A program made the translations under genes and the position numbers. The notes beneath the pieces are model-generated. The model worked only from the letters and a program-made list of their open reading frames with translations. It was not told the DNA's origin and ran no database searches. Below, piece after piece: positions 1-64,000 of a stretch of DNA of 64,000 nucleotides (its first letter is position 1; each line of letters opens with the position of its first letter). The stretch comes from Prescottella agglutinans (lineage in GTDB: Bacteria > Actinomycetota > Actinomycetes > Mycobacteriales > Mycobacteriaceae): the NCBI RefSeq assembly GCF_004011865.1, contig NZ_RKLP01000001.1:744001-808000 (forward strand). Reading direction: 5' to 3'.

Positions 1-274
1 CCGTGTCACGCCGGATCGCGGCCACCACCTCGGGCACGTCCTCGGCGTCGGCCCGTCGGGCCTGCGCGGTCAACATGTCCGCCGACATGTGCAGGTGCTC
101 GGCGATCGCCTCCAGCACCTGCTCACTCGGTGCTCGCAGGTCCCGCTCGATCTGTGACAGATAAGGATTCGAGATCCCGACCATCTCGGCGAACTTCCGC
201 ATGGGGACTGCCGCGAGTTCGCGCTGCTGCCGGATGATCTCGCCGAGGGTCGGGGGCCGGACGTCGTCCACCAT
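1..274 (-). CDS. XRE-family transcriptional regulator (C-terminus beyond window)
   Basis: The reverse strand reads from an ATG at 274 to the window edge without a stop (91 codons). The N-terminal 60 residues form a classic Cro/C1 helix-turn-helix: an LGEIIRQQRELA first helix, then MRKFAEMVGISNPYLSQIE, where SNPYLSQIE is the recognition helix. This predicts a DNA-binding repressor. The remaining domain is outside the window, so the ligand and length are unknown. A GTG one codon downstream (271) is an alternative start. The SGNH hydrolase stop lies 10 bp upstream in the same direction, so the two may be co-transcribed. Confidence 0.85.
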   Translation of the reverse strand, partial: MVDDVRPPTLGEIIRQQRELAAVPMRKFAEMVGISNPYLSQIERDLRAPSEQVLEAIAEHLHMSADMLTAQARRADAEDVPEVVAAIRRDT

Positions 275-284
275 GCCGGTCAGC

Positions 285-890
285 CTACTGAACCGCCGCT
301 GCGGTCCCGATCCACCGTTCCCACCCGGGGCGCACCAGGCTCGCGAACGCGCGATAGCCGCCGCTGTCGGGGTGTGCGCCGTCGCCGGTGCGCACCTCCT
401 CCATCCAGACCGCATCGGCGACGAGGGCGTCGAAGACGCCGACGTACTCCACGCCGGCGGACGCGCAGACGTCGGCGAACCGTCGATCCAGCCGAGCGGT
501 GCGCTCGTTCTGTTCCACGTCGGCCATCGGCGGCGGCCCGACCACCAACGGCCGCCATCCGCTCGCCGCGCACTCCCGCAGGACCGCGGCGAGGTTCTCG
601 ACGGAGACGTCGGGGGCGACGCGTGTCGCACCGTTCTCGACGGTCGTGTCGTTGGAGCCGAACGAGAACACCACTCGGCCGTCGCAGCCCTGCGGTATCC
701 GCGCCGTGCACTCGGCACGCCAGCGGGCCCGGATGTCGCTCGACGTCTCCCGTCGCACCCCGAGGTTGTACATCGTCAACGTCACCCCGGCGGAGCCTGC
801 CGCGAGCCTTCCCGCCCAGCCCAGGAACTCGGAATCCCCCACTCCCGCAACGAAGGAGTCGCCGACGAAGCACACCCACACGTCATCCAT
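285..890 (-). CDS. SGNH/GDSL-family hydrolase
   Basis: A 201-residue protein with the SGNH esterase blocks in order: FVGDSF (block I, nucleophile Ser) about 8 residues from the start, SFGSND (block III, oxyanion Asn) near the middle, and DGAHPDSGG (block V, catalytic Asp-x-x-His) near the C-terminus. The family hydrolyses esters of lipids, acyl groups or carbohydrates; the substrate cannot be told from sequence. There is no signal peptide, so it is probably cytoplasmic. The frame is open to 968, but the ATG at 890 is chosen because it puts the GDS motif at the usual N-terminal distance. It starts 28 bp after the stop of the upstream DUF4261 gene, so an operon is likely. Confidence 0.8.
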   Translation of the reverse strand: MDDVWVCFVGDSFVAGVGDSEFLGWAGRLAAGSAGVTLTMYNLGVRRETSSDIRARWRAECTARIPQGCDGRVVFSFGSNDTTVENGATRVAPDVSVENLAAVLRECAASGWRPLVVGPPPMADVEQNERTARLDRRFADVCASAGVEYVGVFDALVADAVWMEEVRTGDGAHPDSGGYRAFASLVRPGWERWIGTAAAVQ

Positions 891-918
891 GACCACGATG
901 ATGTCACGAGCGACACGA

Positions 919-1755
919 TCAGCGTCGGCGGCCGAACCAACGCCGCTTGCGCTCGGGCCGGTCCACATCGAACCTCAGGCGGAGGACGGTGCGTTCGGGA
1001 TCGAAGGCGCTCGGGGTGTGGTCGACGACGATCTCGGCGACCTCGGTGGATCCGATCGTGTCGCCGTCGCCGATGACCGGGCCCTGTTCGACGAGGTACG
1101 AGACGATGCCGGCGAGGCGCTCGAAGGTGTCGCCGGCGGACTCGGGGGTCTCCGGAATCTCGATGTCCGGGAGGTCGAGCATGTCGAGACCTCGTGTGTG
1201 ACCGGTCATCACGCCGTCCGGGCGCTGGCCGACGTTCATCGCGACCCACGCGAGCAGCGGCGGTTCCGGCAGCGCGTCCTTCATGAGGTCGCGGAACAGT
1301 GCGGGCAGGACGACGTGATTCGCGCTACCGAAGTACACCGCGCGGACGGTGTCGGTGAGCGCGACGATCGATGCGACGACACGGGACAACAGCACGGCGT
1401 CCGCGATCGCATCCTCATGGGGCGCGTCGTCGTGTCCTGTTCCCGGGCGCAGGACGGTGACGATGGTGTGCGCGGCGTAGTCGACCGGTGCGGGCTCCGC
1501 GTTCGGCCACAGGCGACTGTGCTCGGCGATCTCGGCGACGTCGTCACCCACCTGCGCGGGAACGCCGAGCAATGCGATCATCCTGCCGTCCAGGTCCAGG
1601 CACACCGGCCCGTCGCGGTCGGCGGACTCGTCGCGGTCGACGACGAGCCCGGAGAAATCGACGTCCGGCCAGTCCTGTCGCAGTTGCGAAGCCAGAGCGT
1701 CCGCGGTGACTTCGGCGTCGAGTCGGTCCTGGAACAACATCGCGAGCGCGGGCAT
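919..1755 (-). CDS. DUF4261 domain-containing protein
   Basis: A 278-residue soluble protein with no signal peptide or membrane segment. The layout (short strand/helix start, central TVRAVYFGSANHVV region, then LAWVAMNVG and FERLAGIVSYLVEQG) matches the DUF4261 family, whose biochemical role is unknown. The C-terminus is basic and ends RKRRWFGRRR. The ATG at 1755 has a strong ribosome binding site (GGGGGAG) 3-4 bases upstream, which fixes the start. It is followed closely by the SGNH hydrolase and then the XRE regulator in the same direction. No function is assigned. Confidence 0.7.
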   Translation of the reverse strand: MPALAMLFQDRLDAEVTADALASQLRQDWPDVDFSGLVVDRDESADRDGPVCLDLDGRMIALLGVPAQVGDDVAEIAEHSRLWPNAEPAPVDYAAHTIVTVLRPGTGHDDAPHEDAIADAVLLSRVVASIVALTDTVRAVYFGSANHVVLPALFRDLMKDALPEPPLLAWVAMNVGQRPDGVMTGHTRGLDMLDLPDIEIPETPESAGDTFERLAGIVSYLVEQGPVIGDGDTIGSTEVAEIVVDHTPSAFDPERTVLRLRFDVDRPERKRRWFGRRR

Positions 1756-1929
1756 GACTCCCCCTGGAAAGTTTGCGTATCAACACGATCGGTGCCCCGT
1801 GGTGTGGTCGGGTGACTCCGTCGCGCGCTTCACCCTAGCCTCGAACCGCGCGACGACGGTGGGTGGGCCACCGGAAGCCCTTGCCCCATACGAGATCCGC
1901 GCCGTCGCACGCCGCGTTCGGTCCGCCGT

Positions 1930-2397
1930 TCAGTCCCACACGAGGGACAGCACCCGGTATCCGTCGGGGACGGGCGGCACGTCGCAGAAGTCGACGACGT
2001 CGTAGACGAGGCCCTCCCACACCGGCTCTGCCTGCAGACTCGCCACGTCGAGGCGGGCATCGACGTCCCCGCCGGACAGAGTTGTGCAGACGGCGACGGC
2101 CTCGGCCGCGAGCCCCTCGTAGAAGTCCTCGAACATCTCCTCGTGTAGCTGGACACGCACCCACGCGACCACAGGATCCGCGGCCAGCACGTCGAGGCGC
2201 CGGGCGATCTCGGCGAGGTCCGGGCGCCCGTACCCGTACTGATTCGGAGCGATCGAGTCCTCGACTTCGTTCCCGTGGAAGAACTCCCGGACTGTCAGTA
2301 GCGGGTACCGGTCGCCTCCGGCGGCCGAGCGGTCCAGAACATCCTCGCGCGAGATCATGGGTGGAAAGTACCCCTGGCGGCGAAACACTCCGGACAT
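1930..2397 (-). CDS. hypothetical protein (about 155 aa)
   Basis: I do not recognise the family. The protein is acidic, rich in Val/Asp/Leu and without membrane segments; it ends in a predicted beta-rich stretch (VYDVVDFCDVPPVPDGYRVLSLVWD region). Codon use is GC3-rich like its neighbours, supporting a real gene. The start is either the tandem GTG-ATG at 2400/2397, preceded by AGGGCG, or an ATG at 2358 without a clear ribosome binding site; I prefer 2397. It is transcribed divergently from wrbA (122 bp gap) and lies about 170 bp upstream of the DUF4261 gene. Confidence 0.6.
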   Translation of the reverse strand: MSGVFRRQGYFPPMISREDVLDRSAAGGDRYPLLTVREFFHGNEVEDSIAPNQYGYGRPDLAEIARRLDVLAADPVVAWVRVQLHEEMFEDFYEGLAAEAVAVCTTLSGGDVDARLDVASLQAEPVWEGLVYDVVDFCDVPPVPDGYRVLSLVWD

Positions 2398-2519
2398 CAC
2401 TCGCCCTGCTCACCACGCTCGCCCACCGCACATACCGGGCCGATGTGGCCGAAGCCGTGCGTCCGATCCGGATGCACGGTCTCATGGGATGGGGGCCGAC
2501 GCACCGAAGGGACGTCCCG

Positions 2520-3125
2520 ATGACCAAGTTGTCCGTCATCTACTACTCCGCCACCGGCCACGGCACGGCCATGGCTGATCGGGTGTCCGAGGCCGCCCGA
2601 TCCGCAGGCGCGGACGTGCGGGTGCGCCATATCGCCGAAACGCGCGACCCCGCGACATTCGCCGGCAACCCGGCATGGTCCGCCAACTACGAAGCCACCA
2701 AGGACCTCCCCGCGGCCACCGGCGACGACATCGTCTGGGCCGACGCGGTGATCTTCGGGTCGCCGACCCGGTTCGGTAGCACCGCGAGCCCCTTCCAGGC
2801 CTTCGTCGACACCCTCGGCGGCCTGTGGGTACAGGGTCGGCTCGCCGACAAGGTCTACGCGGCCTTCACCTCGAGCCAGACCCTGCACGGCGGTCAGGAG
2901 ACCACCTTGACCTCGCTGTACACCTCGCTCATGCATTGGGGCGGCATCCTCGTTCCGCCGGGTTACACCGATCCGGTGAAGTTCGCGGACGGCAACCCGT
3001 ACGGCGTCAGCAAGGTGACCGGACCGGACAACCAGAACCCTCTGGACGACGCGACGATCGCGGCCCTCGATCACCTGGCGACCAGGGTCGTGACGATCGC
3101 GGGGAGACTCGCCGCCACGACGTAG
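2520..3125 (+). CDS. wrbA: NAD(P)H:quinone oxidoreductase, WrbA-type flavodoxin
   Basis: A 201-residue flavodoxin-fold protein, the usual WrbA length. It opens with an FMN phosphate loop (YYSATGHGTAMA), has the GSPTRFGS loop about residue 78 and the conserved FTSSQTLHGGQETT segment that contacts FMN, then the HWGGILVPPGY region. WrbA enzymes reduce quinones by two electrons with NAD(P)H, limiting redox cycling. The frame is open far upstream, but the ATG at 2520 gives the family N-terminus. It is monocistronic or runs toward the rpiR-type gene 51 bp downstream, with a GC-rich inverted repeat in between. Confidence 0.9.
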   Translation: MTKLSVIYYSATGHGTAMADRVSEAARSAGADVRVRHIAETRDPATFAGNPAWSANYEATKDLPAATGDDIVWADAVIFGSPTRFGSTASPFQAFVDTLGGLWVQGRLADKVYAAFTSSQTLHGGQETTLTSLYTSLMHWGGILVPPGYTDPVKFADGNPYGVSKVTGPDNQNPLDDATIAALDHLATRVVTIAGRLAATT

Positions 3126-3143
3126 TCGGCGTCGCGCACGCCC

Positions 3144-3159
3144 CGCGGGTTCACCCGCG
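3144..3159. repeat. short GC-rich inverted repeat between wrbA and the RpiR regulator
   Basis: CGCGGGT-TC-ACCCGCG is a perfect 7-bp inverted repeat with a 2-bp spacer, 18 bp after the wrbA stop and 17 bp before the regulator start. The loop is too small and no T-run follows, so an operator or weak terminator are both possible. Confidence 0.4.
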
Positions 3160-3176
3160 TGTGTTATCCAGAGCCC

Positions 3177-4082
3177 ATGAGCGCAGACTCCCCCGGCACG
3201 CAACCGCCGATCGGTACGACCACCGCGACCATCCGCGCCCTGTCCGCGAGCCTGGCACCGAGCGAACGCCGGGTGGCCGACGTGTGCGTCGAGCGCCCCC
3301 GCGAGGTCGCCTGGTGGTCGGCGGCGGACCTGGCGGCCGCGGCGTCGACGTCGACCGCGACCGTGGTGCGGGCCTGCCAGAATCTCGGCTTCTCCGGATT
3401 CCAGCACGTGCGGATGCTGCTGCTACGCGACCTGGGCGCGGAATCCTCGACGGCCGCCGACGCGACGTCGCCACCCGGCAGTGTCGGTGTGCTGCGCACG
3501 ATCGTCGCCGAGGTCGGCACCGATCTGGCCGGCGGCCTCGCACCGCTGTCGGAGGATGCCTTCGACGACGCGGTCCGTGTGCTCGCGAACGCGCGCCGGA
3601 TCCTGGTCGTCGCGAACGGAGGGTCTTCGACGGCGGCGACGGCGTTCGCCGTTCGTTTCCTGCTGCGCGGCCGGGCCGCGGAGGCGCCGACGGACACGGT
3701 CCTGCAGGCCCTCACCGCACGGACCCTGTCCGACGACGACGTGTGCGTCGCGGTCAGCGACTCGGGCATGAACGCGTACACGATCGACGCCGCCCGGACC
3801 GCCCGTGACGCGGGCGCACACGTCGTCGGCGTCACCGCGCACGCCCGGTCGTCCCTGGTCGACCTGGCGGACACCTCGTTGGTGGTCGGCAGCGGGTCGG
3901 GACCGTACGCGGCGCACGGAGTGTCGGCGACGATCATCCAGATGACCTTCCTGCTGGGCCTGCAGGTCGCGGTGTCGGAAGTGGACGGCGCAACCTCCGA
4001 TGCCACTGATCGGGACGTGGAACATCTTGTCGCCCTGATGAATCCGACGCAGGACTCCGCCGACACCGGGGAACGCAACTAG
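3177..4082 (+). CDS. MurR/RpiR-family transcriptional regulator (HTH-SIS)
   Basis: A 301-residue regulator. The N-terminal ~80 residues form an HTH_6 domain (SERRVADVCVERP, then STATVVRACQNLGFSGFQHVRM as the recognition region). The C-terminal half is a sugar-isomerase (SIS) fold with a phospho-sugar binding loop (VVANGGSSTAATAF, about residues 142-155) and SDSGMNAYTID. RpiR proteins sense phosphorylated sugars or related phosphate esters. It lies 128 bp ahead of an Ugp-like ABC operon in the same direction, with a palindrome in that gap, so it most likely controls that operon. The ATG at 3177 is chosen over an in-frame ATG at 3159, which would add six non-conserved residues. Confidence 0.88.
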   Translation: MSADSPGTQPPIGTTTATIRALSASLAPSERRVADVCVERPREVAWWSAADLAAAASTSTATVVRACQNLGFSGFQHVRMLLLRDLGAESSTAADATSPPGSVGVLRTIVAEVGTDLAGGLAPLSEDAFDDAVRVLANARRILVVANGGSSTAATAFAVRFLLRGRAAEAPTDTVLQALTARTLSDDDVCVAVSDSGMNAYTIDAARTARDAGAHVVGVTAHARSSLVDLADTSLVVGSGSGPYAAHGVSATIIQMTFLLGLQVAVSEVDGATSDATDRDVEHLVALMNPTQDSADTGERN

Positions 4083-4165
4083 CCCTCCAACGCTCACGAT
4101 TCGTTGGACGACCATTCAGTGCTCGTTCACATTGGGCTGGCTGACTACTCCATGTAATGAGAATT

Positions 4166-4184
4166 CCGAATCGTTCCGATTCGG
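4166..4184. promoter_or_regulatory. palindromic operator candidate ahead of the Ugp-like operon
   Basis: CCGAATCG-TTC-CGATTCGG is a perfect 8-bp inverted repeat with a 3-bp spacer, 26 bp upstream of the ATPase start and 83 bp after the RpiR gene. Its size, symmetry and place fit a binding site for a dimeric regulator, most simply the RpiR protein encoded next door (inference). Confidence 0.55.
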
Positions 4185-4210
4185 GTAATCGCGTTTCATC
4201 GGAGAGGGTC

Positions 4211-5336
<1,126 letters not shown>

Positions 5337-5344
<8 letters not shown>

Positions 5345-6695
5345 ACGCACCACCGGCCTGGCGTTACTGTCGCTCGCCACCGCCCTCACGGTGGCCGGAT
5401 GTGCCACCGGCACCGCCGCGTCGAGTTCGTCCTCGGACGGCATCGTCCCCGAACTCGACCCGAACCAGAACGTCCAGATCACGTTCGAGTCGTACAACCT
5501 CACCCAGGCCGGTCCCTGGACCGACACCATCAACGGACTGATCGCCGACTTCGAGGCGGAACATCCCAACATCGACGTCAAAGCCCAACCACCCCAGGGC
5601 ACGTCGACCGCCGGCAGCGGCACCGCGAGCAGCGTGCAGACTCAACTGCTGGCCGGCAACCCGCCGGACGTGGCGCAGCTGACGTTCGACACCCTCGACT
5701 TCGCGGTCAACGAACTGGGCGCCCAGTCCCTCGACTCGCTGGTCGGCACCGACGCCGTCCAGGAGCACCTGGCGGGCGCGCACCCCTATCACCCCCGGGC
5801 CGCCGTCCTGGGCGACTGGAAGGGCGAGACGTACGGCATGCCCTACGTCTTCTCCACCCCCGTGCTCTTCTACAACGCAAGCGCGTTCCAGAAGGCCGGG
5901 CTTCCCGCCGACACCGATCTGTCGACGTGGCCCAAGGTCGCGGAGGCCGCGAAGAAGATCACCGCGACGACCGGCAAGCCTGCATTGACGATCTCGTGCG
6001 CGGTCAAGGGCGGCAACTGGTGCATGCAGGGCCTGTTCCGTTCCGCGGGCGGCAACGTGCTGTCCGAGGACCGCACCACCGTCGAGTTCGCGAGCAACGA
6101 ATCGCTCGCGGCAGTGCAGATGCTGCGCGACCTGTACGACCAGGGGGTGCTGGCCAACCAGGACTCTGCGGGTCAGATGGAGAGCTTCATGAAGGGCGAC
6201 AGCGCGATCCAGCTGCAGTCGTCGGCAGTGCAGGGCATGCTGCTGGGTGCGTCGAAGGCCGCCGGCTGGGAGTTGCGGGCCGCCGCGATGCCCGCGTTCG
6301 AGGGCCGCGAGGCGGTGCCCACCAACTCCGGTTCGGCGCTGTTCGTCTTCGCCCAGGACCCGGCGAAGCAGCGCGCCTCGTGGGAGCTGATCAAGTTCCT
6401 CACCAGCGACCACGCGTACACCGAGATCTCGTCGAAGATCGGCTACCTGCCGCTGCGCACGTCGCTCACCACCGATCCGGCCGCGCTGAAGACGTGGGCC
6501 GACGGCAATCCGCTGCTCGCCCCCAACCTCGCGCAGCTCGATCGACTCGAGCCGTGGCAGTCGTACCCGGGCAACAGCTACGTCCAGATCGACGACATTC
6601 TCGCCACCGCAATCGAGGAGTCCGTCTTCTACGGCAAGGACCCTGCCGCCACCATGTCCGCCGCCCAGACGCGGGCACAGGACCTGCTCCCCTGA
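5337..6695 (+). CDS. ABC transporter substrate-binding lipoprotein, UgpB-like
   Basis: A 452-residue family-1 extracellular solute-binding protein. It has a lipoprotein signal: RRR, a hydrophobic core, then the lipobox VAGC with Cys22 as the predicted lipid anchor, followed by a Ser/Ala linker. The mature part resembles glycerol-3-phosphate/carbohydrate binding proteins (FEAEHPNIDVK; LLAGNPPDVAQL; MPYVFSTPVLFYNASAF; NSGSALFVFA; WELIKFLTS). Neighbouring phosphoesterases favour a phosphate-ester ligand such as a glycerophosphodiester, but this is inferred from context. The start overlaps the ATPase stop by 8 bases; TAGGAG upstream serves as the ribosome binding site. Confidence 0.9.
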
Positions 6696-6715
6696 CCGAC
6701 GAAAGCGATCGACTG

Positions 6716-7471
6716 ATGACCACCATCCTGCCGCCGCACACCACCACCCGCCGGCTCGTCCTGCCCGGCACCTACAACCTCCGCGACATCGGCGGCTACA
6801 CCGCGGGTGACCGAACCACGCGGTGGCGCAAACTGCTTCGCTCCGACGCACTGCACACCATCGAGCAGGACGGGCGTGACACCCTCACCGGGATCGGGCT
6901 CGGGCTCGTGATCGATCTGCGCGAGGACGACGAGATCTCCAAGGCGCCCAACGCCCTCGACGGGGTCGGACACCGCGAGGTGCACCTGCCCGTCTACAAC
7001 GGCAAGATCGATCACAACCCGACGGCCGCGGCCTTCGACCTGGGCACGCTGTACCGGTGGATGCTCGCCGACCACGGCTCGCGGCTCACCGACGCCGTCC
7101 GGCTCATCGCCGGATCGGGCGACGAACCGGTGCTCGTGCACTGCACGGCCGGCAAGGACCGCACCGGACTGGTGATCGCGCTGGCTCTGTCCGCGGTGGG
7201 CGTCGGCGCACGCGACGTCGTCGCCGACTACTCGCTCTCGGAGACCCTGCTGCACGGCGAATGGGTCGACGCGATGGTCGCCTCGTTCCGGGAGCGGGAA
7301 CTGCCCGAGGGCTTCGACATCGAGGGCATCGTCGCCGCGAGCCCCGCGGCGACGATGCGCGCGACGCTGGCCGGCATCGACGCCGAGCACGGCGGCGTCC
7401 GGTCCTATCTGCGCGACCACGGCATGTCCGAGGCCGAACTCACCGACCTGCACGCGGCCCTGCTGGGCTGA
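6716..7471 (+). CDS. tyrosine-protein phosphatase (Tyr_phosphatase3 family)
   Basis: A 251-residue phosphatase with the Cys-based signature VHCTAGKDRTG: nucleophile Cys143 and phosphate-binding Arg149. The N-terminus carries the family motif NLRDIGGY and a WRKLLRSDAL segment; the general acid is probably in the DLREDDE loop. Related proteins (PtpB type) dephosphorylate phosphotyrosine or phosphoinositide-like phosphate esters. Its place between the binding protein (20 bp upstream) and a phosphodiesterase suggests it handles imported phosphate esters or signals uptake state. The exact substrate is unknown. Confidence 0.85.
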   Translation: MTTILPPHTTTRRLVLPGTYNLRDIGGYTAGDRTTRWRKLLRSDALHTIEQDGRDTLTGIGLGLVIDLREDDEISKAPNALDGVGHREVHLPVYNGKIDHNPTAAAFDLGTLYRWMLADHGSRLTDAVRLIAGSGDEPVLVHCTAGKDRTGLVIALALSAVGVGARDVVADYSLSETLLHGEWVDAMVASFRERELPEGFDIEGIVAASPAATMRATLAGIDAEHGGVRSYLRDHGMSEAELTDLHAALLG

Positions 7472-7510
7472 CGTGCGGCGACAACCGACAACGAACTTCG
7501 AGGAACGATC

Positions 7511-8401
7511 ATGAGCGAGTACGGACAGCCCGACCACTACATCCTGCACGTGAGCGACACCCACTTCGTCGCCGACGGCGAGTTGCTCCACGGCAAGGTC
7601 GACAGCGACGCCAACCTGGGTCGTCTGTTCGACCGCCTCGACCGCGCCGGCCAGCGCCCCCAGGCGATCGTGTTCACCGGCGATCTCGCCGACGCCGGCA
7701 ATCCGCAGGCGTACGCACGACTGCGCGACCTGGTCGAGCCGGCCGCGGAGAAGCTGGGCGCCAAGGTGATCTGGGTGATGGGCAACCACGACAGCCGGCC
7801 CGAGTTCCGCGCCGGACTGCTCGGCGCCGAGCCCACGCAGGAGTCGGTGGACATGGTCCACGACATCGACGGTCTGCGGATCATCGCCCTCGACAGCACC
7901 GTCCCGGGCCACCACCACGGCGAGATCACCGACGAGCAGATCGACTGGCTCCGTGACGTTCTCGCGACGCCGGCCCCGCACGGAACCCTGCTCACGCTGC
8001 ACCACCCGCCGGTGCCGAGCCCGATCGAGATGCTCGAGTCCGTCGAGCTCCGCGACCAGCGTCGGCTCGAGGACGTCCTGCGCGGCACCGATGTCCGCGC
8101 CATCCTCGGCGGCCACCTGCACTACTCGACGACGTGCACCTTCGCCGGTATCCCGGTGTCGGTGGCATCGGCGACCTGCTACACCCAGGACCTGTTCCCC
8201 TCCGGCGGCGGCATGCGCGGCCAGGACAGCGGCCAGTCGTTCAACCTGGTGCACGTGTACTCGGATCGGATCCTGCACACGGTCGTGCCTGTCGAGGAGG
8301 GCCCGACGCTGTACGAGGTGACGCTGGAGCAGCTGCGCTACTTCCAGTCGCTGTCCCCCGAGGAGCAGCTCGCGGCCATGGCGCAGTCGACGAGCCACTG
8401 A
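7511..8401 (+). CDS. calcineurin-like phosphodiesterase (CpdA/GpdQ/Rv0805 type)
   Basis: A 296-residue class III metallophosphoesterase with the dimetal motifs in order: SDTHF (D-x-H), FTGDLAD (GD), VMGNHDSRPEF (GNHD), TLHHPP and GGHLHYS (GHxH). This family includes cyclic-nucleotide phosphodiesterase Rv0805 and the glycerophosphodiesterase GpdQ. Inside an Ugp-like uptake operon the GpdQ-like role (cleaving a glycerophosphodiester to glycerol phosphate and an alcohol) is more attractive than cAMP turnover, but sequence alone does not decide. There is no signal peptide, so it acts after import. It starts 39 bp after the phosphatase stop. Confidence 0.88.
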   Translation: MSEYGQPDHYILHVSDTHFVADGELLHGKVDSDANLGRLFDRLDRAGQRPQAIVFTGDLADAGNPQAYARLRDLVEPAAEKLGAKVIWVMGNHDSRPEFRAGLLGAEPTQESVDMVHDIDGLRIIALDSTVPGHHHGEITDEQIDWLRDVLATPAPHGTLLTLHHPPVPSPIEMLESVELRDQRRLEDVLRGTDVRAILGGHLHYSTTCTFAGIPVSVASATCYTQDLFPSGGGMRGQDSGQSFNLVHVYSDRILHTVVPVEEGPTLYEVTLEQLRYFQSLSPEEQLAAMAQSTSH

Positions 8402-8431
8402 CGCCCTCCCGAAACCGATTGCGAGAAATCA

Positions 8432-9397
8432 ATGTTCGTCGAAGTTCCGGCGAGCGCCCTGCCGCAGACCGCCGCCTCGCCCCAGCCCGTGCGGGCCGGG
8501 GCGGGGTGGCGGTCGCGCGTGTCGCGCCGCGCCGTCCCCTACCTGTTCCTGCTGCCGGCCGTGGTGCTGCTCGTCCTGTGGACCTACAAGCCGCTCGCCG
8601 AGACCGTCGGGCTCTCGTTCTACAAGTGGAACATGATTCCGACGAGCCCCAAGAAGCCGGTGGGACTCGACAACTACACCGCCGTGCTGTCGCTGCCGGA
8701 ACTTCACCAGGCTCTGTGGAACACGGCCCTCTACATCGCCGCGTTCATGGTGTTCTCGCTGGTGCTCCCGCTCGCGATCGCGTTGCTGTGCACCCGGGTG
8801 AGCGGACGCGCCCGCACCTTCTACCAGGCGCTGATCTTCGTGCCGTTCCTTGTCACACCGGTTGCGAGCAGCGCCATCTGGCGTTGGTTGTTCAACCCCG
8901 ACAACGGCATGATCCCGCGCATCTCGGCCACCATGGGCCACGATCTGGGCAACGTGTTCCGTGATCCGAAGCTGGCGCTGATCGGCGTCGTCGTGATCGT
9001 CGGGTGGCAGATGCTCGGCTTCGGCGTCCTCGTCATCTCGGCGGGCATGGCCGGCATCAGCCCCGACTACGGCCACGCGGCCGCACTCGACGGGGCCGGC
9101 CCGTCCACCATCACCCGGCGGATCACGCTACCGCTGCTCTCGCCCACACTGGTCTTCCTGGCGCTCATGACGATCCTGCTCAGTGCCCAGTGGACGTACC
9201 CGGTGATCGACGTCCTCACCCAGGGCGGCCCCAGCGGATCGACGACCAACATCTACTACCTGTTGTACGAGTTCGGTTTCCGCAACTTCGACGCCGGACT
9301 CTCGGCGGCCGCGGGCACGCTGTTCTTCGTCGGCTTCGGCGTGATCGCGCTCGTGTTCGTGCGGCTGTCCGAGCGACTGAGCTTCTACGACAACTAG
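8432..9397 (+). CDS. ABC transporter permease, UgpA/MalF type
   Basis: A 321-residue inner-membrane protein with six predicted transmembrane helices, the first at about residues 36-55 (VPYLFLLPAVVLLVLWTY). The cytoplasmic EAA loop that docks onto the ATPase is YGHAAALDGAGPSTITRRI in the C-terminal third. It pairs with the next gene to form the channel. The first ~30 residues are an Ala/Pro-rich cytoplasmic tail. It starts 30 bp after the phosphodiesterase and ends 9 bp before the second permease. Confidence 0.92.
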   Translation: MFVEVPASALPQTAASPQPVRAGAGWRSRVSRRAVPYLFLLPAVVLLVLWTYKPLAETVGLSFYKWNMIPTSPKKPVGLDNYTAVLSLPELHQALWNTALYIAAFMVFSLVLPLAIALLCTRVSGRARTFYQALIFVPFLVTPVASSAIWRWLFNPDNGMIPRISATMGHDLGNVFRDPKLALIGVVVIVGWQMLGFGVLVISAGMAGISPDYGHAAALDGAGPSTITRRITLPLLSPTLVFLALMTILLSAQWTYPVIDVLTQGGPSGSTTNIYYLLYEFGFRNFDAGLSAAAGTLFFVGFGVIALVFVRLSERLSFYDN

Positions 9398-9406
9398 GAA
9401 AACGTC

Positions 9407-10309
9407 ATGGCCTTCGTCATTCTCGATCCCCCCAAGGCCGGCGCAGCACCGTACGCGCCGCACGAAAACCCAGTGCCGCAGGAATCCCCCGCGCCGCAGC
9501 GAAAGAGCGGCCGACGCGCGGCAGTCGGCCACATCGTCCTCGCGGCTCTCGCGGTGTTCAGCGTCTTCCCGGTGTACTGGATGTTCGCGACCGCACTGCG
9601 CCGGCCGGAGGACTCCCTGTCCGGCAGTCCCGTTCCGTGGCCGCTCAGCACGGAGAACTTCCGGTACGTCTTCGACACCATCCCGATGCTCTCGATGCTC
9701 GTCAACACGTTCGCGATGGCGTTCGTCGTGGCCGTCAGCCAGTTGTTCGTGGCGCTGCTGGCGTCGTACGGGTTCGCCCGATGGAACTTCTTCGGCAAGC
9801 AGTTGCTGTTCCTGCTGTTCGTCGGCTCGTGGCTGGTTCCGTTCCAGGTCACGATGATCCCGAACTACCTGCTGATCTCGCAGATGGGACTGCTCGACAC
9901 GGTCGCCGGCGTGGTGATCCCGAACCTGTGCTCGGCGTTCGGCGTGATGCTGCTCCGTCAGCACATGGAGGCGTTCCCGCGCGAGTTGCTCGACGCGAGC
10001 GAGATGGACGGACAGGGCGCGTGGGCGGCCCTGTGGAAGGTGATCGTGCCCAACATGCGTCCCGCGCTGGCGGCACTCGGGATCATGCTGTTCATCTCGG
10101 CCTGGAACGAGTACCTGTGGCCGTCGCTGATCCTGCGCAACTCGGACGCGCTGGTGCAGATCGGTATCCGCAGCTTCCTCGGCGCCGAGGGGAACAACTG
10201 GGGTGCGGTGATGGCGGCGGCCGGCGTCGCGTGCCTGCCGATCTTCCTCATCTACATCTTCCTGCAGCGGCACGTCGTCGACGCGTTCGTCCGCTCCGGC
10301 CTCAAGTGA
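9407..10309 (+). CDS. ABC transporter permease, UgpE/MalG type
   Basis: A 300-residue six-helix membrane protein, second half of the channel. The EAA loop is ELLDASEMDGQGAWAALWKV and the C-terminus ends in the usual short HVVDAFVRSGLK tail. The N-terminal ~40 residues are Pro/Gln-rich and probably cytoplasmic. It is the last gene of the uptake operon; a strong hairpin lies 40 bp downstream. Confidence 0.92.
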   Translation: MAFVILDPPKAGAAPYAPHENPVPQESPAPQRKSGRRAAVGHIVLAALAVFSVFPVYWMFATALRRPEDSLSGSPVPWPLSTENFRYVFDTIPMLSMLVNTFAMAFVVAVSQLFVALLASYGFARWNFFGKQLLFLLFVGSWLVPFQVTMIPNYLLISQMGLLDTVAGVVIPNLCSAFGVMLLRQHMEAFPRELLDASEMDGQGAWAALWKVIVPNMRPALAALGIMLFISAWNEYLWPSLILRNSDALVQIGIRSFLGAEGNNWGAVMAAAGVACLPIFLIYIFLQRHVVDAFVRSGLK

Positions 10310-10348
10310 CAGGGCCACGTCTGGGCAGACCCGTCAGTCGCTAGAGTC

Positions 10349-10381
10349 GCGGGGCCGCATCCGTTTCGGGTGCGGCCCCGC
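10349..10381 (+). terminator. hairpin after the Ugp-like operon
   Basis: Arms GCGGGGCCGCATCC and GGGTGCGGCCCCGC pair over 14 bp (one G-T wobble) with a 5-base loop. No T-run follows, as is common for actinobacterial terminators. It separates the permease from the MMPL gene, whose start is 28 bp further on. Confidence 0.65.
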
Positions 10382-10408
10382 CGCCGTCCCCGGATCCGGA
10401 GAACTCGA

Positions 10409-12529
10409 ATGACACGCTGGGCCTCGATCGTCGTCGCGCGCAAGTGGTGGGTCCTGGCGGTGGTCCTCGTCGCGGCGATCGTCTCCGGCATCTGGGGCAC
10501 CGGGGTGTTCTCGAAACTGAGCCAGGGCGGCTACACCGATCCGGGCAGCGAATCGGCGGAAGTGTCGCGGATCGTCGACGACAACTTCGGCCGGCAGGAC
10601 CCCGACATCGTCGCGATCTACACGGTGCCCGAAGGACAGACCCTCGCCGATCTGGAACCGGCCGTCACCGCAACGCTCGACCGGTTCGCGGCCGAGGTGC
10701 CGACGCAGTCGGTGACGTCGTACTGGTCGGCGGTGCCCCCCGCGAAACAGTTGCTGCTCTCGAACGACGGGACGAAGGTGGGCGCGTCGATCGTGCTCTC
10801 GCCGGACGCCGACGTGACCGTCGCCAACTTCGAGGATCTGCTGCCGAAACTCGAGATCGACGGGGTGGATTCGAAGTTCGCGGGCGGGGCCGTGGTCGGC
10901 GTCTCGCTCAGCAATCGCCTGCAGGCCGACCTGGTCCGCTCCGAGGCGATCGCGATCCCGATCACGCTGGTGCTGTTGGTGTTCGTCTTCGGTGGACTGG
11001 TCGCGGCGGCGGTCCCGGTGTTCGTCGGCCTGCTCTCGGTGCTCAGTTCGCTGGGCATCCTGCGCCTGCTCACCCAGGTCACCGAGGTCAGTTCGTTCGC
11101 GCTCAACGTCGCGTCGCTGATCGGACTGGGCCTGGCGATCGACTACGGCCTGTTCATCGTCAGCCGGTTCCGTGAGGAACTCGCGAGCGGGTCGGCGCCC
11201 GCCGACGCGGCCCGCCGCACCGTGCTGACCGCGGGGCGCACCGTCATGTTCTCGGGCCTGCTGCTGGTGTGCGCCTTCGCGGGCATGCTGGTGTTCCCGC
11301 AGGCGGTGATCCGCTCGCTCGGCTTCGGCGCGATCGCCGCCGTGACGGGTGCGGCGGTGCTGTCGCTGACCGTCGTGCCCGCCCTGCTCGCGATCCTCGG
11401 ACACCGCATCGACGCGCTGTCGTGGCGTCAGGGTGCCGCGCAGCGCGGCGAGGAGCGCGCCCGGCGCTTCTGGGGTGGTGTCGTCACGAAGGTGATGAAG
11501 CGACCGGCCGTCGTCGCCGTCGGCATCACCGCCGGCCTGCTCGTGCTCGCCGCACCGCTGACGAAGGCGACTCTCGGCGAGATCACCTACACCGCACTGC
11601 CCGCCGACGATCCGGCCCGCATCGCGACCGAGACTCTCGCGACCGAGTTCCCGTCGACCGGAGAGGGCGCGACGCTGGTCCTGCGCGGCCCGAACGGCGC
11701 ACCGGCGTCGCCCGGCGATCTGTCGAAGGTCGTCGCGGCGGCCAAGCAGGTGAACGGCATCTCGCAGGCCGTGGTCCTCGCGACGAAGAACGACGTGACC
11801 GCGATCCAGGCGCTCTACGCGGAGGGTGTCGCGGGCGCCGCCGCCGGCGACGCCGTGCAGGGCCTGCGGGCGATCGACGCCCCGCCCGGCACCGAACTGC
11901 TCGTCGGCGGCGGTCGGGCGTCCGTCGACGACGGCAACGCCGCGATCGTGCGCTGGCTGCCCGCCATGATCGCGATCATGGTGGTCTCGACGCTGGTGCT
12001 GATGTTCCTGGCGTTCGGATCGGTGGTGCTGCCGATCAAGGCCGTCGCGATGGCGGGGCTGAGCCTGGCCGCGACGTTCGGCGTCCTCACGTGGGTGTTC
12101 CAGGAGGGGCACGGCGCGGACCTGCTCGGGGTCACGCCGGCACCGCTCGAGGCCACGTTCGTCGTGCTGATCCTCGCGGTCGTGTTCGGCCTGTCCACCG
12201 ACTACGAGGTGTTCCTGATGTCGCGCATGGTCGAGGCCCGGGCGGCCGGCGCCACCACGGAGGAGGCGGTACGGATCGGCGCCGAACGCACCGGCCGCGT
12301 CGTCACCGCGGCGGCGATGCTGCTGATCGTCGTGACCGGCGCATTCACGGTGTCGGGGTTGTCGATCATGCGGTTCCTCGGCGTCGGCATGATCCTCGCG
12401 CTGATCATCGATGCCACCGTCGTGCGGATGCTGTTGGTGCCGTCGCTGGTGAAACTGATGGGCGAGGCCAACTGGTGGGCGCCGGCCTGGATGCGGCGGA
12501 TACACGAACGCGTCGGCCTGGGGCACTGA
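10409..12529 (+). CDS. MMPL-family (RND superfamily) membrane transporter
   Basis: A 706-residue transporter with two repeats of one transmembrane helix, a periplasmic domain and five helices. Helix 1 (VLAVVLVAAIVSGIWGTG) is near residues 14-32. The family signature appears as GLAIDYGLFIVSRFREE in the first repeat and VFGLSTDYEVFLMSRMVE in the second, carrying the Asp-Tyr pairs of the proton relay. MMPL proteins export lipids or small hydrophobic compounds by proton antiport. The length matches the smaller YdfJ-like group rather than the ~950-residue mycolate exporters. The ATG at 10409 has a GGAG ribosome binding site. Confidence 0.9.
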   Translation: MTRWASIVVARKWWVLAVVLVAAIVSGIWGTGVFSKLSQGGYTDPGSESAEVSRIVDDNFGRQDPDIVAIYTVPEGQTLADLEPAVTATLDRFAAEVPTQSVTSYWSAVPPAKQLLLSNDGTKVGASIVLSPDADVTVANFEDLLPKLEIDGVDSKFAGGAVVGVSLSNRLQADLVRSEAIAIPITLVLLVFVFGGLVAAAVPVFVGLLSVLSSLGILRLLTQVTEVSSFALNVASLIGLGLAIDYGLFIVSRFREELASGSAPADAARRTVLTAGRTVMFSGLLLVCAFAGMLVFPQAVIRSLGFGAIAAVTGAAVLSLTVVPALLAILGHRIDALSWRQGAAQRGEERARRFWGGVVTKVMKRPAVVAVGITAGLLVLAAPLTKATLGEITYTALPADDPARIATETLATEFPSTGEGATLVLRGPNGAPASPGDLSKVVAAAKQVNGISQAVVLATKNDVTAIQALYAEGVAGAAAGDAVQGLRAIDAPPGTELLVGGGRASVDDGNAAIVRWLPAMIAIMVVSTLVLMFLAFGSVVLPIKAVAMAGLSLAATFGVLTWVFQEGHGADLLGVTPAPLEATFVVLILAVVFGLSTDYEVFLMSRMVEARAAGATTEEAVRIGAERTGRVVTAAAMLLIVVTGAFTVSGLSIMRFLGVGMILALIIDATVVRMLLVPSLVKLMGEANWWAPAWMRRIHERVGLGH

Positions 12530-12563
12530 GGACACCGCGCCCGCTGCGAACCCTGGCACCACT

Positions 12564-12581
12564 ACTTACTTCGGAGTAAGT
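12564..12581. promoter_or_regulatory. palindromic operator immediately upstream of the acrA1-like gene
   Basis: ACTTACT-TCGG-AGTAAGT is a perfect 7-bp inverted repeat with a 4-bp spacer, ending 7 bp before the ATG at 12589. The size and symmetry are those of TetR-family operators. Binding here would block transcription or translation of the reductase gene. No TetR gene lies in the window. Confidence 0.6.
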
Positions 12582-12588
12582 TCCGGGT

Positions 12589-14583
12589 ATGGCCACGTAC
12601 ATCGTCACGGGCGGCACGGGGTTCCTCGGCAGGCACACGATCGAGCGCCTGCTCGAACGCGATCCCGCGGGACAGATCCACGCCCTGGTCCGGCCCGGAT
12701 CGGTGTCGAAGCTCGAACGGATGTCGCAGGACTGGGCGGGCGGTGACCGGGTCCGGGCGCTCGTCGGCGATCTGACCGAGCCCGGTCTCGGGCTCGAGGC
12801 CCCGCCGCCGGCCGCGAACCACGTCGTGCATCTCGGTGCCGTCTACGACCTCACGGCCGGCGAGGAGCAGGCATCGACCAACATCGACGGCACCCGGTCG
12901 GTGATCGACCTGGCCGCCGGGCTCGGCGCGACCCTGCACCACGTCTCGTCGATCGCGGTGGCGGGCGACCATCGCGGACGCTTCACCGAGGACGACTTCG
13001 ACCTGGGCCAGCACTTCCCGACGCCGTACCACCGGACCAAGTTCGAGGCCGAGCGCCTGGTCCGCGCATCGGGCGCGCCGTGGCGGATCTACCGACCGGC
13101 GGCGGTGGTCGGGAGCTCGGTCACCGGCGAGATGGACAAGATCGACGGCCCCTACTACTTCTTCCCCGCACTCGCCGCGCTGGCCAAACTGCCGTCCGCG
13201 CTGCCGGTCGCGGTCCCGAAACTCGGCTACACCAACATCGTTCCGGTGGACTTCGTCGCCGCGGCCCTCGTAGAACTGATGCTGCGACCGGGACTCGACG
13301 GGCGCACCTTCCACCTCGTCTCCCCCGAGGCGCAGCCGGTCCGCCAGATCTATGCGGCGCTCGCGAAGGCCGCTCATGCACCGACTCCGGTCGCCGACCT
13401 TCCGGGCGCCCTCGCCCGCCCGCTACTGGAGCCCCCCGCCCGGGTGCGCGGCGTCCGCGACGTCGCCCTGCGCCGGATTGGTGTCCCGCCCGTCATGCTC
13501 GACAACCTCACCCTCCCAACGCGCTTCACGACAGAGAGGACCCGAGAGGCACTGCAGGACAGCGGCATAGCGGTGCCTCCCTTCCCGTCGTACGCGACGA
13601 AGCTGTGGGCGTACTGGCGCGAGCACCTCGACCCGGATCGCGCCCGCCGCGACGACCCCGCCGGACCTCTCGTGAACCGCAACGTCGTCATCACCGGGGC
13701 GTCGTCCGGCATCGGGCGCGCGGCCGCCGTCGCCACCGCCGCCAAGGGCGCGACGGTACTGCTGCTCGCCCGCCGCGCCGACGAACTCGACGCCGTCGTG
13801 TCCCAGATCCGCGAGGCCGGCGGATCCGCGTACGCCTACCAGTGCGACATCACCGACAGCGAGGCCGTCGAGCGCACGGTGAAGTCGATCCTGGCCGAAC
13901 ACGATCACGTCGACATGCTCGTCAACAACGCGGGCCGGTCCATCCGGCGCGGACTGTACCGCTCGACCGACCGACTGCACGACTTCGAACGCACGATGGC
14001 GGTCAACTACTTCGGTGCGGTGCGCATGGTGCTGGCCCTGCTGCCGCACATGCGCGAGCGCCGGTTCGGACACATCGTCGACATCAGCACCGCCGGCGTA
14101 CAGGCCCGGACCCCGCGGTTCGCGGCGTACATCGCCAGCAAGTCGGCGCTCGACGCGTTCGCGGACGTCGCCGCCGCCGAGACGCTCTCCGACGGCATCA
14201 CGTTCACCACCATCCACATGCCCCTGGTCCGCACGCCGATGATCGCACCGACCGGCCAGTACAACGCGGGCCCGGCCGCCAGTCCCGAGAAGGCGGCGGC
14301 GATGGTGGTCCGCGCACTGGTCGACAGGCCCAAGCGCATCGACGTCCCGGTCGGCACCCTCGCCGAATTCGGCAGCATCTTCGCACCACGCCTCAAGGAC
14401 CGCGCGCTGTCGCAGATGTACCACGCGTTCCCCGATTCGCCGGCCGCGCGCGGGGAGGCCGGCGGCGAGGTGGAACTCGCGCCCCAGCCGTCGACTCCTG
14501 TCCCTCGACCGACCGGTCCGACCGCCGCCGCGGCCCGGTTCGGGCGACGTCTCGCCCGACTGATCCCGGGCACCCACTGGTGA
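12589..14583 (+). CDS. acrA1: two-domain fatty acyl-CoA reductase-like protein (AcrA1 type)
   Basis: A 664-residue fusion of two Rossmann enzymes. Residues ~1-330 form an extended SDR/acyl reductase domain: TGGTGFLGRHTIERLL binds NAD(P), and TPYHRTKFEAERL supplies the Tyr-x-x-x-Lys pair. Residues ~360-620 form a classical SDR: VITGASSGIGRAA, LVNNAGRS and YIASKSALDAF. This matches M. tuberculosis AcrA1 (Rv3391, about 650 residues), annotated as an acyl-CoA reductase for fatty aldehyde or alcohol formation. The C-terminal ~40 residues are a Pro/Ala-rich tail. The short leader carries a palindromic operator, so expression is probably repressor-controlled. Confidence 0.82.
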   Translation: MATYIVTGGTGFLGRHTIERLLERDPAGQIHALVRPGSVSKLERMSQDWAGGDRVRALVGDLTEPGLGLEAPPPAANHVVHLGAVYDLTAGEEQASTNIDGTRSVIDLAAGLGATLHHVSSIAVAGDHRGRFTEDDFDLGQHFPTPYHRTKFEAERLVRASGAPWRIYRPAAVVGSSVTGEMDKIDGPYYFFPALAALAKLPSALPVAVPKLGYTNIVPVDFVAAALVELMLRPGLDGRTFHLVSPEAQPVRQIYAALAKAAHAPTPVADLPGALARPLLEPPARVRGVRDVALRRIGVPPVMLDNLTLPTRFTTERTREALQDSGIAVPPFPSYATKLWAYWREHLDPDRARRDDPAGPLVNRNVVITGASSGIGRAAAVATAAKGATVLLLARRADELDAVVSQIREAGGSAYAYQCDITDSEAVERTVKSILAEHDHVDMLVNNAGRSIRRGLYRSTDRLHDFERTMAVNYFGAVRMVLALLPHMRERRFGHIVDISTAGVQARTPRFAAYIASKSALDAFADVAAAETLSDGITFTTIHMPLVRTPMIAPTGQYNAGPAASPEKAAAMVVRALVDRPKRIDVPVGTLAEFGSIFAPRLKDRALSQMYHAFPDSPAARGEAGGEVELAPQPSTPVPRPTGPTAAAARFGRRLARLIPGTHW

Positions 14584-14619
14584 CGCGTTTGCACTGGTGA
14601 ACAGGCGTATTTCACCCGA

Positions 14620-14643
14620 CGAATCGCACAGAATTTCGATTCG
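14620..14643. repeat. inverted repeat in the promoter region of the flavin monooxygenase
   Basis: CGAATCG and CGATTCG form a perfect 7-bp inverted repeat with a 10-bp spacer, about 70 bp upstream of the TTG start at 14712. It may be an operator. The 128-bp gap is markedly more AT-rich than its surroundings and holds the only apparent promoter for the gene. Confidence 0.4.
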
Positions 14644-14711
14644 CGAGTTGGCCAAACCGTCTTTCGCTGTGCTAAGCAAGATAGGGGACCAACGAAAATA
14701 GGGAGAAAACT

Positions 14712-16178
14712 TTGACGCCAAGGATCGCGATTTTGGGAGCCGGTCCGAGTGGCCTCGCACAGCTGAGGGCATTCGAGTCTGCACGGAAATCAGGTCTTGG
14801 GTCGATGCCCGAAATTGTTTGTTACGAAAAGCAGAGCGACCTGGGCGGCATGTGGAACTACACGTGGCGCACGGGGCTCGATCAACATGGCGAACCGGTG
14901 CACGGCAGCATGTACCGCTTCCTGTGGTCCAACGGACCCAAGGAGTGCCTCGAGTTCGCCGACTATTCTTTCGAAGAACATTTCGGCCGACCGATTCCGT
15001 CGTACCCGCCGCGTGCCGTGCTGCACGACTACATCATGGGCCGCGTCGACCAGGACGACGTGCGCAAGTACATCCGCTTCGACACCGCCGTCCGGTGGGT
15101 CGAGTACGTCCCGCCCACGAACGAGGGCGAGGCGGGACAGTTCGCGGTGACCGTCGCCGACCACCGCAACGACGTCCTCGAAACCGAGTTGTTCGACCAC
15201 GTGGTGGTCGCGACCGGACATTTCTCGACGCCCAACGTTCCGCATTTCGACGGCATCGAGGACTTCCCGGGCCGCGTGCTGCACGCCCACGACTTTCGGG
15301 ACGCGCGCGAATTCACAGGTAAGCGTCTCCTGCTCGTCGGCAGTAGTTACTCGGCGGAGGACATCGGCACGCAGTGCTTCAAGTACGGCGCGGCCGAGGT
15401 CACGTTCAGCTACCGCTCGAACCCGATGGGCCACGACTGGCCCGAGGGCTTCTCCGAGGTGCCGTTGCTGACCGGGATCGATGGGCACACCGCGCGATTC
15501 CAGGACGGCAGCACCCGCGAGGTGGACGCGATCGTCCTGTGCACCGGGTACCGCCACCACTTCCCGTTCCTGCCCGACGAACTGACGCTGAGGACGAACA
15601 ACCGCCTCTACCCGCGGGACATCTACAAGGGTGTCGTCTCACAGGCGAATTCGCAGTTGTTCTTCCTCGGAATGCAGGACCAGTACTTCACGTTCAACAT
15701 GTTCGACGCCCAGGCGTGGTACGTGCGTGACGTCATTCTGGGCCGCATCGAATTGCCCGACCACGAAACTCGCGAGCGCGATATCGACGAGTGGCGCGCA
15801 CGCGAGGAAAATCTGGGGTCAGCCGCCGAGGAGATCGATTTCCAGGCCGCCTACATTCGCGACCTGGTGGATCGAACCGACTACCCCGAATTTCATGTCG
15901 AAAAGCAGGGTGAGCTCTTCAAACGGTGGAAGAAGGACAAGAAGAGCGACATCATGGGCTACCGGAATTGCAGCTACACCTCGACGCTGACCGGTACCGT
16001 CGCACCGCCACTGCACGACGAGTGGATGAATATCCTCGACGATTCCGCGGAATCGTTCCTGAACAATAATTTCGGAACTACCGATACCGCAGCTCCGCGC
16101 AAGGTGACGCCGATCGGCCCGCGCTTCGCGCGACCGCATCGCGCGCGGTCGGAGCATTCGTCCGAACTCTCGGGCTGA
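14712..16178 (+). CDS. flavin-containing monooxygenase, trimethylamine monooxygenase-like
   Basis: A 488-residue class B flavoprotein monooxygenase. GAGPSG (residues 8-13) binds FAD, the FMO fingerprint [13 protein letters not shown] is near residues 186-198, and [11 protein letters not shown] (about 205-215) is the NADP site. The segment [14 protein letters not shown] and [14 protein letters not shown] closely recall bacterial trimethylamine monooxygenases (Tmm) and related indole-oxidising FMOs. The reaction is N- or S-oxygenation of a soft nucleophile with NADPH and O2. The TTG start follows a GGGAGA ribosome binding site. The last ~35 residues form a basic tail rich in Arg/Pro and Ser. 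Confidence 0.85.
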
Positions 16179-16190
16179 TCCCGCCCGAGA
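16168..16190. terminator. hairpin spanning the FMO stop codon
   Basis: TCTCGGGC and GCCCGAGA pair perfectly (8 bp, 7-base loop) and enclose the FMO stop codon. The element sits between two convergent genes and could terminate either. There is no T-run. Confidence 0.45.
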
Positions 16191-16197
16191 CGCGGGG

Positions 16198-17115
16198 TCA
16201 CGAACTCCCTGCCGGAACCCCGGCGGGGAGTTCGCGCATGTCCACCGCGACCACGGGGCGGATCGGCTTGGCATCGGTCCCGCAACTCGCCGGCCGCGCC
16301 GGAAGTTCACGCTGTTCGGTGACGACCCGCCACCGCCGGCCGTCGCGGTGCGTCACGACGAGTTCGTCGCCGCCCTCATCGACGGTGAGATCGTCGACAC
16401 CGGCGGCGACATCCTGACGCACCAGCACCTCCGCGGACTGCCCGCGCGGCCCCCAGTAGCTGCGGCCGCGCAGTCCCGGCAGGTACACCTCCCCCGCCGC
16501 GGCCGCGTGGACCGCCGACGTGCTCTCCTCCGGGGTGAGCCGACCGTAGGTGTTGCCGCTGGGCAGCAGGATCATCGACGGCGCGAACCGGTGGCCGCCC
16601 GTGTGCGAGCATTCCCACACGACGTCCCCGAACTCCGCTGCCAACGTGGCCGCGACCGGGCGGCCGAGCACGGCGCAGCACTGATCGCGCTTGCCGTGCG
16701 CACACACCAACACGAGCGGCCCCGTGACGCGTTCACCCAGCCCCGGTGCGGGACCGGACACCAGGGTCAGATCGATGTCGAGCAGCCCGGCGACGTCCCC
16801 GATCACGAGCCGCTCGCACCAGGAGTTGTCCGGATCCGAGTTCGCCAGCAGCACGGTCCGCCCGTCCCGCACGTACTCGGAGCGCCCCGGACGGCGGATG
16901 AACATCACCCGGACCCCGGCAGCGTCGGCGCGCCGGGACAGTTCGTCCGCGAGTTCCCTCCCCAGCGCGGTGCCGTCCAGCACGTCGCGCCCCCACGCGC
17001 CCGGGTACTCGACGCAGACCCAGCCGGTCACATGCGCCGCGGTCCCGGGGAGGGGTTCGTCCGCGGACAGCACGGAGCACGTGAAGGGGCCAGCCTGGGG
17101 AACCGATTGACTCAC
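16198..17115 (-). CDS. sucrase/ferredoxin-like family protein (thioredoxin-like ferredoxin)
   Basis: A 305-residue protein of the Suc_Fer-like family. The central region has VCAHGKRDQCCAVLGRP, in which Cys residues spaced as C-x6-CC are candidate [2Fe-2S] ligands, followed by the conserved HTGGHRFAPSMILLPSG (two His), then NTYGRLTPE. The fold is a thioredoxin-like ferredoxin. Actinobacterial members are of unknown function; an electron-transfer role is inferred. It is convergent with the FMO gene (19 bp apart), so they are not one operon. Confidence 0.82.
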   Translation of the reverse strand: MSQSVPQAGPFTCSVLSADEPLPGTAAHVTGWVCVEYPGAWGRDVLDGTALGRELADELSRRADAAGVRVMFIRRPGRSEYVRDGRTVLLANSDPDNSWCERLVIGDVAGLLDIDLTLVSGPAPGLGERVTGPLVLVCAHGKRDQCCAVLGRPVAATLAAEFGDVVWECSHTGGHRFAPSMILLPSGNTYGRLTPEESTSAVHAAAAGEVYLPGLRGRSYWGPRGQSAEVLVRQDVAAGVDDLTVDEGGDELVVTHRDGRRWRVVTEQRELPARPASCGTDAKPIRPVVAVDMRELPAGVPAGSS

Positions 17116-17136
17116 CCCGCCATTGTGTACCGGCGC

Positions 17137-17712
17137 TCAGCCGTGGAACTTGCGGCCCTCGGCGAACTGCTCGACGAATGTCGCGATCCGGCGGGCCCGG
17201 GTCTCGGGCCGCTTGGCGTCCTGGATCCGGTACAGCGCCGCGAACCGGTTGCGGCTGTCGAGGGCCGCGAAGAACGCCTCGGCCGCCGGGTTCGCGGCCA
17301 GCGCGGCGGCGAAGTCCTCCGGCACCTGGGCATCCTTCGACCCCGCGTACGCCCGCTCCCACCGGCCGTCGGCCTTGGCCGCCTCCACCGCGGCCAGTCC
17401 CGCCGGCTCCATCAGCCCGCGCGCGATCAGCGCCTCGACGGCCTCACGGTTCCGCTTGGACCACGGGCTGCGCGCCCGACGGGGTGTGAAGCGCTGCAGC
17501 CGGAAGTCGTCGTCCAGCCTTCGGGCCTGGCTGTCGATCCAGCCGAAGCACAGTGCCACCTCGACGGCCTCGGCATAGGTCACCGACGTGTGCGCCGACC
17601 CCTTCTTCGCGAGCTTCAGCCACACACCGGGAGACGTGGAGACGTTGTCGCGCAACCATTCCCGGAACGCGGCCTGGTCGGCGAAGTCACCGACGGTCAG
17701 TTCCTCGGCCAC
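17137..17712 (-). CDS. YdeI/OmpD-associated family protein
   Basis: A 191-residue soluble protein with the family's hallmark segments: FREWLRDNVSTSPGVWLKLAKKG at the N-terminus, YAEAVEVALCFGWIDSQARRLDD, and FTPRRARSPWSKRNREAVEALI, then a C-terminal helical part with PEDFAAALAANPAAEAFFAAL. Family members are linked to stress and peptide resistance in some bacteria, but the activity is not established. The start is a GTG one base after the stop of the upstream membrane-protein gene, indicating translational coupling. Confidence 0.85.
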   Translation of the reverse strand: MAEELTVGDFADQAAFREWLRDNVSTSPGVWLKLAKKGSAHTSVTYAEAVEVALCFGWIDSQARRLDDDFRLQRFTPRRARSPWSKRNREAVEALIARGLMEPAGLAAVEAAKADGRWERAYAGSKDAQVPEDFAAALAANPAAEAFFAALDSRNRFAALYRIQDAKRPETRARRIATFVEQFAEGRKFHG

Positions 17713-17713
17713 G

Positions 17714-18235
17714 TCAGCGTCCTCTCCACACCCGGACGAAGCCCCGCGCCAGGTAGGCGAAAGTGCCGAGCCCGAGCACCCACTTCGTGGTACTGACCGC
17801 GGTCGTGGTGCGGATGGTGGCGTCGGTGATCCGGTCGCGGTGGTCGAGCAGGTACAGGCCGGCGACGTTCTCGATGTAGTCGCCCGCGGCCGCCACGACA
17901 GGCGCGGTCAGGAGCACGCGTTTGGTCGTCGGCGGCAGCGTCGCGAGTTCGTCGAGGCGCCGGACTCCGGCCCGCAGCGCCGCCGCGTAGACGATCGGGT
18001 GAACGAAGTCCGGGTAGAAGTGGCTGCGGTAGCGCTCGGTCTCGGCGGCGTCCATGCCGTCGAGAACCGCGGTGTAGGCGCGCGCCGACGGCGCCGTCTG
18101 CGTCTTCAGCAGCTTCGACCCCACCGGCCCGAGCAGGCGCAGGATGTTGGCCTGCGACACCACGAAGGCGGCGGACCAGGCGATCAGCCTGCCGTTTGCA
18201 CGAAGTGAACCACCCCGGAAACCCATGCCCCGCAT
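17714..18235 (-). CDS. hypothetical protein with hydrophobic segments
   Basis: A 173-residue protein not assigned to a family. It has a moderately hydrophobic N-terminal stretch (LIAWSAAFVVSQANILRLLG), a central soluble part (AETERYRSHFYPDFVHPIVYAAAL) and a second hydrophobic stretch near the C-terminus (TKWVLGLGTFAYLARGFV). It is probably membrane-associated. An ATG at 18226 is an alternative start. It is coupled to the YdeI gene (1 bp apart) and follows the hydrolase gene in the opposite 18.2-kb gap of 21 bp, so all may share the copper ATPase transcript. Confidence 0.6.
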   Translation of the reverse strand: MRGMGFRGGSLRANGRLIAWSAAFVVSQANILRLLGPVGSKLLKTQTAPSARAYTAVLDGMDAAETERYRSHFYPDFVHPIVYAAALRAGVRRLDELATLPPTTKRVLLTAPVVAAAGDYIENVAGLYLLDHRDRITDATIRTTTAVSTTKWVLGLGTFAYLARGFVRVWRGR

Positions 18236-18256
18236 GATGCCACGCGGGAGGGGGAT

Positions 18257-19030
18257 TCAGGGCGCCATCAGGAACGGCAGCACCGCGGATTCGAAGTCGC
18301 GGTACCGGTCCCGGTGGATGCTGTGTCCGCATGCGAACGCCACCACCTCGCAGTCCCCGATCGCGTCGACCGCCGCCTCGAGCAGCACCGGATCCACCAT
18401 GCCGGTCGGGCCGCCCCGCAGGATCAGGGTCTTCGCCTCGATGTCGGCGAGACGCCGCCACCACAGTGGATTCGGCTCGTGGAACTGGGTGAGCGCCGAC
18501 GCCGTCATCGACCGGTCGAACGCCCACACCGCACGCGGGCTCCGCAGCATGCTGGTGGTGGCGTGCCACAGTTCCACCAGCGACGGCAACCGGCCACCGA
18601 AGTTCGGGACCGGGTCGCCGGGCCGCAGCGGCAGCGGCGCCTCCTCGAGCACGAGTCGGCGCACCAGGTCGGGCCGTTCCTGTGCGACCAGCGACACCGC
18701 GTGCCCTCCGAGCGAGTGCCCCACCAGGTCGACGCTGTCGAACCCGAGGTCCTCGCACAGGCCGAGGATGTCGTCACCGAACTCGCCGAACAGGTACGAC
18801 TCGGCGCGGGCACTGCGGCCGTGCCCGCGCAGGTCCACGGCCAGCACCCGTCGGCCCTGCGCCGACACCGACCGCGCGAAACGGTCCCACGTGCGGTTGT
18901 CGCCACCCATGCCGTGCACCATGATCACCGGAACTGGATGTGCCACAACCGAACCGGTGGCACCACTGTCGCGGTAGGCGATCGTGTGGCCGCTGCGGCC
19001 GACTGTCGTCTCGGTAAGCTGCACGATCAT
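18257..19030 (-). CDS. alpha/beta hydrolase
   Basis: A 257-residue alpha/beta-hydrolase with the oxyanion segment MVHGMGGDNRTWD, the nucleophile elbow GHSLGG (about residues 106-111), an acid in the LRGGPTGMVDP region and a C-terminal CGHSIHRD that supplies the His. It resembles esterases and cofactor-free hydrolases, and the substrate is unknown. Its ATG overlaps the stop of the copper ATPase gene as ATGA, so the two are translationally coupled. This is unexpected, as the family has no known link to copper. Confidence 0.82.
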   Translation of the reverse strand: MIVQLTETTVGRSGHTIAYRDSGATGSVVAHPVPVIMVHGMGGDNRTWDRFARSVSAQGRRVLAVDLRGHGRSARAESYLFGEFGDDILGLCEDLGFDSVDLVGHSLGGHAVSLVAQERPDLVRRLVLEEAPLPLRPGDPVPNFGGRLPSLVELWHATTSMLRSPRAVWAFDRSMTASALTQFHEPNPLWWRRLADIEAKTLILRGGPTGMVDPVLLEAAVDAIGDCEVVAFACGHSIHRDRYRDFESAVLPFLMAP

Positions 19031-21168
19031 CGAGCGTAGTCGTGCTCCCGCTCGGGAACCGATCGGGTCAGCCGCTGCGGGGCCAGGTTCAGCCGGCGCA
19101 GCAACTGCGCATTGGCCGCGACCACGACCGTCGACGCCGACATCAGGATCGCGCCCACCTCCATCGGCAGCACGAACCCGACGGGCGCCAGCACCCCCGC
19201 CGCGAGCGGCACCGAGATCACGTTGTAGCCGGCCGCCCAGGCGAGGTTCTGCACCATCTTCCGGTACGTCGCGTGGGACAACTCGATCACCGAGACCACG
19301 GCGCGCGGATCGTCGCTGACCAGCACCACCCCGGCGGAGGCGATCGCGACGTCGGTGCCCGCACCGATCGCGATGCCGACGTCGGCCTGCGCGAGTGCGG
19401 GCGCGTCGTTGACGCCGTCGCCCACCATCGCGACCTTGCGACCCGACGCCTGCAGTTCCTTGACCTTCGCCCCCTTGTCCTGCGGCAGGACGCCGGCGAT
19501 CACGTCGTCGATGCCGAGGTCGTCGCCGACCGCCCGCGCGACGGCGTAGGCGTCGCCGGTCAGCATCACGACCTGCACGCCGCGGGCGTGCAGCGCCTCG
19601 ATCGCGTCGCGGGACTCGGGGCGGATCTCGTCGGCGAGTCCGAGGGCGCCGATCACCCGGCCGTCGCGCAGGACGTGCAGGACGGTCGACCCCTGCTCCG
19701 CCCATTCCTCGGACACCGGCAGCGCGGACGCGCCGTGACTGTCCAGCATGCCGGGTCCGCCGACGCTCACCTCGGCGCCGTCGACGGTGGCGGTGACCCC
19801 GACGCCGTTGCGGGCCTGGAAAGCGGCGGCCTGTGGGATCCGCAGTTCCCGATGCTCGGCCGCCGCGACGATCGCGCGCCCCAGCGGGTGCTCGCTGTCG
19901 CGTTCCACGGCCGCCGCGAGCGCGATCAGGGCGTCCTCGCCCACACCGGGCACGGCGGCCGCCGCAACCAGCGCCGGTTCGCCCTTGGTGAGGGTGCCGG
20001 TCTTGTCGAACAGGACGGTGTCGACGGTGCGCATCGCCTCGAGCGCCCGCCGGTCGGTGATCAGCACACCGGCGCGGGCGGCCCGTTCGGTGGCGATCGA
20101 CACGACGAGCGGGATCGCCAGCCCCAGCGCGTGCGGGCACGCGATGACGAGAACCGTGATGGTGCGGGTGATCGCCTCCTCGGGGGTGCCGAAGATCGAC
20201 CACACCGCCAATGTGATCACCGCCGCGACCAGCGCGAACCAGAACAGCATCGCCGCCGCCCGATCGGCCAGCACCTGCGCGCGGGACGACGAACTCTGTG
20301 CCTCCGCGACCAACCGCTGGATCCCGGCGAGGGCGGTGTCGTCGCCGACCGCGGTGATCTCGACTCGCAACGCCGAGTCGGTCGAGACGGTGCCGGCCAC
20401 GACCGGGTCCCCGAGTTCGCGGCGCACGGTGCGCGACTCCCCCGTGATCATCGATTCGTCGAGGTCACCGGCGCCCTCGACGATCCGGCCGTCGGCCGGG
20501 ATGCGCCCGCCGGGGCGAACCATCACGATGTCGCCGGTCACCAGGTCGGCGGTCGAGACGGTGGTGACGGAGCCGTCAGCGCCGACGCGTTCGGCCTCGT
20601 CGGGGAGCAGCGCCGCGAGCGAGTCCAGCGCGCTCGACGCCTGTCCCAGCGACCGCATCTCGATCCAGTGCCCCAACAGCATGATGACGATCAGAAGCGC
20701 CAGTTCCCACCAGAAGTCGAGATCGTGGCCGAGCACCCCGAGACTCGACCCCCACGACGAGACGAACGCGACGGTGATCGCGAGCGCGATGAGCAGCATC
20801 ATGCCGGGCTGACGCGCCCGGATCTCGCTCACCGCGCCGGTGAGGAACGGACGGCCGCCCCACACGAACATGACGGTGCCGAGCAGCGGTGAAATCCATT
20901 CCACCGCAGGATTGTCCGGCAGCGTGTAGCCGACGAGGTCGGCGAACATCATGTTCGCGCCGACCACGGGGATCGCCAGGAACAGCATGATCCAGAAGAG
21001 CCGACGGAACTGAGCGACGTGATCGCCGTGCCCGCCATGGCCCGCATGCCCGGAATGGCCCGAGTGCTCTGAATGACCCGAATGGCCACCCAAATGTTCA
21101 CCCTCGTGATCGGGAGCGTCCGCCACGTGGTGATCGTGAAGTGCTTCGCCGTGTGGGTTCATACCCAT
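19027..21168 (-). CDS. copper-exporting P1B-type ATPase, CPH (CopB) class
   Basis: A 713-residue heavy-metal ATPase. The N-terminus lacks the usual CxxC metal domain and instead has a His-rich tail of repeated Gly-His-Ser/His units (residues ~5-48), typical of CopB. The transmembrane metal motif is Cys344-Pro345-His346, marking the P1B-3 class that moves Cu(+/2+). The phosphorylated Asp388 lies in DKTGTLTKG, with TGES, MLTGD and GDGVNDAPAL in order. It exports copper from the cytoplasm. A CsoR-like operator overlaps its leader, and the gene overlaps the downstream hydrolase by 4 bp. Confidence 0.93.
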   Translation of the reverse strand: MGMNPHGEALHDHHVADAPDHEGEHLGGHSGHSEHSGHSGHAGHGGHGDHVAQFRRLFWIMLFLAIPVVGANMMFADLVGYTLPDNPAVEWISPLLGTVMFVWGGRPFLTGAVSEIRARQPGMMLLIALAITVAFVSSWGSSLGVLGHDLDFWWELALLIVIMLLGHWIEMRSLGQASSALDSLAALLPDEAERVGADGSVTTVSTADLVTGDIVMVRPGGRIPADGRIVEGAGDLDESMITGESRTVRRELGDPVVAGTVSTDSALRVEITAVGDDTALAGIQRLVAEAQSSSSRAQVLADRAAAMLFWFALVAAVITLAVWSIFGTPEEAITRTITVLVIACPHALGLAIPLVVSIATERAARAGVLITDRRALEAMRTVDTVLFDKTGTLTKGEPALVAAAAVPGVGEDALIALAAAVERDSEHPLGRAIVAAAEHRELRIPQAAAFQARNGVGVTATVDGAEVSVGGPGMLDSHGASALPVSEEWAEQGSTVLHVLRDGRVIGALGLADEIRPESRDAIEALHARGVQVVMLTGDAYAVARAVGDDLGIDDVIAGVLPQDKGAKVKELQASGRKVAMVGDGVNDAPALAQADVGIAIGAGTDVAIASAGVVLVSDDPRAVVSVIELSHATYRKMVQNLAWAAGYNVISVPLAAGVLAPVGFVLPMEVGAILMSASTVVVAANAQLLRRLNLAPQRLTRSVPEREHDYAR

Positions 21169-21175
21169 GGAACGT

Positions 21176-21192
21176 ATACCCCCTATGGGTAT
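21176..21192. promoter_or_regulatory. CsoR-type copper operator overlapping the leader of the copper ATPase
   Basis: ATACCC-CCTAT-GGGTAT is a perfect 6-bp inverted repeat with a 5-bp spacer, 8 bp upstream of the ATPase ATG. It matches the ATACCC...GGGTAT core of actinobacterial CsoR sites. Read on the coding strand it also contains the AGGGGGT that serves as ribosome binding site, so promoter, operator and leader are compressed. The csoR gene is not in the window. Confidence 0.7.
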
Positions 21193-21202
21193 TCGGCAAG
21201 GG

Positions 21203-22759
21203 TTATTCGTAGATGCCCTCCACCCCCCACCTTCCTCCCTCGCAGATCAGAAGCAATGCCCGCGATTCGGCGAGCAGCACCTGCGCACGCGCGGCGTTCC
21301 GCGCCGCCGCGGCGTCCCACCACCGCTCGTCCACCGGCCACGGCCCCGCCCAGCCCTGCACGTCCCATTCCCGGCTCCCCCATCGGAGCCTCGCGGGTGC
21401 GGCGGTGAACTCCCCCCGCTCGGTGACGTCCACCGCGCCACCCGAGCGATCCTGCAGCGTCACCGTGGGGGTGTTCGGCAGCACCGTCGACGGCGCCGGT
21501 TCGGGCAGCCGCCCCGGCCACGGCGCCGCCGGGTCCGCATCCGGAACCAACTCGTCCCCCAAGGGCACCAACGTGATCCGCTCCATCGGACCACGCCCAC
21601 CGCTGAGCACCCCCACCCGGACGGACTCGCCGCCGAGCAGACCCTGCACCCGGACCAGCGCCCGCCGGGCCCGCTCGTCCTCCTCCCCGACACCGCCCCA
21701 CAGCCCCAGCTGCAGAGCCCCGGCCGTGACCACTTCGACCGGTTCCAGGTGCAGCACCGTGATCCCGGCCGTGGGCCGGGACTCGCTGCGACCGGTGAGC
21801 CAGCCGTCCAACTGCCACCGCACCCGATCCGCGGTGCCCTCCGGCGTCAGCGGCTCGGCGCACCGCCACGTCCGGACCAGATGCTCGCCGTTCCCGGTGC
21901 TCGCCGACACCTGCAGCCGGGTGCACGCCACACCCGCTCCGGACAGCTTCGCGTGCAGACGCTCGGCCATGGCCCGCCCGGCGAACGCCGCCGCGTCGAC
22001 CCGCTCGATCGGTGGATCGCACTGCTGCTCCACCTCCAGGTCCGGCGGCGGGACCCGGGCCGACGGCGGGCGCTCCGGCTCCCCGCGGGCGGCCCGGTGT
22101 GCGAGAACCGCGTCGGCGCCGAACCGCGACGCCACGTCCACCGGCGACAGCGCCGCGAAGGATCCGATGGTGCGCAGCCCGAGTCGGCGCAGCAGATCGA
22201 CCAGGTCGCCGCGGTCCGGCGCGGCGAGGCTGGGCTCGGCCGCCAATTCGGCGATCGACAGCGGCGCGAGAAACCGGGCGCCGCCCCCGGACGGCACCAG
22301 GGCCGCCCGGCGGGCCGCGATCACGGCGGTGGACAGTTCGTCGGCGACGCCGATCCGGCATTCCGCCCCGGCCGCGGCCACCGCGTCGACGATCCGCTCG
22401 GCCGCGGCCTCCTCCGAGCCGAAGTATCGGATCGCGCCGCGCGCCGCCAGCACCAGCAGCCCGGGACGCAGGATCTCCACACCGGGAGCCACCTCGTCGA
22501 CGGCGGCCACCACGGACCCGAACAGCCTCGCGTCGCGATCCGGATCGGATTGCGCCACATGAAGTTCCGGACATCTTGCCTGCGCCTCCCGGCGCCGCAG
22601 CCCGCGGCGCACCCCCTGCGACCGCGCCGGCGTCGAGCACGCGATCACCCGATTGGCGTGCAGCACCGCGACCGGGTGCGTCACCGGCAGGTCCGCCGCC
22701 GCGGCCGCCGCCACCGCGGGCCAGTCCGGGCACCACACCGCCAGCACCCGCGCACTCAT
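21203..22759 (-). CDS. imuB: DNA polymerase Y-family protein ImuB (mutasome hub)
   Basis: A 518-residue inactive Y-family polymerase homologue. The N-terminus (VLAVWCPDWPAVAA) replaces the catalytic acidic motif, as in known ImuB, and QGVRRGLRRREAQARCP follows; the palm/fingers region has FGSVVAAVDEVAPGVE. The C-terminal ~170 residues form the ImuB-specific extension that recruits ImuA' and DnaE2. In mycobacteria ImuB bridges the sliding clamp to DnaE2 during SOS-induced mutagenesis. The ATG at 22759 overlaps the imuA' stop as ATGA. Gene order near guaA matches Rv3394c/Rv3395c. No dnaE2 gene is in the window. Confidence 0.88.
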   Translation of the reverse strand: MSARVLAVWCPDWPAVAAAAAADLPVTHPVAVLHANRVIACSTPARSQGVRRGLRRREAQARCPELHVAQSDPDRDARLFGSVVAAVDEVAPGVEILRPGLLVLAARGAIRYFGSEEAAAERIVDAVAAAGAECRIGVADELSTAVIAARRAALVPSGGGARFLAPLSIAELAAEPSLAAPDRGDLVDLLRRLGLRTIGSFAALSPVDVASRFGADAVLAHRAARGEPERPPSARVPPPDLEVEQQCDPPIERVDAAAFAGRAMAERLHAKLSGAGVACTRLQVSASTGNGEHLVRTWRCAEPLTPEGTADRVRWQLDGWLTGRSESRPTAGITVLHLEPVEVVTAGALQLGLWGGVGEEDERARRALVRVQGLLGGESVRVGVLSGGRGPMERITLVPLGDELVPDADPAAPWPGRLPEPAPSTVLPNTPTVTLQDRSGGAVDVTERGEFTAAPARLRWGSREWDVQGWAGPWPVDERWWDAAAARNAARAQVLLAESRALLLICEGGRWGVEGIYE

Positions 22760-23541
22760 CGCGCCACCGCATCCGGGATCAGCGCGACGGCTTCGGGAAC
22801 CCACTCGACCCGCCCGCAGCTCGACCGCACGTCCAGGCGCGCGGTCCGCGGCTGGAACGCCCGGCCCTGCGCCCGCACCGACAACCGGACCGAGCACAAC
22901 CGACCGCGTCCGGCGGACGCGCCGCGGCCCACCCCGTCGTAGCCGTGCACCCGGGCGTCCAACCGGACCTCGGCCCCGCCCCAGTGCCCGTCGGTCACCA
23001 CCAGCGTCGACTGCTTGCTGCGGGCCCGCGCGACCACGGCCCGGGCCCGCGACGGCGGGACCGAGATCCCGCCCAGCCCCAGCACCACCAGGTCCATGCC
23101 GTCGAGGAGCACCGCCGCGACCTCCACGGGGTCCGGTCCGGGGTCCGGCACGAAGGCCAGTCGCCGCAACTGGGCGCCCATCTCGGTGGCCGCGAGCACC
23201 CCGAGCCTCGGGTGCCCGATCACCGCGGCGTGCCCACCCGCCTCCGTCACCGCGGCCAACAGCCCGAGCAGCAGCGACGCCGCACCGGAGACCGAGACCA
23301 CGGAGCCCCGGGGCAGCCCGCCGCGCGGCAGGAGTGTGGCGAGTGGCCCGGGGACGGGAAGCATCCGTTCCGCGATGTCCCCGGCACCGGCCCCGTCCCG
23401 GGAGACCGCCTCGCCCCGCGCCGGCACCGCCGCGATCCGTCGGCGCAGATACTCCAGACGCTGCTGACGGGTCAGCCCGGACAGCGGGGAGGCGGGAGGC
23501 GTCGGCGGTGACGGTACGGACAGCTGGGCAGGTTCGGTCAT
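22756..23541 (-). CDS. imuA: SOS mutasome accessory protein ImuA' (RecA-like fold)
   Basis: A 261-residue RecA/SulA-like protein lacking a good Walker A (PRGSVVSVSGAASLLLGLL in its place) but keeping the MDLVVLGLGG strand at the Walker B position. It works with ImuB and DnaE2 in error-prone translesion synthesis. The frame is open to 23649, but those first codons overlap a LexA box. The ATG at 23541 has an excellent GGGGAG ribosome binding site, so I place the start there. It is co-translated with imuB through an ATGA overlap. Confidence 0.82.
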   Translation of the reverse strand: MTEPAQLSVPSPPTPPASPLSGLTRQQRLEYLRRRIAAVPARGEAVSRDGAGAGDIAERMLPVPGPLATLLPRGGLPRGSVVSVSGAASLLLGLLAAVTEAGGHAAVIGHPRLGVLAATEMGAQLRRLAFVPDPGPDPVEVAAVLLDGMDLVVLGLGGISVPPSRARAVVARARSKQSTLVVTDGHWGGAEVRLDARVHGYDGVGRGASAGRGRLCSVRLSVRAQGRAFQPRTARLDVRSSCGRVEWVPEAVALIPDAVAR

Positions 23542-23629
23542 ATCGGCTCCCCGGGTCACACGTGCTGGTCTCGGAACGTTTCCGTCCCGAGATGGTTCGG
23601 CGCGCGGGGAAGACGCGACACACAAGTAT

Positions 23630-23645
23630 TCGAACATTCTTTCGA
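23630..23645. promoter_or_regulatory. LexA/SOS box upstream of imuA'-imuB
   Basis: TCGAAC-ATTC-TTTCGA matches the actinobacterial LexA consensus TCGAAC-N4-GTTCGA at 11 of 12 defined bases. It lies 89 bp before the chosen imuA' start and 71 bp before the divergent kinase start. It implies SOS induction of imuA'-imuB. Confidence 0.82.
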
Positions 23646-23716
23646 ACACCTCCAGTAAAGCTCCCCCGGGGTCAGCTCGTCAAGCCGAATCCCACCGATC
23701 CACTAACCTCGAATGC

Positions 23717-24952
23717 GTGACTGAGCAGGAACGCAGCCGAGCCGACCGACGAAGCAGAGCGGTCGTCGGGCCGGACTACCTGATGGCAGGCAGGTACCGG
23801 CTGCGTTCCAAGCTCGGCGGGGGCGGCATGGGCGCGGTGTGGCTCGCGCACGACACGCTCCTCGACCGCGAAGTCGCCGTGAAACAGGTCACCTCCACCA
23901 CCGGGCTGAGCGACGCCGAGGCCCGCGAGATCCGGGACCGCGCCCTGCGTGAGGGACGCAACGCCGCGCAGTTGTCGCACGACCACGCCATCGCGATGTA
24001 CGACGTCGCCGTCGAGTCGGGCGAGCCGTGGCTCGTCATGGAGTACCTGCCGTCCCGCAGCCTCGCCGAGGCGATGAACCTCGTCGACACCCTGCCCCCA
24101 CTCGAGGTGGCACAGATCGGCGCGCAGATCGCCGCCGCCCTCACTGACGCGCACGCGGCCGGCATCCTGCACCGCGACATCAAACCGGGCAACATCCTCG
24201 TCGCCGACCGGGGCGACGCGCTCGGCATCGTCAAGATCAGCGACTTCGGGATCGCGCGCGCGAAGGGCGACGCCCCCAGCGGCAAGGCCGGCGTCATCAC
24301 CGGCACGCCCGCCTACTTCGCCCCCGAGGTGGCCCGCGGCGACGACCCCACCGAGGCCAGCGACGTCTTCTCCCTCGGCGCCACGCTGTACACCGTGGTC
24401 GAGGGGCAGCCTCCGTTCGGGCTCGACAGCGACCCGATCGCGCTGCTGCACCGGGTGGCGAAGGCGGAGATCTACCGGCCCAGCCTCAGCGGGCCGCTCA
24501 CCGACACGCTGCTGCACATGCTCGAGCCCGATCCGACCCGCCGCCCCACGATGGCGCAGGCGCGGGACGCGCTCGCCGCCGTCGCACTCGGGGCCGACAC
24601 CGCCGCACCCGGGCAGGCCGGCCTGCTGATGGGCGAGCCCGTCAAGACGGCCGACGGCGCCGTCCCGAACTGGGCGTACCGGTCGGCACCGGCGGCGATT
24701 CCCCGACGCCGCCTCGGCTCCACGACTGCCACCGATCTTCCTGCGGTGCAACCGAACACCCCGCTCGGCTCGGTTCCGCGCCCCGCCGGGCGGGCCTGGC
24801 TGCGTCAGCTCACCGAGGGGCTGACCGGCCCGCAGGCGCCGACGGACCTGCGCGGCAGGATCGTCGCGGCCGCACCGCTCGCGATGGCGGTGATGGTCGG
24901 CATCATCGTGCTGGCGTTCGTCGTGGTGTTGATCGTCGCGCTGGCGCTGTGA
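23717..24952 (+). CDS. Ser/Thr protein kinase, membrane-anchored (PknB-like)
   Basis: A 411-residue Hanks-type kinase. The glycine loop is GGGGMGAV, the ATP-binding Lys is Lys56 (VAVKQV), the catalytic loop HRDIKPGN has Asp154, the Mg-binding DFG has Asp176, and the APE motif follows activation-loop Ser/Thr residues. After a juxtamembrane linker of about 100 residues there is one C-terminal transmembrane helix (about 385-409) with almost no extracellular part, so it lacks a PASTA or other sensor domain. Start is GTG. It may be affected by the LexA box in the shared divergent region with imuA'. Confidence 0.9.
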   Translation: MTEQERSRADRRSRAVVGPDYLMAGRYRLRSKLGGGGMGAVWLAHDTLLDREVAVKQVTSTTGLSDAEAREIRDRALREGRNAAQLSHDHAIAMYDVAVESGEPWLVMEYLPSRSLAEAMNLVDTLPPLEVAQIGAQIAAALTDAHAAGILHRDIKPGNILVADRGDALGIVKISDFGIARAKGDAPSGKAGVITGTPAYFAPEVARGDDPTEASDVFSLGATLYTVVEGQPPFGLDSDPIALLHRVAKAEIYRPSLSGPLTDTLLHMLEPDPTRRPTMAQARDALAAVALGADTAAPGQAGLLMGEPVKTADGAVPNWAYRSAPAAIPRRRLGSTTATDLPAVQPNTPLGSVPRPAGRAWLRQLTEGLTGPQAPTDLRGRIVAAAPLAMAVMVGIIVLAFVVVLIVALAL

Positions 24953-24967
24953 GCCGGGCCGCGGGCC

Positions 24968-25642
24968 TCAGTCGATACGACGCCGGTGCGCCCACCGCGT
25001 GAGCGCATTCCGGTTGGACTGCTGCGTCTTTCGCAGCACGTTCGAGGCGTGGGTCTCGACGGTCTTCACCGAGATCACCAGTTCCTCCGCGATCTCCCGG
25101 TAGGTGTAGCCGCGGGCGAGCAGTCGCAGCACCTCGAGTTCCCGCGGGGTGAGCGAGTCGAGTTCCGGATCCAGCGGCGGCTCCGGCACACTCGACCGTC
25201 CGGTGAACGAGTCCAGCACGAACCCCGCGAGCCGCGGACTGAACACCGCGTCGCCGCCGGCCACCCGTCGCACCCCGTCCGCGAGTTCGGCACCGGAGAT
25301 CGTCTTGGTCACGTAGCCGCGGGCGCCGGCCCGAATGACCGCGATCACGTCCTCGGCGGCGTCGGACACGCTGAGCGCCAAGCACACCGGGCCCGAGTCG
25401 ATCCCGTTCAGCACCGCGACACCACCACCGTCGGGCATGTGGACGTCGAGCAGCACCACCTGCGGGCGCAGCGCATTGATGCCGGCGATCGCCTCGGCGA
25501 CGCCACCGGCCTCGCCGACGACCTCCATGTCGGACTCCCGGCCGAGTTCGGCACGCACCCCCGCCCGGAACACCGCATGGTCGTCCACGAGGAAGACACG
25601 AAACTTGTCGGGGGCAGGCGAAGGGGAGGCCGGGAACGTCAC
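24968..25642 (-). CDS. NarL/LuxR-family response regulator
   Basis: A 224-residue two-component regulator. The receiver has acidic pair Asp20-Asp21, phosphoacceptor Asp66 (VVLLDVHMPDG), Ser/Thr and Lys (YVTKTISGAEL). The C-terminal LuxR-type HTH is LTPRELEVLRLLARGYTYREIAEELVISVKTVETH. It lies 9 bp downstream of the PspC-domain histidine kinase and is its partner. Likely targets are the divergent promoter between the kinase and PspC genes, where TCAGGG repeats occur. It is convergent with the Ser/Thr kinase gene (15 bp apart). Confidence 0.92.
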   Translation of the reverse strand: MTFPASPSPAPDKFRVFLVDDHAVFRAGVRAELGRESDMEVVGEAGGVAEAIAGINALRPQVVLLDVHMPDGGGVAVLNGIDSGPVCLALSVSDAAEDVIAVIRAGARGYVTKTISGAELADGVRRVAGGDAVFSPRLAGFVLDSFTGRSSVPEPPLDPELDSLTPRELEVLRLLARGYTYREIAEELVISVKTVETHASNVLRKTQQSNRNALTRWAHRRRID

Positions 25643-25651
25643 GGCCCCAGA

Positions 25652-26995
25652 TTAGGACATCGCGTCGGGCTCTCCCGCGACCTCCTCCGGCGCCGAGTCG
25701 TCGGCGGTTGAGTCGTCGACTGGGCGCGGCATGTGGATCCGCACCTCGGTGCCCTTCCCCGGCGTCGACCGCACCTCGACGCGTCCACCACGACGCTCGA
25801 TGCGGGCGCGGATCGACTTCGCCAGCCCCTGCCGGTCCTCGGGCACCGAGTCGGGGTCGAACCCGACGCCGCGGTCGCGCACGAAGATGCTCACCTGGTC
25901 ACGTTCGGTCTCCGCGTACAGGTCGATGCTCGACACACCCGAGTGCTTGGCCGCGTTGACGAGGGATTCCCGGGTGGCGCCGAGCAGCGCGGTGAAGCAC
26001 TCCCGCGACAGCCCCGAGCCCTCCTTGCCCTCGGTGGCGAGCGCGACGTCACCGACGGTGACGGGGCGCACGGTGACACCGTGCTGGTCCTCGACCTCGC
26101 CGGCGATCGTCTGCAGCGCCTCCGACAGGCTCGTGTGTGCCGTCTCCCCGCCGCCGAACAGCCACCGGCGCAGCTCGCGCTCCTGACCGCGCGCCAGCCG
26201 CGCCACCTCGTGGGGCGAGTCCGCCTGCTTCTGGATCAGCGCGAGTGTCTGGAGCACCGAGTCGTGCAGGTGCGACGCGATCTCCTCGCGTTCCTCGTTG
26301 CGGATGCGCGCGGCGCGCTCCTCGCCGAGTGCCCGCCACAGCTTGAGCCACAGCGGCACCGTGAGCAGACCCGCCCCGACGAGCGTCACGACCACGGCCA
26401 GCAGGGACGACCGCAGTGCGTCGATGTCGACCTGCGCGAGGATCACCACGCCGAGGCCGGTGACGATGAGCGTGACACCGCCGAGGACCCGCGCCCACGT
26501 GAGCACCGTCGGGCGGTGCGGCAGTCCGAGGACCGAGCGCGACCCGTCGGTGTCGAACTCGCGCCACACCAGTGCGGCGCCCACCGCGACCACGATGAAC
26601 GGGGTGACGACCGATGCCGCCGTGCCGTCGATCAGCCAGCTCAGGCTCGCCGCGGCGGCCAGACCGATGACGGCGAGGCCCATGGCCCGACGCCGCTCGG
26701 CGGCACTCGGCCGCTCGGTGTCGGTACCGGGCGGCGTGAAGATCCAGAGCAGCCCGTAGGCCACGATGCCCGCGCCCGCCAGCGACGCGAGCAGCGTGAA
26801 CGCGACCCGCACCTTGAACACGTCGACGCCCAGATGATCGGCGATCCCGCCGGCGACACCGCCCACGATCCGACCCCCGACCCGACGCTGCAGCTTCGGG
26901 TAGAGAGTTTCGTCCGCGGCGGGAGCGGGAACCGCCGACAGCGCGGGGGTCACCGCCGGGTTCGCCGGCTCGTTCGGATCGACCAGAGGGTGCAC
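25652..26995 (-). CDS. PspC-domain sensor histidine kinase
   Basis: A 447-residue kinase. Residues ~33-95 form a PspC domain (GRIVGGVAGGIADHLGVDVFKVRVAFTLL), followed by further transmembrane helices to about residue 215. The HisKA_3 dimerisation region has EEIASHLHDSVLQTL with phosphoacceptor His244. The HATPase domain has NAAKHSG (N box), VRDRGVGFD (G1) and a C-terminal GKGTEVRIHMP. PspC modules sense or bind membrane-stress partners, so this system probably monitors the cell envelope. Start is GTG. It is transcribed divergently from a PspC membrane protein gene and lies directly upstream of its response regulator. Confidence 0.92.
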   Translation of the reverse strand: MHPLVDPNEPANPAVTPALSAVPAPAADETLYPKLQRRVGGRIVGGVAGGIADHLGVDVFKVRVAFTLLASLAGAGIVAYGLLWIFTPPGTDTERPSAAERRRAMGLAVIGLAAAASLSWLIDGTAASVVTPFIVVAVGAALVWREFDTDGSRSVLGLPHRPTVLTWARVLGGVTLIVTGLGVVILAQVDIDALRSSLLAVVVTLVGAGLLTVPLWLKLWRALGEERAARIRNEEREEIASHLHDSVLQTLALIQKQADSPHEVARLARGQERELRRWLFGGGETAHTSLSEALQTIAGEVEDQHGVTVRPVTVGDVALATEGKEGSGLSRECFTALLGATRESLVNAAKHSGVSSIDLYAETERDQVSIFVRDRGVGFDPDSVPEDRQGLAKSIRARIERRGGRVEVRSTPGKGTEVRIHMPRPVDDSTADDSAPEEVAGEPDAMS

Positions 26996-27029
26996 AGTCC
27001 GATCCTGGCACGGTTGGCTCGATGCGACA

Positions 27030-27088
27030 TCAGGGCCCGACCCTGAGATAGACGGTCTCCGAGACTGCGGTTCAGGGAAAGATCAGGG
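27030..27088. promoter_or_regulatory. cluster of TCAGGG motifs in the divergent PspC promoter
   Basis: Four copies of TCAGGG or its complement occur in 59 bp: 27030-27035 and 27041-27046 form an inverted pair (TCAGGG-CCCGA-CCCTGA), and 27072-27077 and 27083-27088 a direct pair. In both pairs the copies start 11 bp apart, one helical turn. This suggests a dimeric regulator, most simply the NarL-type protein encoded at 24968. Confidence 0.5.
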
Positions 27089-27134
27089 TAGTTCCCGATG
27101 GTCCGACCGGCATCGTCCACGTCAGGATTGATGC

Positions 27135-28451
27135 ATGACGACTGGGACCTTCTCGGATCAGCTTCACGACCTCTGGCGGACCCGCCCACTGAGGCTGCCG
27201 CAGCAGGGGCACATCGCCGGCGTCGCCGCCGGGATCGGCCACCGATACCGCGTCGACCCCATCCTGGTGCGGGTCGCGTTCGTGGTGTCGACGATCTTCG
27301 GCGGTGCGGGCATCATCCTGTACCTCGCCGGCTGGCTGCTGCTCAGCAAGCCCGGCGACCAGGTGTCGCCCGCCGAATCGTTGCTGGGCCGGGGCCGCAG
27401 CTCCCAGTCGGGCACCAAGACGGTGGTGCTCGTCGTGGCGCTCGCGATCGCCCTGAGCACGATCGGTCCGATCGGGTTCGGCATGGGCGGATCCGTCCTC
27501 CTGAGCTTCGCGCTGATGCTCGGCGGCCTGTGGCTGCTGTACCAGCGGGAGCCGGTTCCCCCGGCACTGCCGGCGAGCGTCACGCAGACCACGGCGGGCT
27601 ATCCGGTCACGTCGTTCCAGACCGCCCCGGCGGCGGCGTACCCGCCACCCGCCTACAGCCCGTACACGCGATTGCCCGACCACTACGAACCCGAGCCTGC
27701 TCCCGCGGAGAAGTCGACCGGCGGCACCACCGACGCGGACACGGGCGCGAGCACGGACTCGACGTCCCCGACACCGCCGGCATGGGATCCGCTCGGCGTC
27801 GCACCGTTCGCGTGGGACCTACCGGAACCCGCCCGCACGGCGGAGCCGCCGGCCGAGCTGCCGCGCAAGCCCCGCAGCCGATTCACGTCGGTCGTCCTCG
27901 GGCTCGCCGTCCTGGCCGCGGCCGCCGCGGTAGCGGTGTCCGCCGCGGTCGGCTCGGAGTGGTTGTCCCCCGCCCGGATCGGCGCGATCTCCCTCGCGGT
28001 GATCGGCGTCGGGCTCGTCCTCGGCTCCTTCCTGCGCCGCGGGTACGGGCTGCTCGTGGTCACCTTCCCGCTCCTGGGGTTCGTCGTGCTGGCATCGATC
28101 GTCGGGCCGTTGAACTGGGACGAGTCCAAGGTCGGTGAACACGTGTGGACCCCGACGTCGCTGCCCGAACTCGCCCCCGTCTACGAGGGCACCGCCGGCG
28201 ACTTCACGCTCGACCTCACGCACCTCGACCTGACCACGAATCGCGAGGTCCGGATCGACGGCAAGGTCGGCAACTACACGGTGATCGTGCCGGAGAACAT
28301 GAACGTCAAGACCGACTGCTCGGTGACCGTCGGCGACAAGAATTGCATCGGCGACGGGTTCGTCGACGGCGGCGCGGACGGCACCGCCGGTCCGGTCCTG
28401 AACCTGAAGATCCACAACAAGGTCGGAGAAGTGAGGGTCTACCGTGGCTGA
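27135..28451 (+). CDS. PspC-domain multipass membrane protein
   Basis: A 438-residue protein. The N-terminal ~70 residues are a PspC domain (GHIAGVAAGIGHRYRVDPILVRVAFVVSTIF, then a membrane helix). Two more helices lie about residues 95-137. A Pro/Thr-rich linker (about 150-230) precedes three helices (about 255-335). The C-terminal ~100 residues are a beta-rich domain (VRIDGKVGNYTVIVPENMNVKTDC) that resembles the LiaF/DUF2154-type C-terminus, with a Cys pair (DCSVTVGDKNC). It is probably a membrane stress partner or antagonist of the divergent PspC kinase. Confidence 0.85.
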   Translation: MTTGTFSDQLHDLWRTRPLRLPQQGHIAGVAAGIGHRYRVDPILVRVAFVVSTIFGGAGIILYLAGWLLLSKPGDQVSPAESLLGRGRSSQSGTKTVVLVVALAIALSTIGPIGFGMGGSVLLSFALMLGGLWLLYQREPVPPALPASVTQTTAGYPVTSFQTAPAAAYPPPAYSPYTRLPDHYEPEPAPAEKSTGGTTDADTGASTDSTSPTPPAWDPLGVAPFAWDLPEPARTAEPPAELPRKPRSRFTSVVLGLAVLAAAAAVAVSAAVGSEWLSPARIGAISLAVIGVGLVLGSFLRRGYGLLVVTFPLLGFVVLASIVGPLNWDESKVGEHVWTPTSLPELAPVYEGTAGDFTLDLTHLDLTTNREVRIDGKVGNYTVIVPENMNVKTDCSVTVGDKNCIGDGFVDGGADGTAGPVLNLKIHNKVGEVRVYRG

Positions 28452-28695
28452 ATTCGCTGACACCCCGGACACCGGCGCCGACGGCACCGACGAGCAGTCC
28501 ACCGCCAAGGCGTCCCGCGGGCCCTCCGTGGGGCTGCTGCTCGCCGGCCTGGCCGCGCTGCTGGTCAGCGCGTGGGCCCTCGTCGGCCCCTTCTCCCTCG
28601 AACCGCTCGCGAACCTCGAGTTCCACTGGCTGTTCGTGATCATCGCCGTCGCGATCGGCGCGGCCCTGGTGTTCGCGCCGGGCCGGCGCCGCTGA
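28444..28695 (+). CDS. small two-helix membrane protein
   Basis: An 83-residue protein with an acidic N-terminal tail (~25 residues) and two transmembrane helices (about 29-49 and 58-78), ending in GRRR. The GTG start overlaps the PspC gene stop by 8 bp, so the two are translated together. It probably joins the same envelope-stress module; no family is recognised. Confidence 0.75.
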   Translation: MAEFADTPDTGADGTDEQSTAKASRGPSVGLLLAGLAALLVSAWALVGPFSLEPLANLEFHWLFVIIAVAIGAALVFAPGRRR

Positions 28696-28710
28696 CCTCC
28701 CGGAACGACG

Positions 28711-28742
28711 AGGGCGCCCCGGCCGGATGGCCGAGGCGCCCT
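28711..28742. terminator. bidirectional hairpin between the small membrane gene and guaA
   Basis: Outer arms AGGGCGCC/GGCGCCCT and inner arms CGGCC/GGCCG form one long stem around a GGAT loop. It lies 15 bp after one stop and 14 bp before the other of two convergent genes. Confidence 0.8.
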
Positions 28743-28756
28743 TCGTCATTCGGGGA

Positions 28757-30334
28757 TCACTCCCACTCGATCGTTCCCGGCGGCTTGCTGGTGACGTCGA
28801 GCACGACGCGGTTGACGTCCGCGACCTCGTTCGTGATGCGGGTGGAGATGCGCTCGAGCACCTCGTAGGGCAGACGCGTCCAGTCGGCGGTCATCGCGTC
28901 CTCACTCGACACCGGGCGCAGCACGATCGGGTGACCGTAGGTGCGGCCGTCGCCCTGGACGCCGACGCTGCGGACGTCGGCCAGCAGCACGACGGGGCAC
29001 TGCCAGATCTGGCCGTCCAGACCGGCGGCGGTGAGCTCCTCACGGGCGATCGAGTCCGCGTGACGCAGGATCTCGAGACGCTCCTGCGTGACCTCGCCGA
29101 TGATGCGGATGCCCAGGCCCGGACCGGGGAACGGCTGACGTCCGACGATCTCCTCGGGCAGACCCAGCTCGCGGCCGACGGCGCGCACCTCGTCCTTGAA
29201 CAGCAGACGCAGCGGCTCGACCAGCTTGAACTGCAGGTCCTCGGGCAGACCACCGACGTTGTGGTGGCTCTTGATGTTCGCGGTGCCGGTGCCGCCGCCG
29301 GATTCGACGACGTCCGGGTACAGCGTGCCCTGGACGAGGAAGTCGACGGTCTCGCCCTGCGCGGCGCTCTCGCCGAGCACCTCGGACACCGCGCCCTCGA
29401 AGGAGCGGATGAACTCGCGGCCGATGATCTTGCGCTTGGTCTCCGGGTCGGACACGCCGGCCAGCTCGCGCAGGAACGTCTCGGAGGCATCCACCGTGAC
29501 GAGGCGGGCACCCGTTGCCGCGACGAAGTCCTTCTCCACCTGCTGGCGCTCGCCGGCACGCATCAGGCCGTGGTCGACGAACACGCAGGTGAGGCGGTCG
29601 CCGATCGCGCGCTGCACGAGCGCGGCGGCGACGGCGGAGTCGACGCCACCGGACAGACCGCAGATGGCCTTGCCGTCGCCGACCTGCTCGCGGACCTGCT
29701 CGATGAGCGAGTCGGCGATGTTCGCGGCCGTCCACGCACCCGGGATCTCGGCGATCTCGTGCAGGAAGCGGCTGAGCACCTGCTGACCGTGCGGCGAGTG
29801 CAGGACCTCGGGGTGGTACTGGACGCCGGCGAGCTTGCGGGCGCGGTCCTCGAACGCGGCGACCGGCGCACCGGCGCTGGACGCGGTGACCTCAAAGCCC
29901 TCGGGCGCGGCGGTGACGCCGTCACCGTGGCTCATCCACACCGGCTGGGTCGCCGGCAGGCCGTCGTGCAGGACGCCACCCGTGACGGTCATCTCGGTGC
30001 GGCCGTACTCGCGTCCACCGGTGTGCGCCACGGTTCCGCCGAGGGCGTTGGCCATCGCCTGGAAGCCGTAGCAGATACCGAAGACGGGAATACCCAGGTC
30101 GAACAGGGCGGCGTCGAGCTGCGGCGCACCCTCCTCGTAGACGCTGGACGGGCCACCCGACAGGACGACCGCGAGCGGCTTCTTCGCCGCGATCTCCTCG
30201 ACGGTCGTGGTGTGCGGCACCACTTCCGAATACACCTTCGCCTCACGTACGCGGCGAGCGATCAGCTGCGCGTACTGGGCGCCGAAGTCGACGACGAGAA
30301 CCGGCCTGTCCTGCTGGGTTTCTGACACCTCCAC
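28757..30334 (-). CDS. guaA: GMP synthase (glutamine-hydrolysing)
   Basis: A 525-residue two-domain enzyme that aminates XMP to GMP with ATP and glutamine, the last step of guanine nucleotide synthesis. The N-terminal class I amidotransferase has [10 protein letters not shown], the nucleophile Cys in [10 protein letters not shown] and the His-x-Glu in QYHPEV. The ATP-pyrophosphatase loop is [11 protein letters not shown]. The C-terminal dimerisation domain ends with PPGTIEWE, the typical GuaA terminus. Start is GTG (30334), with another GTG two codons later. It lies 35 bp downstream of choD in the same direction. Confidence 0.97.
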
Positions 30335-30369
30335 AGTCTAATATGCGCAGCTCCGACGCCTTCCCCGGC

Positions 30370-32121
30370 CTAGGCGACCCCGCTGTCCGCCCCGGCGTCC
30401 TTCGTCTGACCACCACGGATCTCGACGATCGGCAGGGTCAGGGCGGCGGGCGCACCCGCGGGGACCACCGGCTTGCTCGGCGCGACGGCCGCGACGCGCT
30501 GGTACGGCGCGCCCTGCGCGGGCCGGGTGTCCTGCTCCCCCTTGTTCGGCCAGAGGGACGCAGCCCGCTCGGCCTGCGCGCTGATCGTCAGCGACGGGTT
30601 CACGCCCAGGTTGGCCGACACCGCGGCACCGTCGACGACGCTGAGCGTCGGGTACCCGTACACGCGGTGGTAGGGGTCGATCACGCCGTGGTCGGCGTCG
30701 GCGCCGATCGTGCAGCCGCCGAGGAAGTGCGCGGTGAGCGGGATGTTGAACACCTCGCCCCACGTGCCCCCGGCGACGCCGTCGATCTTGTCGGCGATGC
30801 GGCGGGTCGCCTCGTTGCCGGCCGGGATCCACGTCGGATTCGGCTCGCCGTGCCCCTGCCTGCTGGTCACCTTGCGGCGGCCGAGGATCCCCCGCTTGGT
30901 GTACGTGGTGATCGAGTTGTCGAGGTTTTGCATGACGAGCGCGATGATCGTCCGCTCGCTCCAGTCCTTGACCGACAGCATCCGCAGCATCTGCACCGGA
31001 TTGCGCGCGATCGTGCCGAGCAGCTTCACCCAGCGCGGGGTGCGACCGCCGCCGTCGGTCATGAGCGTCTGCAGCAGGCCCATGGCGTTGGAACCCTTGC
31101 CGTAGCGGACCGGCTCGATGTGGGTGTCGGACGTCGGGTGGAACGACGACGTGATCGCGACGCCGTGGGTGAGGTCCATCGCCGGATCGACCTTCATCTT
31201 CCCGGCACCGACGATCGACTCGGAGTTGGTGCGGGTGAGTTCGCCCAGCCGCTCCGACAGCTTGGGCAGCGTGCCGGTGTCCTTCATCTTGTGCAGCAGG
31301 TGCTGGGTGCCCCACGTGCCGGCCGCGACGACAACGTACTTCGCGGTGTAGGTCTTGTGGTTCTTGCGGACCTTCGCCCCGGTGCGGCGGGTCACGACGT
31401 CCCACGTGCCGTCCGACGCCTCGTGCAGCGACTCGACGGTCGTCATCGGGACGATCGTGGCACCGGCCTTCTCGGCGAGGCCGAGGTAGTTCTTGATCAG
31501 CGTGTTCTTGGCGCCGTGCCGGCAGCCGGTCATGCACTCGCCGCACTCGATGCAGCCGGTGCGGGCGGGACCGGCGCCGCCGAAGTACGGGTCCGAGACG
31601 GTCTTGCCGGGCTCGCCGAAGAACACCCCGACCGGGGTCTGGATGAACGTGTCGCCCACGCCCATGTCCTCGGCAACCGACTTGATGACCTCGTCGGCGG
31701 GCGTCATGTGCGGGTTCTGCACGACTCCGAGCATCTTGCGCGCCTGCTCGTAGTGCGGCGTGAGTTCGGCGTCCCAGTCGGTGATGTCGCGCCACTGCGG
31801 GTCCTGGAAGAACGACGACGGCGGCTTGTACAGGGTGTTGGCGTAGTTGAGCGAGCCGCCGCCGACGCCCGCTCCCGCGAGGATCAGGACGTCGCGCAGC
31901 AGGTGCACGCGCTGGATGCCGTAGCACCCCAGGGCCGGCGCCCACAGGAAGCGCTTGAGATCCCAGCTGGTCTTGGCGAAGTCCGAGTCGGCGTAGCGCC
32001 GCCCCGCCTCGAGCACACCGACCTTGTAGCCCTTCTCCACCAGCCGGAGCGCGGTGACGCTGCCGCCGAATCCGGAGCCGACGATGAGCACGTCGTAGTC
32101 GGTCGCGCGCTGCTTACCCAT
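30370..32121 (-). CDS. choD: GMC-family oxidoreductase, ChoD-type putative cholesterol oxidase
   Basis: A 583-residue flavoprotein orthologous by sequence and place to Rv3409c (ChoD). VLIVGSGFGGSVTALRL binds FAD, GAGVGGGSLNYAN is the second GMC signature, and the C-terminal half has AHFLGGCTIGADADHGVIDP and HRVYGYPTLSVVDGAAV, the FAD/active-site end. Residues 190-200 hold Cys190, Cys193, Cys196 and Cys200 in C-x2-C-x2-C-x3-C spacing, like a [4Fe-4S] ferredoxin site, which is not part of classical cholesterol oxidase. Sterol oxidase activity for this type is uncertain. The ATG at 32121 has a GGAGGT ribosome binding site. Confidence 0.88.
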   Translation of the reverse strand: MGKQRATDYDVLIVGSGFGGSVTALRLVEKGYKVGVLEAGRRYADSDFAKTSWDLKRFLWAPALGCYGIQRVHLLRDVLILAGAGVGGGSLNYANTLYKPPSSFFQDPQWRDITDWDAELTPHYEQARKMLGVVQNPHMTPADEVIKSVAEDMGVGDTFIQTPVGVFFGEPGKTVSDPYFGGAGPARTGCIECGECMTGCRHGAKNTLIKNYLGLAEKAGATIVPMTTVESLHEASDGTWDVVTRRTGAKVRKNHKTYTAKYVVVAAGTWGTQHLLHKMKDTGTLPKLSERLGELTRTNSESIVGAGKMKVDPAMDLTHGVAITSSFHPTSDTHIEPVRYGKGSNAMGLLQTLMTDGGGRTPRWVKLLGTIARNPVQMLRMLSVKDWSERTIIALVMQNLDNSITTYTKRGILGRRKVTSRQGHGEPNPTWIPAGNEATRRIADKIDGVAGGTWGEVFNIPLTAHFLGGCTIGADADHGVIDPYHRVYGYPTLSVVDGAAVSANLGVNPSLTISAQAERAASLWPNKGEQDTRPAQGAPYQRVAAVAPSKPVVPAGAPAALTLPIVEIRGGQTKDAGADSGVA

Positions 32122-32248
32122 GGGATACCTCCACCGGAGAACCAGATTTGTTACTCGCCAGTATGCACCGCCTACCTGTGACTCGAGCCACAAGGGTGCC
32201 CTAACTGTAACCACCGGTCGCACGAACGGTGGCGGTTCCCTGAAACGC

Positions 32249-32307
32249 CTGTGGCCGAATGTCACACCGGTTCAGTCGGACTGAACGGATGTGACATTCG
32301 GCCACAG
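32249..32307. repeat. 59-bp near-perfect inverted repeat between guaB3 and choD
   Basis: Outer arms of 18 bp (32249-32266 and 32290-32307, beginning CTGTGGCCGAATGTCACA) are perfectly complementary, and an inner repeat GTTCAGTC-G-GACTGAAC continues the stem. Only positions 32267/32289 and 32269/32287 fail to pair. It starts 22 bp past the guaB3 stop and ends 127 bp before the choD start. It can act as a guaB3 terminator; its size suggests a dispersed palindromic element. Confidence 0.8.
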
Positions 32308-32329
32308 GGACGAAGGGGTCCGGCGGGGA

Positions 32330-33469
32330 TCAGGCCCGGACGCTCAGACCGACCTTCTGGAACTCCTTGAGGTCGGAGTAACCCGACTTCGCCATCGAGC
32401 GACGCAGGCCGCCGACGAAGTTGAGCGAACCGTACGGATCGTCCGACGGCCCGTTGAGCACCTGCGCCAGGCTCGGACGCTCCCCGTACGAGACGGGCAG
32501 CAGCGAGCCGCGCGGCATCGACGGGTGCGCGGCCGCCGACGGCCAGAACCAGCCGCCGCCCGGAGCCTCCTGCGCGACCGCGAGGGGCGCACCGAGGACC
32601 GCCGCGTCGGCACCGCACGCGATGGCCTTCGCGAAGTCGCCCGACGTCGTGATGTCGCCGTCGGCGATGACGTGCACGTACCGGCCGCCGGTCTCGTCGA
32701 GGTAGTCCCGGCGGGCCGCGGCGGCGTCCGCGATCGCGGTCGCCATCGGCACGCCGATGCCCAGCACCTCGTTGGTGGTGGTGGCACCCTCGGTGGAGCC
32801 GTAACCGACGATCACGCCGGCCGCACCGGTCCGCATCAGGTGCAGCGCGGTGCGGTGGTCGCTCACGCCGCCCGCGATGACCGGGACGTCCAGCTCGGAG
32901 ATGAACGTCTTGAGGTTCAGCGGCTCGCTCTCGCCGTGCGCCACGTGCTCGGCCGAGATGATCGTGCCGTGGACGACCAGCAGGTCGATGCCGGCCTTGA
33001 CCAGCTCCGGAGTGAGCGCGCGGGCATTCTGCGGGCTGACCCGGACGGCGGTCGTGACGCCGGCGTCACGGACCTGCGCGACGGCGGCGGCCAGCAGACC
33101 CGGCTGCAGCGGCGCGGCGTGCAATTCCTGCAGGCGCGCCACGGCGGCGTCCGGATCGACCTCCTTCTCGGCCAACTCCGCGAGTTCGGCGAGCTTGGCC
33201 TCGACGTCGGGATGCCGACCCCACAGGCCCTCACCGTTGATCACACCGAGGCCGCCGGCCTTGCCGAGCTCGATCGCGAACGACGGCGACACCAGCGCGT
33301 CGGTCGGATGAGCCAGCACCGGGATGTCGAAGCGGTACGCATCGATCTGCCAGGCCGTCGACACCTCCTTGGAGGAGCGGGTCCGGCGAGAGGGAACGAT
33401 GTTGATGTCGTCCAACTCGTAGGTGCGTCGGGCAGTCCTGCCCATGCCGATTTCGACGAGGTCGCGCAC
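32330..33469 (-). CDS. guaB3: GuaB3-family IMP dehydrogenase-related protein
   Basis: A 379-residue TIM-barrel protein of the IMPDH/GMP reductase superfamily, lacking CBS domains. It has RRTYELDDINIVPSRRTR at the N-terminus, VAGGVSDHRTALHLMRTGAAGVIVGYG (phosphate-binding) in the middle and GSLLPVSYGERPSLAQVLNGP near the end. The segment equivalent to the catalytic Cys loop is GSTEGATTTNEVLG with Thr instead of Cys, as in Rv3410c. Actinobacterial GuaB3 is reported to be related to GMP reductases; its exact reaction is unsettled. GTG start with an AAGGGG site. It follows guaB2 by 33 bp. Confidence 0.92.
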   Translation of the reverse strand: MRDLVEIGMGRTARRTYELDDINIVPSRRTRSSKEVSTAWQIDAYRFDIPVLAHPTDALVSPSFAIELGKAGGLGVINGEGLWGRHPDVEAKLAELAELAEKEVDPDAAVARLQELHAAPLQPGLLAAAVAQVRDAGVTTAVRVSPQNARALTPELVKAGIDLLVVHGTIISAEHVAHGESEPLNLKTFISELDVPVIAGGVSDHRTALHLMRTGAAGVIVGYGSTEGATTTNEVLGIGVPMATAIADAAAARRDYLDETGGRYVHVIADGDITTSGDFAKAIACGADAAVLGAPLAVAQEAPGGGWFWPSAAAHPSMPRGSLLPVSYGERPSLAQVLNGPSDDPYGSLNFVGGLRRSMAKSGYSDLKEFQKVGLSVRA

Positions 33470-33502
33470 GCGCGCCCCTTTCTCGATTGTGTTGTGTGGT
33501 GC

Positions 33503-35182
<1,680 letters not shown>

Positions 35183-35219
35183 CTAGCGCAGACCGGGCTG
35201 ACCTGCGTACCGTGGTCTT

Positions 35220-35624
35220 GTGCGCGATCAACTGCCTCCCGGTCTCCCGCCGGACCCCTTCGCCGGCGACCCCGCCGACCCGTCCGCCGCGCTCGATGCG
35301 ATCGAGCCGGGACAGCCGCTGGATCCCCACGAGCGCCTCGCCGTGGAGGAGGACCTCGCCGACCTCGCCGTCTACGAGGCGCTGCTCGGCCACCGCGGAA
35401 TCCGCGGGCTGGTCGTGTGCTGCGAGGACTGCCAGCAGGACCACTACCACGACTGGGACATGCTGCGCGCGAACCTGCTCCAGCTCCTGGTCGACGGCAC
35501 GGTCCGCCCGCACGAGCCGGCATACGACCCGTCGCCCGACGCGTACGTGACGTGGGACTACTGCCGCGGGTACGCGGACGCCTCGATGAACGACGCGCTG
35601 CACGGCGACAGCTTCGACCTCTGA
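35220..35624 (+). CDS. DUF5319 protein (Rv3412 family)
   Basis: A 134-residue soluble protein conserved in the Mycobacteriales at this position (Rv3412). It is acidic and Pro-rich at the N-terminus and has a conserved VVCCEDCQQDHYHDWDML segment whose three Cys and two His could bind a metal, then VTWDYCRGYADASM. The function is unknown. GTG start; divergent from guaB (193 bp gap) and convergent with rsdA across a very strong terminator. Confidence 0.85.
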   Translation: MRDQLPPGLPPDPFAGDPADPSAALDAIEPGQPLDPHERLAVEEDLADLAVYEALLGHRGIRGLVVCCEDCQQDHYHDWDMLRANLLQLLVDGTVRPHEPAYDPSPDAYVTWDYCRGYADASMNDALHGDSFDL

Positions 35625-35644
35625 GACAGACCGCACACACGAAC

Positions 35645-35688
35645 AACGACCACGGCCCGGCAAGGAAACTTGCCGGGCCGTGGTCGTT
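35645..35688. terminator. 20-bp-stem bidirectional terminator between the DUF5319 gene and rsdA
   Basis: The arms AACGACCACGGCCCGGCAAG and CTTGCCGGGCCGTGGTCGTT pair perfectly over 20 bp around a GAAA tetraloop, followed by TTC. It sits between convergent genes and is the clearest intrinsic terminator in the window. Confidence 0.92.
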
Positions 35689-35714
35689 TCGTACGGTCTC
35701 GAGTGCGGGCGGGG

Positions 35715-36683
35715 TCAGCCGGTCGGCGACGGCGTCGTACCGCCGACCGATCCGCTCGTCGCTTTTGTGGTCGACGTCGCAGGAGGCGTCGTCGTCGTGG
35801 TGGTCGGCGACGGCGTCGCCGACGAGGACGAGGCGGGGGGTTGCGCCGCGGTCGATGTCGCGGATGCGGACGTCTCGGGCGCGGTGGGCGTTCCGGGGAC
35901 GCTCGACGACTCCGGGGCGGACGTCGCACCCGGTCCCGTCATCATCATCGTCGAGTCCGGCACGGACGAGGACTGCTCGCCGGCTGACGACGCGGGCTGC
36001 TCCTCCACCGGCGTGGTGGGCGGCGGGGGTGGCGGCGGCACCGTCTTCTCGAGTTGCGTCAGGAGCCGATCCCGCCACCCGTTCAACTCGTCACGGGTGC
36101 TCGCCTCGTTGACGTCGCCCGTGCGGGCAGCGGCGGAGTCGAGCTTGGCCTTGGCACCGGCCGTGTCGCCCGATGCGATCAGCCGCTCGGCCTCCTCGAG
36201 GTTGGAGGTCGTGTCGATCTTCGCGACGGTCGAGGCCGCACGCTCGGTGAAGACGACCTGTTTGACGCCCCACAGCGGATCGCCGGGTTCGGCGTTGTAG
36301 GAGAAGATCGTCATCCCGCCCATGGCGATCGCGACGACCGCCGCCGCGGCCGCGATGGGACGAAGCAACCGGAGTTGGCTGCGGCCCGATCGGGTGCGCG
36401 TCGAGAGGGATCCCTGAGCCTCGAGTTCGCGGTGGACGCGCTCGACGATGTCGTCGAGGTCCGGCTCGGCGGGCATCGGCTGCGCGAGGATCTCGGTCCG
36501 CCAGTTCGAGAGTAGAGCCGCGACCTGGTATTCCTCGGGACTGTCGGTCGCGACGGGATCGCCGCCGGCGATCGCGTCGATCAGCGCGTCGTCGCGGCGC
36601 ACCGCCGAGACGTCGACCGGATTGCCGTTCCCGGCGAGATCAGCGTAGGGATCGCTCGGCTCGCCATTGTGTCCCCTAGCCAT
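35715..36683 (-). CDS. rsdA: anti-sigma-D factor RsdA
   Basis: A 322-residue membrane protein. The cytoplasmic N-terminal ~100 residues hold the sigma-binding region (VDVSAVRRDDALIDAIAGGDP, then EYQVAALLSNWRTEI), followed by one transmembrane helix (about 105-128). The extracellular part has an EPGDPLWGVKQVVF segment and then a long low-complexity tail rich in Pro, Ser and Thr, including runs of Pro and Thr. This matches Rv3413c (RsdA), which holds SigD until proteolysis. The ATG at 36683 overlaps the sigD 3' end by 8 bp, so the pair is co-translated. Confidence 0.88.
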   Translation of the reverse strand: MARGHNGEPSDPYADLAGNGNPVDVSAVRRDDALIDAIAGGDPVATDSPEEYQVAALLSNWRTEILAQPMPAEPDLDDIVERVHRELEAQGSLSTRTRSGRSQLRLLRPIAAAAAVVAIAMGGMTIFSYNAEPGDPLWGVKQVVFTERAASTVAKIDTTSNLEEAERLIASGDTAGAKAKLDSAAARTGDVNEASTRDELNGWRDRLLTQLEKTVPPPPPPPTTPVEEQPASSAGEQSSSVPDSTMMMTGPGATSAPESSSVPGTPTAPETSASATSTAAQPPASSSSATPSPTTTTTTPPATSTTKATSGSVGGTTPSPTG

Positions 36684-37254
36684 GTCTCTCACCTGCTCTC
36701 GTCACTTCTTTCTTCAACTTCGCGATGGCTCGGTGCTGAGCCACGCGCACTGCACCGGCGGTACTTCCGACCGCCGCCGCCGTCTCCTCGGCGGACAGAC
36801 CGACGACGAGCCGGAGAACCAGGATCTCGCGGTGCTTCTCGGGAAGCGTTTCCAGCAGCGCGTTCACCTGTCGGCTCGTCTCCGAACTCAGTGCCCGGTC
36901 TTCGGGACCGTCTTCGGAGGAAACGACATCTGGTACTTCAGCAACTGGATCGGATTTGTTACGCGCCGCGTTTCGGTGCGCATCTGCAACCTTGTGCGCG
37001 GCGATGCCGTAGACGAACGCCATGAACGGACGACCCTGATCCTGGTAGCGCGGCAGCGCTGTCATGACGGCCAGGCACACCTCCTGCGCGACGTCGTCAG
37101 GGGACAGGTTCCCCCGCTCCGCGGCTCCGACCCGAGCCCGGCAGTACCGCACCACAAGTGGGCGGATTGTCTGCAAGACCTGGGACAGAGCACTCCGGTC
37201 GCCCTGTGCCGCAGCGGCGACGGCGGAGTTCAACTCCTCACCCGTGTTAGACAT
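36676..37254 (-). CDS. sigD: ECF-type RNA polymerase sigma factor SigD
   Basis: A 192-residue sigma factor. Region 2 runs VRYCRARVGAAERGNLSPDDVAQEV, with FMAFVYGIAAHKVADAHR as the -10 recognition part. Region 4 is LPEKHREILVLRLVVGLSAEETAAAVGSTAGAVRVAQHRAIAKLK, a -35-binding HTH. Orthologue of Rv3414c by sequence and order. The ATG at 37254 (MSNTGEEL) is preferred over an upstream in-frame ATG at 37365, which would add 37 non-conserved residues. It overlaps rsdA, its antagonist. Confidence 0.92.
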   Translation of the reverse strand: MSNTGEELNSAVAAAAQGDRSALSQVLQTIRPLVVRYCRARVGAAERGNLSPDDVAQEVCLAVMTALPRYQDQGRPFMAFVYGIAAHKVADAHRNAARNKSDPVAEVPDVVSSEDGPEDRALSSETSRQVNALLETLPEKHREILVLRLVVGLSAEETAAAVGSTAGAVRVAQHRAIAKLKKEVTRAGERHG

Positions 37255-37383
37255 CGTCTGAGCGAATCCTGGCGTTACAGTGGCACGTCCCCCCAGCCGG
37301 GTGTGCTTCCACCTCGCGGCGGAACGTCTGTAAGAGTAACGACAGAGTCCGACCGGTCCGTGCATCGTTCGAATATCCGGCCC

Positions 37384-38220
37384 TCAATTCGCGAAGCTCC
37401 CGCCCCGGTGGACGATCGCAGCTGCGCATTCGTCCCGGACGGCTCGTGCGGCCGCACTCGGGCGCACGCCGTCGATGAGCATCGCGGCCGCCCACCGCAG
37501 CGGCAGGAGCCCGTGCGCGCGGCTGTCGGCCTCCACCCGCTCGGCGGTCGCGAGCGCCAGGTCCGGTTCGGGCCGGCCGGTGGCGGCGGCCGCGAACAGT
37601 AGCGCCGACTTGATGCGGTGCCGCACGGACGGGCCGTCGGCGGACCGGTCCACGGCGGCCTGCGCATGCGTCGTCGCGGTCTCGAAGTCGCCCGATGCGA
37701 GTGCGATCTCGGCGGTCACCCAGTGCAGTCGCACTCGCTGACGCCACAGCCCGTCCACGTCGCCGACCTCCCCGACCTCCCCGAGGTACGCGCCGCAGCG
37801 ATCGAGCAGCCGATGCCCCAGCGCCAGCCGACCGCATCCGAGCGCGTCCGCCGCGAGTCCGGTCAGCGCGTCGCATCGCGCTTCGTGCCGGAGCGGGTCC
37901 TCCCCCGGGTCACCCTCCCGGGTCACCCCGACCAACGCCAGCGCGGCGCCATCGTACTCGGACGCCAGGGCGTGGCCACCCAGTTGCCGCAGCAGCGACG
38001 CCTGCGTGCTGGCCGCGAGAGATGCGACCGCCGGCGATGTGGCCGACCGCCGCACCACCTCCAGCTCGGCGCGAGCCTGGGCGTAGCGCCCTTGGCCGCC
38101 GAGCGCCACGGCACGCAGCCAGCGTCCGACGGAATCGGGCGGTGCGGGCAGCGGGTTTCGCCCGGGGTCCGGGCCGAACGCAACGTCACGAAGCATCCGA
38201 AGATCATCCCACCGATGCAC
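37384..38220 (-). CDS. TPR-like hypothetical protein (Rv3415c family)
   Basis: A 278-residue all-helical protein with repeated Ala-rich helix pairs (WLRAVALGGQGRYAQARAELEVV; ALTGLAADALGCGRLALGHRLL; VTAEIALASGDFETATTHAQAAVDR) that look like TPR repeats. There is no signal peptide. It corresponds in size and place to Rv3415c between sigD and whiB3; its function is unknown. An ATG at 38196 is an alternative start. It is 129 bp upstream of sigD in the same direction and may be co-transcribed. Confidence 0.75.
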   Translation of the reverse strand: MHRWDDLRMLRDVAFGPDPGRNPLPAPPDSVGRWLRAVALGGQGRYAQARAELEVVRRSATSPAVASLAASTQASLLRQLGGHALASEYDGAALALVGVTREGDPGEDPLRHEARCDALTGLAADALGCGRLALGHRLLDRCGAYLGEVGEVGDVDGLWRQRVRLHWVTAEIALASGDFETATTHAQAAVDRSADGPSVRHRIKSALLFAAAATGRPEPDLALATAERVEADSRAHGLLPLRWAAAMLIDGVRPSAAARAVRDECAAAIVHRGGSFAN

Positions 38221-38696
38221 CCGACATCCCGAAACCGATATGGGGCCACCGGCCGCGAAATGCGACCCGCATTTTCCAACTGGACGACCTGTTAAATTTC
38301 CGAATCGTGCCGCGACGCGGAGCCCACTCGATTTGCTTCAATTTTGAAGAATATGTGGCCGGCGGGTTAACGGGAATCGCCGAGCAATACTCCCGGGTAA
38401 CAAAATCGGACATCTCTTTCGGACGATCGTCCAGGTAGGGCACAGCGCTACCAGCACCGACGGCATCGGCCCGCGTACCCGCCACGCAATCACACCTGCT
38501 CATCGTTGTAAATGACCAGCTCGTTAATTCTTCGCTTGCCGGATATGTAAATCGCCACTGGACGAAAGTGTTGACGTGATTTCGTACACCCCTTTACGGT
38601 TGCCTGTGCGTGACCGATTTTCATTGGTCCCGTCATCCACGGGGGGTGGCGGGCCGCTCGCAGCTTCATCGCGAGCCTGCTGACAGAGGAGTTCTG
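38221..38696. other. 476-bp AT-richer intergenic region upstream of whiB3
   Basis: No credible gene is seen. The region is clearly richer in A+T than its surroundings, especially at 38275-38420 and 38500-38600, and carries the divergent promoters of the TPR-like gene and whiB3. Possible small RNAs or regulator sites here cannot be resolved by eye. Confidence 0.7.
38571..38600 (+). promoter_or_regulatory. candidate whiB3 promoter
   Basis: TTGACG (38571-38576) and TACGGT (38595-38600) are separated by 18 bp, resembling a SigA-type actinobacterial promoter. The predicted transcript would have a leader of about 90 bases before the whiB3 ATG. Confidence 0.45.
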
Positions 38697-38987
38697 ATGC
38701 CTGTTCCTAATCACCTTCCCGGCCCGAATGCCGACATCTGGGACTGGCAGATGCGCGGGCTGTGCCGTGGCGTCGATTCCTCCGTGTTCTTCCACCCGGA
38801 CGGCGAACGAGGCCGTGCTCGGGCACAGCGGGAGAGCCGCGCCAAGGAGATGTGCCGGCGGTGCCCGGTACTGACCCAGTGCCGCAACCATGCCCTGGCG
38901 GTCTCCGAGCCGTACGGGATCTGGGGAGGGATGTCGGAATCCGAGCGGGAGATGCTGACCAGGCAGTCTCGCCGCCGGATCGCTTGA
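38697..38987 (+). CDS. whiB3: WhiB-family redox-sensing regulator WhiB3
   Basis: A 96-residue Wbl protein. Cys23, Cys53, Cys56 and Cys62 are the [4Fe-4S] ligands at the same positions as in M. tuberculosis WhiB3. The beta-turn motif GIWGG is followed by a basic C-terminus (RQSRRRIA) for DNA or sigma-factor contact. The N-terminus LPGPNADIWDWQ is characteristic of WhiB3. In mycobacteria WhiB3 responds to NO, O2 and redox state and steers lipid metabolism. A GAGGAG ribosome binding site 6 bp before the ATG fixes the start. It is convergent with groEL1 across a palindromic terminator. Confidence 0.93.
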   Translation: MPVPNHLPGPNADIWDWQMRGLCRGVDSSVFFHPDGERGRARAQRESRAKEMCRRCPVLTQCRNHALAVSEPYGIWGGMSESEREMLTRQSRRRIA

Positions 38988-39025
38988 GGGGATCGCGTCG
39001 TCACCGGTAGGTGACGGGCACACGA

Positions 39026-39071
39026 AAACGCGAAGGTCCCCGGACGAATTCGTCCGGGGACCTTCGCGTTT
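39026..39071. terminator. 46-bp perfect palindrome between whiB3 and groEL1
   Basis: Every base from 39026 to 39071 pairs with its mirror around the central GAATTC, with A-run and T-run ends (AAACGCGAAGG...CCTTCGCGTTT). Lying between convergent genes and 18 bp past the groEL1 stop, it is a bidirectional terminator. Confidence 0.88.
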
Positions 39072-39089
39072 CGGCGAGTGCCGAGGAGA

Positions 39090-40724
<1,635 letters not shown>

Positions 40725-40793
40725 TCAGGGCTTCGGCCGGAACGCACTCCGCCCCGGGTCCGATGAGGAACTCCGGGGCGGGAGGCGTGAGGC

Positions 40794-41096
40794 TTACTTG
40801 GCGACGACAGCCAGGACGTCGCGAGCCGACAGGATCAGGTACTCCTGGCCGGCGTACTTGATCTCGGTTCCGCCGTACTTGCTGTAGATGACGGTGTCGC
40901 CTTCCTGGACGTCCAGCGGGATGCGCTTCTCGCCATCCTCGTCCCAGCGGCCGGGGCCAACGGCGACGACGGTGCCCTCCTGGGGCTTCTCCTTCGCCGT
41001 GTCGGGGATGACCAGGCCGGAGGCAGTCGTCGTCTCGGCCTCGTTGGCCTGGACGAGGATCTTGTCCTCGAGCGGCTTGATGTTCACGCTCGCCAC
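40794..41096 (-). CDS. groES: co-chaperonin GroES
   Basis: A 100-residue GroES. The mobile loop that contacts GroEL is [20 protein letters not shown], and the remainder ([43 protein letters not shown]) is the conserved beta barrel. It caps the chaperonin ring. It is the first gene of the groES-groEL1 operon, behind a CIRCE site overlapping its promoter. Confidence 0.97.
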
Positions 41097-41223
41097 GATG
41101 AGCCCTCCACTTTCAGGGGTTCGTTGGGCCCGAGGCTGTTCCTCGGACCACGATCAGTTCAGTCACCACGGTGACTCCTCACGGGTCCCGTCGTCGCGGG
41201 TGCCGGGACTCGCTCAGCGTCGA

Positions 41224-41257
41224 CTAGCACTCTATACATGAGAGTGCCAGCACTCAA
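41224..41257 (-). promoter_or_regulatory. CIRCE (HrcA) operator overlapping the groES promoter
   Basis: CTAGCACTC-N9-GAGTGCCAG (41224-41250) matches CIRCE (TTAGCACTC-N9-GAGTGCTAA) with 3 mismatches. A third half-site GCACTC (41250-41255) follows. On the minus strand TTGAGT (41257-41252) and TAGAGT (41234-41229) with a 17-bp spacer form a SigA-like promoter inside the operator, so HrcA binding would block it. Confidence 0.82.
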
Positions 41258-41336
41258 GGGCGGCGTGCGCCGGAGCCCCGCGCCGGAACACGAAAGTGGC
41301 GCCGGAGGATTGCTCCGACGCCACTTCCCGGGATCC

Positions 41337-41771
41337 TCAGTACTGCGACGGCATCTCCAGCACGGCCATCGTGCAGCGCGAGACGCACACCAGCTTGCCC
41401 TCGTCGTTCACGATCCTGATCTCCCAGACGTGCGTCCGACGCCCGAGCGCCAGCGGCGTCGCCTCGCCGTAGACCCACCCCGAGCTCACGGGGCGCACAT
41501 GGTTGGCGTTGATCTCCATGCCGACGCAATGGAACCTTGTGCGGTCCACCGCGAAGATCGAGGCCCAGCTCGCGAGCGTCTCGGCGAACGCGACCGACGC
41601 TCCGCCGTGCAGCACCCCCGCGGGCTGCTTGGTCCGCTCGTCGACCGGCATCCGGCCCTTCATCGAGTCCTCGGTCATCTCGGTCAGTTCGATGCCGAGG
41701 TTCCGGTTGAGGGTGTCGACGCCCTTCTCGTTGGCGATCTCGACGGTGGGATCGCCGATCCAGATGCTCAT
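41337..41771 (-). CDS. hotdog-fold thioesterase (PaaI/YdiI type)
   Basis: A 144-residue acyl-CoA thioesterase. The segment GVLHGGASVAFAETLASW has the family's HGG turn and the Glu predicted to activate water; VGMEINANHVRPVSSGWVYGEA and VWEIRIVNDEGKLVCVSRCTMAV follow. Such enzymes hydrolyse aryl- or acyl-CoA, often freeing CoA in aromatic degradation. Its ATG overlaps the stop of the upstream dehydrogenase gene as ATGA. It is probably part of the catabolic region that starts here, divergent from the Rieske operon. Confidence 0.88.
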   Translation of the reverse strand: MSIWIGDPTVEIANEKGVDTLNRNLGIELTEMTEDSMKGRMPVDERTKQPAGVLHGGASVAFAETLASWASIFAVDRTRFHCVGMEINANHVRPVSSGWVYGEATPLALGRRTHVWEIRIVNDEGKLVCVSRCTMAVLEMPSQY

Positions 41772-42739
41772 GAGACCTTCACCACGACCTTTCCGTTGAC
41801 GTCACCGTCGATCATGGCCTGGAATCCGGCGTGAATGTCCTGCAACGGGATCACGCGGTCGATCTTCGGCCGCAGGCCGGTCGCCTCCATCATCCGCAGC
41901 ATCGACACGAGCTCGGCGCGGGTGCAGCCGGTGGAGCCCAGGATGCGCTGCTGCAGGTAGAAGATCCGGGTCAGGTCCGCCGGCGGGTTGGAGCCGGACG
42001 TCGCGCCGGCGATGACGATGGTGCCGCCGGGACGCAGCGAACGCATCGAGTGCGCCCACGTCGCCTCGCCGACGGTCTCGATGACGACGTCGACCTTCTC
42101 GGGCAGCCGCGCGCCGGCCTCGATCGCGGCGTGTGCACCGAGTTCGAGCGCGGTGGCACGCTTCTCGGCGCTGCGGCTCGCGGCGTACACCTTGGCGCCC
42201 GCGGCGGCGGCCAGGCTGATCGCGGCGGTCGCGACACCGCCGCCGGCGCCCTGCACCAGCACCCGGTCGCCCGCCTTGATCTGCGCCTGGGTGAACAGCA
42301 TCCGGTAGGCGGTGGTCCACGCGACCGGCAGGCAGGCGGCCTCGTCGAACGAGAGCCACTCCGGCTTGGGGATCAGGTTGCGCTTCGGCACCACCAGGTA
42401 CTCGGCGAAGGCACCGTCGTGCTGCTCCGACAGGAGAGCGCGCCCCGGGTCCAGCGTCTCGTCGCCCATGCCCCCGTCTGCGTCGGCGATCACCGGGTAG
42501 ACGATCACCTCGTTGCCGTCCTCGTCGACGCCGGCGGCATCGCAGCCGAGGATCATCGGAATCCGGTCGGCCGGGTGACCGACGCCGCGCAGCGTCCACA
42601 CGTCGTGCATGTTGAGGGCGGACGAACGCACTGCGACCTTGGCCCAGCCGTCCGGAACGACCGGGTCGGGGACCTCGCGGAGCTCGAGTCCGCTCAGCGG
42701 ATCGTCTGCGTTCTGGGCGACGGCGACGGCTGCGAGCAT
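41768..42739 (-). CDS. zinc-type/quinone-oxidoreductase-like alcohol dehydrogenase (MDR)
   Basis: A 323-residue medium-chain dehydrogenase. The NAD(P) site is VLVQGAGGGVATAAISLA (about residues 152-169). The N-terminal catalytic domain has LGCDAAGVDEDGNEV but lacks the GHE zinc motif and the structural-zinc Cys cluster, so it may be a zinc-free reductase despite its similarity to alcohol dehydrogenases. The ATG at 42739 has an AGGAGA ribosome binding site. It is divergent from the dienoate hydratase gene (163 bp) and coupled to the thioesterase. Confidence 0.87.
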   Translation of the reverse strand: MLAAVAVAQNADDPLSGLELREVPDPVVPDGWAKVAVRSSALNMHDVWTLRGVGHPADRIPMILGCDAAGVDEDGNEVIVYPVIADADGGMGDETLDPGRALLSEQHDGAFAEYLVVPKRNLIPKPEWLSFDEAACLPVAWTTAYRMLFTQAQIKAGDRVLVQGAGGGVATAAISLAAAAGAKVYAASRSAEKRATALELGAHAAIEAGARLPEKVDVVIETVGEATWAHSMRSLRPGGTIVIAGATSGSNPPADLTRIFYLQQRILGSTGCTRAELVSMLRMMEATGLRPKIDRVIPLQDIHAGFQAMIDGDVNGKVVVKVS

Positions 42740-42902
42740 GGGGTTCTCCTGTGCGGTCGGACACAGCCACCGGGTGCAGCGGCCGTGAAATACGTGTTCG
42801 GATAGCCATGTTCGGCGCGGCGCCCCATCGCGCGCGAGGGCGCGTTCCGTACCTCGGCACGACCGCTGGCCCCGGAACTCGAGGTGGCGTTCTCCTGTAC
42901 GC
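42740..42902. other. divergent promoter region of the catabolic cluster
   Basis: This 163-bp gap drives the MDR dehydrogenase to the left and the Rieske operon to the right. It holds a direct repeat TGTTCGG at 42795-42801 and 42809-42815 (14 bp apart), a possible regulator site. No promoter can be placed with confidence. Confidence 0.35.
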
Positions 42903-43718
42903 ATGCCAACTGACACCACGGGCGCGCTGCACACGGCGGTACCTTCCCTCGCCGCGCAGCTGGCCGAGGCGGAGCGCACTCGGCAGCCGGTCGCGCAACC
43001 CACCTCGTCGTATCCCGACCTGACGGTTGCCGACGCCTACGAGATCCAGCGCCGCAACATCGCGCAGCGGATCGAGGCCGGCGAGCGGATCGTGGGTCGC
43101 AAGATCGGACTCACCTCGCTCGCGATGCAGCAGCAGCTCGGTGTCGACCAGCCGGACTTCGGTGCGATCCTCGACACGATGGTGATCGCCCACGAGGGCG
43201 AGCAGGCCGCGGACGACCTGGTCGCGCCGCGCGCCGAGGCGGAGTTCACGTTCCGGCTCAGCCGCGACCTGGTTCCCGGCGACGCCCCGTTCACGTTCGA
43301 GCAGGTCCGGGACGCGATCGGCGAGGTGATGCTGAGCCTCGAACTCATCGACAGCCGGATCGCCGACTGGAAGATCGGCCTGATCGACACCGTCGCGGAC
43401 AACGCGTCCAGCGCGCGGCTGGTGGCGGGACCGAGCGTGCCCGCCACCCGGGAACTCCTCGACGCCCTTCCGGAGATGATCCTCACGCTCACCCGCGACG
43501 GCGACGACGTCGCCGCGGGCCCCGGCTCGGCGGTACTCGATCATCCGCTCAATGCCATTGTCTGGTTGGCCAATTCGCTCGCCGAGTACGGCGATCATCT
43601 GCGCGCCGGGGACCTCGTCCTGGCCGGCGCGGTGCACGCCGCGGTTCCGCTGGCCGCCGGCTCCACATTCGGTGTCAGTTCGCCGGGCCTGCCCGACGTC
43701 ACCGTCCGCATCGTCTAG
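42903..43718 (+). CDS. 2-keto-4-pentenoate hydratase (MhpD/BphE type)
   Basis: A 271-residue FAH-superfamily hydratase that adds water to 2-hydroxypenta-2,4-dienoate to form 4-hydroxy-2-oxovalerate in meta-cleavage pathways. The core has GERIVGRKIGLTSLAMQQQLG, APRAEAEFTFRLSRDL (metal-binding Glu residues), ALELIDSRI-like SLELIDSRIADWKI and the Lys/Asp C-terminal part. First gene of the Rieske operon, 17 bp before the dioxygenase alpha gene. The matching aldolase and acetaldehyde dehydrogenase are not in the window. No clear ribosome binding site precedes the ATG. Confidence 0.92.
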   Translation: MPTDTTGALHTAVPSLAAQLAEAERTRQPVAQPTSSYPDLTVADAYEIQRRNIAQRIEAGERIVGRKIGLTSLAMQQQLGVDQPDFGAILDTMVIAHEGEQAADDLVAPRAEAEFTFRLSRDLVPGDAPFTFEQVRDAIGEVMLSLELIDSRIADWKIGLIDTVADNASSARLVAGPSVPATRELLDALPEMILTLTRDGDDVAAGPGSAVLDHPLNAIVWLANSLAEYGDHLRAGDLVLAGAVHAAVPLAAGSTFGVSSPGLPDVTVRIV

Positions 43719-43735
43719 ATCAAGGGAGACGACAC

Positions 43736-45073
43736 ATGTGTACCTCCGACGGAGGCAGCCCGACCACGGGCTCGATCAAGAGGCCGTCCGCCCTCACCAG
43801 GTTCGTCGACGTGTCGACGATGGTGGACAGCGACAACGGCTACGTCGATCGCGCGGTCTTCACCGACCAGTCGATCTACCAGCAGGAGTTGCGTCGCATC
43901 TTCGCGCCGAGCTGGCTGTTCCTGGGGCACACGTCGCAGATCTCCAAGCCCGGCGAGTTCCTCACCACCTACATGGGTGAGGACCCGGTCATCGTCTCGA
44001 TGGGCAAGGACCGCAAGATTCGGGCGTTCCTCAACTCGTGCCGCCACCGCGGAGCACGGGTGTGCCGCGCCGACTTCGGCGCCACCAAGAACTTCACGTG
44101 CACCTACCACGGCTGGAGTTTCGACACCGCCGGTCAGCTGGTGAGCGTCCCGAACGAGGCCGGCTACCCGGAGTCCTTCGACAAGAAGGACTGGGGCCTG
44201 GTCGAGGTCGCCCAGCTCGACACCTACCACGGGCTGATCTTCGCGACGTGGAACCCCGCTGCGCCCCCGCTGAAGGAAGCGCTCGGCGGGATGACCTACT
44301 ACATGGACGCGATGCTCGACCGCGACCCCGAGGGCACGGTCGCCGTCGGCGGCATCCACAAGTGGGTGCTCGACGGCAACTGGAAGCTGGCGGCCGAGCA
44401 GTTCGCCACCGACTGGTACCACGTCAACATGTCGCACGCGTCGGCGCTGATGGTGCTCTCCCCCACCGGCCGCGGACCGAAGACGGAAATCGCCAACACC
44501 CCCGGCCGCCAGTTCAGCGACCCGCTGGGGCACGGCGCCGGGTTCCCCACGCACCCGCGCAGCCGCTTCGATGCGCAGCCGGTGCACGAGTACTACGACT
44601 ACGACGCGCTGCGCGAGCGCCTCGGCGACGAGCGCGTCGAGGGCCCGCTGACCACCGGTCACGCGACTGTCTTCCCCAACTTCTCGTACCTGCCCGTCAA
44701 CGGCAGCATCCGCGTCTGGCACCCCAAGGGACCGGACAAGATGGAGGTCTGGGCGTGGACCATCGTCGACAAGTCGATGCCCGAGGACGTGCGTGAGGCG
44801 CAGCGTCTCTACAACCTGCGCACCTTCGGTCCCAGCGGCATCTTCGAGCAGGACGACGGAGAGAACTGGAGCGAGTGCCAGTCCATCGCAGGCGGTTTCA
44901 TCACCAACGGTGTGCCGCTGAACTACCAGATGGGCCTGGGCTCCGAGCGCGAGGACGGCGTCTACCCCGGCAAGACCAGCGAGCTGTACAGCGACGCTGC
45001 CGGACGCGGTTTCTACCGGCGCTGGGCTGAACTGATGAACACACCGGCATGGCACGAAAAGGGCGCGAAGTGA
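43736..45073 (+). CDS. Rieske ring-hydroxylating dioxygenase, alpha (catalytic) subunit
   Basis: A 445-residue oxygenase subunit that forms cis-dihydrodiols from aromatic rings. The Rieske [2Fe-2S] ligands are Cys102, His104, Cys122 and His125. The mononuclear iron ligands are His229 and His234, with the bridging Asp226 in DWYHVNMSH; the third ligand is Asp373 or Asp374 in QDDGENW. This last motif and the overall length resemble biphenyl, cumene and 3-phenylpropanoate (HcaE) dioxygenases. The substrate is not fixed by sequence; the MhpB-type ring-cleavage enzyme nearby favours an arylpropanoate-like compound. The stop overlaps the ferredoxin start. Confidence 0.93.
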   Translation: MCTSDGGSPTTGSIKRPSALTRFVDVSTMVDSDNGYVDRAVFTDQSIYQQELRRIFAPSWLFLGHTSQISKPGEFLTTYMGEDPVIVSMGKDRKIRAFLNSCRHRGARVCRADFGATKNFTCTYHGWSFDTAGQLVSVPNEAGYPESFDKKDWGLVEVAQLDTYHGLIFATWNPAAPPLKEALGGMTYYMDAMLDRDPEGTVAVGGIHKWVLDGNWKLAAEQFATDWYHVNMSHASALMVLSPTGRGPKTEIANTPGRQFSDPLGHGAGFPTHPRSRFDAQPVHEYYDYDALRERLGDERVEGPLTTGHATVFPNFSYLPVNGSIRVWHPKGPDKMEVWAWTIVDKSMPEDVREAQRLYNLRTFGPSGIFEQDDGENWSECQSIAGGFITNGVPLNYQMGLGSEREDGVYPGKTSELYSDAAGRGFYRRWAELMNTPAWHEKGAK

Positions 45074-45420
45074 GCGAGACCATCACCAAGATCAAGGTCG
45101 GCGCGGTCGGCGACATCGAGGACGGCGAGGCGCTGGTCGTCGACGCCGAGCAGACGGGCACGGGCGAGCCCATCGCGGTCTTCCACGACGAGGGCGAGTA
45201 CTTCGCACTCAACGACCGCTGCAGCCACGGCGAGGCGTCCCTCGCGGACGGCTGGATCGAGGGCGGCCAGGTGGAGTGCCCGCTGCACTCGGGCAAGTTC
45301 TGCCTGCGCACCGGTTCCGTGCTCTCCATGCCCGCCACCGAGGACGTCGCGGCCCACAAGGTCGAGGTCGACGGCGACGAGATCTGGCTGTACCCCGGCC
45401 AGGCCGCCGCCGCGGAGTGA
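45070..45420 (+). CDS. Rieske-type ferredoxin of the dioxygenase
   Basis: A 116-residue BphA3/HcaC-like ferredoxin. The [2Fe-2S] ligands are in CSHGEASL and CPLHSGKF (C-x-H and C-x2-H). It passes electrons from the reductase to the alpha subunit. The GTG at 45070 overlaps the alpha stop as GTGA; an in-frame ATG at 45049 would add seven residues inside the alpha gene. It ends 7 bp before the reductase. Confidence 0.93.
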   Translation: MSETITKIKVGAVGDIEDGEALVVDAEQTGTGEPIAVFHDEGEYFALNDRCSHGEASLADGWIEGGQVECPLHSGKFCLRTGSVLSMPATEDVAAHKVEVDGDEIWLYPGQAAAAE

Positions 45421-45427
45421 CGCGTCC

Positions 45428-46666
45428 ATGAGCACACTCGAGCGCACCCCTGAGCGCATCGTCGTCGTCGGTGGCGGGCTGGCCGGCGTCAGCGCCGCCG
45501 GCGAACTGCGTAACCGCGGCTTCGACGGTGAGATCACGCTGGTCGACGGCGGGCCCGCGCCGTACGACCGTCCGCCGCTGTCCAAGGCGTTCATGTTCGG
45601 CACCGCCGACGAGTCGGATCTCGCCCTGGCCAAGCCGGATTGGTATGTCACGCAGCGGATCACGCTGTGCACCGGAGCCCCGGTGACGGCACTGAAGCCG
45701 GACGAGGGCGTGGTCGAACTCGCGGACGGCACCCGGCTGGACGCGGACGTGACGATCCTGACCACCGGAGCCGGCGCCCGACCCCTGCCGGTGCCCGGCG
45801 GCGACCTGCCGCAGGTGCACCTGCTCCGCACGATCGACGACGCCCGCGCCCTCAAGGCCCGGCTCGTCCCCGGTGCACGCCTCGTCGTGATCGGCGCCGG
45901 CCTGATCGGCGCCGAAACTGCTTCGGCGGCATTGCAGCTCGGCGCCCAGGTCACGCTGGTCGACCCGACCGATCCGCCGATCGTTCCCGCGGTCGGCCCG
46001 GAGATGGCGCGCTACCTGCACGACCAGCACGCCGAGCACGGCATCGCGGTGCACACCGCGGGTGTCACCGAGATCCGGGAAACCGGCGACTCGGTGACCG
46101 TCGTGCTCACCACCGGTGAGGAACTTGCCGCCGACGCGGTGCTCGTGGGAATCGGGTCGATCCCCTCGACCGAACTCGCCGAGTCCGCGGGCCTCGACGT
46201 CGACGGCGGTGTGCTCGTCGACGAGAACTTCCGCACGAGCCACCCGGCGGTGTTCGCCGCCGGCGACGTCGCTCGCCGCCGCGAGTCCGACGGCACGCTG
46301 CACCGGCGCGAAGAGCATTGGGAAGCAGCACAACTGAACGGACGTGCGGTTGCCGCCCGCGTCCTGGGGCAGGAACCCGAGCCCGAGTGCGCGGGTTGGT
46401 TCTGGTCCGACCGACACGGCATCCACGTGCAGGGCGTCGGATCGATGACCGCCGAGGGCGAGACCGTGATCCGGCCGCACCCCGACGACGCCGCCCGCCC
46501 GCAGATGGTGTTCCGAGTCCGGGGCAACACCCTGGTCGGAGCCGCGTTCATCGACGGCGGTCCCGCAGTGCGGGCCGCGCGCATCATCATCGACCGCGCA
46601 CTTCCGGTGGATCCGACCGCTCTGGCCGATCCGTCCGTCAATCTGCGCAAGCTCGCCAAAGGATGA
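45428..46666 (+). CDS. ferredoxin reductase of the dioxygenase (FAD, NAD(P)H)
   Basis: A 412-residue flavoprotein of the BphA4/HcaD type. VVVGGGLAGVSAAGELR binds FAD, VVIGAGLIGAETASA binds NAD(P)H, and FAAGDVARRRE is the second FAD contact. The C-terminal reductase domain follows with WFWSDRHGIHVQGVG. It oxidises NADH and reduces the Rieske ferredoxin. Genes for both electron carriers sit between the alpha and beta oxygenase genes, an uncommon order. Confidence 0.93.
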   Translation: MSTLERTPERIVVVGGGLAGVSAAGELRNRGFDGEITLVDGGPAPYDRPPLSKAFMFGTADESDLALAKPDWYVTQRITLCTGAPVTALKPDEGVVELADGTRLDADVTILTTGAGARPLPVPGGDLPQVHLLRTIDDARALKARLVPGARLVVIGAGLIGAETASAALQLGAQVTLVDPTDPPIVPAVGPEMARYLHDQHAEHGIAVHTAGVTEIRETGDSVTVVLTTGEELAADAVLVGIGSIPSTELAESAGLDVDGGVLVDENFRTSHPAVFAAGDVARRRESDGTLHRREEHWEAAQLNGRAVAARVLGQEPEPECAGWFWSDRHGIHVQGVGSMTAEGETVIRPHPDDAARPQMVFRVRGNTLVGAAFIDGGPAVRAARIIIDRALPVDPTALADPSVNLRKLAKG

Positions 46667-46674
46667 CTCGACTC

Positions 46675-47232
46675 ATGGCAACCGACACCACCGCGGCCGC
46701 CCAGCGGCAGGCCGCTGACGCCGACACCCACTTCCGGGTTCAGCAGTTCTACTTCCACGAGGCCGAACTGCTCGACGACGGCCGCTTCACCGACTGGCTC
46801 GACCTGCTCGCGGAGGACCTGCACTACTGGGCCCCGACCCGCAGCAACCGTCTGCGCCGCCAGCAGTCGCTCGCGGTCGCCGCGCGCGGCGAGGCCGCCT
46901 TCTTCGACGAGACCCGGGCGAGCCTGGCGTGGCGCATCCGCCGCTTCGACTCGGGCATGGCGTGGGCGGAGGATCCGCCGTCGCGCACCCGGCACCTGGT
47001 GAGCAACGTCATCGTCCGACACACCGGCGAGGACGAGCGCGAGATCGGGCAGTGGTACGCGCGTTCGAACTTCATCGTCTACCGCAACCGGCTCGAGCGC
47101 GAGGTCGACATCTACTCCGGCGGCCGCGAGGACATCCTCCGCGAGACCGAGAACGGCCTGGTGGTCGCCCGCCGCACGATCCTGCTCGACCAGAACGTGC
47201 TGCTGGCCAAGAACATCAGCACCTTCTTCTGA
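46675..47232 (+). CDS. ring-hydroxylating dioxygenase, beta subunit
   Basis: A 185-residue NTF2-fold subunit with the family signatures FYFHEAELLDDGRFTDWLDL, ADLHYWAP-like EDLHYWAPTRSN, and TRHLVSNVIV, ending NVLLAKNISTFF, the usual beta terminus. It structures the alpha3beta3 hexamer. The ATG at 46675 follows AAAGGA; an ATG at 46663 overlapping the reductase stop as ATGA is a close alternative. Confidence 0.92.
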   Translation: MATDTTAAAQRQAADADTHFRVQQFYFHEAELLDDGRFTDWLDLLAEDLHYWAPTRSNRLRRQQSLAVAARGEAAFFDETRASLAWRIRRFDSGMAWAEDPPSRTRHLVSNVIVRHTGEDEREIGQWYARSNFIVYRNRLEREVDIYSGGREDILRETENGLVVARRTILLDQNVLLAKNISTFF

Positions 47233-47295
47233 TTCTCGTTCCCCCTCGGACGACAAGCGACGATCCTCCCCCAGACACAAGGAGCGCGTGACACA

Positions 47296-48165
47296 GTGAC
47301 AACGAATGCAGCGGCGGAGACGGCCGTGACCACCCGCGAGGTCGAGACCTCGCTCGGCACCATCAAGGTGAGCGAGGCCGGCAGCGGCCCGGTCCTGGTG
47401 ATGCTGCACGGCGGCGGCCCGGGCGCGTCGGCGATCGCCAACTACAGCCAGAACCTGCCGGCGCTGACGCCGCACTTCCGCGTCGTGCTGCCGGACCAGC
47501 CGGGCTTCGGCGGCAGCTACCGCCCCTCGGAGGAGGACCTCCAGGAGCGCAGCATCACGCAGATCACCGTGGACGCGCTCATCCAGACCCTCGACGCAAT
47601 GGGCATCGAGGAGTTCCACCTGATGGGCAACAGCCTCGGTGGTGCCGCCGCGATCGCGCTCGCCCTGGCGATCCCGCACCGCGTCACCCGCCTGGTGCTG
47701 ATGGCTCCGGGCGGCGGCTGGCTGCCGTTCGGCCCGACGCCGACCGAGGGCCAGAAGGCGATGTTCCGCTACTACAACGGCGGCGGCCCGACCGTGAAGA
47801 AGATGAAGGACTTCGTCCGCACCATGGTCGCCGATCCCAAGCAGTTCGACGACGCCAACATCCAGGCCCGCTACGAGGCGTCGCTGGACGAGAGCCACAT
47901 CGAGTTCTACCACCGCTACAACGCCGCGTTCGCCCGTCGTCACGGTATGGATCCGCTGTGGCGCGACGCCCACAAGATCAAGGCGCCGACGCTGCTGCTG
48001 TGGGGCACCGACGACCGCACCATCACGTTCGAGGGCTCGCAGCTGATGCTCAAGCAGATCCCGGACGTGCAGCTGCACGCGTTCAGCCGGTGCGGCCACT
48101 GGGTCCAGGTCGAGCGGCAGAAGGAGTTCGAGCGGCTCGTGGTGGATTTCCTGGAGGATCAGTGA
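47296..48165 (+). CDS. meta-cleavage product hydrolase (BphD/MhpC/HsaD type alpha/beta hydrolase)
   Basis: A 289-residue C-C bond hydrolase. The oxyanion motif is LHGGGPGASAIANYSQNL, typical of meta-cleavage hydrolases; the nucleophile elbow is MGNSLGG (Ser), the acid is in GTDDRTI and the His in RCGHWVQVE. It splits the ring-opened product into hydroxypentadienoate, used by the hydratase, and a carboxylic acid. GTG start. The stop overlaps the dehydrogenase start as GTGA. Confidence 0.92.
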   Translation: MTTNAAAETAVTTREVETSLGTIKVSEAGSGPVLVMLHGGGPGASAIANYSQNLPALTPHFRVVLPDQPGFGGSYRPSEEDLQERSITQITVDALIQTLDAMGIEEFHLMGNSLGGAAAIALALAIPHRVTRLVLMAPGGGWLPFGPTPTEGQKAMFRYYNGGGPTVKKMKDFVRTMVADPKQFDDANIQARYEASLDESHIEFYHRYNAAFARRHGMDPLWRDAHKIKAPTLLLWGTDDRTITFEGSQLMLKQIPDVQLHAFSRCGHWVQVERQKEFERLVVDFLEDQ

Positions 48166-48994
48166 CCGGGTGGCTCGAGGGCAATGTCGCCCTCATCACC
48201 GGCGGCGGCTCCGGGCTGGGCCGGGCCGTCGCCGAGCGGTTCCTCGACGAGGGCGCATCGGTCGTCGTCGCGGACCGCGATCCCGCCAAGCTGAGCGAGC
48301 TGCTGGAGGCGGCCGGCGATCGCGCCGACCGCGTCCACACCGTCGAGGCCGACGTCCGGTCCACCGCCGACCAGCATCGTGCGGTCGCCGAGGCGGTCGG
48401 GCGCTTCGGTAAACTCGACACCCTGGTGCCCAATGCCGGCATCTGGGACTACCAGCGCAGCATCACCCGCCTGGACGGCGAGGAACTGTCCGCGGCGTTC
48501 GACGAACTGTTCGCGATCAACGTCAAGGGCTACCTGCTGGCCGTCGAGGCCGCGTGGCGCGAGCTGGTCAAGACCCGGGGCAGCGTCGTGATGACGCTGT
48601 CGAACTCGGCCTTCTACCCGAACGGAGGCGGTCCGCTGTACACCGCGAGCAAGCACGCCTGCCGCGGACTGGTGCTCGAACTTGCCTACGAGCTGGCCCC
48701 GAAGGTGCGCGTCAACGGCGTCGCCGCCGGCGGCATGCGCACCGACCTGCGCGGACCCGAATCGATCGGTCTGGCCGACCGCTCGATCGAGGCGTCGTTC
48801 GCGCGCAGCGCCACGACGGGCGCCAACCCGTTGCTGCCGCTGCACGACGCCAGCGTCGACCCTGCCGACTTCACGGCGCCGTACGTGCTGCTGGCCTCGT
48901 CGGCCAACAGCTCCAACATCACCGGTGCGATCATCCCCGTCGACGGCGGCATCGCCGCCCGCGGGTTCCGCACTGCAGCGGGCGGAGACGATCT

Positions 48995-48998
<4 letters not shown>
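48162..48998 (+). CDS. cis-dihydrodiol dehydrogenase (BphB/HcaB type SDR)
   Basis: A 278-residue short-chain dehydrogenase. NAD binding is by ALITGGGSGLGRAVAERF; VPNAGIWDYQ resembles the BphB signature; catalysis uses Ser and YTASKHA (Tyr, Lys). It re-aromatises the cis-dihydrodiol made by the dioxygenase to a catechol. GTG start overlapping the hydrolase stop; the stop overlaps the CoA ligase start, so the whole segment is translationally chained. Confidence 0.92.
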
Positions 48999-50592
<1,594 letters not shown>

Positions 50593-50596
<4 letters not shown>

Positions 50597-50991
50597 GCAC
50601 GCCGGGCTGGCCGCTGACGTACACCGTCGACGACGGTGGCGCTCCGCACGCGGTCCGCGCACGGTTCGCCGTGCGCGGGCCCCTCGGGAACGCCTACCCC
50701 GCGGGTATCGCCGACCTCGAACTCGACATCGACGGACTGCGCGACGCCCAGGTGCTGCGCGGACTCGGGGCGCGGATCCTGCGCGAGAACCCGGCGTGCC
50801 GACGGATCGTGCTGCCGGTACCGGTCGGCGACCTCGACGCGATCGGCTTCGCCGAGGACGCCGGATTCCGCTACGTCGTCGACGTCGACGTGCCCGGGGA
50901 ACGCGGTGCGATCACCGAACTGTCCCTCCTGGTCCTGGAACCGGGCTGGGTCGCGGACGCGCCGACCGCCGTCGACGACCTGCCCCTCTGA
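50593..50991 (+). CDS. hypothetical protein, possible truncated GNAT-like fold
   Basis: A 132-residue protein translated from an ATG overlapping the CoA ligase stop (ATGA). The middle (GARILRENPACRRIVLPVP, then LDAIGFAEDAGFRYVVDVDV) recalls the C-terminal half of GNAT acetyltransferases, where a helix is followed by GF.xE.AGFR, but the acetyl-CoA loop (Q/RxxGxG/A) is missing. It is last in the Rieske operon, before a strong terminator. If it is degenerate it is no longer an acyltransferase; the function is unknown. Confidence 0.65.
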
Positions 50992-51004
50992 CCGAGCCGG
51001 CCCC

Positions 51005-51042
51005 GAAGGGCGGTCGGATTCACCCGAATCCGACCGCCCTTC
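51005..51042 (+). terminator. terminator of the Rieske operon
   Basis: GAAGGGCGGTCGGATTC and GAATCCGACCGCCCTTC pair perfectly over 17 bp around an ACCC loop, followed by AGTCATTTT. This is a textbook intrinsic terminator, 14 bp after the last operon gene. Confidence 0.92.
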
Positions 51043-51110
51043 AGTCATTTTCGGGGATCGCTGCGGCGCGCCTCCCCCGCACTCGACTCGAGTTCTGGTA
51101 CTTGGTTGAG

Positions 51111-51977
51111 GTGAATGCATCTGCCACGCCGAGCCCATCGGCCCTCATGTCCGCCGCCGCCCGCGCCGCCCACGCGATCGTGGACCCGCCGCCGCATCTG
51201 ATCGTCGACGAGACCGCGCGACGCATCTGCGCGGCCGCCGGCAGCCCGTCGCCGCTCGACTTCCACCTTGCCCACCCCACCGAACCGATCCTCGCCGCGG
51301 CCCGCGTGTCGGCCGCCGCCCGCAGCGCCTACGCCGAGCAACTGCTGCGCTCCTCGGGCCTCCGCCAGTTCGTCGTCCTGGGCGCGGGCCTCGACACCGC
51401 CGCATCGCGCGCACCGGGATCGTGCGCCGTGTGGCACGTCGACCTCCCCGGGGTGCTCGCGTGGCGCGGGTCGCTGCTCGACGGGGCCGGTGTCCCGGAC
51501 CGCGGTGTGCCGGTGCCGGTCGACCTCGCCGTCGCCGACCCGGTTCCCGCACTCGTGCGCGCGGGCCTTCGAGCCGACGAGCCCGTCTTCGTGTCCTGGC
51601 TCGGGGTGTCGATGTATCTCGACGCCGACGGGGTGCGGCGCACCTTCGAATCCCTGGGTGCACTCGCACCGGGGTCCGAGTTGGTGTTCGACCACATCGT
51701 TCCCCCGGCCGACCGCGACGACGCCGGCGCCGACTACGCCCGGGCCGTGTCCGCCGCGGTCGGCGCGCAGGGCGAACCGTGGCGGTACACGCCTCCGCTC
51801 TCCGAACTGGAGGGTCGACTGGACGCGACCGGATGGTCGACGGTCGCGTCCGTGCGTGAATCCGACTCCGCCCCTGCGGGATTCTGGGCACGGTCGGTCG
51901 CACTGCGGCCCATGGAGTTGGTCCGCTTCACCCACGCCAGGCTGTCGCCGCCGCCGCGCACCGGACGAGACGGATAG
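51111..51977 (+). CDS. class I SAM-dependent methyltransferase (LCM/PF04072-like)
   Basis: A 288-residue protein of the actinobacterial leucine-carboxyl-methyltransferase-like family. SALMSAAARAAHAIVD and HLIVDETARRI form the family N-terminus, VVLGAGLDTAASR is SAM motif I, HVDLPGVLAWR motif II and VSWLGVSMYLD follows. It transfers methyl groups, with polyketide- or phenol-like acceptors in other members. GTG start at 51111 is chosen to retain the family N-terminus; an ATG at 51147 is possible. It begins about 70 bp after the Rieske operon terminator. Confidence 0.8.
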   Translation: MNASATPSPSALMSAAARAAHAIVDPPPHLIVDETARRICAAAGSPSPLDFHLAHPTEPILAAARVSAAARSAYAEQLLRSSGLRQFVVLGAGLDTAASRAPGSCAVWHVDLPGVLAWRGSLLDGAGVPDRGVPVPVDLAVADPVPALVRAGLRADEPVFVSWLGVSMYLDADGVRRTFESLGALAPGSELVFDHIVPPADRDDAGADYARAVSAAVGAQGEPWRYTPPLSELEGRLDATGWSTVASVRESDSAPAGFWARSVALRPMELVRFTHARLSPPPRTGRDG

Positions 51978-52015
51978 GCTCGCGGCGTCCGGTTCGACGA
52001 CACGTGGGGGATCCG

Positions 52016-53020
52016 ATGAGGCGTGCGGTCACACTTCGGCGGGCGGCGGCGGTCGTCGCCGGTGCCGGGATCGCGGCGGGGCTCGCCGCGTTGGTCGCGT
52101 TCGGCTCCGGGGCCACCAGCAACGTGGTCATCGTGGCGGCCTCGTTCGCTCCGCTGCTGCTGGTCGGGACAGTGGTCGGCGCGATCGCCGCCGCCGCGGC
52201 TCGACAGTGGGTGCTGCTCGGGGTCTCGGCGGTCGTCCTGGCGCTGGGTGCGTGGGCGTTGGGGCCGCTGTGGGTGGGCGGCGCCGCGGGCGAGCACGCC
52301 CCACCGACGGGCCCGGCGATCCGGGTGATGCAGTCCAACATCATGGTGGGATCGGCGGACCCGGCGGAGCTGGTGCGGTCGGTCCGCGAGCGGGATGTCG
52401 ACGTGCTCACGATCCAGGAGCTGACCGAGCCGTCGGTGGAGGCGTTGCGGGCGGCAGGGCTCGAGGAGGTCCTGCCGCACACCTTCCTGGCGCCGCACGT
52501 GACCGGTGGCGGCGGCGCCGGGATCTACAGCCGGTTGCCGCTGTCGAACGGCCGCAAGGTGGACGGGATGGCGCTGACGAATCTGGTTGCCGAGGTCGAT
52601 GCCGGACTGACCGAACCGGTGGTGGTGTTCGACGTGCACCCCGTGCCCGCGTACATCGCGCCGGCCACCGACTGGATCGAGGATTTCGATCGACTGCGGG
52701 ACGCGATGGACGAGGCCGCGGTGCACGAGAACGTGATCGTCAGCGGGGACTTCAATGCCACCTACGCGCACCGCAAGTTCCGGGATCTCCGCCACGGCGG
52801 CTACGTCGACGCCGCGGACCAACTGGGCGCCGGCATCCTGCCGACGTACCCGACCGACAAGAGCTACCCCGCGGTCGTCGGGATCGACCACATCCTCACC
52901 AAGGGCGCGCAGGCGACGTCGCTCGAACGCATCGACGTCGTCGGCTCGGATCACCACGGACTCGTCGCCGACGTGCAACTGAGTGCGCCTCAGAACGGCG
53001 GCGGATCGCCGTCGCAGTGA
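52016..53020 (+). CDS. membrane-anchored endonuclease/exonuclease/phosphatase-family protein
   Basis: A 334-residue protein. The N-terminus has three hydrophobic helices (about residues 9-95), followed by an EEP catalytic domain: VMQSNIMVG (Asn), IQELTE (metal-binding Glu), VFDVHPVP (His), VSGDFNAT (Asp-x-Asn) and a terminal SDHHGLVADV (Asp-His). The active site faces outward if the topology is odd. Such proteins cleave phosphodiesters of nucleic acids or lipids; the substrate is unknown. The ATG at 52016 follows GGGGGAT. It is convergent with the next gene. Confidence 0.82.
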   Translation: MRRAVTLRRAAAVVAGAGIAAGLAALVAFGSGATSNVVIVAASFAPLLLVGTVVGAIAAAAARQWVLLGVSAVVLALGAWALGPLWVGGAAGEHAPPTGPAIRVMQSNIMVGSADPAELVRSVRERDVDVLTIQELTEPSVEALRAAGLEEVLPHTFLAPHVTGGGGAGIYSRLPLSNGRKVDGMALTNLVAEVDAGLTEPVVVFDVHPVPAYIAPATDWIEDFDRLRDAMDEAAVHENVIVSGDFNATYAHRKFRDLRHGGYVDAADQLGAGILPTYPTDKSYPAVVGIDHILTKGAQATSLERIDVVGSDHHGLVADVQLSAPQNGGGSPSQ

Positions 53021-53030
53021 GGGGCGCTCA

Positions 53031-53792
53031 TCACCAGACCCGCATGCCCCCGTCGACGACGAGGTCGACGCCGGTCACGTACGAGCTCTCATCGGACGCG
53101 AGGAAGAGCGCGACGTTTGCGACCTCCTCGGGCCGACCGAACCGACCCAGCAGCGTCCGGCCGAGCATGGCCCTGGTCCACTCGGCGTCCGCCAACTGCG
53201 CCTCGGTGGCCTTGCTCTCGATCAGGCCGGGCGAGATCGAGTTGACGCGGATCCCGTGCTCGCTGCCCTCCAGAGCAAGTTGGCGGGTCATGCCGATGAC
53301 CGCCGATTTGTTCGCGGTGTGTGACAGGGACGGGATCTGCTTGAAGCTGAGCGAGGCGTTGAGCGAGGCCATGTTCACCACCACTCCGTGGCTGGCCTTC
53401 AGCCAGGGCCAGGCGGCGCGAGTGAGGTAGAAGACCAGGTCGACCTCGTCCCGACGCGCGCCGGCCCAGTCGGCGTCGCTGATGTCTTCGAGGCGGTCGA
53501 AGTAGGCCCGACCGGCGAGGTTGAACAGCACATCGATCCTCCCGAACCGGTCCGTCGCGAACTCGACCAGCCGCGCGCATTCGGCCGGATCACTCAGCCG
53601 GCACGGCTGCAGCGACACCATCTCGCCACCGACGGCGCGCACCAGTTCGGCGGTCTCCTCCGCCTCTGCGACGGCCACGTCGCATCCGACGATCAGTGCT
53701 CCCTCCCGGGCGAACACCCGGGCGGTGGCGCACCCCATGGCTCCCCCCGTGCCGGTGATCACGCAGATCTTTCCCGCAAGCCGACCCGACAT
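53031..53792 (-). CDS. SDR-family protein with the catalytic Tyr replaced by His
   Basis: A 253-residue classical SDR. The NAD(P) site is VITGTGGAMGCATARVFA, with NLAGRAYFD in place of NNAG. At the active site the usual Tyr-x-x-x-Lys reads His158-Thr-Ala-Asn-Lys162 (codon CAC); Ser is present in MASLNASLS. The C-terminus YVTGVDLVVDGGM is standard. Loss of the proton-donor Tyr suggests weak or altered activity. It is last in the minus-strand operon after the hydrolase (172 bp gap) and the MhpB-type dioxygenase. Confidence 0.85.
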   Translation of the reverse strand: MSGRLAGKICVITGTGGAMGCATARVFAREGALIVGCDVAVAEAEETAELVRAVGGEMVSLQPCRLSDPAECARLVEFATDRFGRIDVLFNLAGRAYFDRLEDISDADWAGARRDEVDLVFYLTRAAWPWLKASHGVVVNMASLNASLSFKQIPSLSHTANKSAVIGMTRQLALEGSEHGIRVNSISPGLIESKATEAQLADAEWTRAMLGRTLLGRFGRPEEVANVALFLASDESSYVTGVDLVVDGGMRVW

Positions 53793-53964
53793 CTCAGTGG
53801 CCTTCCTCGACGATGGCGAGCATTCGGCGGTTGTCGAGTTGGCAGATCCGCTCGCCGCGCTCGCCGACCTGCCCCGCAGTCGATCGACGCCGATCCGTTC
53901 TCCATGTAACCCCCGAGGCCCTGCGCCCCGCCAGGCCAAGGTCCGTCCGAACCGTCACTCGACG

Positions 53965-54783
53965 TCAGGCGACATCGTTGCAATCCACGACTCGCTCGAG
54001 GTGCGTGCGCACCGCCCGCGCCACCACGTCCGGGCCCTCCAGCATCGGGATGTGCCCGACACCCGACAGCACGATCTCCTCGACGCTCCCGGGCAGTTCG
54101 TCGAAGAATCGCTGGATGCACGTGTCCCGGGTCAGGAACGTGTCGAACTCCCCCAGGATCAGCGAGGTCGGCGCGGTGACGCGGTCGAGTCCGGTGAGAG
54201 GCCCGTCGCGCAGGAACGCGAGCAGGATCGGCAGGTACACGGTGCAGTGCGACACCGCCCGGATGACGTTCGTGGCGTCGTCGGGGTCGACCCGGGACGT
54301 GTCGTGGCTACAGTTCGCGATGACGGGTCGTTGGAAGAACCGATTCGACGCGGCACGGTCACCGAGCACCCGGGCGAGCGCCATGAGCGGGTACTGCGCC
54401 ACGAACCCGAAGCCGGTCCGGAACTCGGTGCGAGAGAACCGCTTCCAACCACCTCCCGGGTTGACCCCCGCTATGGAACGGGCACGGCCCCGACGCGCCA
54501 GTTCGAACGCGACCTGGCCGCCCAGCGAGTTCCCGACGACATGGCAGGTGTCCCATCCGATCTCGTCGAGTTCCCGTTCAATGCCGTCGGTGATTCCGCC
54601 GATCCCCAGATCGCGCCACCGCAGTCGCGGCCCGCCCCAGTGCCCGGGCATCGTGAGCGCGAGGACGTCGTAGTCGGACGCCAGATCGTCGACCACGCGA
54701 TGCCACACGTGGTGTGACAGCGTGAAGCCGTGCAACAACAGCACGGGCTCACCGGATCCCCCGCGATACGCCGACGTCACCAT
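53965..54783 (-). CDS. alpha/beta hydrolase of the MhpB operon
   Basis: A 272-residue hydrolase. The oxyanion segment is LLLHGFTLSHHVWHR, the nucleophile elbow GNSLGG, the acid in LGEFDTFL and the His in VGHIPMLEG. It is less like meta-cleavage hydrolases than the protein at 47296, because it lacks the GGGPGA turn, but could serve the same step on another compound. The ATG at 54783 has a strong GGGGGAGGAG ribosome binding site. It lies 104 bp downstream of the ring-cleavage dioxygenase, with a hairpin in between. Confidence 0.87.
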   Translation of the reverse strand: MVTSAYRGGSGEPVLLLHGFTLSHHVWHRVVDDLASDYDVLALTMPGHWGGPRLRWRDLGIGGITDGIERELDEIGWDTCHVVGNSLGGQVAFELARRGRARSIAGVNPGGGWKRFSRTEFRTGFGFVAQYPLMALARVLGDRAASNRFFQRPVIANCSHDTSRVDPDDATNVIRAVSHCTVYLPILLAFLRDGPLTGLDRVTAPTSLILGEFDTFLTRDTCIQRFFDELPGSVEEIVLSGVGHIPMLEGPDVVARAVRTHLERVVDCNDVA

Positions 54784-54839
54784 GTCGTCTCCTCCCCCGA
54801 GGCGTCCTTCATGGGTAGCACCCGGGTCCCGGAACGACA

Positions 54840-54872
54840 AGGGCCGGGCGCTCCCGACGAACGCCCGGCCCT
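54840..54872 (-). terminator. hairpin after the MhpB-type gene
   Basis: AGGGCCGGGCG and CGCCCGGCCCT pair over 11 bp with an 11-base loop, 15 bp past the dioxygenase stop. It may reduce rather than abolish transcription into the hydrolase gene. Confidence 0.65.
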
Positions 54873-54887
54873 GCACGGAAGTACGTG

Positions 54888-55820
54888 CTACTTCGCGGTG
54901 GTCACCGCGAAGCCGGCCACCCACTCGGGGATGGCGCGGTAGTAGCGCGACTGCAGTTCGTACGCGCCGGATGCCGCGAGCGCGGCGTAGGCCGCGATCC
55001 AGGTGCGGACCTCGTGCGACGATCCGCCGCCGTGCTCCTCGAAGAACTCGTTGCTCCAGCCGTCGAACTGCTCGAGGTCACCGGACGCGACGATGTCGAG
55101 AACGTCGTTGTCCCACTCGGGATTCAGCGGCCTGCGGGTGGACGTGCCGGCCGCCAGGTCGATTCCGGACTGCACGACGCGCTGCTCACCGCGGGCACGC
55201 TGCTCGGGGGTGGGCGGATTGCCGAGGATCAGGGCCTCGGCGACGCGCGGCGGGGCGCCCGCGAGGATCGGCACCGGCGGGTCGTGCGACAGGCCGCCGG
55301 ACGCCAGGAACAGCACCCGCTTGTCGAGCAGCGCCGCCGCCTCGCCGAGCGCCTTGCCGAACTGGCGGATGCGGCGTACCGGGCCGAGCGGAGCCGCGAC
55401 ACCATTGATGAACACCGGCACGACCGGGACCGACCGGATGCCGCCGAACAGCATCTCCAGCGGCTGCACGAAGCCGTGGTCGACCACCATGCGGGCCGAG
55501 ATCGTCAGGTCGATGTCCCGCTCGAGCACACCCTCGGCGATCCGGTTGGCCGACTCCGCGTCGACGAGGATCTCGCCCTCCGCGGAACCGAAGTCGCCCA
55601 CCGCGATCGCGCCGGTGGCGATCGCGAACGGGGGCATCTTCTCGTAGAAGAAGCCGTTGTAGTGGTCGGGCGCGAACAGCACGACGACCTCGGGATCGAA
55701 CTCCTCGATGAACTTCCGCGCCCCGGCAACGGCGTGATCGACCTCGTCGAGCACCTGCTGAGCGGGATCGTTGAGCCCGATCAGCGGTGAGTGGGACAGC
55801 GCAACCAGCGCGACTGGCAT
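54888..55820 (-). CDS. mhpB: class III extradiol ring-cleavage dioxygenase, MhpB type
   Basis: A 310-residue LigB-superfamily enzyme resembling 2,3-dihydroxyphenylpropionate 1,2-dioxygenase (family length ~314). The N-terminus VALVALSHSPLIGLND carries an Fe(II)-binding His, FAPDHYNGFFY a second, then MVVDHGFVQPLEML and LASGGLSHDPPVP the catalytic His and Glu region. It opens 3-alkylcatechols at the meta position. The Rieske operon lacks such an enzyme, so this gene may supply it. It follows the IclR gene by 65 bp. Confidence 0.92.
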   Translation of the reverse strand: MPVALVALSHSPLIGLNDPAQQVLDEVDHAVAGARKFIEEFDPEVVVLFAPDHYNGFFYEKMPPFAIATGAIAVGDFGSAEGEILVDAESANRIAEGVLERDIDLTISARMVVDHGFVQPLEMLFGGIRSVPVVPVFINGVAAPLGPVRRIRQFGKALGEAAALLDKRVLFLASGGLSHDPPVPILAGAPPRVAEALILGNPPTPEQRARGEQRVVQSGIDLAAGTSTRRPLNPEWDNDVLDIVASGDLEQFDGWSNEFFEEHGGGSSHEVRTWIAAYAALAASGAYELQSRYYRAIPEWVAGFAVTTAK

Positions 55821-55885
55821 GAACGGCTCCTTCGGCCTGAATCAGATTCCGGGACAGGTTCTTCCCGAACGTTGTGTGACGGCGC

Positions 55886-56770
55886 CTACGACGCGAGTGC
55901 GACCTGCGACGCGGACAGCGCCCGCGACGCGGCCAGGCACACCCGACGCAGCGCGGGTTCCGCACTCGCGGGCGAGTAGCGGGAGGCCTGACCCGAGACC
56001 GAGAACGCCGCGATCGGCCGCGACCCGGCGCCCGTCACGACACCCCCGACGCACACGAGCCCCTCGCGGGTCTCCTCGCGGTCGAAGGCGACACCCGTCC
56101 TGCGCACCTGGGACAGCTCGACCCGCAACTGACCGATGTCGGTGATCGTGTGCGTCGTCCGGGAGGCCAGCTGCGAGCCGATGAGCGCCTCGGCGTCCTG
56201 ACCGGAGTACGCGAGCAGCGCCTTGCCCACCGCGGTGCAGTGCGCCGGCGCGCGCCCGCCGACGCGGGACGGCGACGCGACGGACCGGTGACCGTAGAGC
56301 TTGTTGATGTAGAGGATGTCCGCGCCGTGCAGCACCGCGAGATGCACCGTCTGACGGGTGGCCTCGTACAGGTCGGCCAGGAACGGGGTGAGGACGTCGC
56401 GGACGACGGAGTGCTGTGGCGCGTATACCCGGCCGCCGAGGTTGTGGAGCTCGGCACCGAGCCGGTAGTCGCTGCCGACCCGCTCGACGGCGTGGTTGCG
56501 CTCGAGCATGCCGAGGATCCGGAAGGCCGTCGACTTGCTCAGCCCGGACCGCCGGGCGAGTTCGCTCACGCCGACCCCGGAATACGCTTCCTGGCCGAAG
56601 CTGGTGAGCAGGCTCATCGCCTTGTCGACGGCGGCGCGGCCGTCCCGTCCCGAGCTCGACTGCGACAGATCGGTCAGCTCCTGCACGCCCATGACCCCTA
56701 CCACTTCACTCTGCGAATCGGACATCTCCGGCGCGACCCGGCGCCGCATCCGAGTGTGCCCACCTGCCAT
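55886..56770 (-). CDS. IclR-family transcriptional regulator
   Basis: A regulator of up to 294 residues. The winged HTH is VDKAMSLLTSFGQEAYSGVGVSELARRSGLSKSTAFRILGML, followed by the IclR effector domain (LYINKLYGHRSVASPSRVGGRAPAHCTAVGKALLAY and FDREETREGLVCVGGVV). It is first in the mhpB-hydrolase-SDR operon and so probably controls it, perhaps with an aromatic effector. The start is uncertain: ATG at 56770, 56725 or 56692 are in frame and none has a good ribosome binding site. Confidence 0.88.
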   Translation of the reverse strand: MAGGHTRMRRRVAPEMSDSQSEVVGVMGVQELTDLSQSSSGRDGRAAVDKAMSLLTSFGQEAYSGVGVSELARRSGLSKSTAFRILGMLERNHAVERVGSDYRLGAELHNLGGRVYAPQHSVVRDVLTPFLADLYEATRQTVHLAVLHGADILYINKLYGHRSVASPSRVGGRAPAHCTAVGKALLAYSGQDAEALIGSQLASRTTHTITDIGQLRVELSQVRRTGVAFDREETREGLVCVGGVVTGAGSRPIAAFSVSGQASRYSPASAEPALRRVCLAASRALSASQVALAS

Positions 56771-56776
56771 TTGTAT

Positions 56777-56788
56777 GTCAAGATTGAC
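56777..56788. promoter_or_regulatory. short palindrome in the IclR/XRE divergent region
   Basis: GTCAA-GA-TTGAC is a perfect 5-bp inverted repeat in an AT-rich 130-bp gap between the IclR gene and the XRE-cupin gene. It overlaps a TTGACA/TTGACG-like -35 on each strand and may be an operator for either regulator. Confidence 0.4.
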
Positions 56789-56900
56789 GATAGTGATACT
56801 AAAAGTGACACCTGGTTCGGCTCCGCTTTAATCGGTTGGAGCATTCAGCTCATTGGAAGGAGCCGCGCGGCACCGTGCACGCCCGTCGAGAGGAGGACCC

Positions 56901-57497
56901 GTGGACAGCAACGGCCTGATAGCGCGCAACGTTCAGCGCTTCCGCAACGAACGCCAGATGAGCATGGGCGACCTGGCCAAGCGCGCGAATCTGTCGAAGC
57001 AGACCCTCTCGAAGATCGAGCAGGGTGTAGGCAATCCCACAGTCGAAACCATTGACGCGATCGCCGAGGCGCTGGACGTCCCGCTGCGACGCCTCGTCAC
57101 CGAGTGGGGCACCCGCGTGTTCGTCGTCCGCGCCGCAGAAGGCGCGTGGAACGACAAGCCGGGAACCGGGTCCACCAAGGTCCTCGACCAGATCTACGGC
57201 TCCGGTTACGTGCGCACCAGCCTGACCCGGCTCCGGAACGCCGGGACCGACGACATCGACGCGCTGGTTCGACCGCCCGACTCCGCCGGAACCCTCATCC
57301 ATGCGTACGTCATCAGCGGCAAGGTGCGGGTCGGGCCGGCCAACGAACTCACCGACCTCGGCACCGGCGACTTCGTGCAGTTCCCCAGCGACGTGCCGTG
57401 GGTGCTCACGTCGCTCACCGCCGACGCGACCGTCCACGTCGTCACGACGATGCCGCAGGTCCCGCAGTTCGGGCCGATCGGCGACGAGAACGCCTGA
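56901..57497 (+). CDS. XRE-cupin transcriptional regulator
   Basis: A 198-residue regulator. The N-terminal HTH (ARNVQRFRNERQMSMGDLAKRANLSKQTLSKIE) is a Cro/C1 type, and the C-terminal half is a cupin (HAYVISGKVRVGPANELTDLGTGDFVQFPSDVPWVL) that binds a small ligand. The GTG start has a GAGGAGG ribosome binding site. It leads the P450-fusion cluster or regulates it, with a second regulator (IclR) 116 bp downstream. Confidence 0.88.
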   Translation: MDSNGLIARNVQRFRNERQMSMGDLAKRANLSKQTLSKIEQGVGNPTVETIDAIAEALDVPLRRLVTEWGTRVFVVRAAEGAWNDKPGTGSTKVLDQIYGSGYVRTSLTRLRNAGTDDIDALVRPPDSAGTLIHAYVISGKVRVGPANELTDLGTGDFVQFPSDVPWVLTSLTADATVHVVTTMPQVPQFGPIGDENA

Positions 57498-57613
57498 GCA
57501 GCGGGACCGACACAGGCGATCTCGCCGACCCCGCCGCCGCGATGTGGTGACGATCGGCCCTGTGGAGCAGGATCTGACCACGAAGGGGCTCGAGAGTCGG
57601 AAGGCGGTTCGAC

Positions 57614-58411
57614 ATGGCAGGTACTCCCCGCGAAGCGGGCCGGACCACCACGTCGCGGGTACTCGCGATCCTCGAGGTGTTCGAGAACGATCCCGGGCCG
57701 ATCGCGTTGAGCAACATCGCCGCCGAGACCGGCATGCCGTTGACCACGGTGCACCGCCTGGTCGGCGAACTCGAGCGGTGGGGCGCACTGCTCCGCGTAC
57801 CGGACGGTCGATATCAGGTCGGCATCCGCCTGTGGGAGATCGGCCAGAACGCCGGCGTGCGGCTCCGTGACATCGTCCATCCCCCGCTCCAGGATCTGTT
57901 CGACCTCACCCACGAGACAGTCCACTTCGTCGTGCGCCGCGGCACCGAGGTGATCTACGTCGATCGGATCTACGGCAGTCGGCGCGTCCCCCGCCTCGCA
58001 CGGGTCGGCAGCCGACTCCCGCTGCATCCGACAGCCGTCGGGAAAGTACTTCTGGCATATCAGGATCCATGGTTCCGGGAGACGTATCTCGCCGGCACGC
58101 TGGAACGCCACTCCCGATTCACCATCACCGAACCGGCGCGGCTCGCACGCGAACTCGACACCATCCGCGAACTGGGGTACGCCAAGACCCAGGAGGAGAT
58201 GGTGCTCGGATCGTGCTCGGTCGCGATCCCGGTCCGTGCACCGAACGACGAAGTCGTCGCCGCGCTCGGCATGGTCCTCCCGAGCAACCGTTCGACGGAC
58301 ATGACCCGGTTCCTGCCACCGCTGAAGGGCACCGGGGCCCGACTGGAAAAGATGTTCAAGGCTCTCCCGCAGCCCGTCGAACAGGCAATACGCAGCTTCT
58401 GGTTGAGCTGA
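57614..58411 (+). CDS. IclR-family transcriptional regulator
   Basis: A 265-residue regulator with the winged HTH TSRVLAILEVFENDPGPIALSNIAAETGMPLTTVHRLVGEL and the IclR effector domain (YVDRIYGSRRVPRLARVGSRLPLHPTAVGKVLLAY; CSVAIPVRAPNDEVVAALGMV). It lies 76 bp upstream of the HD-domain gene in the same direction, so it probably controls the P450-fusion operon. It is only distantly like the IclR protein at 55886. Confidence 0.9.
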   Translation: MAGTPREAGRTTTSRVLAILEVFENDPGPIALSNIAAETGMPLTTVHRLVGELERWGALLRVPDGRYQVGIRLWEIGQNAGVRLRDIVHPPLQDLFDLTHETVHFVVRRGTEVIYVDRIYGSRRVPRLARVGSRLPLHPTAVGKVLLAYQDPWFRETYLAGTLERHSRFTITEPARLARELDTIRELGYAKTQEEMVLGSCSVAIPVRAPNDEVVAALGMVLPSNRSTDMTRFLPPLKGTGARLEKMFKALPQPVEQAIRSFWLS

Positions 58412-58487
58412 TTCCGTTCATCGGAAGAGTTCCCTTGGCCCCGTCACCGCCAGGGGTCAGAGTGTTCCGTGTCACAAGGAGGACGAC

Positions 58488-59192
58488 ATGGAGACCAACA
58501 GCACAGGGCATCCAGGCGACAGTGACCGCATCGGAACGGACCCGACGCACGACCACATCTGGCGCAGGGCCGCCCCGTATCTTCGAGTGCGGGACAACGA
58601 CTCTCACACGCTGTATGCGTTCGGTCTCGCCCGGGCCCTGATCGACCAGGTTCCGGGGACGCGGCCCGAGATCGTGCTGCCGGCGATCCTGCTCCACGAC
58701 GTCGGCTGGTCGACGGTCCCGGAGGACCTGGTGCTGGAAGCGATAGCGCCACAGCCGCGGCATCCGGAACTGGTCCGGGTCCACGAGATCGAGGGCGCCG
58801 CGATCGCGCGGTCGATCCTCGGCGACGTCGGCACACCCGATGCCGACATCGACGAGATCACCGCGATCATCGACGGTCACGACAGCCGCCGCGAGGCCAC
58901 CAGCCCCAGCGACGCGGTCGTCAAGGACGCCGACAAGCTCTGGCGACTCACACCACACGGGCTGGCCACCGTCGGCCGATGGTTCGGACTCGCCCCGTCC
59001 GAGGCGCTGCGCCTGGTCGGGTCCCGGACCCACGACCACCTGTGCACCGAACCCGCCCGGGTGATGGCCCGCGCGTTCGCCGCGATCGCGTCGACCCGGT
59101 CGTCGCCGCAGCTTCTCGAACTGTCGCCCTCCGCACCGAATACCCCAGACACCGCGCTCTACGAGCACCCGACACCGCGAGTCCAGGAGTGA
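58488..59192 (+). CDS. HD-domain phosphohydrolase-like protein
   Basis: A 234-residue HD-fold protein. The motif residues appear as His40 (DSHTLYA), His70-Asp71 (LLHDVGW), two further His (VHEIEGAAIA and DGHDS) and a late Asp in VKDADKLWR. This is the metal site of HD phosphohydrolases. It ends 2 bp before the P450-PEP-synthase fusion, so it is in the same operon. In cresol catabolism by phosphorylation a phosphohydrolase removes the phosphate after oxidation; this protein is the obvious candidate for that step here (inference). Confidence 0.83.
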   Translation: METNSTGHPGDSDRIGTDPTHDHIWRRAAPYLRVRDNDSHTLYAFGLARALIDQVPGTRPEIVLPAILLHDVGWSTVPEDLVLEAIAPQPRHPELVRVHEIEGAAIARSILGDVGTPDADIDEITAIIDGHDSRREATSPSDAVVKDADKLWRLTPHGLATVGRWFGLAPSEALRLVGSRTHDHLCTEPARVMARAFAAIASTRSSPQLLELSPSAPNTPDTALYEHPTPRVQE

Positions 59193-59194
59193 AC

Positions 59195-61594
59195 ATGTCC
59201 GCGCCGACGCAGCAGACGACCGCCACCGTGCCCACCGGTGGTTGCCCGGTCGACCACCATGGCTACGAACCGTTCGACATGAACGACCCGTTCTCGGCCT
59301 ACGCCCGCCTCCGTGCGACCGAACCCGTCATGTTCGACGAGCGGATCGGCTGCTGGGTGGTCACCCGCTACGAGGACATCAAGGCCGTCTTCGACAACTG
59401 GGAGGTCTTCAGCAGCGAGAACGCGCAGGCTCCGGTCCGGGAACGAGGGCCGCAGGCGAAGAAGATCATGAACGACGGCGGGTTCACCGCCTACTCGGGC
59501 CTGTCCGCCCGCCGGCCACCGGAGCACACCCGGATCCGCAAGGCGACCTCGAAGGCGTTCACTCCGCGCCGCTACAAGGCACTCGAACCGTTCATCCGCG
59601 CGAACGTCGACAAGCAGTTGCGGGCCCTGCTCGCGCACGAGGACCGCCGCGGCGACCTGCTGCGCGACCTCGCCTACGACGTACCGACCGTGACGATCCT
59701 GACGCTGATCGGTGCCGACGCGAGCCAGGTCGACCAGTACAAGCGCTGGTCCGACTCCCGCGCCGCGATGACGTGGGGAAACCTGAGCGACGAGCAGCAG
59801 ATTCCGCACGCGCACAACCTGGTCGAGTACTGGCAGGAGTGCCTGCGGTTGGTGGCCCACGCCCACACGCACGGCGGCGACAACCTCGTCGCCGACCTGG
59901 TGCGCGCCCAGCAGGAGGGCACGGAGATCACCGACCACGAGATCGCGTCGGTCTGCTACAGCCTGCTGTTCGCCGGGCACGAGACGACCACGACGCTGAT
60001 CTCCAACACGCTGCGCCTGCTGCTGGCCCACCGGGATCAGTGGGAGGCGCTGCGGGAGGATCCCAAGAAGATTCCGAAGGCCGTCGAAGAGGTGCTGCGC
60101 TACTCCCCCTCGATCGTCGCCTGGCGCCGAAAGGCACTCGAGGACACGATGATCGGAGAAACCGCGATCTCGGCTGGAGCCGAGATCCTGTTGGTGATGG
60201 GCTCCGCCAACCGGGACGAGTCACAGTTCGCCGATCCCGAGAGCTTCGACATCACCCGCGACAACGCGCGCGAGCACCTCGCCTTCGGCTTCGGCCTGCA
60301 CTACTGCCTGGGCAACATGCTCGCCAAGCTCCAGACCCGCATCGTCGTCGAGGAGGTGCTGAAGACGGCCCCGTTCCTCGAACTCGTCGATCCCGACGCG
60401 ATCACCTTCGGTGAGAACCTGTCGTTCCGCGCCCCGACAGCGGTGCCGGTGCGGTGGGACGCGCCCGGCGACAGCGCGGCCGACACGGAGGGCACCATCG
60501 AGACCGGGGCGGCCCGGTACATCCAGTTCTTCGACAGCCCACACGAGCCGCAGCACGATCAGTTGGGCGGCAAGTGCGCCTCGCTGGTGTCGCTGACGGC
60601 GGCCGGCATGCCGGTGCCGCCCGGCTTCGCGCTCACCACGATGCTCTACGACGACTTCATCGCGTCGGCCGGCATCGCCGACGAGATCCGTGAGCTGCTC
60701 GCGGGCCTCGATCCGGAGGACGTCACCGGCGTTGACGCGGTCTCCGCGCGGATCCGGGACGCGATCACCTCGCGCCCCGTCCCGGAACCGCTGCGACACT
60801 TGACGATCGAGGCGTACGAGCGGCTGCAGTCGCGGTTCGACCACCCCGTGCCGGTGGCGGTACGCTCGTCCGCGACCGCCGAGGACCTGCCCGACGCCAG
60901 CTTCGCCGGCCAGCAGGACACGTACCTGTGGCTCAACGGGATCGACGAGGTGCTCGAGCACATCCGGCGCTGCTGGGCATCGCTCTACACCAGCCGCGCG
61001 ATCACGTACCGGCTGAAGAACAACATCCCGGACGCCGGGCTCTCGATGGCCGTCGCGGTCCAGAAGATGGTCAGCGCCAAGGTCGCCGGCGTCGCTATGA
61101 CGATGGACCCCACCAACGGGGACCGCTCGAAGATCACCGTCGACGCGTCGTACGGTGTCGGCGAGATGGTGGTCTCCGGTCAGGTCACCCCGGACAACAT
61201 CGTGCTCGACAAGGTGATGCTGACCGTGGTGTCCGAGACGATCGGCGACAAGCACGCCGAACTGATCCCCGATCCGGTCTCGCACCGCCTCGTCGAGCGT
61301 GAGGTCGACGCCGACCGCCGCACCTGCCGCAGCCTGAGCGACGACGAACTGCAGGCCGTCGCCGCGATCGCCAAGCGCGCCGAGAAGCACTACGGATGCC
61401 CCCAGGACATCGAGTGGGCCCTCGACGCCGATCTCCCGGACGGCGAGAACCTCCTGCTGCTGCAGTCCCGCCCCGAAACCGTCTGGTCCGCAAAACCCGC
61501 GCAGGACAAAGCAACCGAGACCACCGCACCTGCACGGCGGACCTTCGACATGAGCTCGATCAGCCGAGCCATGACCAAGCCACACTCCGCCTGA
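59195..61594 (+). CDS. cytochrome P450 fused to the ATP-binding domain of PEP synthase
   Basis: A 799-residue bifunctional protein. Residues ~20-425 form a complete bacterial P450: I-helix Ala260-Gly-His-Glu-Thr264, ExxR at Glu299-Arg302, and the heme loop FGFGLHYCLG with Cys371. After a linker of about 25 residues, ~445-770 are a PPDK_N/PEP-synthase ATP-grasp domain: GGKCASL (458-464), VAVRSSATAEDLPDASFAG with Arg557, VAGVAMTMDPTNGD and LLLLQSRPETVW (Arg759). The phospho-His and PEP-binding domains of PEP synthase are absent and the His domain is in the next gene. No ferredoxin or reductase is attached. ATG 2 bp after the HD gene. Confidence 0.93.
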   Translation: MSAPTQQTTATVPTGGCPVDHHGYEPFDMNDPFSAYARLRATEPVMFDERIGCWVVTRYEDIKAVFDNWEVFSSENAQAPVRERGPQAKKIMNDGGFTAYSGLSARRPPEHTRIRKATSKAFTPRRYKALEPFIRANVDKQLRALLAHEDRRGDLLRDLAYDVPTVTILTLIGADASQVDQYKRWSDSRAAMTWGNLSDEQQIPHAHNLVEYWQECLRLVAHAHTHGGDNLVADLVRAQQEGTEITDHEIASVCYSLLFAGHETTTTLISNTLRLLLAHRDQWEALREDPKKIPKAVEEVLRYSPSIVAWRRKALEDTMIGETAISAGAEILLVMGSANRDESQFADPESFDITRDNAREHLAFGFGLHYCLGNMLAKLQTRIVVEEVLKTAPFLELVDPDAITFGENLSFRAPTAVPVRWDAPGDSAADTEGTIETGAARYIQFFDSPHEPQHDQLGGKCASLVSLTAAGMPVPPGFALTTMLYDDFIASAGIADEIRELLAGLDPEDVTGVDAVSARIRDAITSRPVPEPLRHLTIEAYERLQSRFDHPVPVAVRSSATAEDLPDASFAGQQDTYLWLNGIDEVLEHIRRCWASLYTSRAITYRLKNNIPDAGLSMAVAVQKMVSAKVAGVAMTMDPTNGDRSKITVDASYGVGEMVVSGQVTPDNIVLDKVMLTVVSETIGDKHAELIPDPVSHRLVEREVDADRRTCRSLSDDELQAVAAIAKRAEKHYGCPQDIEWALDADLPDGENLLLLQSRPETVWSAKPAQDKATETTAPARRTFDMSSISRAMTKPHSA

Positions 61595-61662
61595 TCCGAC
61601 CGCGCACTTCGCATACACATCCAGCACCCACCCCGCACTGCTTTCCTTCCAGAGGAACTCCC

Positions 61663-63477
61663 ATGACGATGAAGTCCTTTCCGAGCCCCTTCGACCTCGA
61701 GACGCCCGCCGGCGCCGAGGGCTGGCAGGAGCTCTACCCGTACAACATGGTCTTCCAGCCGAACCGCCAGGACGTCGACGACGCCAAGTTCTGGTTCTGC
61801 GACAGCCAGCACTGGCCCACCGTGTTCAAGCCGTTCGAGACCATCGGTGGTGAATTCGCCGTCAAGTGCCTGGGCCAGTACAACACCCGGCACCTGCTGA
61901 TCCCGAACTCCAACGGCATCGAGTTCAAGATGCACCTCGGCTACCTGTACATGTCGCCGATCCCCGCGCCCGAGGAGGAGTTCGACACCCGCGCGCCGCT
62001 GTTCGAGGAGCGCGCCGCGTACTACTACCAGAACTGGGATTCGCTGCTCGAGAAGTGGCACAAGAAGGTTCGCCAGACGATCGACGAGATGAACGCGCTG
62101 TCGTTCGCGAAGCTGCCCGACATGGTGTCGATCGAGGACATCCGCTCGGGCACCGCCAAGGACGGCACCGAGGTTCTGCTCGAGAACTACGACCGGCTGA
62201 TCCAGCTCTGCTACCAGAACTGGCAGTACCACTTCGAGTTCCTCAACCTCGGGTACATCGCATACCTCGACTTCTTCGGCTTCTGCAAGGAGGTGTTCCC
62301 GAACATCCCCGACCAGTCGATCGCGACGATGGTGCAGGGCGTCGACATGGAGCTGTTCCGGCCCGACGACGAGCTCAAGCACCTCGCGAAGCTGGCGGTG
62401 GAGCTCGGGCTGACCGGGTTGTTCGGCGACACCGACGACCCGGCCGGAACCCTGGCCCGGATCGCGGCGGCACCGAACGGCGCCGCGTGGATCGCCCAGT
62501 ACGAGGGCGCCCAGGATCCATGGTTCAACTTCACGGTCGGCAACGGCTTCTACGGCCACGACAAGTACTGGATCGAGCACCAGGAACTCCCACTGGGGTA
62601 CATCGCCGACTACATCCGGCGCCTCGGTGAGGGACAGGAGATCATGCGCCCGGTGGCCGAACTGGCCGCCGAACGCGACCGGATCGCCGAGGAGTACCGC
62701 GACCTGCTCGACGACGACACGCGAGAGTCGTTCGACGCCAAGCTCGGTCTGGCCCGCACCGCGTACCCGTACGTCGAGAACCACAACTTCTACATCGAGC
62801 ACTGGACGATGGGCGTCTTCTGGCGCAAGGTCCGGGAGCTCTCCCGGATGCTGCACGAGGAGGGTTTCTGGCCCGAGCAGGACGACCTGCTGTACCTCAA
62901 GCGCGGCGAGGTGCGCGAAGCCCTGTTCGACCTCGCCACCGCGTGGGCCGTCGGCGCCGAGCCGACCGGACCGCACTACTGGCCCGCCGAGATCGAGCGC
63001 CGTCGAGGCATCATCGACGCGCTGAAGTCCCGCCGCCCCGAGCCGGCACTCAACACTCCCCCGGAGTTCATCACCGAGCCGTTCACGAGCATGCTGTACG
63101 GCATCACCACCGAGCAGGTCCAGCAGTGGCTCAGCGACGACGAGCAGTCCGGCGACAATCTCCGCGGCATGGCCGCGTCGCCGGGTGTCGTGGAGGGCGT
63201 CGCCCGCGTCGTCACCAGCTCCGACGAGCTGTCGCTGGTCCAGGACGGCGAGATCCTCGTCGCGCCGGTGACGGCTCCGTCCTGGGGCCCGATCTTCGGG
63301 AAGATCAAGGCGACGGTGACCGACATCGGCGGCATGATGAGCCACGCCGCGATCGTGTGCCGCGAGTACGGTCTGCCGGCCGTGACCGGCACCGGCTCCG
63401 CGTCGACCCAGATCCGGACCGGGCAGCGTCTGCACGTCGACGGCACCAAGGGTGTCGTCACGATCCTGGGCGAGTGA
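61663..63477 (+). CDS. PEP-utilising-domain protein, phosphotransferase partner of the P450 fusion
   Basis: A 604-residue protein. The first ~480 residues form a large helical domain rich in aromatic residues (LYPYNMVFQPNRQDVDDAKFW; YIEHWTMGVFWRKVRELSRML). The last ~85 residues are the swivelling phospho-His domain: DIGGMMSHAAIVCREYGLP, with His561 the residue phosphorylated in PEP synthase, then GTGSAS and the terminal VDGTKGVVTILG. The same layout is found in phenylphosphate synthase subunit 1 and CreH-like proteins, where His passes phosphate from ATP to a phenol. There is no ATP-grasp domain; the neighbour supplies it. AGAGGA precedes the ATG. Confidence 0.88.
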   Translation: MTMKSFPSPFDLETPAGAEGWQELYPYNMVFQPNRQDVDDAKFWFCDSQHWPTVFKPFETIGGEFAVKCLGQYNTRHLLIPNSNGIEFKMHLGYLYMSPIPAPEEEFDTRAPLFEERAAYYYQNWDSLLEKWHKKVRQTIDEMNALSFAKLPDMVSIEDIRSGTAKDGTEVLLENYDRLIQLCYQNWQYHFEFLNLGYIAYLDFFGFCKEVFPNIPDQSIATMVQGVDMELFRPDDELKHLAKLAVELGLTGLFGDTDDPAGTLARIAAAPNGAAWIAQYEGAQDPWFNFTVGNGFYGHDKYWIEHQELPLGYIADYIRRLGEGQEIMRPVAELAAERDRIAEEYRDLLDDDTRESFDAKLGLARTAYPYVENHNFYIEHWTMGVFWRKVRELSRMLHEEGFWPEQDDLLYLKRGEVREALFDLATAWAVGAEPTGPHYWPAEIERRRGIIDALKSRRPEPALNTPPEFITEPFTSMLYGITTEQVQQWLSDDEQSGDNLRGMAASPGVVEGVARVVTSSDELSLVQDGEILVAPVTAPSWGPIFGKIKATVTDIGGMMSHAAIVCREYGLPAVTGTGSASTQIRTGQRLHVDGTKGVVTILGE

Positions 63478-63478
63478 G

Positions 63479-64000
63479 ATGAGAACCGTTCTGATCACCG
63501 GTGGCGCCGGCGGACTCGGCCGCGCGTTCGCCCAGGGATTCGCCGACCGCGGCTACCGTGTGGCCGTCGCCGACATCGACGCCGCCGGCGCAGAGGAGAC
63601 CGCAGGACTGCTGCGCGAGAGCGCCGCCGAGGCGATGTCGCTGGCGGTGGACGTGACCTCGATGGAATCCACCGACGCGATGGCGGCCGCGGTCGCCGAG
63701 TTCGGCGGCGGCCACATCGACGTCCTCGTCAACAACGCGGCGATCTACGCCGGCGTCACCCGGTCCCCCTTCGAGGAGATCGACCCGGATGAATGGGACC
63801 GCGTCATGGCGGTGAACCTCAAGGGACCGTGGATGTGCGCGCGGGCCTGCAGCCGGTACCTCGCGGAGGGCGGATCGGTCGTGAACCTCTCCTCCGCAAC
63901 AATTCTCAGCGGATCGGCGCACTGGATGCACTACGTGGCATCGAAGGGCGGCGTCGTCGCACTGACCCGGGTGATGGCCAAGGAATTGGGTGCACGGTCG
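63479..64000 (+). CDS. SDR-family oxidoreductase (cut by window end)
   Basis: The frame is open from the ATG at 63479 to the last base (174 codons). The N-terminus VLITGGAGGLGRAFAQGF binds NAD(P), LVNNAAIY is the NNAG-type motif, SSATILSG carries the Ser, and YVASKGG the catalytic Tyr and Lys. It begins 1 bp after the PEP-utilising gene's stop, so it belongs to the operon. A likely role is oxidising the alcohol made by the P450, as in cresol catabolism (inference). Confidence 0.88.
   Translation, partial: MRTVLITGGAGGLGRAFAQGFADRGYRVAVADIDAAGAEETAGLLRESAAEAMSLAVDVTSMESTDAMAAAVAEFGGGHIDVLVNNAAIYAGVTRSPFEEIDPDEWDRVMAVNLKGPWMCARACSRYLAEGGSVVNLSSATILSGSAHWMHYVASKGGVVALTRVMAKELGARS

Follow-up and report, generated by a model that had tools for sequence, protein, structure and literature searches.

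The window examined here, a stretch of 64,000 nucleotides from Prescottella agglutinans (contig NZ_RKLP01000001.1, positions 744,001 to 808,000), contains a gene in which a cytochrome P450 and an ATP-grasp domain of the PEP-synthase type share one polypeptide. Such a gene raises the question of whether the joined protein is genuine and, if it is, why a P450 should carry part of a kinase. The closest frame of reference is the 4-cresol (Cre) pathway of Corynebacterium glutamicum with its proteins CreJ, CreI and CreH, reportedly described by Du et al. in J Biol Chem in 2016. The reading favored here, with a probability of roughly four in five, is that the gene is a CreJ-CreI fusion lying within a complete cre cluster for the catabolism of 4-cresol or 4-alkylphenols, in which the ATP-grasp half would feed a phosphorelay to the separate CreH and the tethered P450 would oxidize the resulting aryl phosphate. 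In what follows, G000 denotes the genome of the window, and the other G and L labels denote comparison genomes or loci.

The fusion gene (59195-61594, forward strand) translates as a single intact frame of 799 codons without internal stop. It starts two bases past the stop of the HD-domain gene and is preceded by an AGGAG. From the N- to the C-terminus, it encodes a cytochrome P450, a 19-residue linker and an ATP-grasp (PPDK_N) domain. Pfam agrees with the translation, with matches to p450 (E 4e-29) and to PPDK_N (residues 455-775, E 2e-107), and the motifs cited in the preliminary description are found at their announced places: AGHET at 260-264, Cys371, GGKCASL at 458-464, Arg557 and QSRP at 757-760. 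The AlphaFold model (mean pLDDT 83.3) displays two confident domains and a low-confidence join, and with a pTM of 0.55 it does not fix their relative orientation. In Pfam terms the kinase part of the chain is restricted to PPDK_N, the PEP-utilizers domain being harbored by the neighboring protein, and the redox partners (Fer2, reductase) are likewise encoded by separate genes downstream. To note, the fused layout keeps the C-terminal tail of CreI free. A moonlighting PEP synthase was considered and discarded: an ordinary PpsA-type protein in a single chain (791 aa, G000:C20) is encoded elsewhere in the genome, and the fusion has neither the swivel nor the PEP domain. The features of the region are collected in Table 1.

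Table 1. Position of the fusion gene segments and of their neighbors, in window numbering.
Feature	Coordinates	Strand	Basis
IclR-family regulator, first gene of the cre module	57614..58411	+	Pfam IclR_C, HTH_IclR; 55% identity to the R. ruber cre cluster IclR
HD-domain protein, putative phosphohydrolase	58488..59192	+	Pfam HD; 61% identity to the upstream HD protein of R. ruber
P450 (CreJ-type) domain, fusion residues 1-421	59195..60457	+	best solved matches 5xjn/5gwe
Linker, residues 422-440, predicted disordered	60458..60514	+	pLDDT <50 at 424-436
ATP-grasp (CreI-type, PPDK_N) domain, residues 441-799; Lys460, Arg557	60515..61591	+	Pfam PPDK_N; nearest solved HpeI 9goj
C-terminal tail, low-confidence, residues 763-799, ending in a hydrophobic peptide	61481..61591	+	model, alignment
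CreH-type protein, phenol-binding and phosphohistidine swivel component; predicted catalytic His561 at 63343-63345	61663..63477	+	NF006150, PEP-utilizers
SDR-family dehydrogenase (CreG-like), cut by the window end, running to a position equivalent to 64216	63467..64000	+	Pfam adh_short; 76% identity to the R. ruber SDR

The fusion is real. A close copy was found in 5 of 14 genomes sampled in the genus (G000, G002, G005, G007 and G008), with the junction open in all five, and none was found in the other 9. Sequence identity to the window copy is 95% in G005, 94% in G007 and 87% in G008, and falls to 79% in G090, which belongs to a second genus of the same family where one of six genomes carries a fused copy. 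A sequencing or assembly accident joining two genes might be suspected from the frameshifts seen in this region in G002, a genome 79% complete whose fusion is broken near residue 375. Since the CreH and IclR genes of G002 are also broken, it looks like an error-prone assembly. Against such an accident, five genomes (G000, G005, G007, G008 and G090) carry the fusion intact, with synonymous divergence and with different linkers, and the explanation deserves practically no credence. The preliminary description had also reckoned with the case of separate genes in close relatives and a frameshift in the window. What the genomes display is a fused frame conserved across species, with separate genes only outside the fused clade.

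Beyond the genus, fused copies are scarce. Three draws were made, with some genomes included in more than one. In the family (401 genomes), 16 matches at E <=1e-90 comprise 6 fused copies, G002 included, and 10 separate pairs. In the order (397 genomes), the 21 matches at 1e-80 are the own genome, an adjacent separate pair in G648, two halves lying ~11 kb apart in G500, and 18 cases of one half only. In the phylum (396 genomes), the five matches at 1e-100 are the own genome and four that contain only the ATP-grasp half. A scan of species genomes, covering 80 of 579 related loci and possibly leaving out records near the window, places a P450 directly before an ATP-grasp gene at at least 23 loci: 22 separate and a single fused one, L075. 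The latter is a Thermoleophilia metagenome-assembled contig (CADCWC010000049.1) encoding a 790-aa fusion followed by CreH, HD, ALDH, HD and SDR genes. When this protein served as query against a sample of 249 genomes of its class, 9 matches were obtained at 1e-80, and both halves occur in one match only in the L075 genome. Altogether, adjacent creJ and creI are fused in 7 and separate in 34 of 41 distinct sampled genomes or records. A plasmid-borne form of the fusion was also considered and rejected: among 1551 plasmid records with a match, coverage of the query reaches 80% or more in just 2, in which the genes are separate.

The identity of the N-terminal half is well delineated. Its top solved sequence matches are 5xjn and 5gwe (671 bits, as compared to 263 bits for the next solved P450), and the same entries, both cytochrome P450 CREJ, fill the top four rows of the fold search, with a TM-score of 0.96 on the target and 73% identity in the first row. 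The crystallized CreJ ends around window residue 423, about where the linker starts. The heme ligand Cys371 is encoded at 60305-60307 and the ExxR motif reads EVLR (299-302); AGHET, ExxR and the heme cysteine are kept in all 16 rows showing those columns in alignment A2. Judged by sequence, the P450 half is thus assigned to CreJ. By homology with CreJ, crystallized in 5xjn with 4-ethylphenyl phosphate, it would act on aryl phosphates rather than on free phenols.

The C-terminal half harbors the PEP-synthase-type ATP-grasp motifs GGK, VRSSATAED and QSRP, and among solved proteins it comes nearest to HpeI (9goj) of Rhodococcus rhodochrous GD02; its similarities class it as CreI-type. Lys460 and Arg557 are invariant in 8 of 8 rows of alignment A1, which was used for this half because in A2, from which the structure model was computed, the C-terminal ends of some P450s are wrongly aligned to the ATP-grasp columns. 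As the examined signature residues are all present in both halves, the possibility raised earlier that neither domain is catalytic appears unlikely. A short hydrophobic C-terminal peptide recurs, as judged by eye, in many of the 41 displayed I components, which suggests it as a candidate docking site for CreH.

The gene directly downstream, at 61663, had been put forward in the preliminary description as the partner of the fusion, and this holds: its product is CreH-type. It scores 1148 bits against NCBIfam NF006150 (cut-off 650), its motif TDIGGMMSH fits the T/SxxGGxxxH pattern, and all 12 aligned rows share His561. The model of the protein (mean pLDDT 82.4, pTM 0.86) best matches rifampin phosphotransferase (RPH), which fills the first 6 of 8 rows at E <=0.001, over ~600 columns each and with 17-19% identity. 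HpeH is likewise reported to be closest to rifampin phosphotransferase (PMC12167813, excerpts). The T/SxxGGxxxH swivel motif is described as conserved in the same text, with a Ser preceding the His in CreH and PpsA, as is the case before His561 here.

Probed with the annotated plasmid cluster of Rhodococcus ruber (L023), the window genome shows the gene order IclR, HD, P450-ATP-grasp fusion, CreH, SDR, 2Fe-2S ferredoxin, FAD reductase, HD and ALDH, the last cre genes lying beyond the window end, up to ~68002 in window numbering. This order is that of R. ruber, except that the first HD and the IclR genes are swapped, R. ruber having HD before IclR. Identity to the R. ruber proteins ranges from 55 to 76% for IclR, HD, CreH, SDR, ferredoxin, FAD reductase, the second HD and ALDH; both kinase components, P450, ferredoxin, FAD reductase, SDR, ALDH and an HD-family protein are found together on G000:C1 with 61-76% identity. 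PMC8796525 lists CreG, CreC and CreD among the enzymes of the pathway; we infer that the HD protein is the phosphatase CreD, as we do the other one-to-one assignments of local genes to Cre enzymes. An HD counterpart before the P450 fusion was sought at the G008 locus (L028), and no such match was found. Elsewhere in the window genome, PcaH scores above its curated cut-off and a PobA-like protein reaches 458 bits, below the cut-off of 538.7; together they would form a plausible exit from 4-hydroxybenzoate. Nucleotide similarity to G007 (pieces >250 bases) is limited to window positions 57517-67981 (1518-11982 in L025, to whose numbering 55999 is added to obtain window positions), and the matches to G008 form two blocks inside about the same interval, whereas G005 and G002 share >17 kb with the window genome. 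The cre module therefore seems to lie in differing surroundings between species. Four further candidate proteins returned by the Pfam search of the cluster are without match and are probably shadow frames.

How the fusion may work is drawn from characterized homologues, for the phosphorelay as for the substrate. HpeHI of Rhodococcus rhodochrous GD02 is a two-component dikinase for 4-hydroxyacetophenone and acetovanillone. According to the excerpts of PMC12167813, both components are required, I being the ATP-grasp protein while H provides the phenol site and the swivel histidine, whose replacement abolishes activity; H alone transfers phosphate between phenols. By analogy, the C-terminal ATP-grasp domain would bind ATP and offer it to the swivel domain of CreH, whose His561 would accept the phosphate and pass it to 4-cresol, or to a related 4-alkylphenol, held in CreH's own domain. 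The N-terminal P450 would then oxidize the alkyl group of the aryl phosphate with electrons from the downstream-encoded 2Fe-2S ferredoxin and FAD reductase, in keeping with the roles described for the redox partners of the C. glutamicum P450 (PMC9549646, in part). The SDR and ALDH dehydrogenases and an HD-family phosphatase would complete the conversion to 4-hydroxybenzoate. The flexible linker would hold the P450 beside the dock where CreH is recharged, imposing a 1:1 ratio of P450 to ATP-grasp domain and concentrating the P450 around the place where its substrate arises. A benefit of tethering is something that we infer only.

This scheme corrects an earlier view of the gene in one respect. 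The analogy with the phosphorylate-then-oxidize logic of the Cre pathway holds in that CreJ-, CreI- and CreH-type proteins lie together in a cre cluster, but the phenol-phosphorylating subunit is a separate protein. The ATP-grasp half had been proposed to phosphorylate phenols itself, whereas in the homologous HpeHI, I presents ATP and H phosphorylates the phenol, as reported in the same excerpts of PMC12167813; by homology, the fused half would charge the histidine on CreH, and CreH would phosphorylate the phenol. Because phosphorylation would thus take place on CreH and not on the fused chain, the tether alone would not bring the P450 to where CreH lets go of its product. Nor is a lasting assembly of J, I and H established by this analogy, since HpeH and HpeI are reported in these excerpts to give no stable complex in solution.

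The nature of the phenol invites a competing explanation, in which the fusion serves a 4-alkylphenol or another phenolic than 4-cresol, such as 4-ethylphenol or one with a longer chain, and is incidental to the substrate. The 4-ethylphenyl phosphate of 5xjn agrees with it, as does a second aromatic cluster adjoining the cre genes, with a dioxygenase of the phenylpropionate/cinnamate type; the C. glutamicum system is itself reported to accept various p- and m-alkylphenols (PMC9549646, in part). However, cre-type genes with 64-76% identity to the R. ruber cluster follow the fusion, including the SDR and ALDH needed to bring a benzylic carbon to the acid, and this explanation is unlikely. Guaiacol, suggested as a substrate in the preliminary description, finds no support in the present analysis.

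The junction between the two halves retains traces of two adjacent genes. In 10 of the 13 separate pairs displayed, the final creJ codons contain a GGGAG just before the creI start, and in several relatives (G387, G053, L052, L054 and L055) a single stop codon is already all that interrupts a frame shared by creJ and creI. In the fused clade, the VPVTWE ending of CreJ has become VPVRWD (RWN in G002) and the creI start codon is lost. Third-position GC in the window is 0.92 in the P450, 1.00 in the linker and 0.94 in the ATP-grasp part. The linker differs in length between species, with 19, 13 or 6 residues (6 in G090), always by whole codons, and has no in-frame ATG, GTG or TTG in the four intact genomes of the genus. 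No in-frame start occurs in the window between residues 419 and 457, so that a separate CreI product made from an internal start seems unlikely in this clade; the nearest remaining codons are GTG at 417 and 419, within the P450 end, and TTG at 457, and either would yield an odd product.

In a tree of 41 rows, the six copies from the window genus and from G090 fall into a single clade (SH-aLRT 99) that lies inside a set of separate pairs, and single-gene trees of the P450, the ATP-grasp protein and CreH each group the same six. L075 is placed elsewhere, forcing at least two changes of state. A single origin of all seven fusions was rejected by the AU test (p-AU 2.8e-5), a result obtained with a quick tree in which L075 is a long branch. 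A second, independent J-I fusion is likely, a grade kept in view of this long branch, the short tree search and the single metagenome contig. Within the L075 fusion itself, a GTG that follows a GGAG at a distance of three bases may serve as an internal start. Among the intact fused copies, dN is 0.01-0.14 and dS 0.13-0.83 in both domains, with ratios of about 0.08-0.23, and both the P450 and the ATP-grasp domain are under purifying selection.

These observations bear on the most serious competitor of the favored reading, according to which a stop was lost between two operon genes a few bases apart, the start then decayed, and the fused protein works as two free ones would, without benefit from channeling or assembly. 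Several pieces of evidence fit such a neutral course: the relatives in which one stop separates two genes already in frame; a linker whose sequence and length vary freely; and the small share of fused cases, 34 of the 41 sampled genomes or records managing with separate proteins. The 9 of 14 genus genomes devoid of a close copy also speak against the favored reading. Conversely, the fused state is common to two genera whose P450 sequences differ by a dS of 0.56-0.83, the linker indels are all in frame and the internal start is gone, the J-I junction is also fused elsewhere in the tree, and the neighboring I-H junction has been fused once. Neutral fusion is accordingly credible, at somewhat less than even odds.

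The I-H case is that of Kocuria dechangensis (L054), where the P450 is separate and CreI and CreH form one 985-aa protein with PPDK_N and PEP-utilizers domains. It is the only one of its kind among 65 I-before-H loci, a count in which some loci show the same genome more than once. With J-I fused in two places of the tree and I-H in K. dechangensis, a Rosetta-stone argument suggests that J, I and H work together in contact. An extension of the CreJ-CreI reading would see the Cre enzymes as a phosphorylation-oxidation metabolon: CreH would swing between the tethered ATP-grasp domain, for charging, and the tethered P450, for handover of the aryl phosphate; the phosphate would be both activation handle and channeling tag; and different lineages would have frozen different contacts through fusion, that of J with I in the window clade and in one Thermoleophilia bacterium, that of I with H in K. 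dechangensis. This picture is tentative and, taken as a whole, rather doubtful.

Compared with the Cre system of C. glutamicum, the locus shares a P450 73% identical to CreJ and genes for the ATP-grasp protein, CreH, ferredoxin, reductase, SDR, ALDH and HD proteins. It differs in that CreJ and CreI are one polypeptide, as opposed to two genes in the 34 separate sampled cases. The preliminary description knew of no account of this architecture, and no description of a P450-dikinase fusion was found in the open-access literature among the matches listed, subscription papers being outside that scope. The pathway and each of its parts are known; the joining of CreJ to CreI is new as far as found. 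In the natural P450 fusions that are known, the added part is mostly an electron-transfer domain. CYP116B (6kbh, 6laa) and other self-sufficient P450s are natural fusion proteins of this kind, their P450 being fused to electron-transfer domains, whereas the window P450 is joined to a kinase domain and has separate redox partners. The fusion provides direct genetic evidence for a physical link between the enzyme part that installs the phosphate and the P450 that needs this handle, and, two pathway enzymes being merged into one protein, it suggests that the Cre enzymes work as a physical assembly. With the same enzyme pair available in nature both fused and split, the reason for phosphorylating these phenols at the outset, and a possible channeling of the aryl phosphate, become testable. 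Selective oxidation of alkylphenols already makes use of the Cre pathway as a biocatalyst (PMC9549646, in part), and to such biocatalysts the fusion adds a compact part.

Among the dikinases, HpeHI is of the same two-component type, and no solved structure is nearer to the ATP-grasp half than HpeI, but HpeI is a free protein and the Hpe pathway continues to a carboxylase, not to a P450 (PMC9618137, in part). The term P450 is absent from PMC12167813. More generally, the characterized I components CreI, HpeI and PpsB are separate ATP-grasp polypeptides, unlike the fused form described here. Rifampin phosphotransferase and PEP synthase have homologous ATP-grasp and swivel domains, RPH being the closest to the CreH model; in these single-chain dikinases the ATP-grasp domain is joined to the swivel and substrate domains, whereas here it is joined to a P450 and the swivel resides on another protein. 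Phenylphosphate synthase PpsAB of Thauera and Aromatoleum is also an H and I dikinase acting on phenol (PMC12167813, excerpts). PpsAB differs in being anaerobic. The H gene precedes the I gene, opposite to the window order, at 42 of 107 loci where the two are neighbors, and these 42 are presumably PpsAB-like.

The fusion of a P450 to an ATP-grasp domain occurs again in the Thermoleophilia MAG AVDCRST_MAG79 (49% identical), where the surrounding cluster encodes CreH, two HD proteins, an ALDH, and an SDR. In Kocuria dechangensis, it is CreI and CreH that form a single protein, and the P450 of this cre cluster is encoded by a separate gene outside the fusion. Tandem P450 genes, with matches ~9 bases apart, were observed in G741, a genome from the Thermoleophilia class draw.

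Within the genus of the window, an HD-domain gene precedes the P450–ATP-grasp fusion in four genomes other than G008; a search for this gene upstream of the fusion of G008 (locus L028) returned no match, so not every cre cluster requires it.

The I components (CreI-type ATP-grasp) of many loci, and that of the window, have a C-terminal tail of variable sequence, after which the chain closes with a short hydrophobic peptide that recurs between loci, such as FDMSSISRAMTKP or SIVSTLLSPIHTR. This peptide may serve to dock the H component (CreH).

Two further features of the window, an aromatic-catabolism cluster adjoining cre and a two-domain reading frame, are listed with the other coordinates.

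Location of the fusions and of other features
Feature	Location	Coordinates	Remarks
P450–ATP-grasp fusion	L075, Thermoleophilia MAG	2791-5163	790 aa
CreI–CreH fusion	L054, K. dechangensis	9989-12946	985 aa
Tandem P450 genes	L149/L156	G741:C13:193497-196022	n=2
I-component tail and peptide	window	61481-61591	
Second aromatic-catabolism cluster	window	43736-55820	
Rieske ring-hydroxylating dioxygenase, HcaE-like	window	within 43736-55820	436 bits, below HcaE cut-off
LigB-type 3-carboxyethylcatechol 2,3-dioxygenase	window	within 43736-55820	above NF009910 cut-off
FAD reductase, alpha/beta hydrolases, CoA ligase, SDR	window	within 43736-55820	same aromatic cluster
NAD_binding_4 (male-sterility type), then short-chain dehydrogenase	window	12589-14583	single 664-aa frame, two different NAD-binding domains
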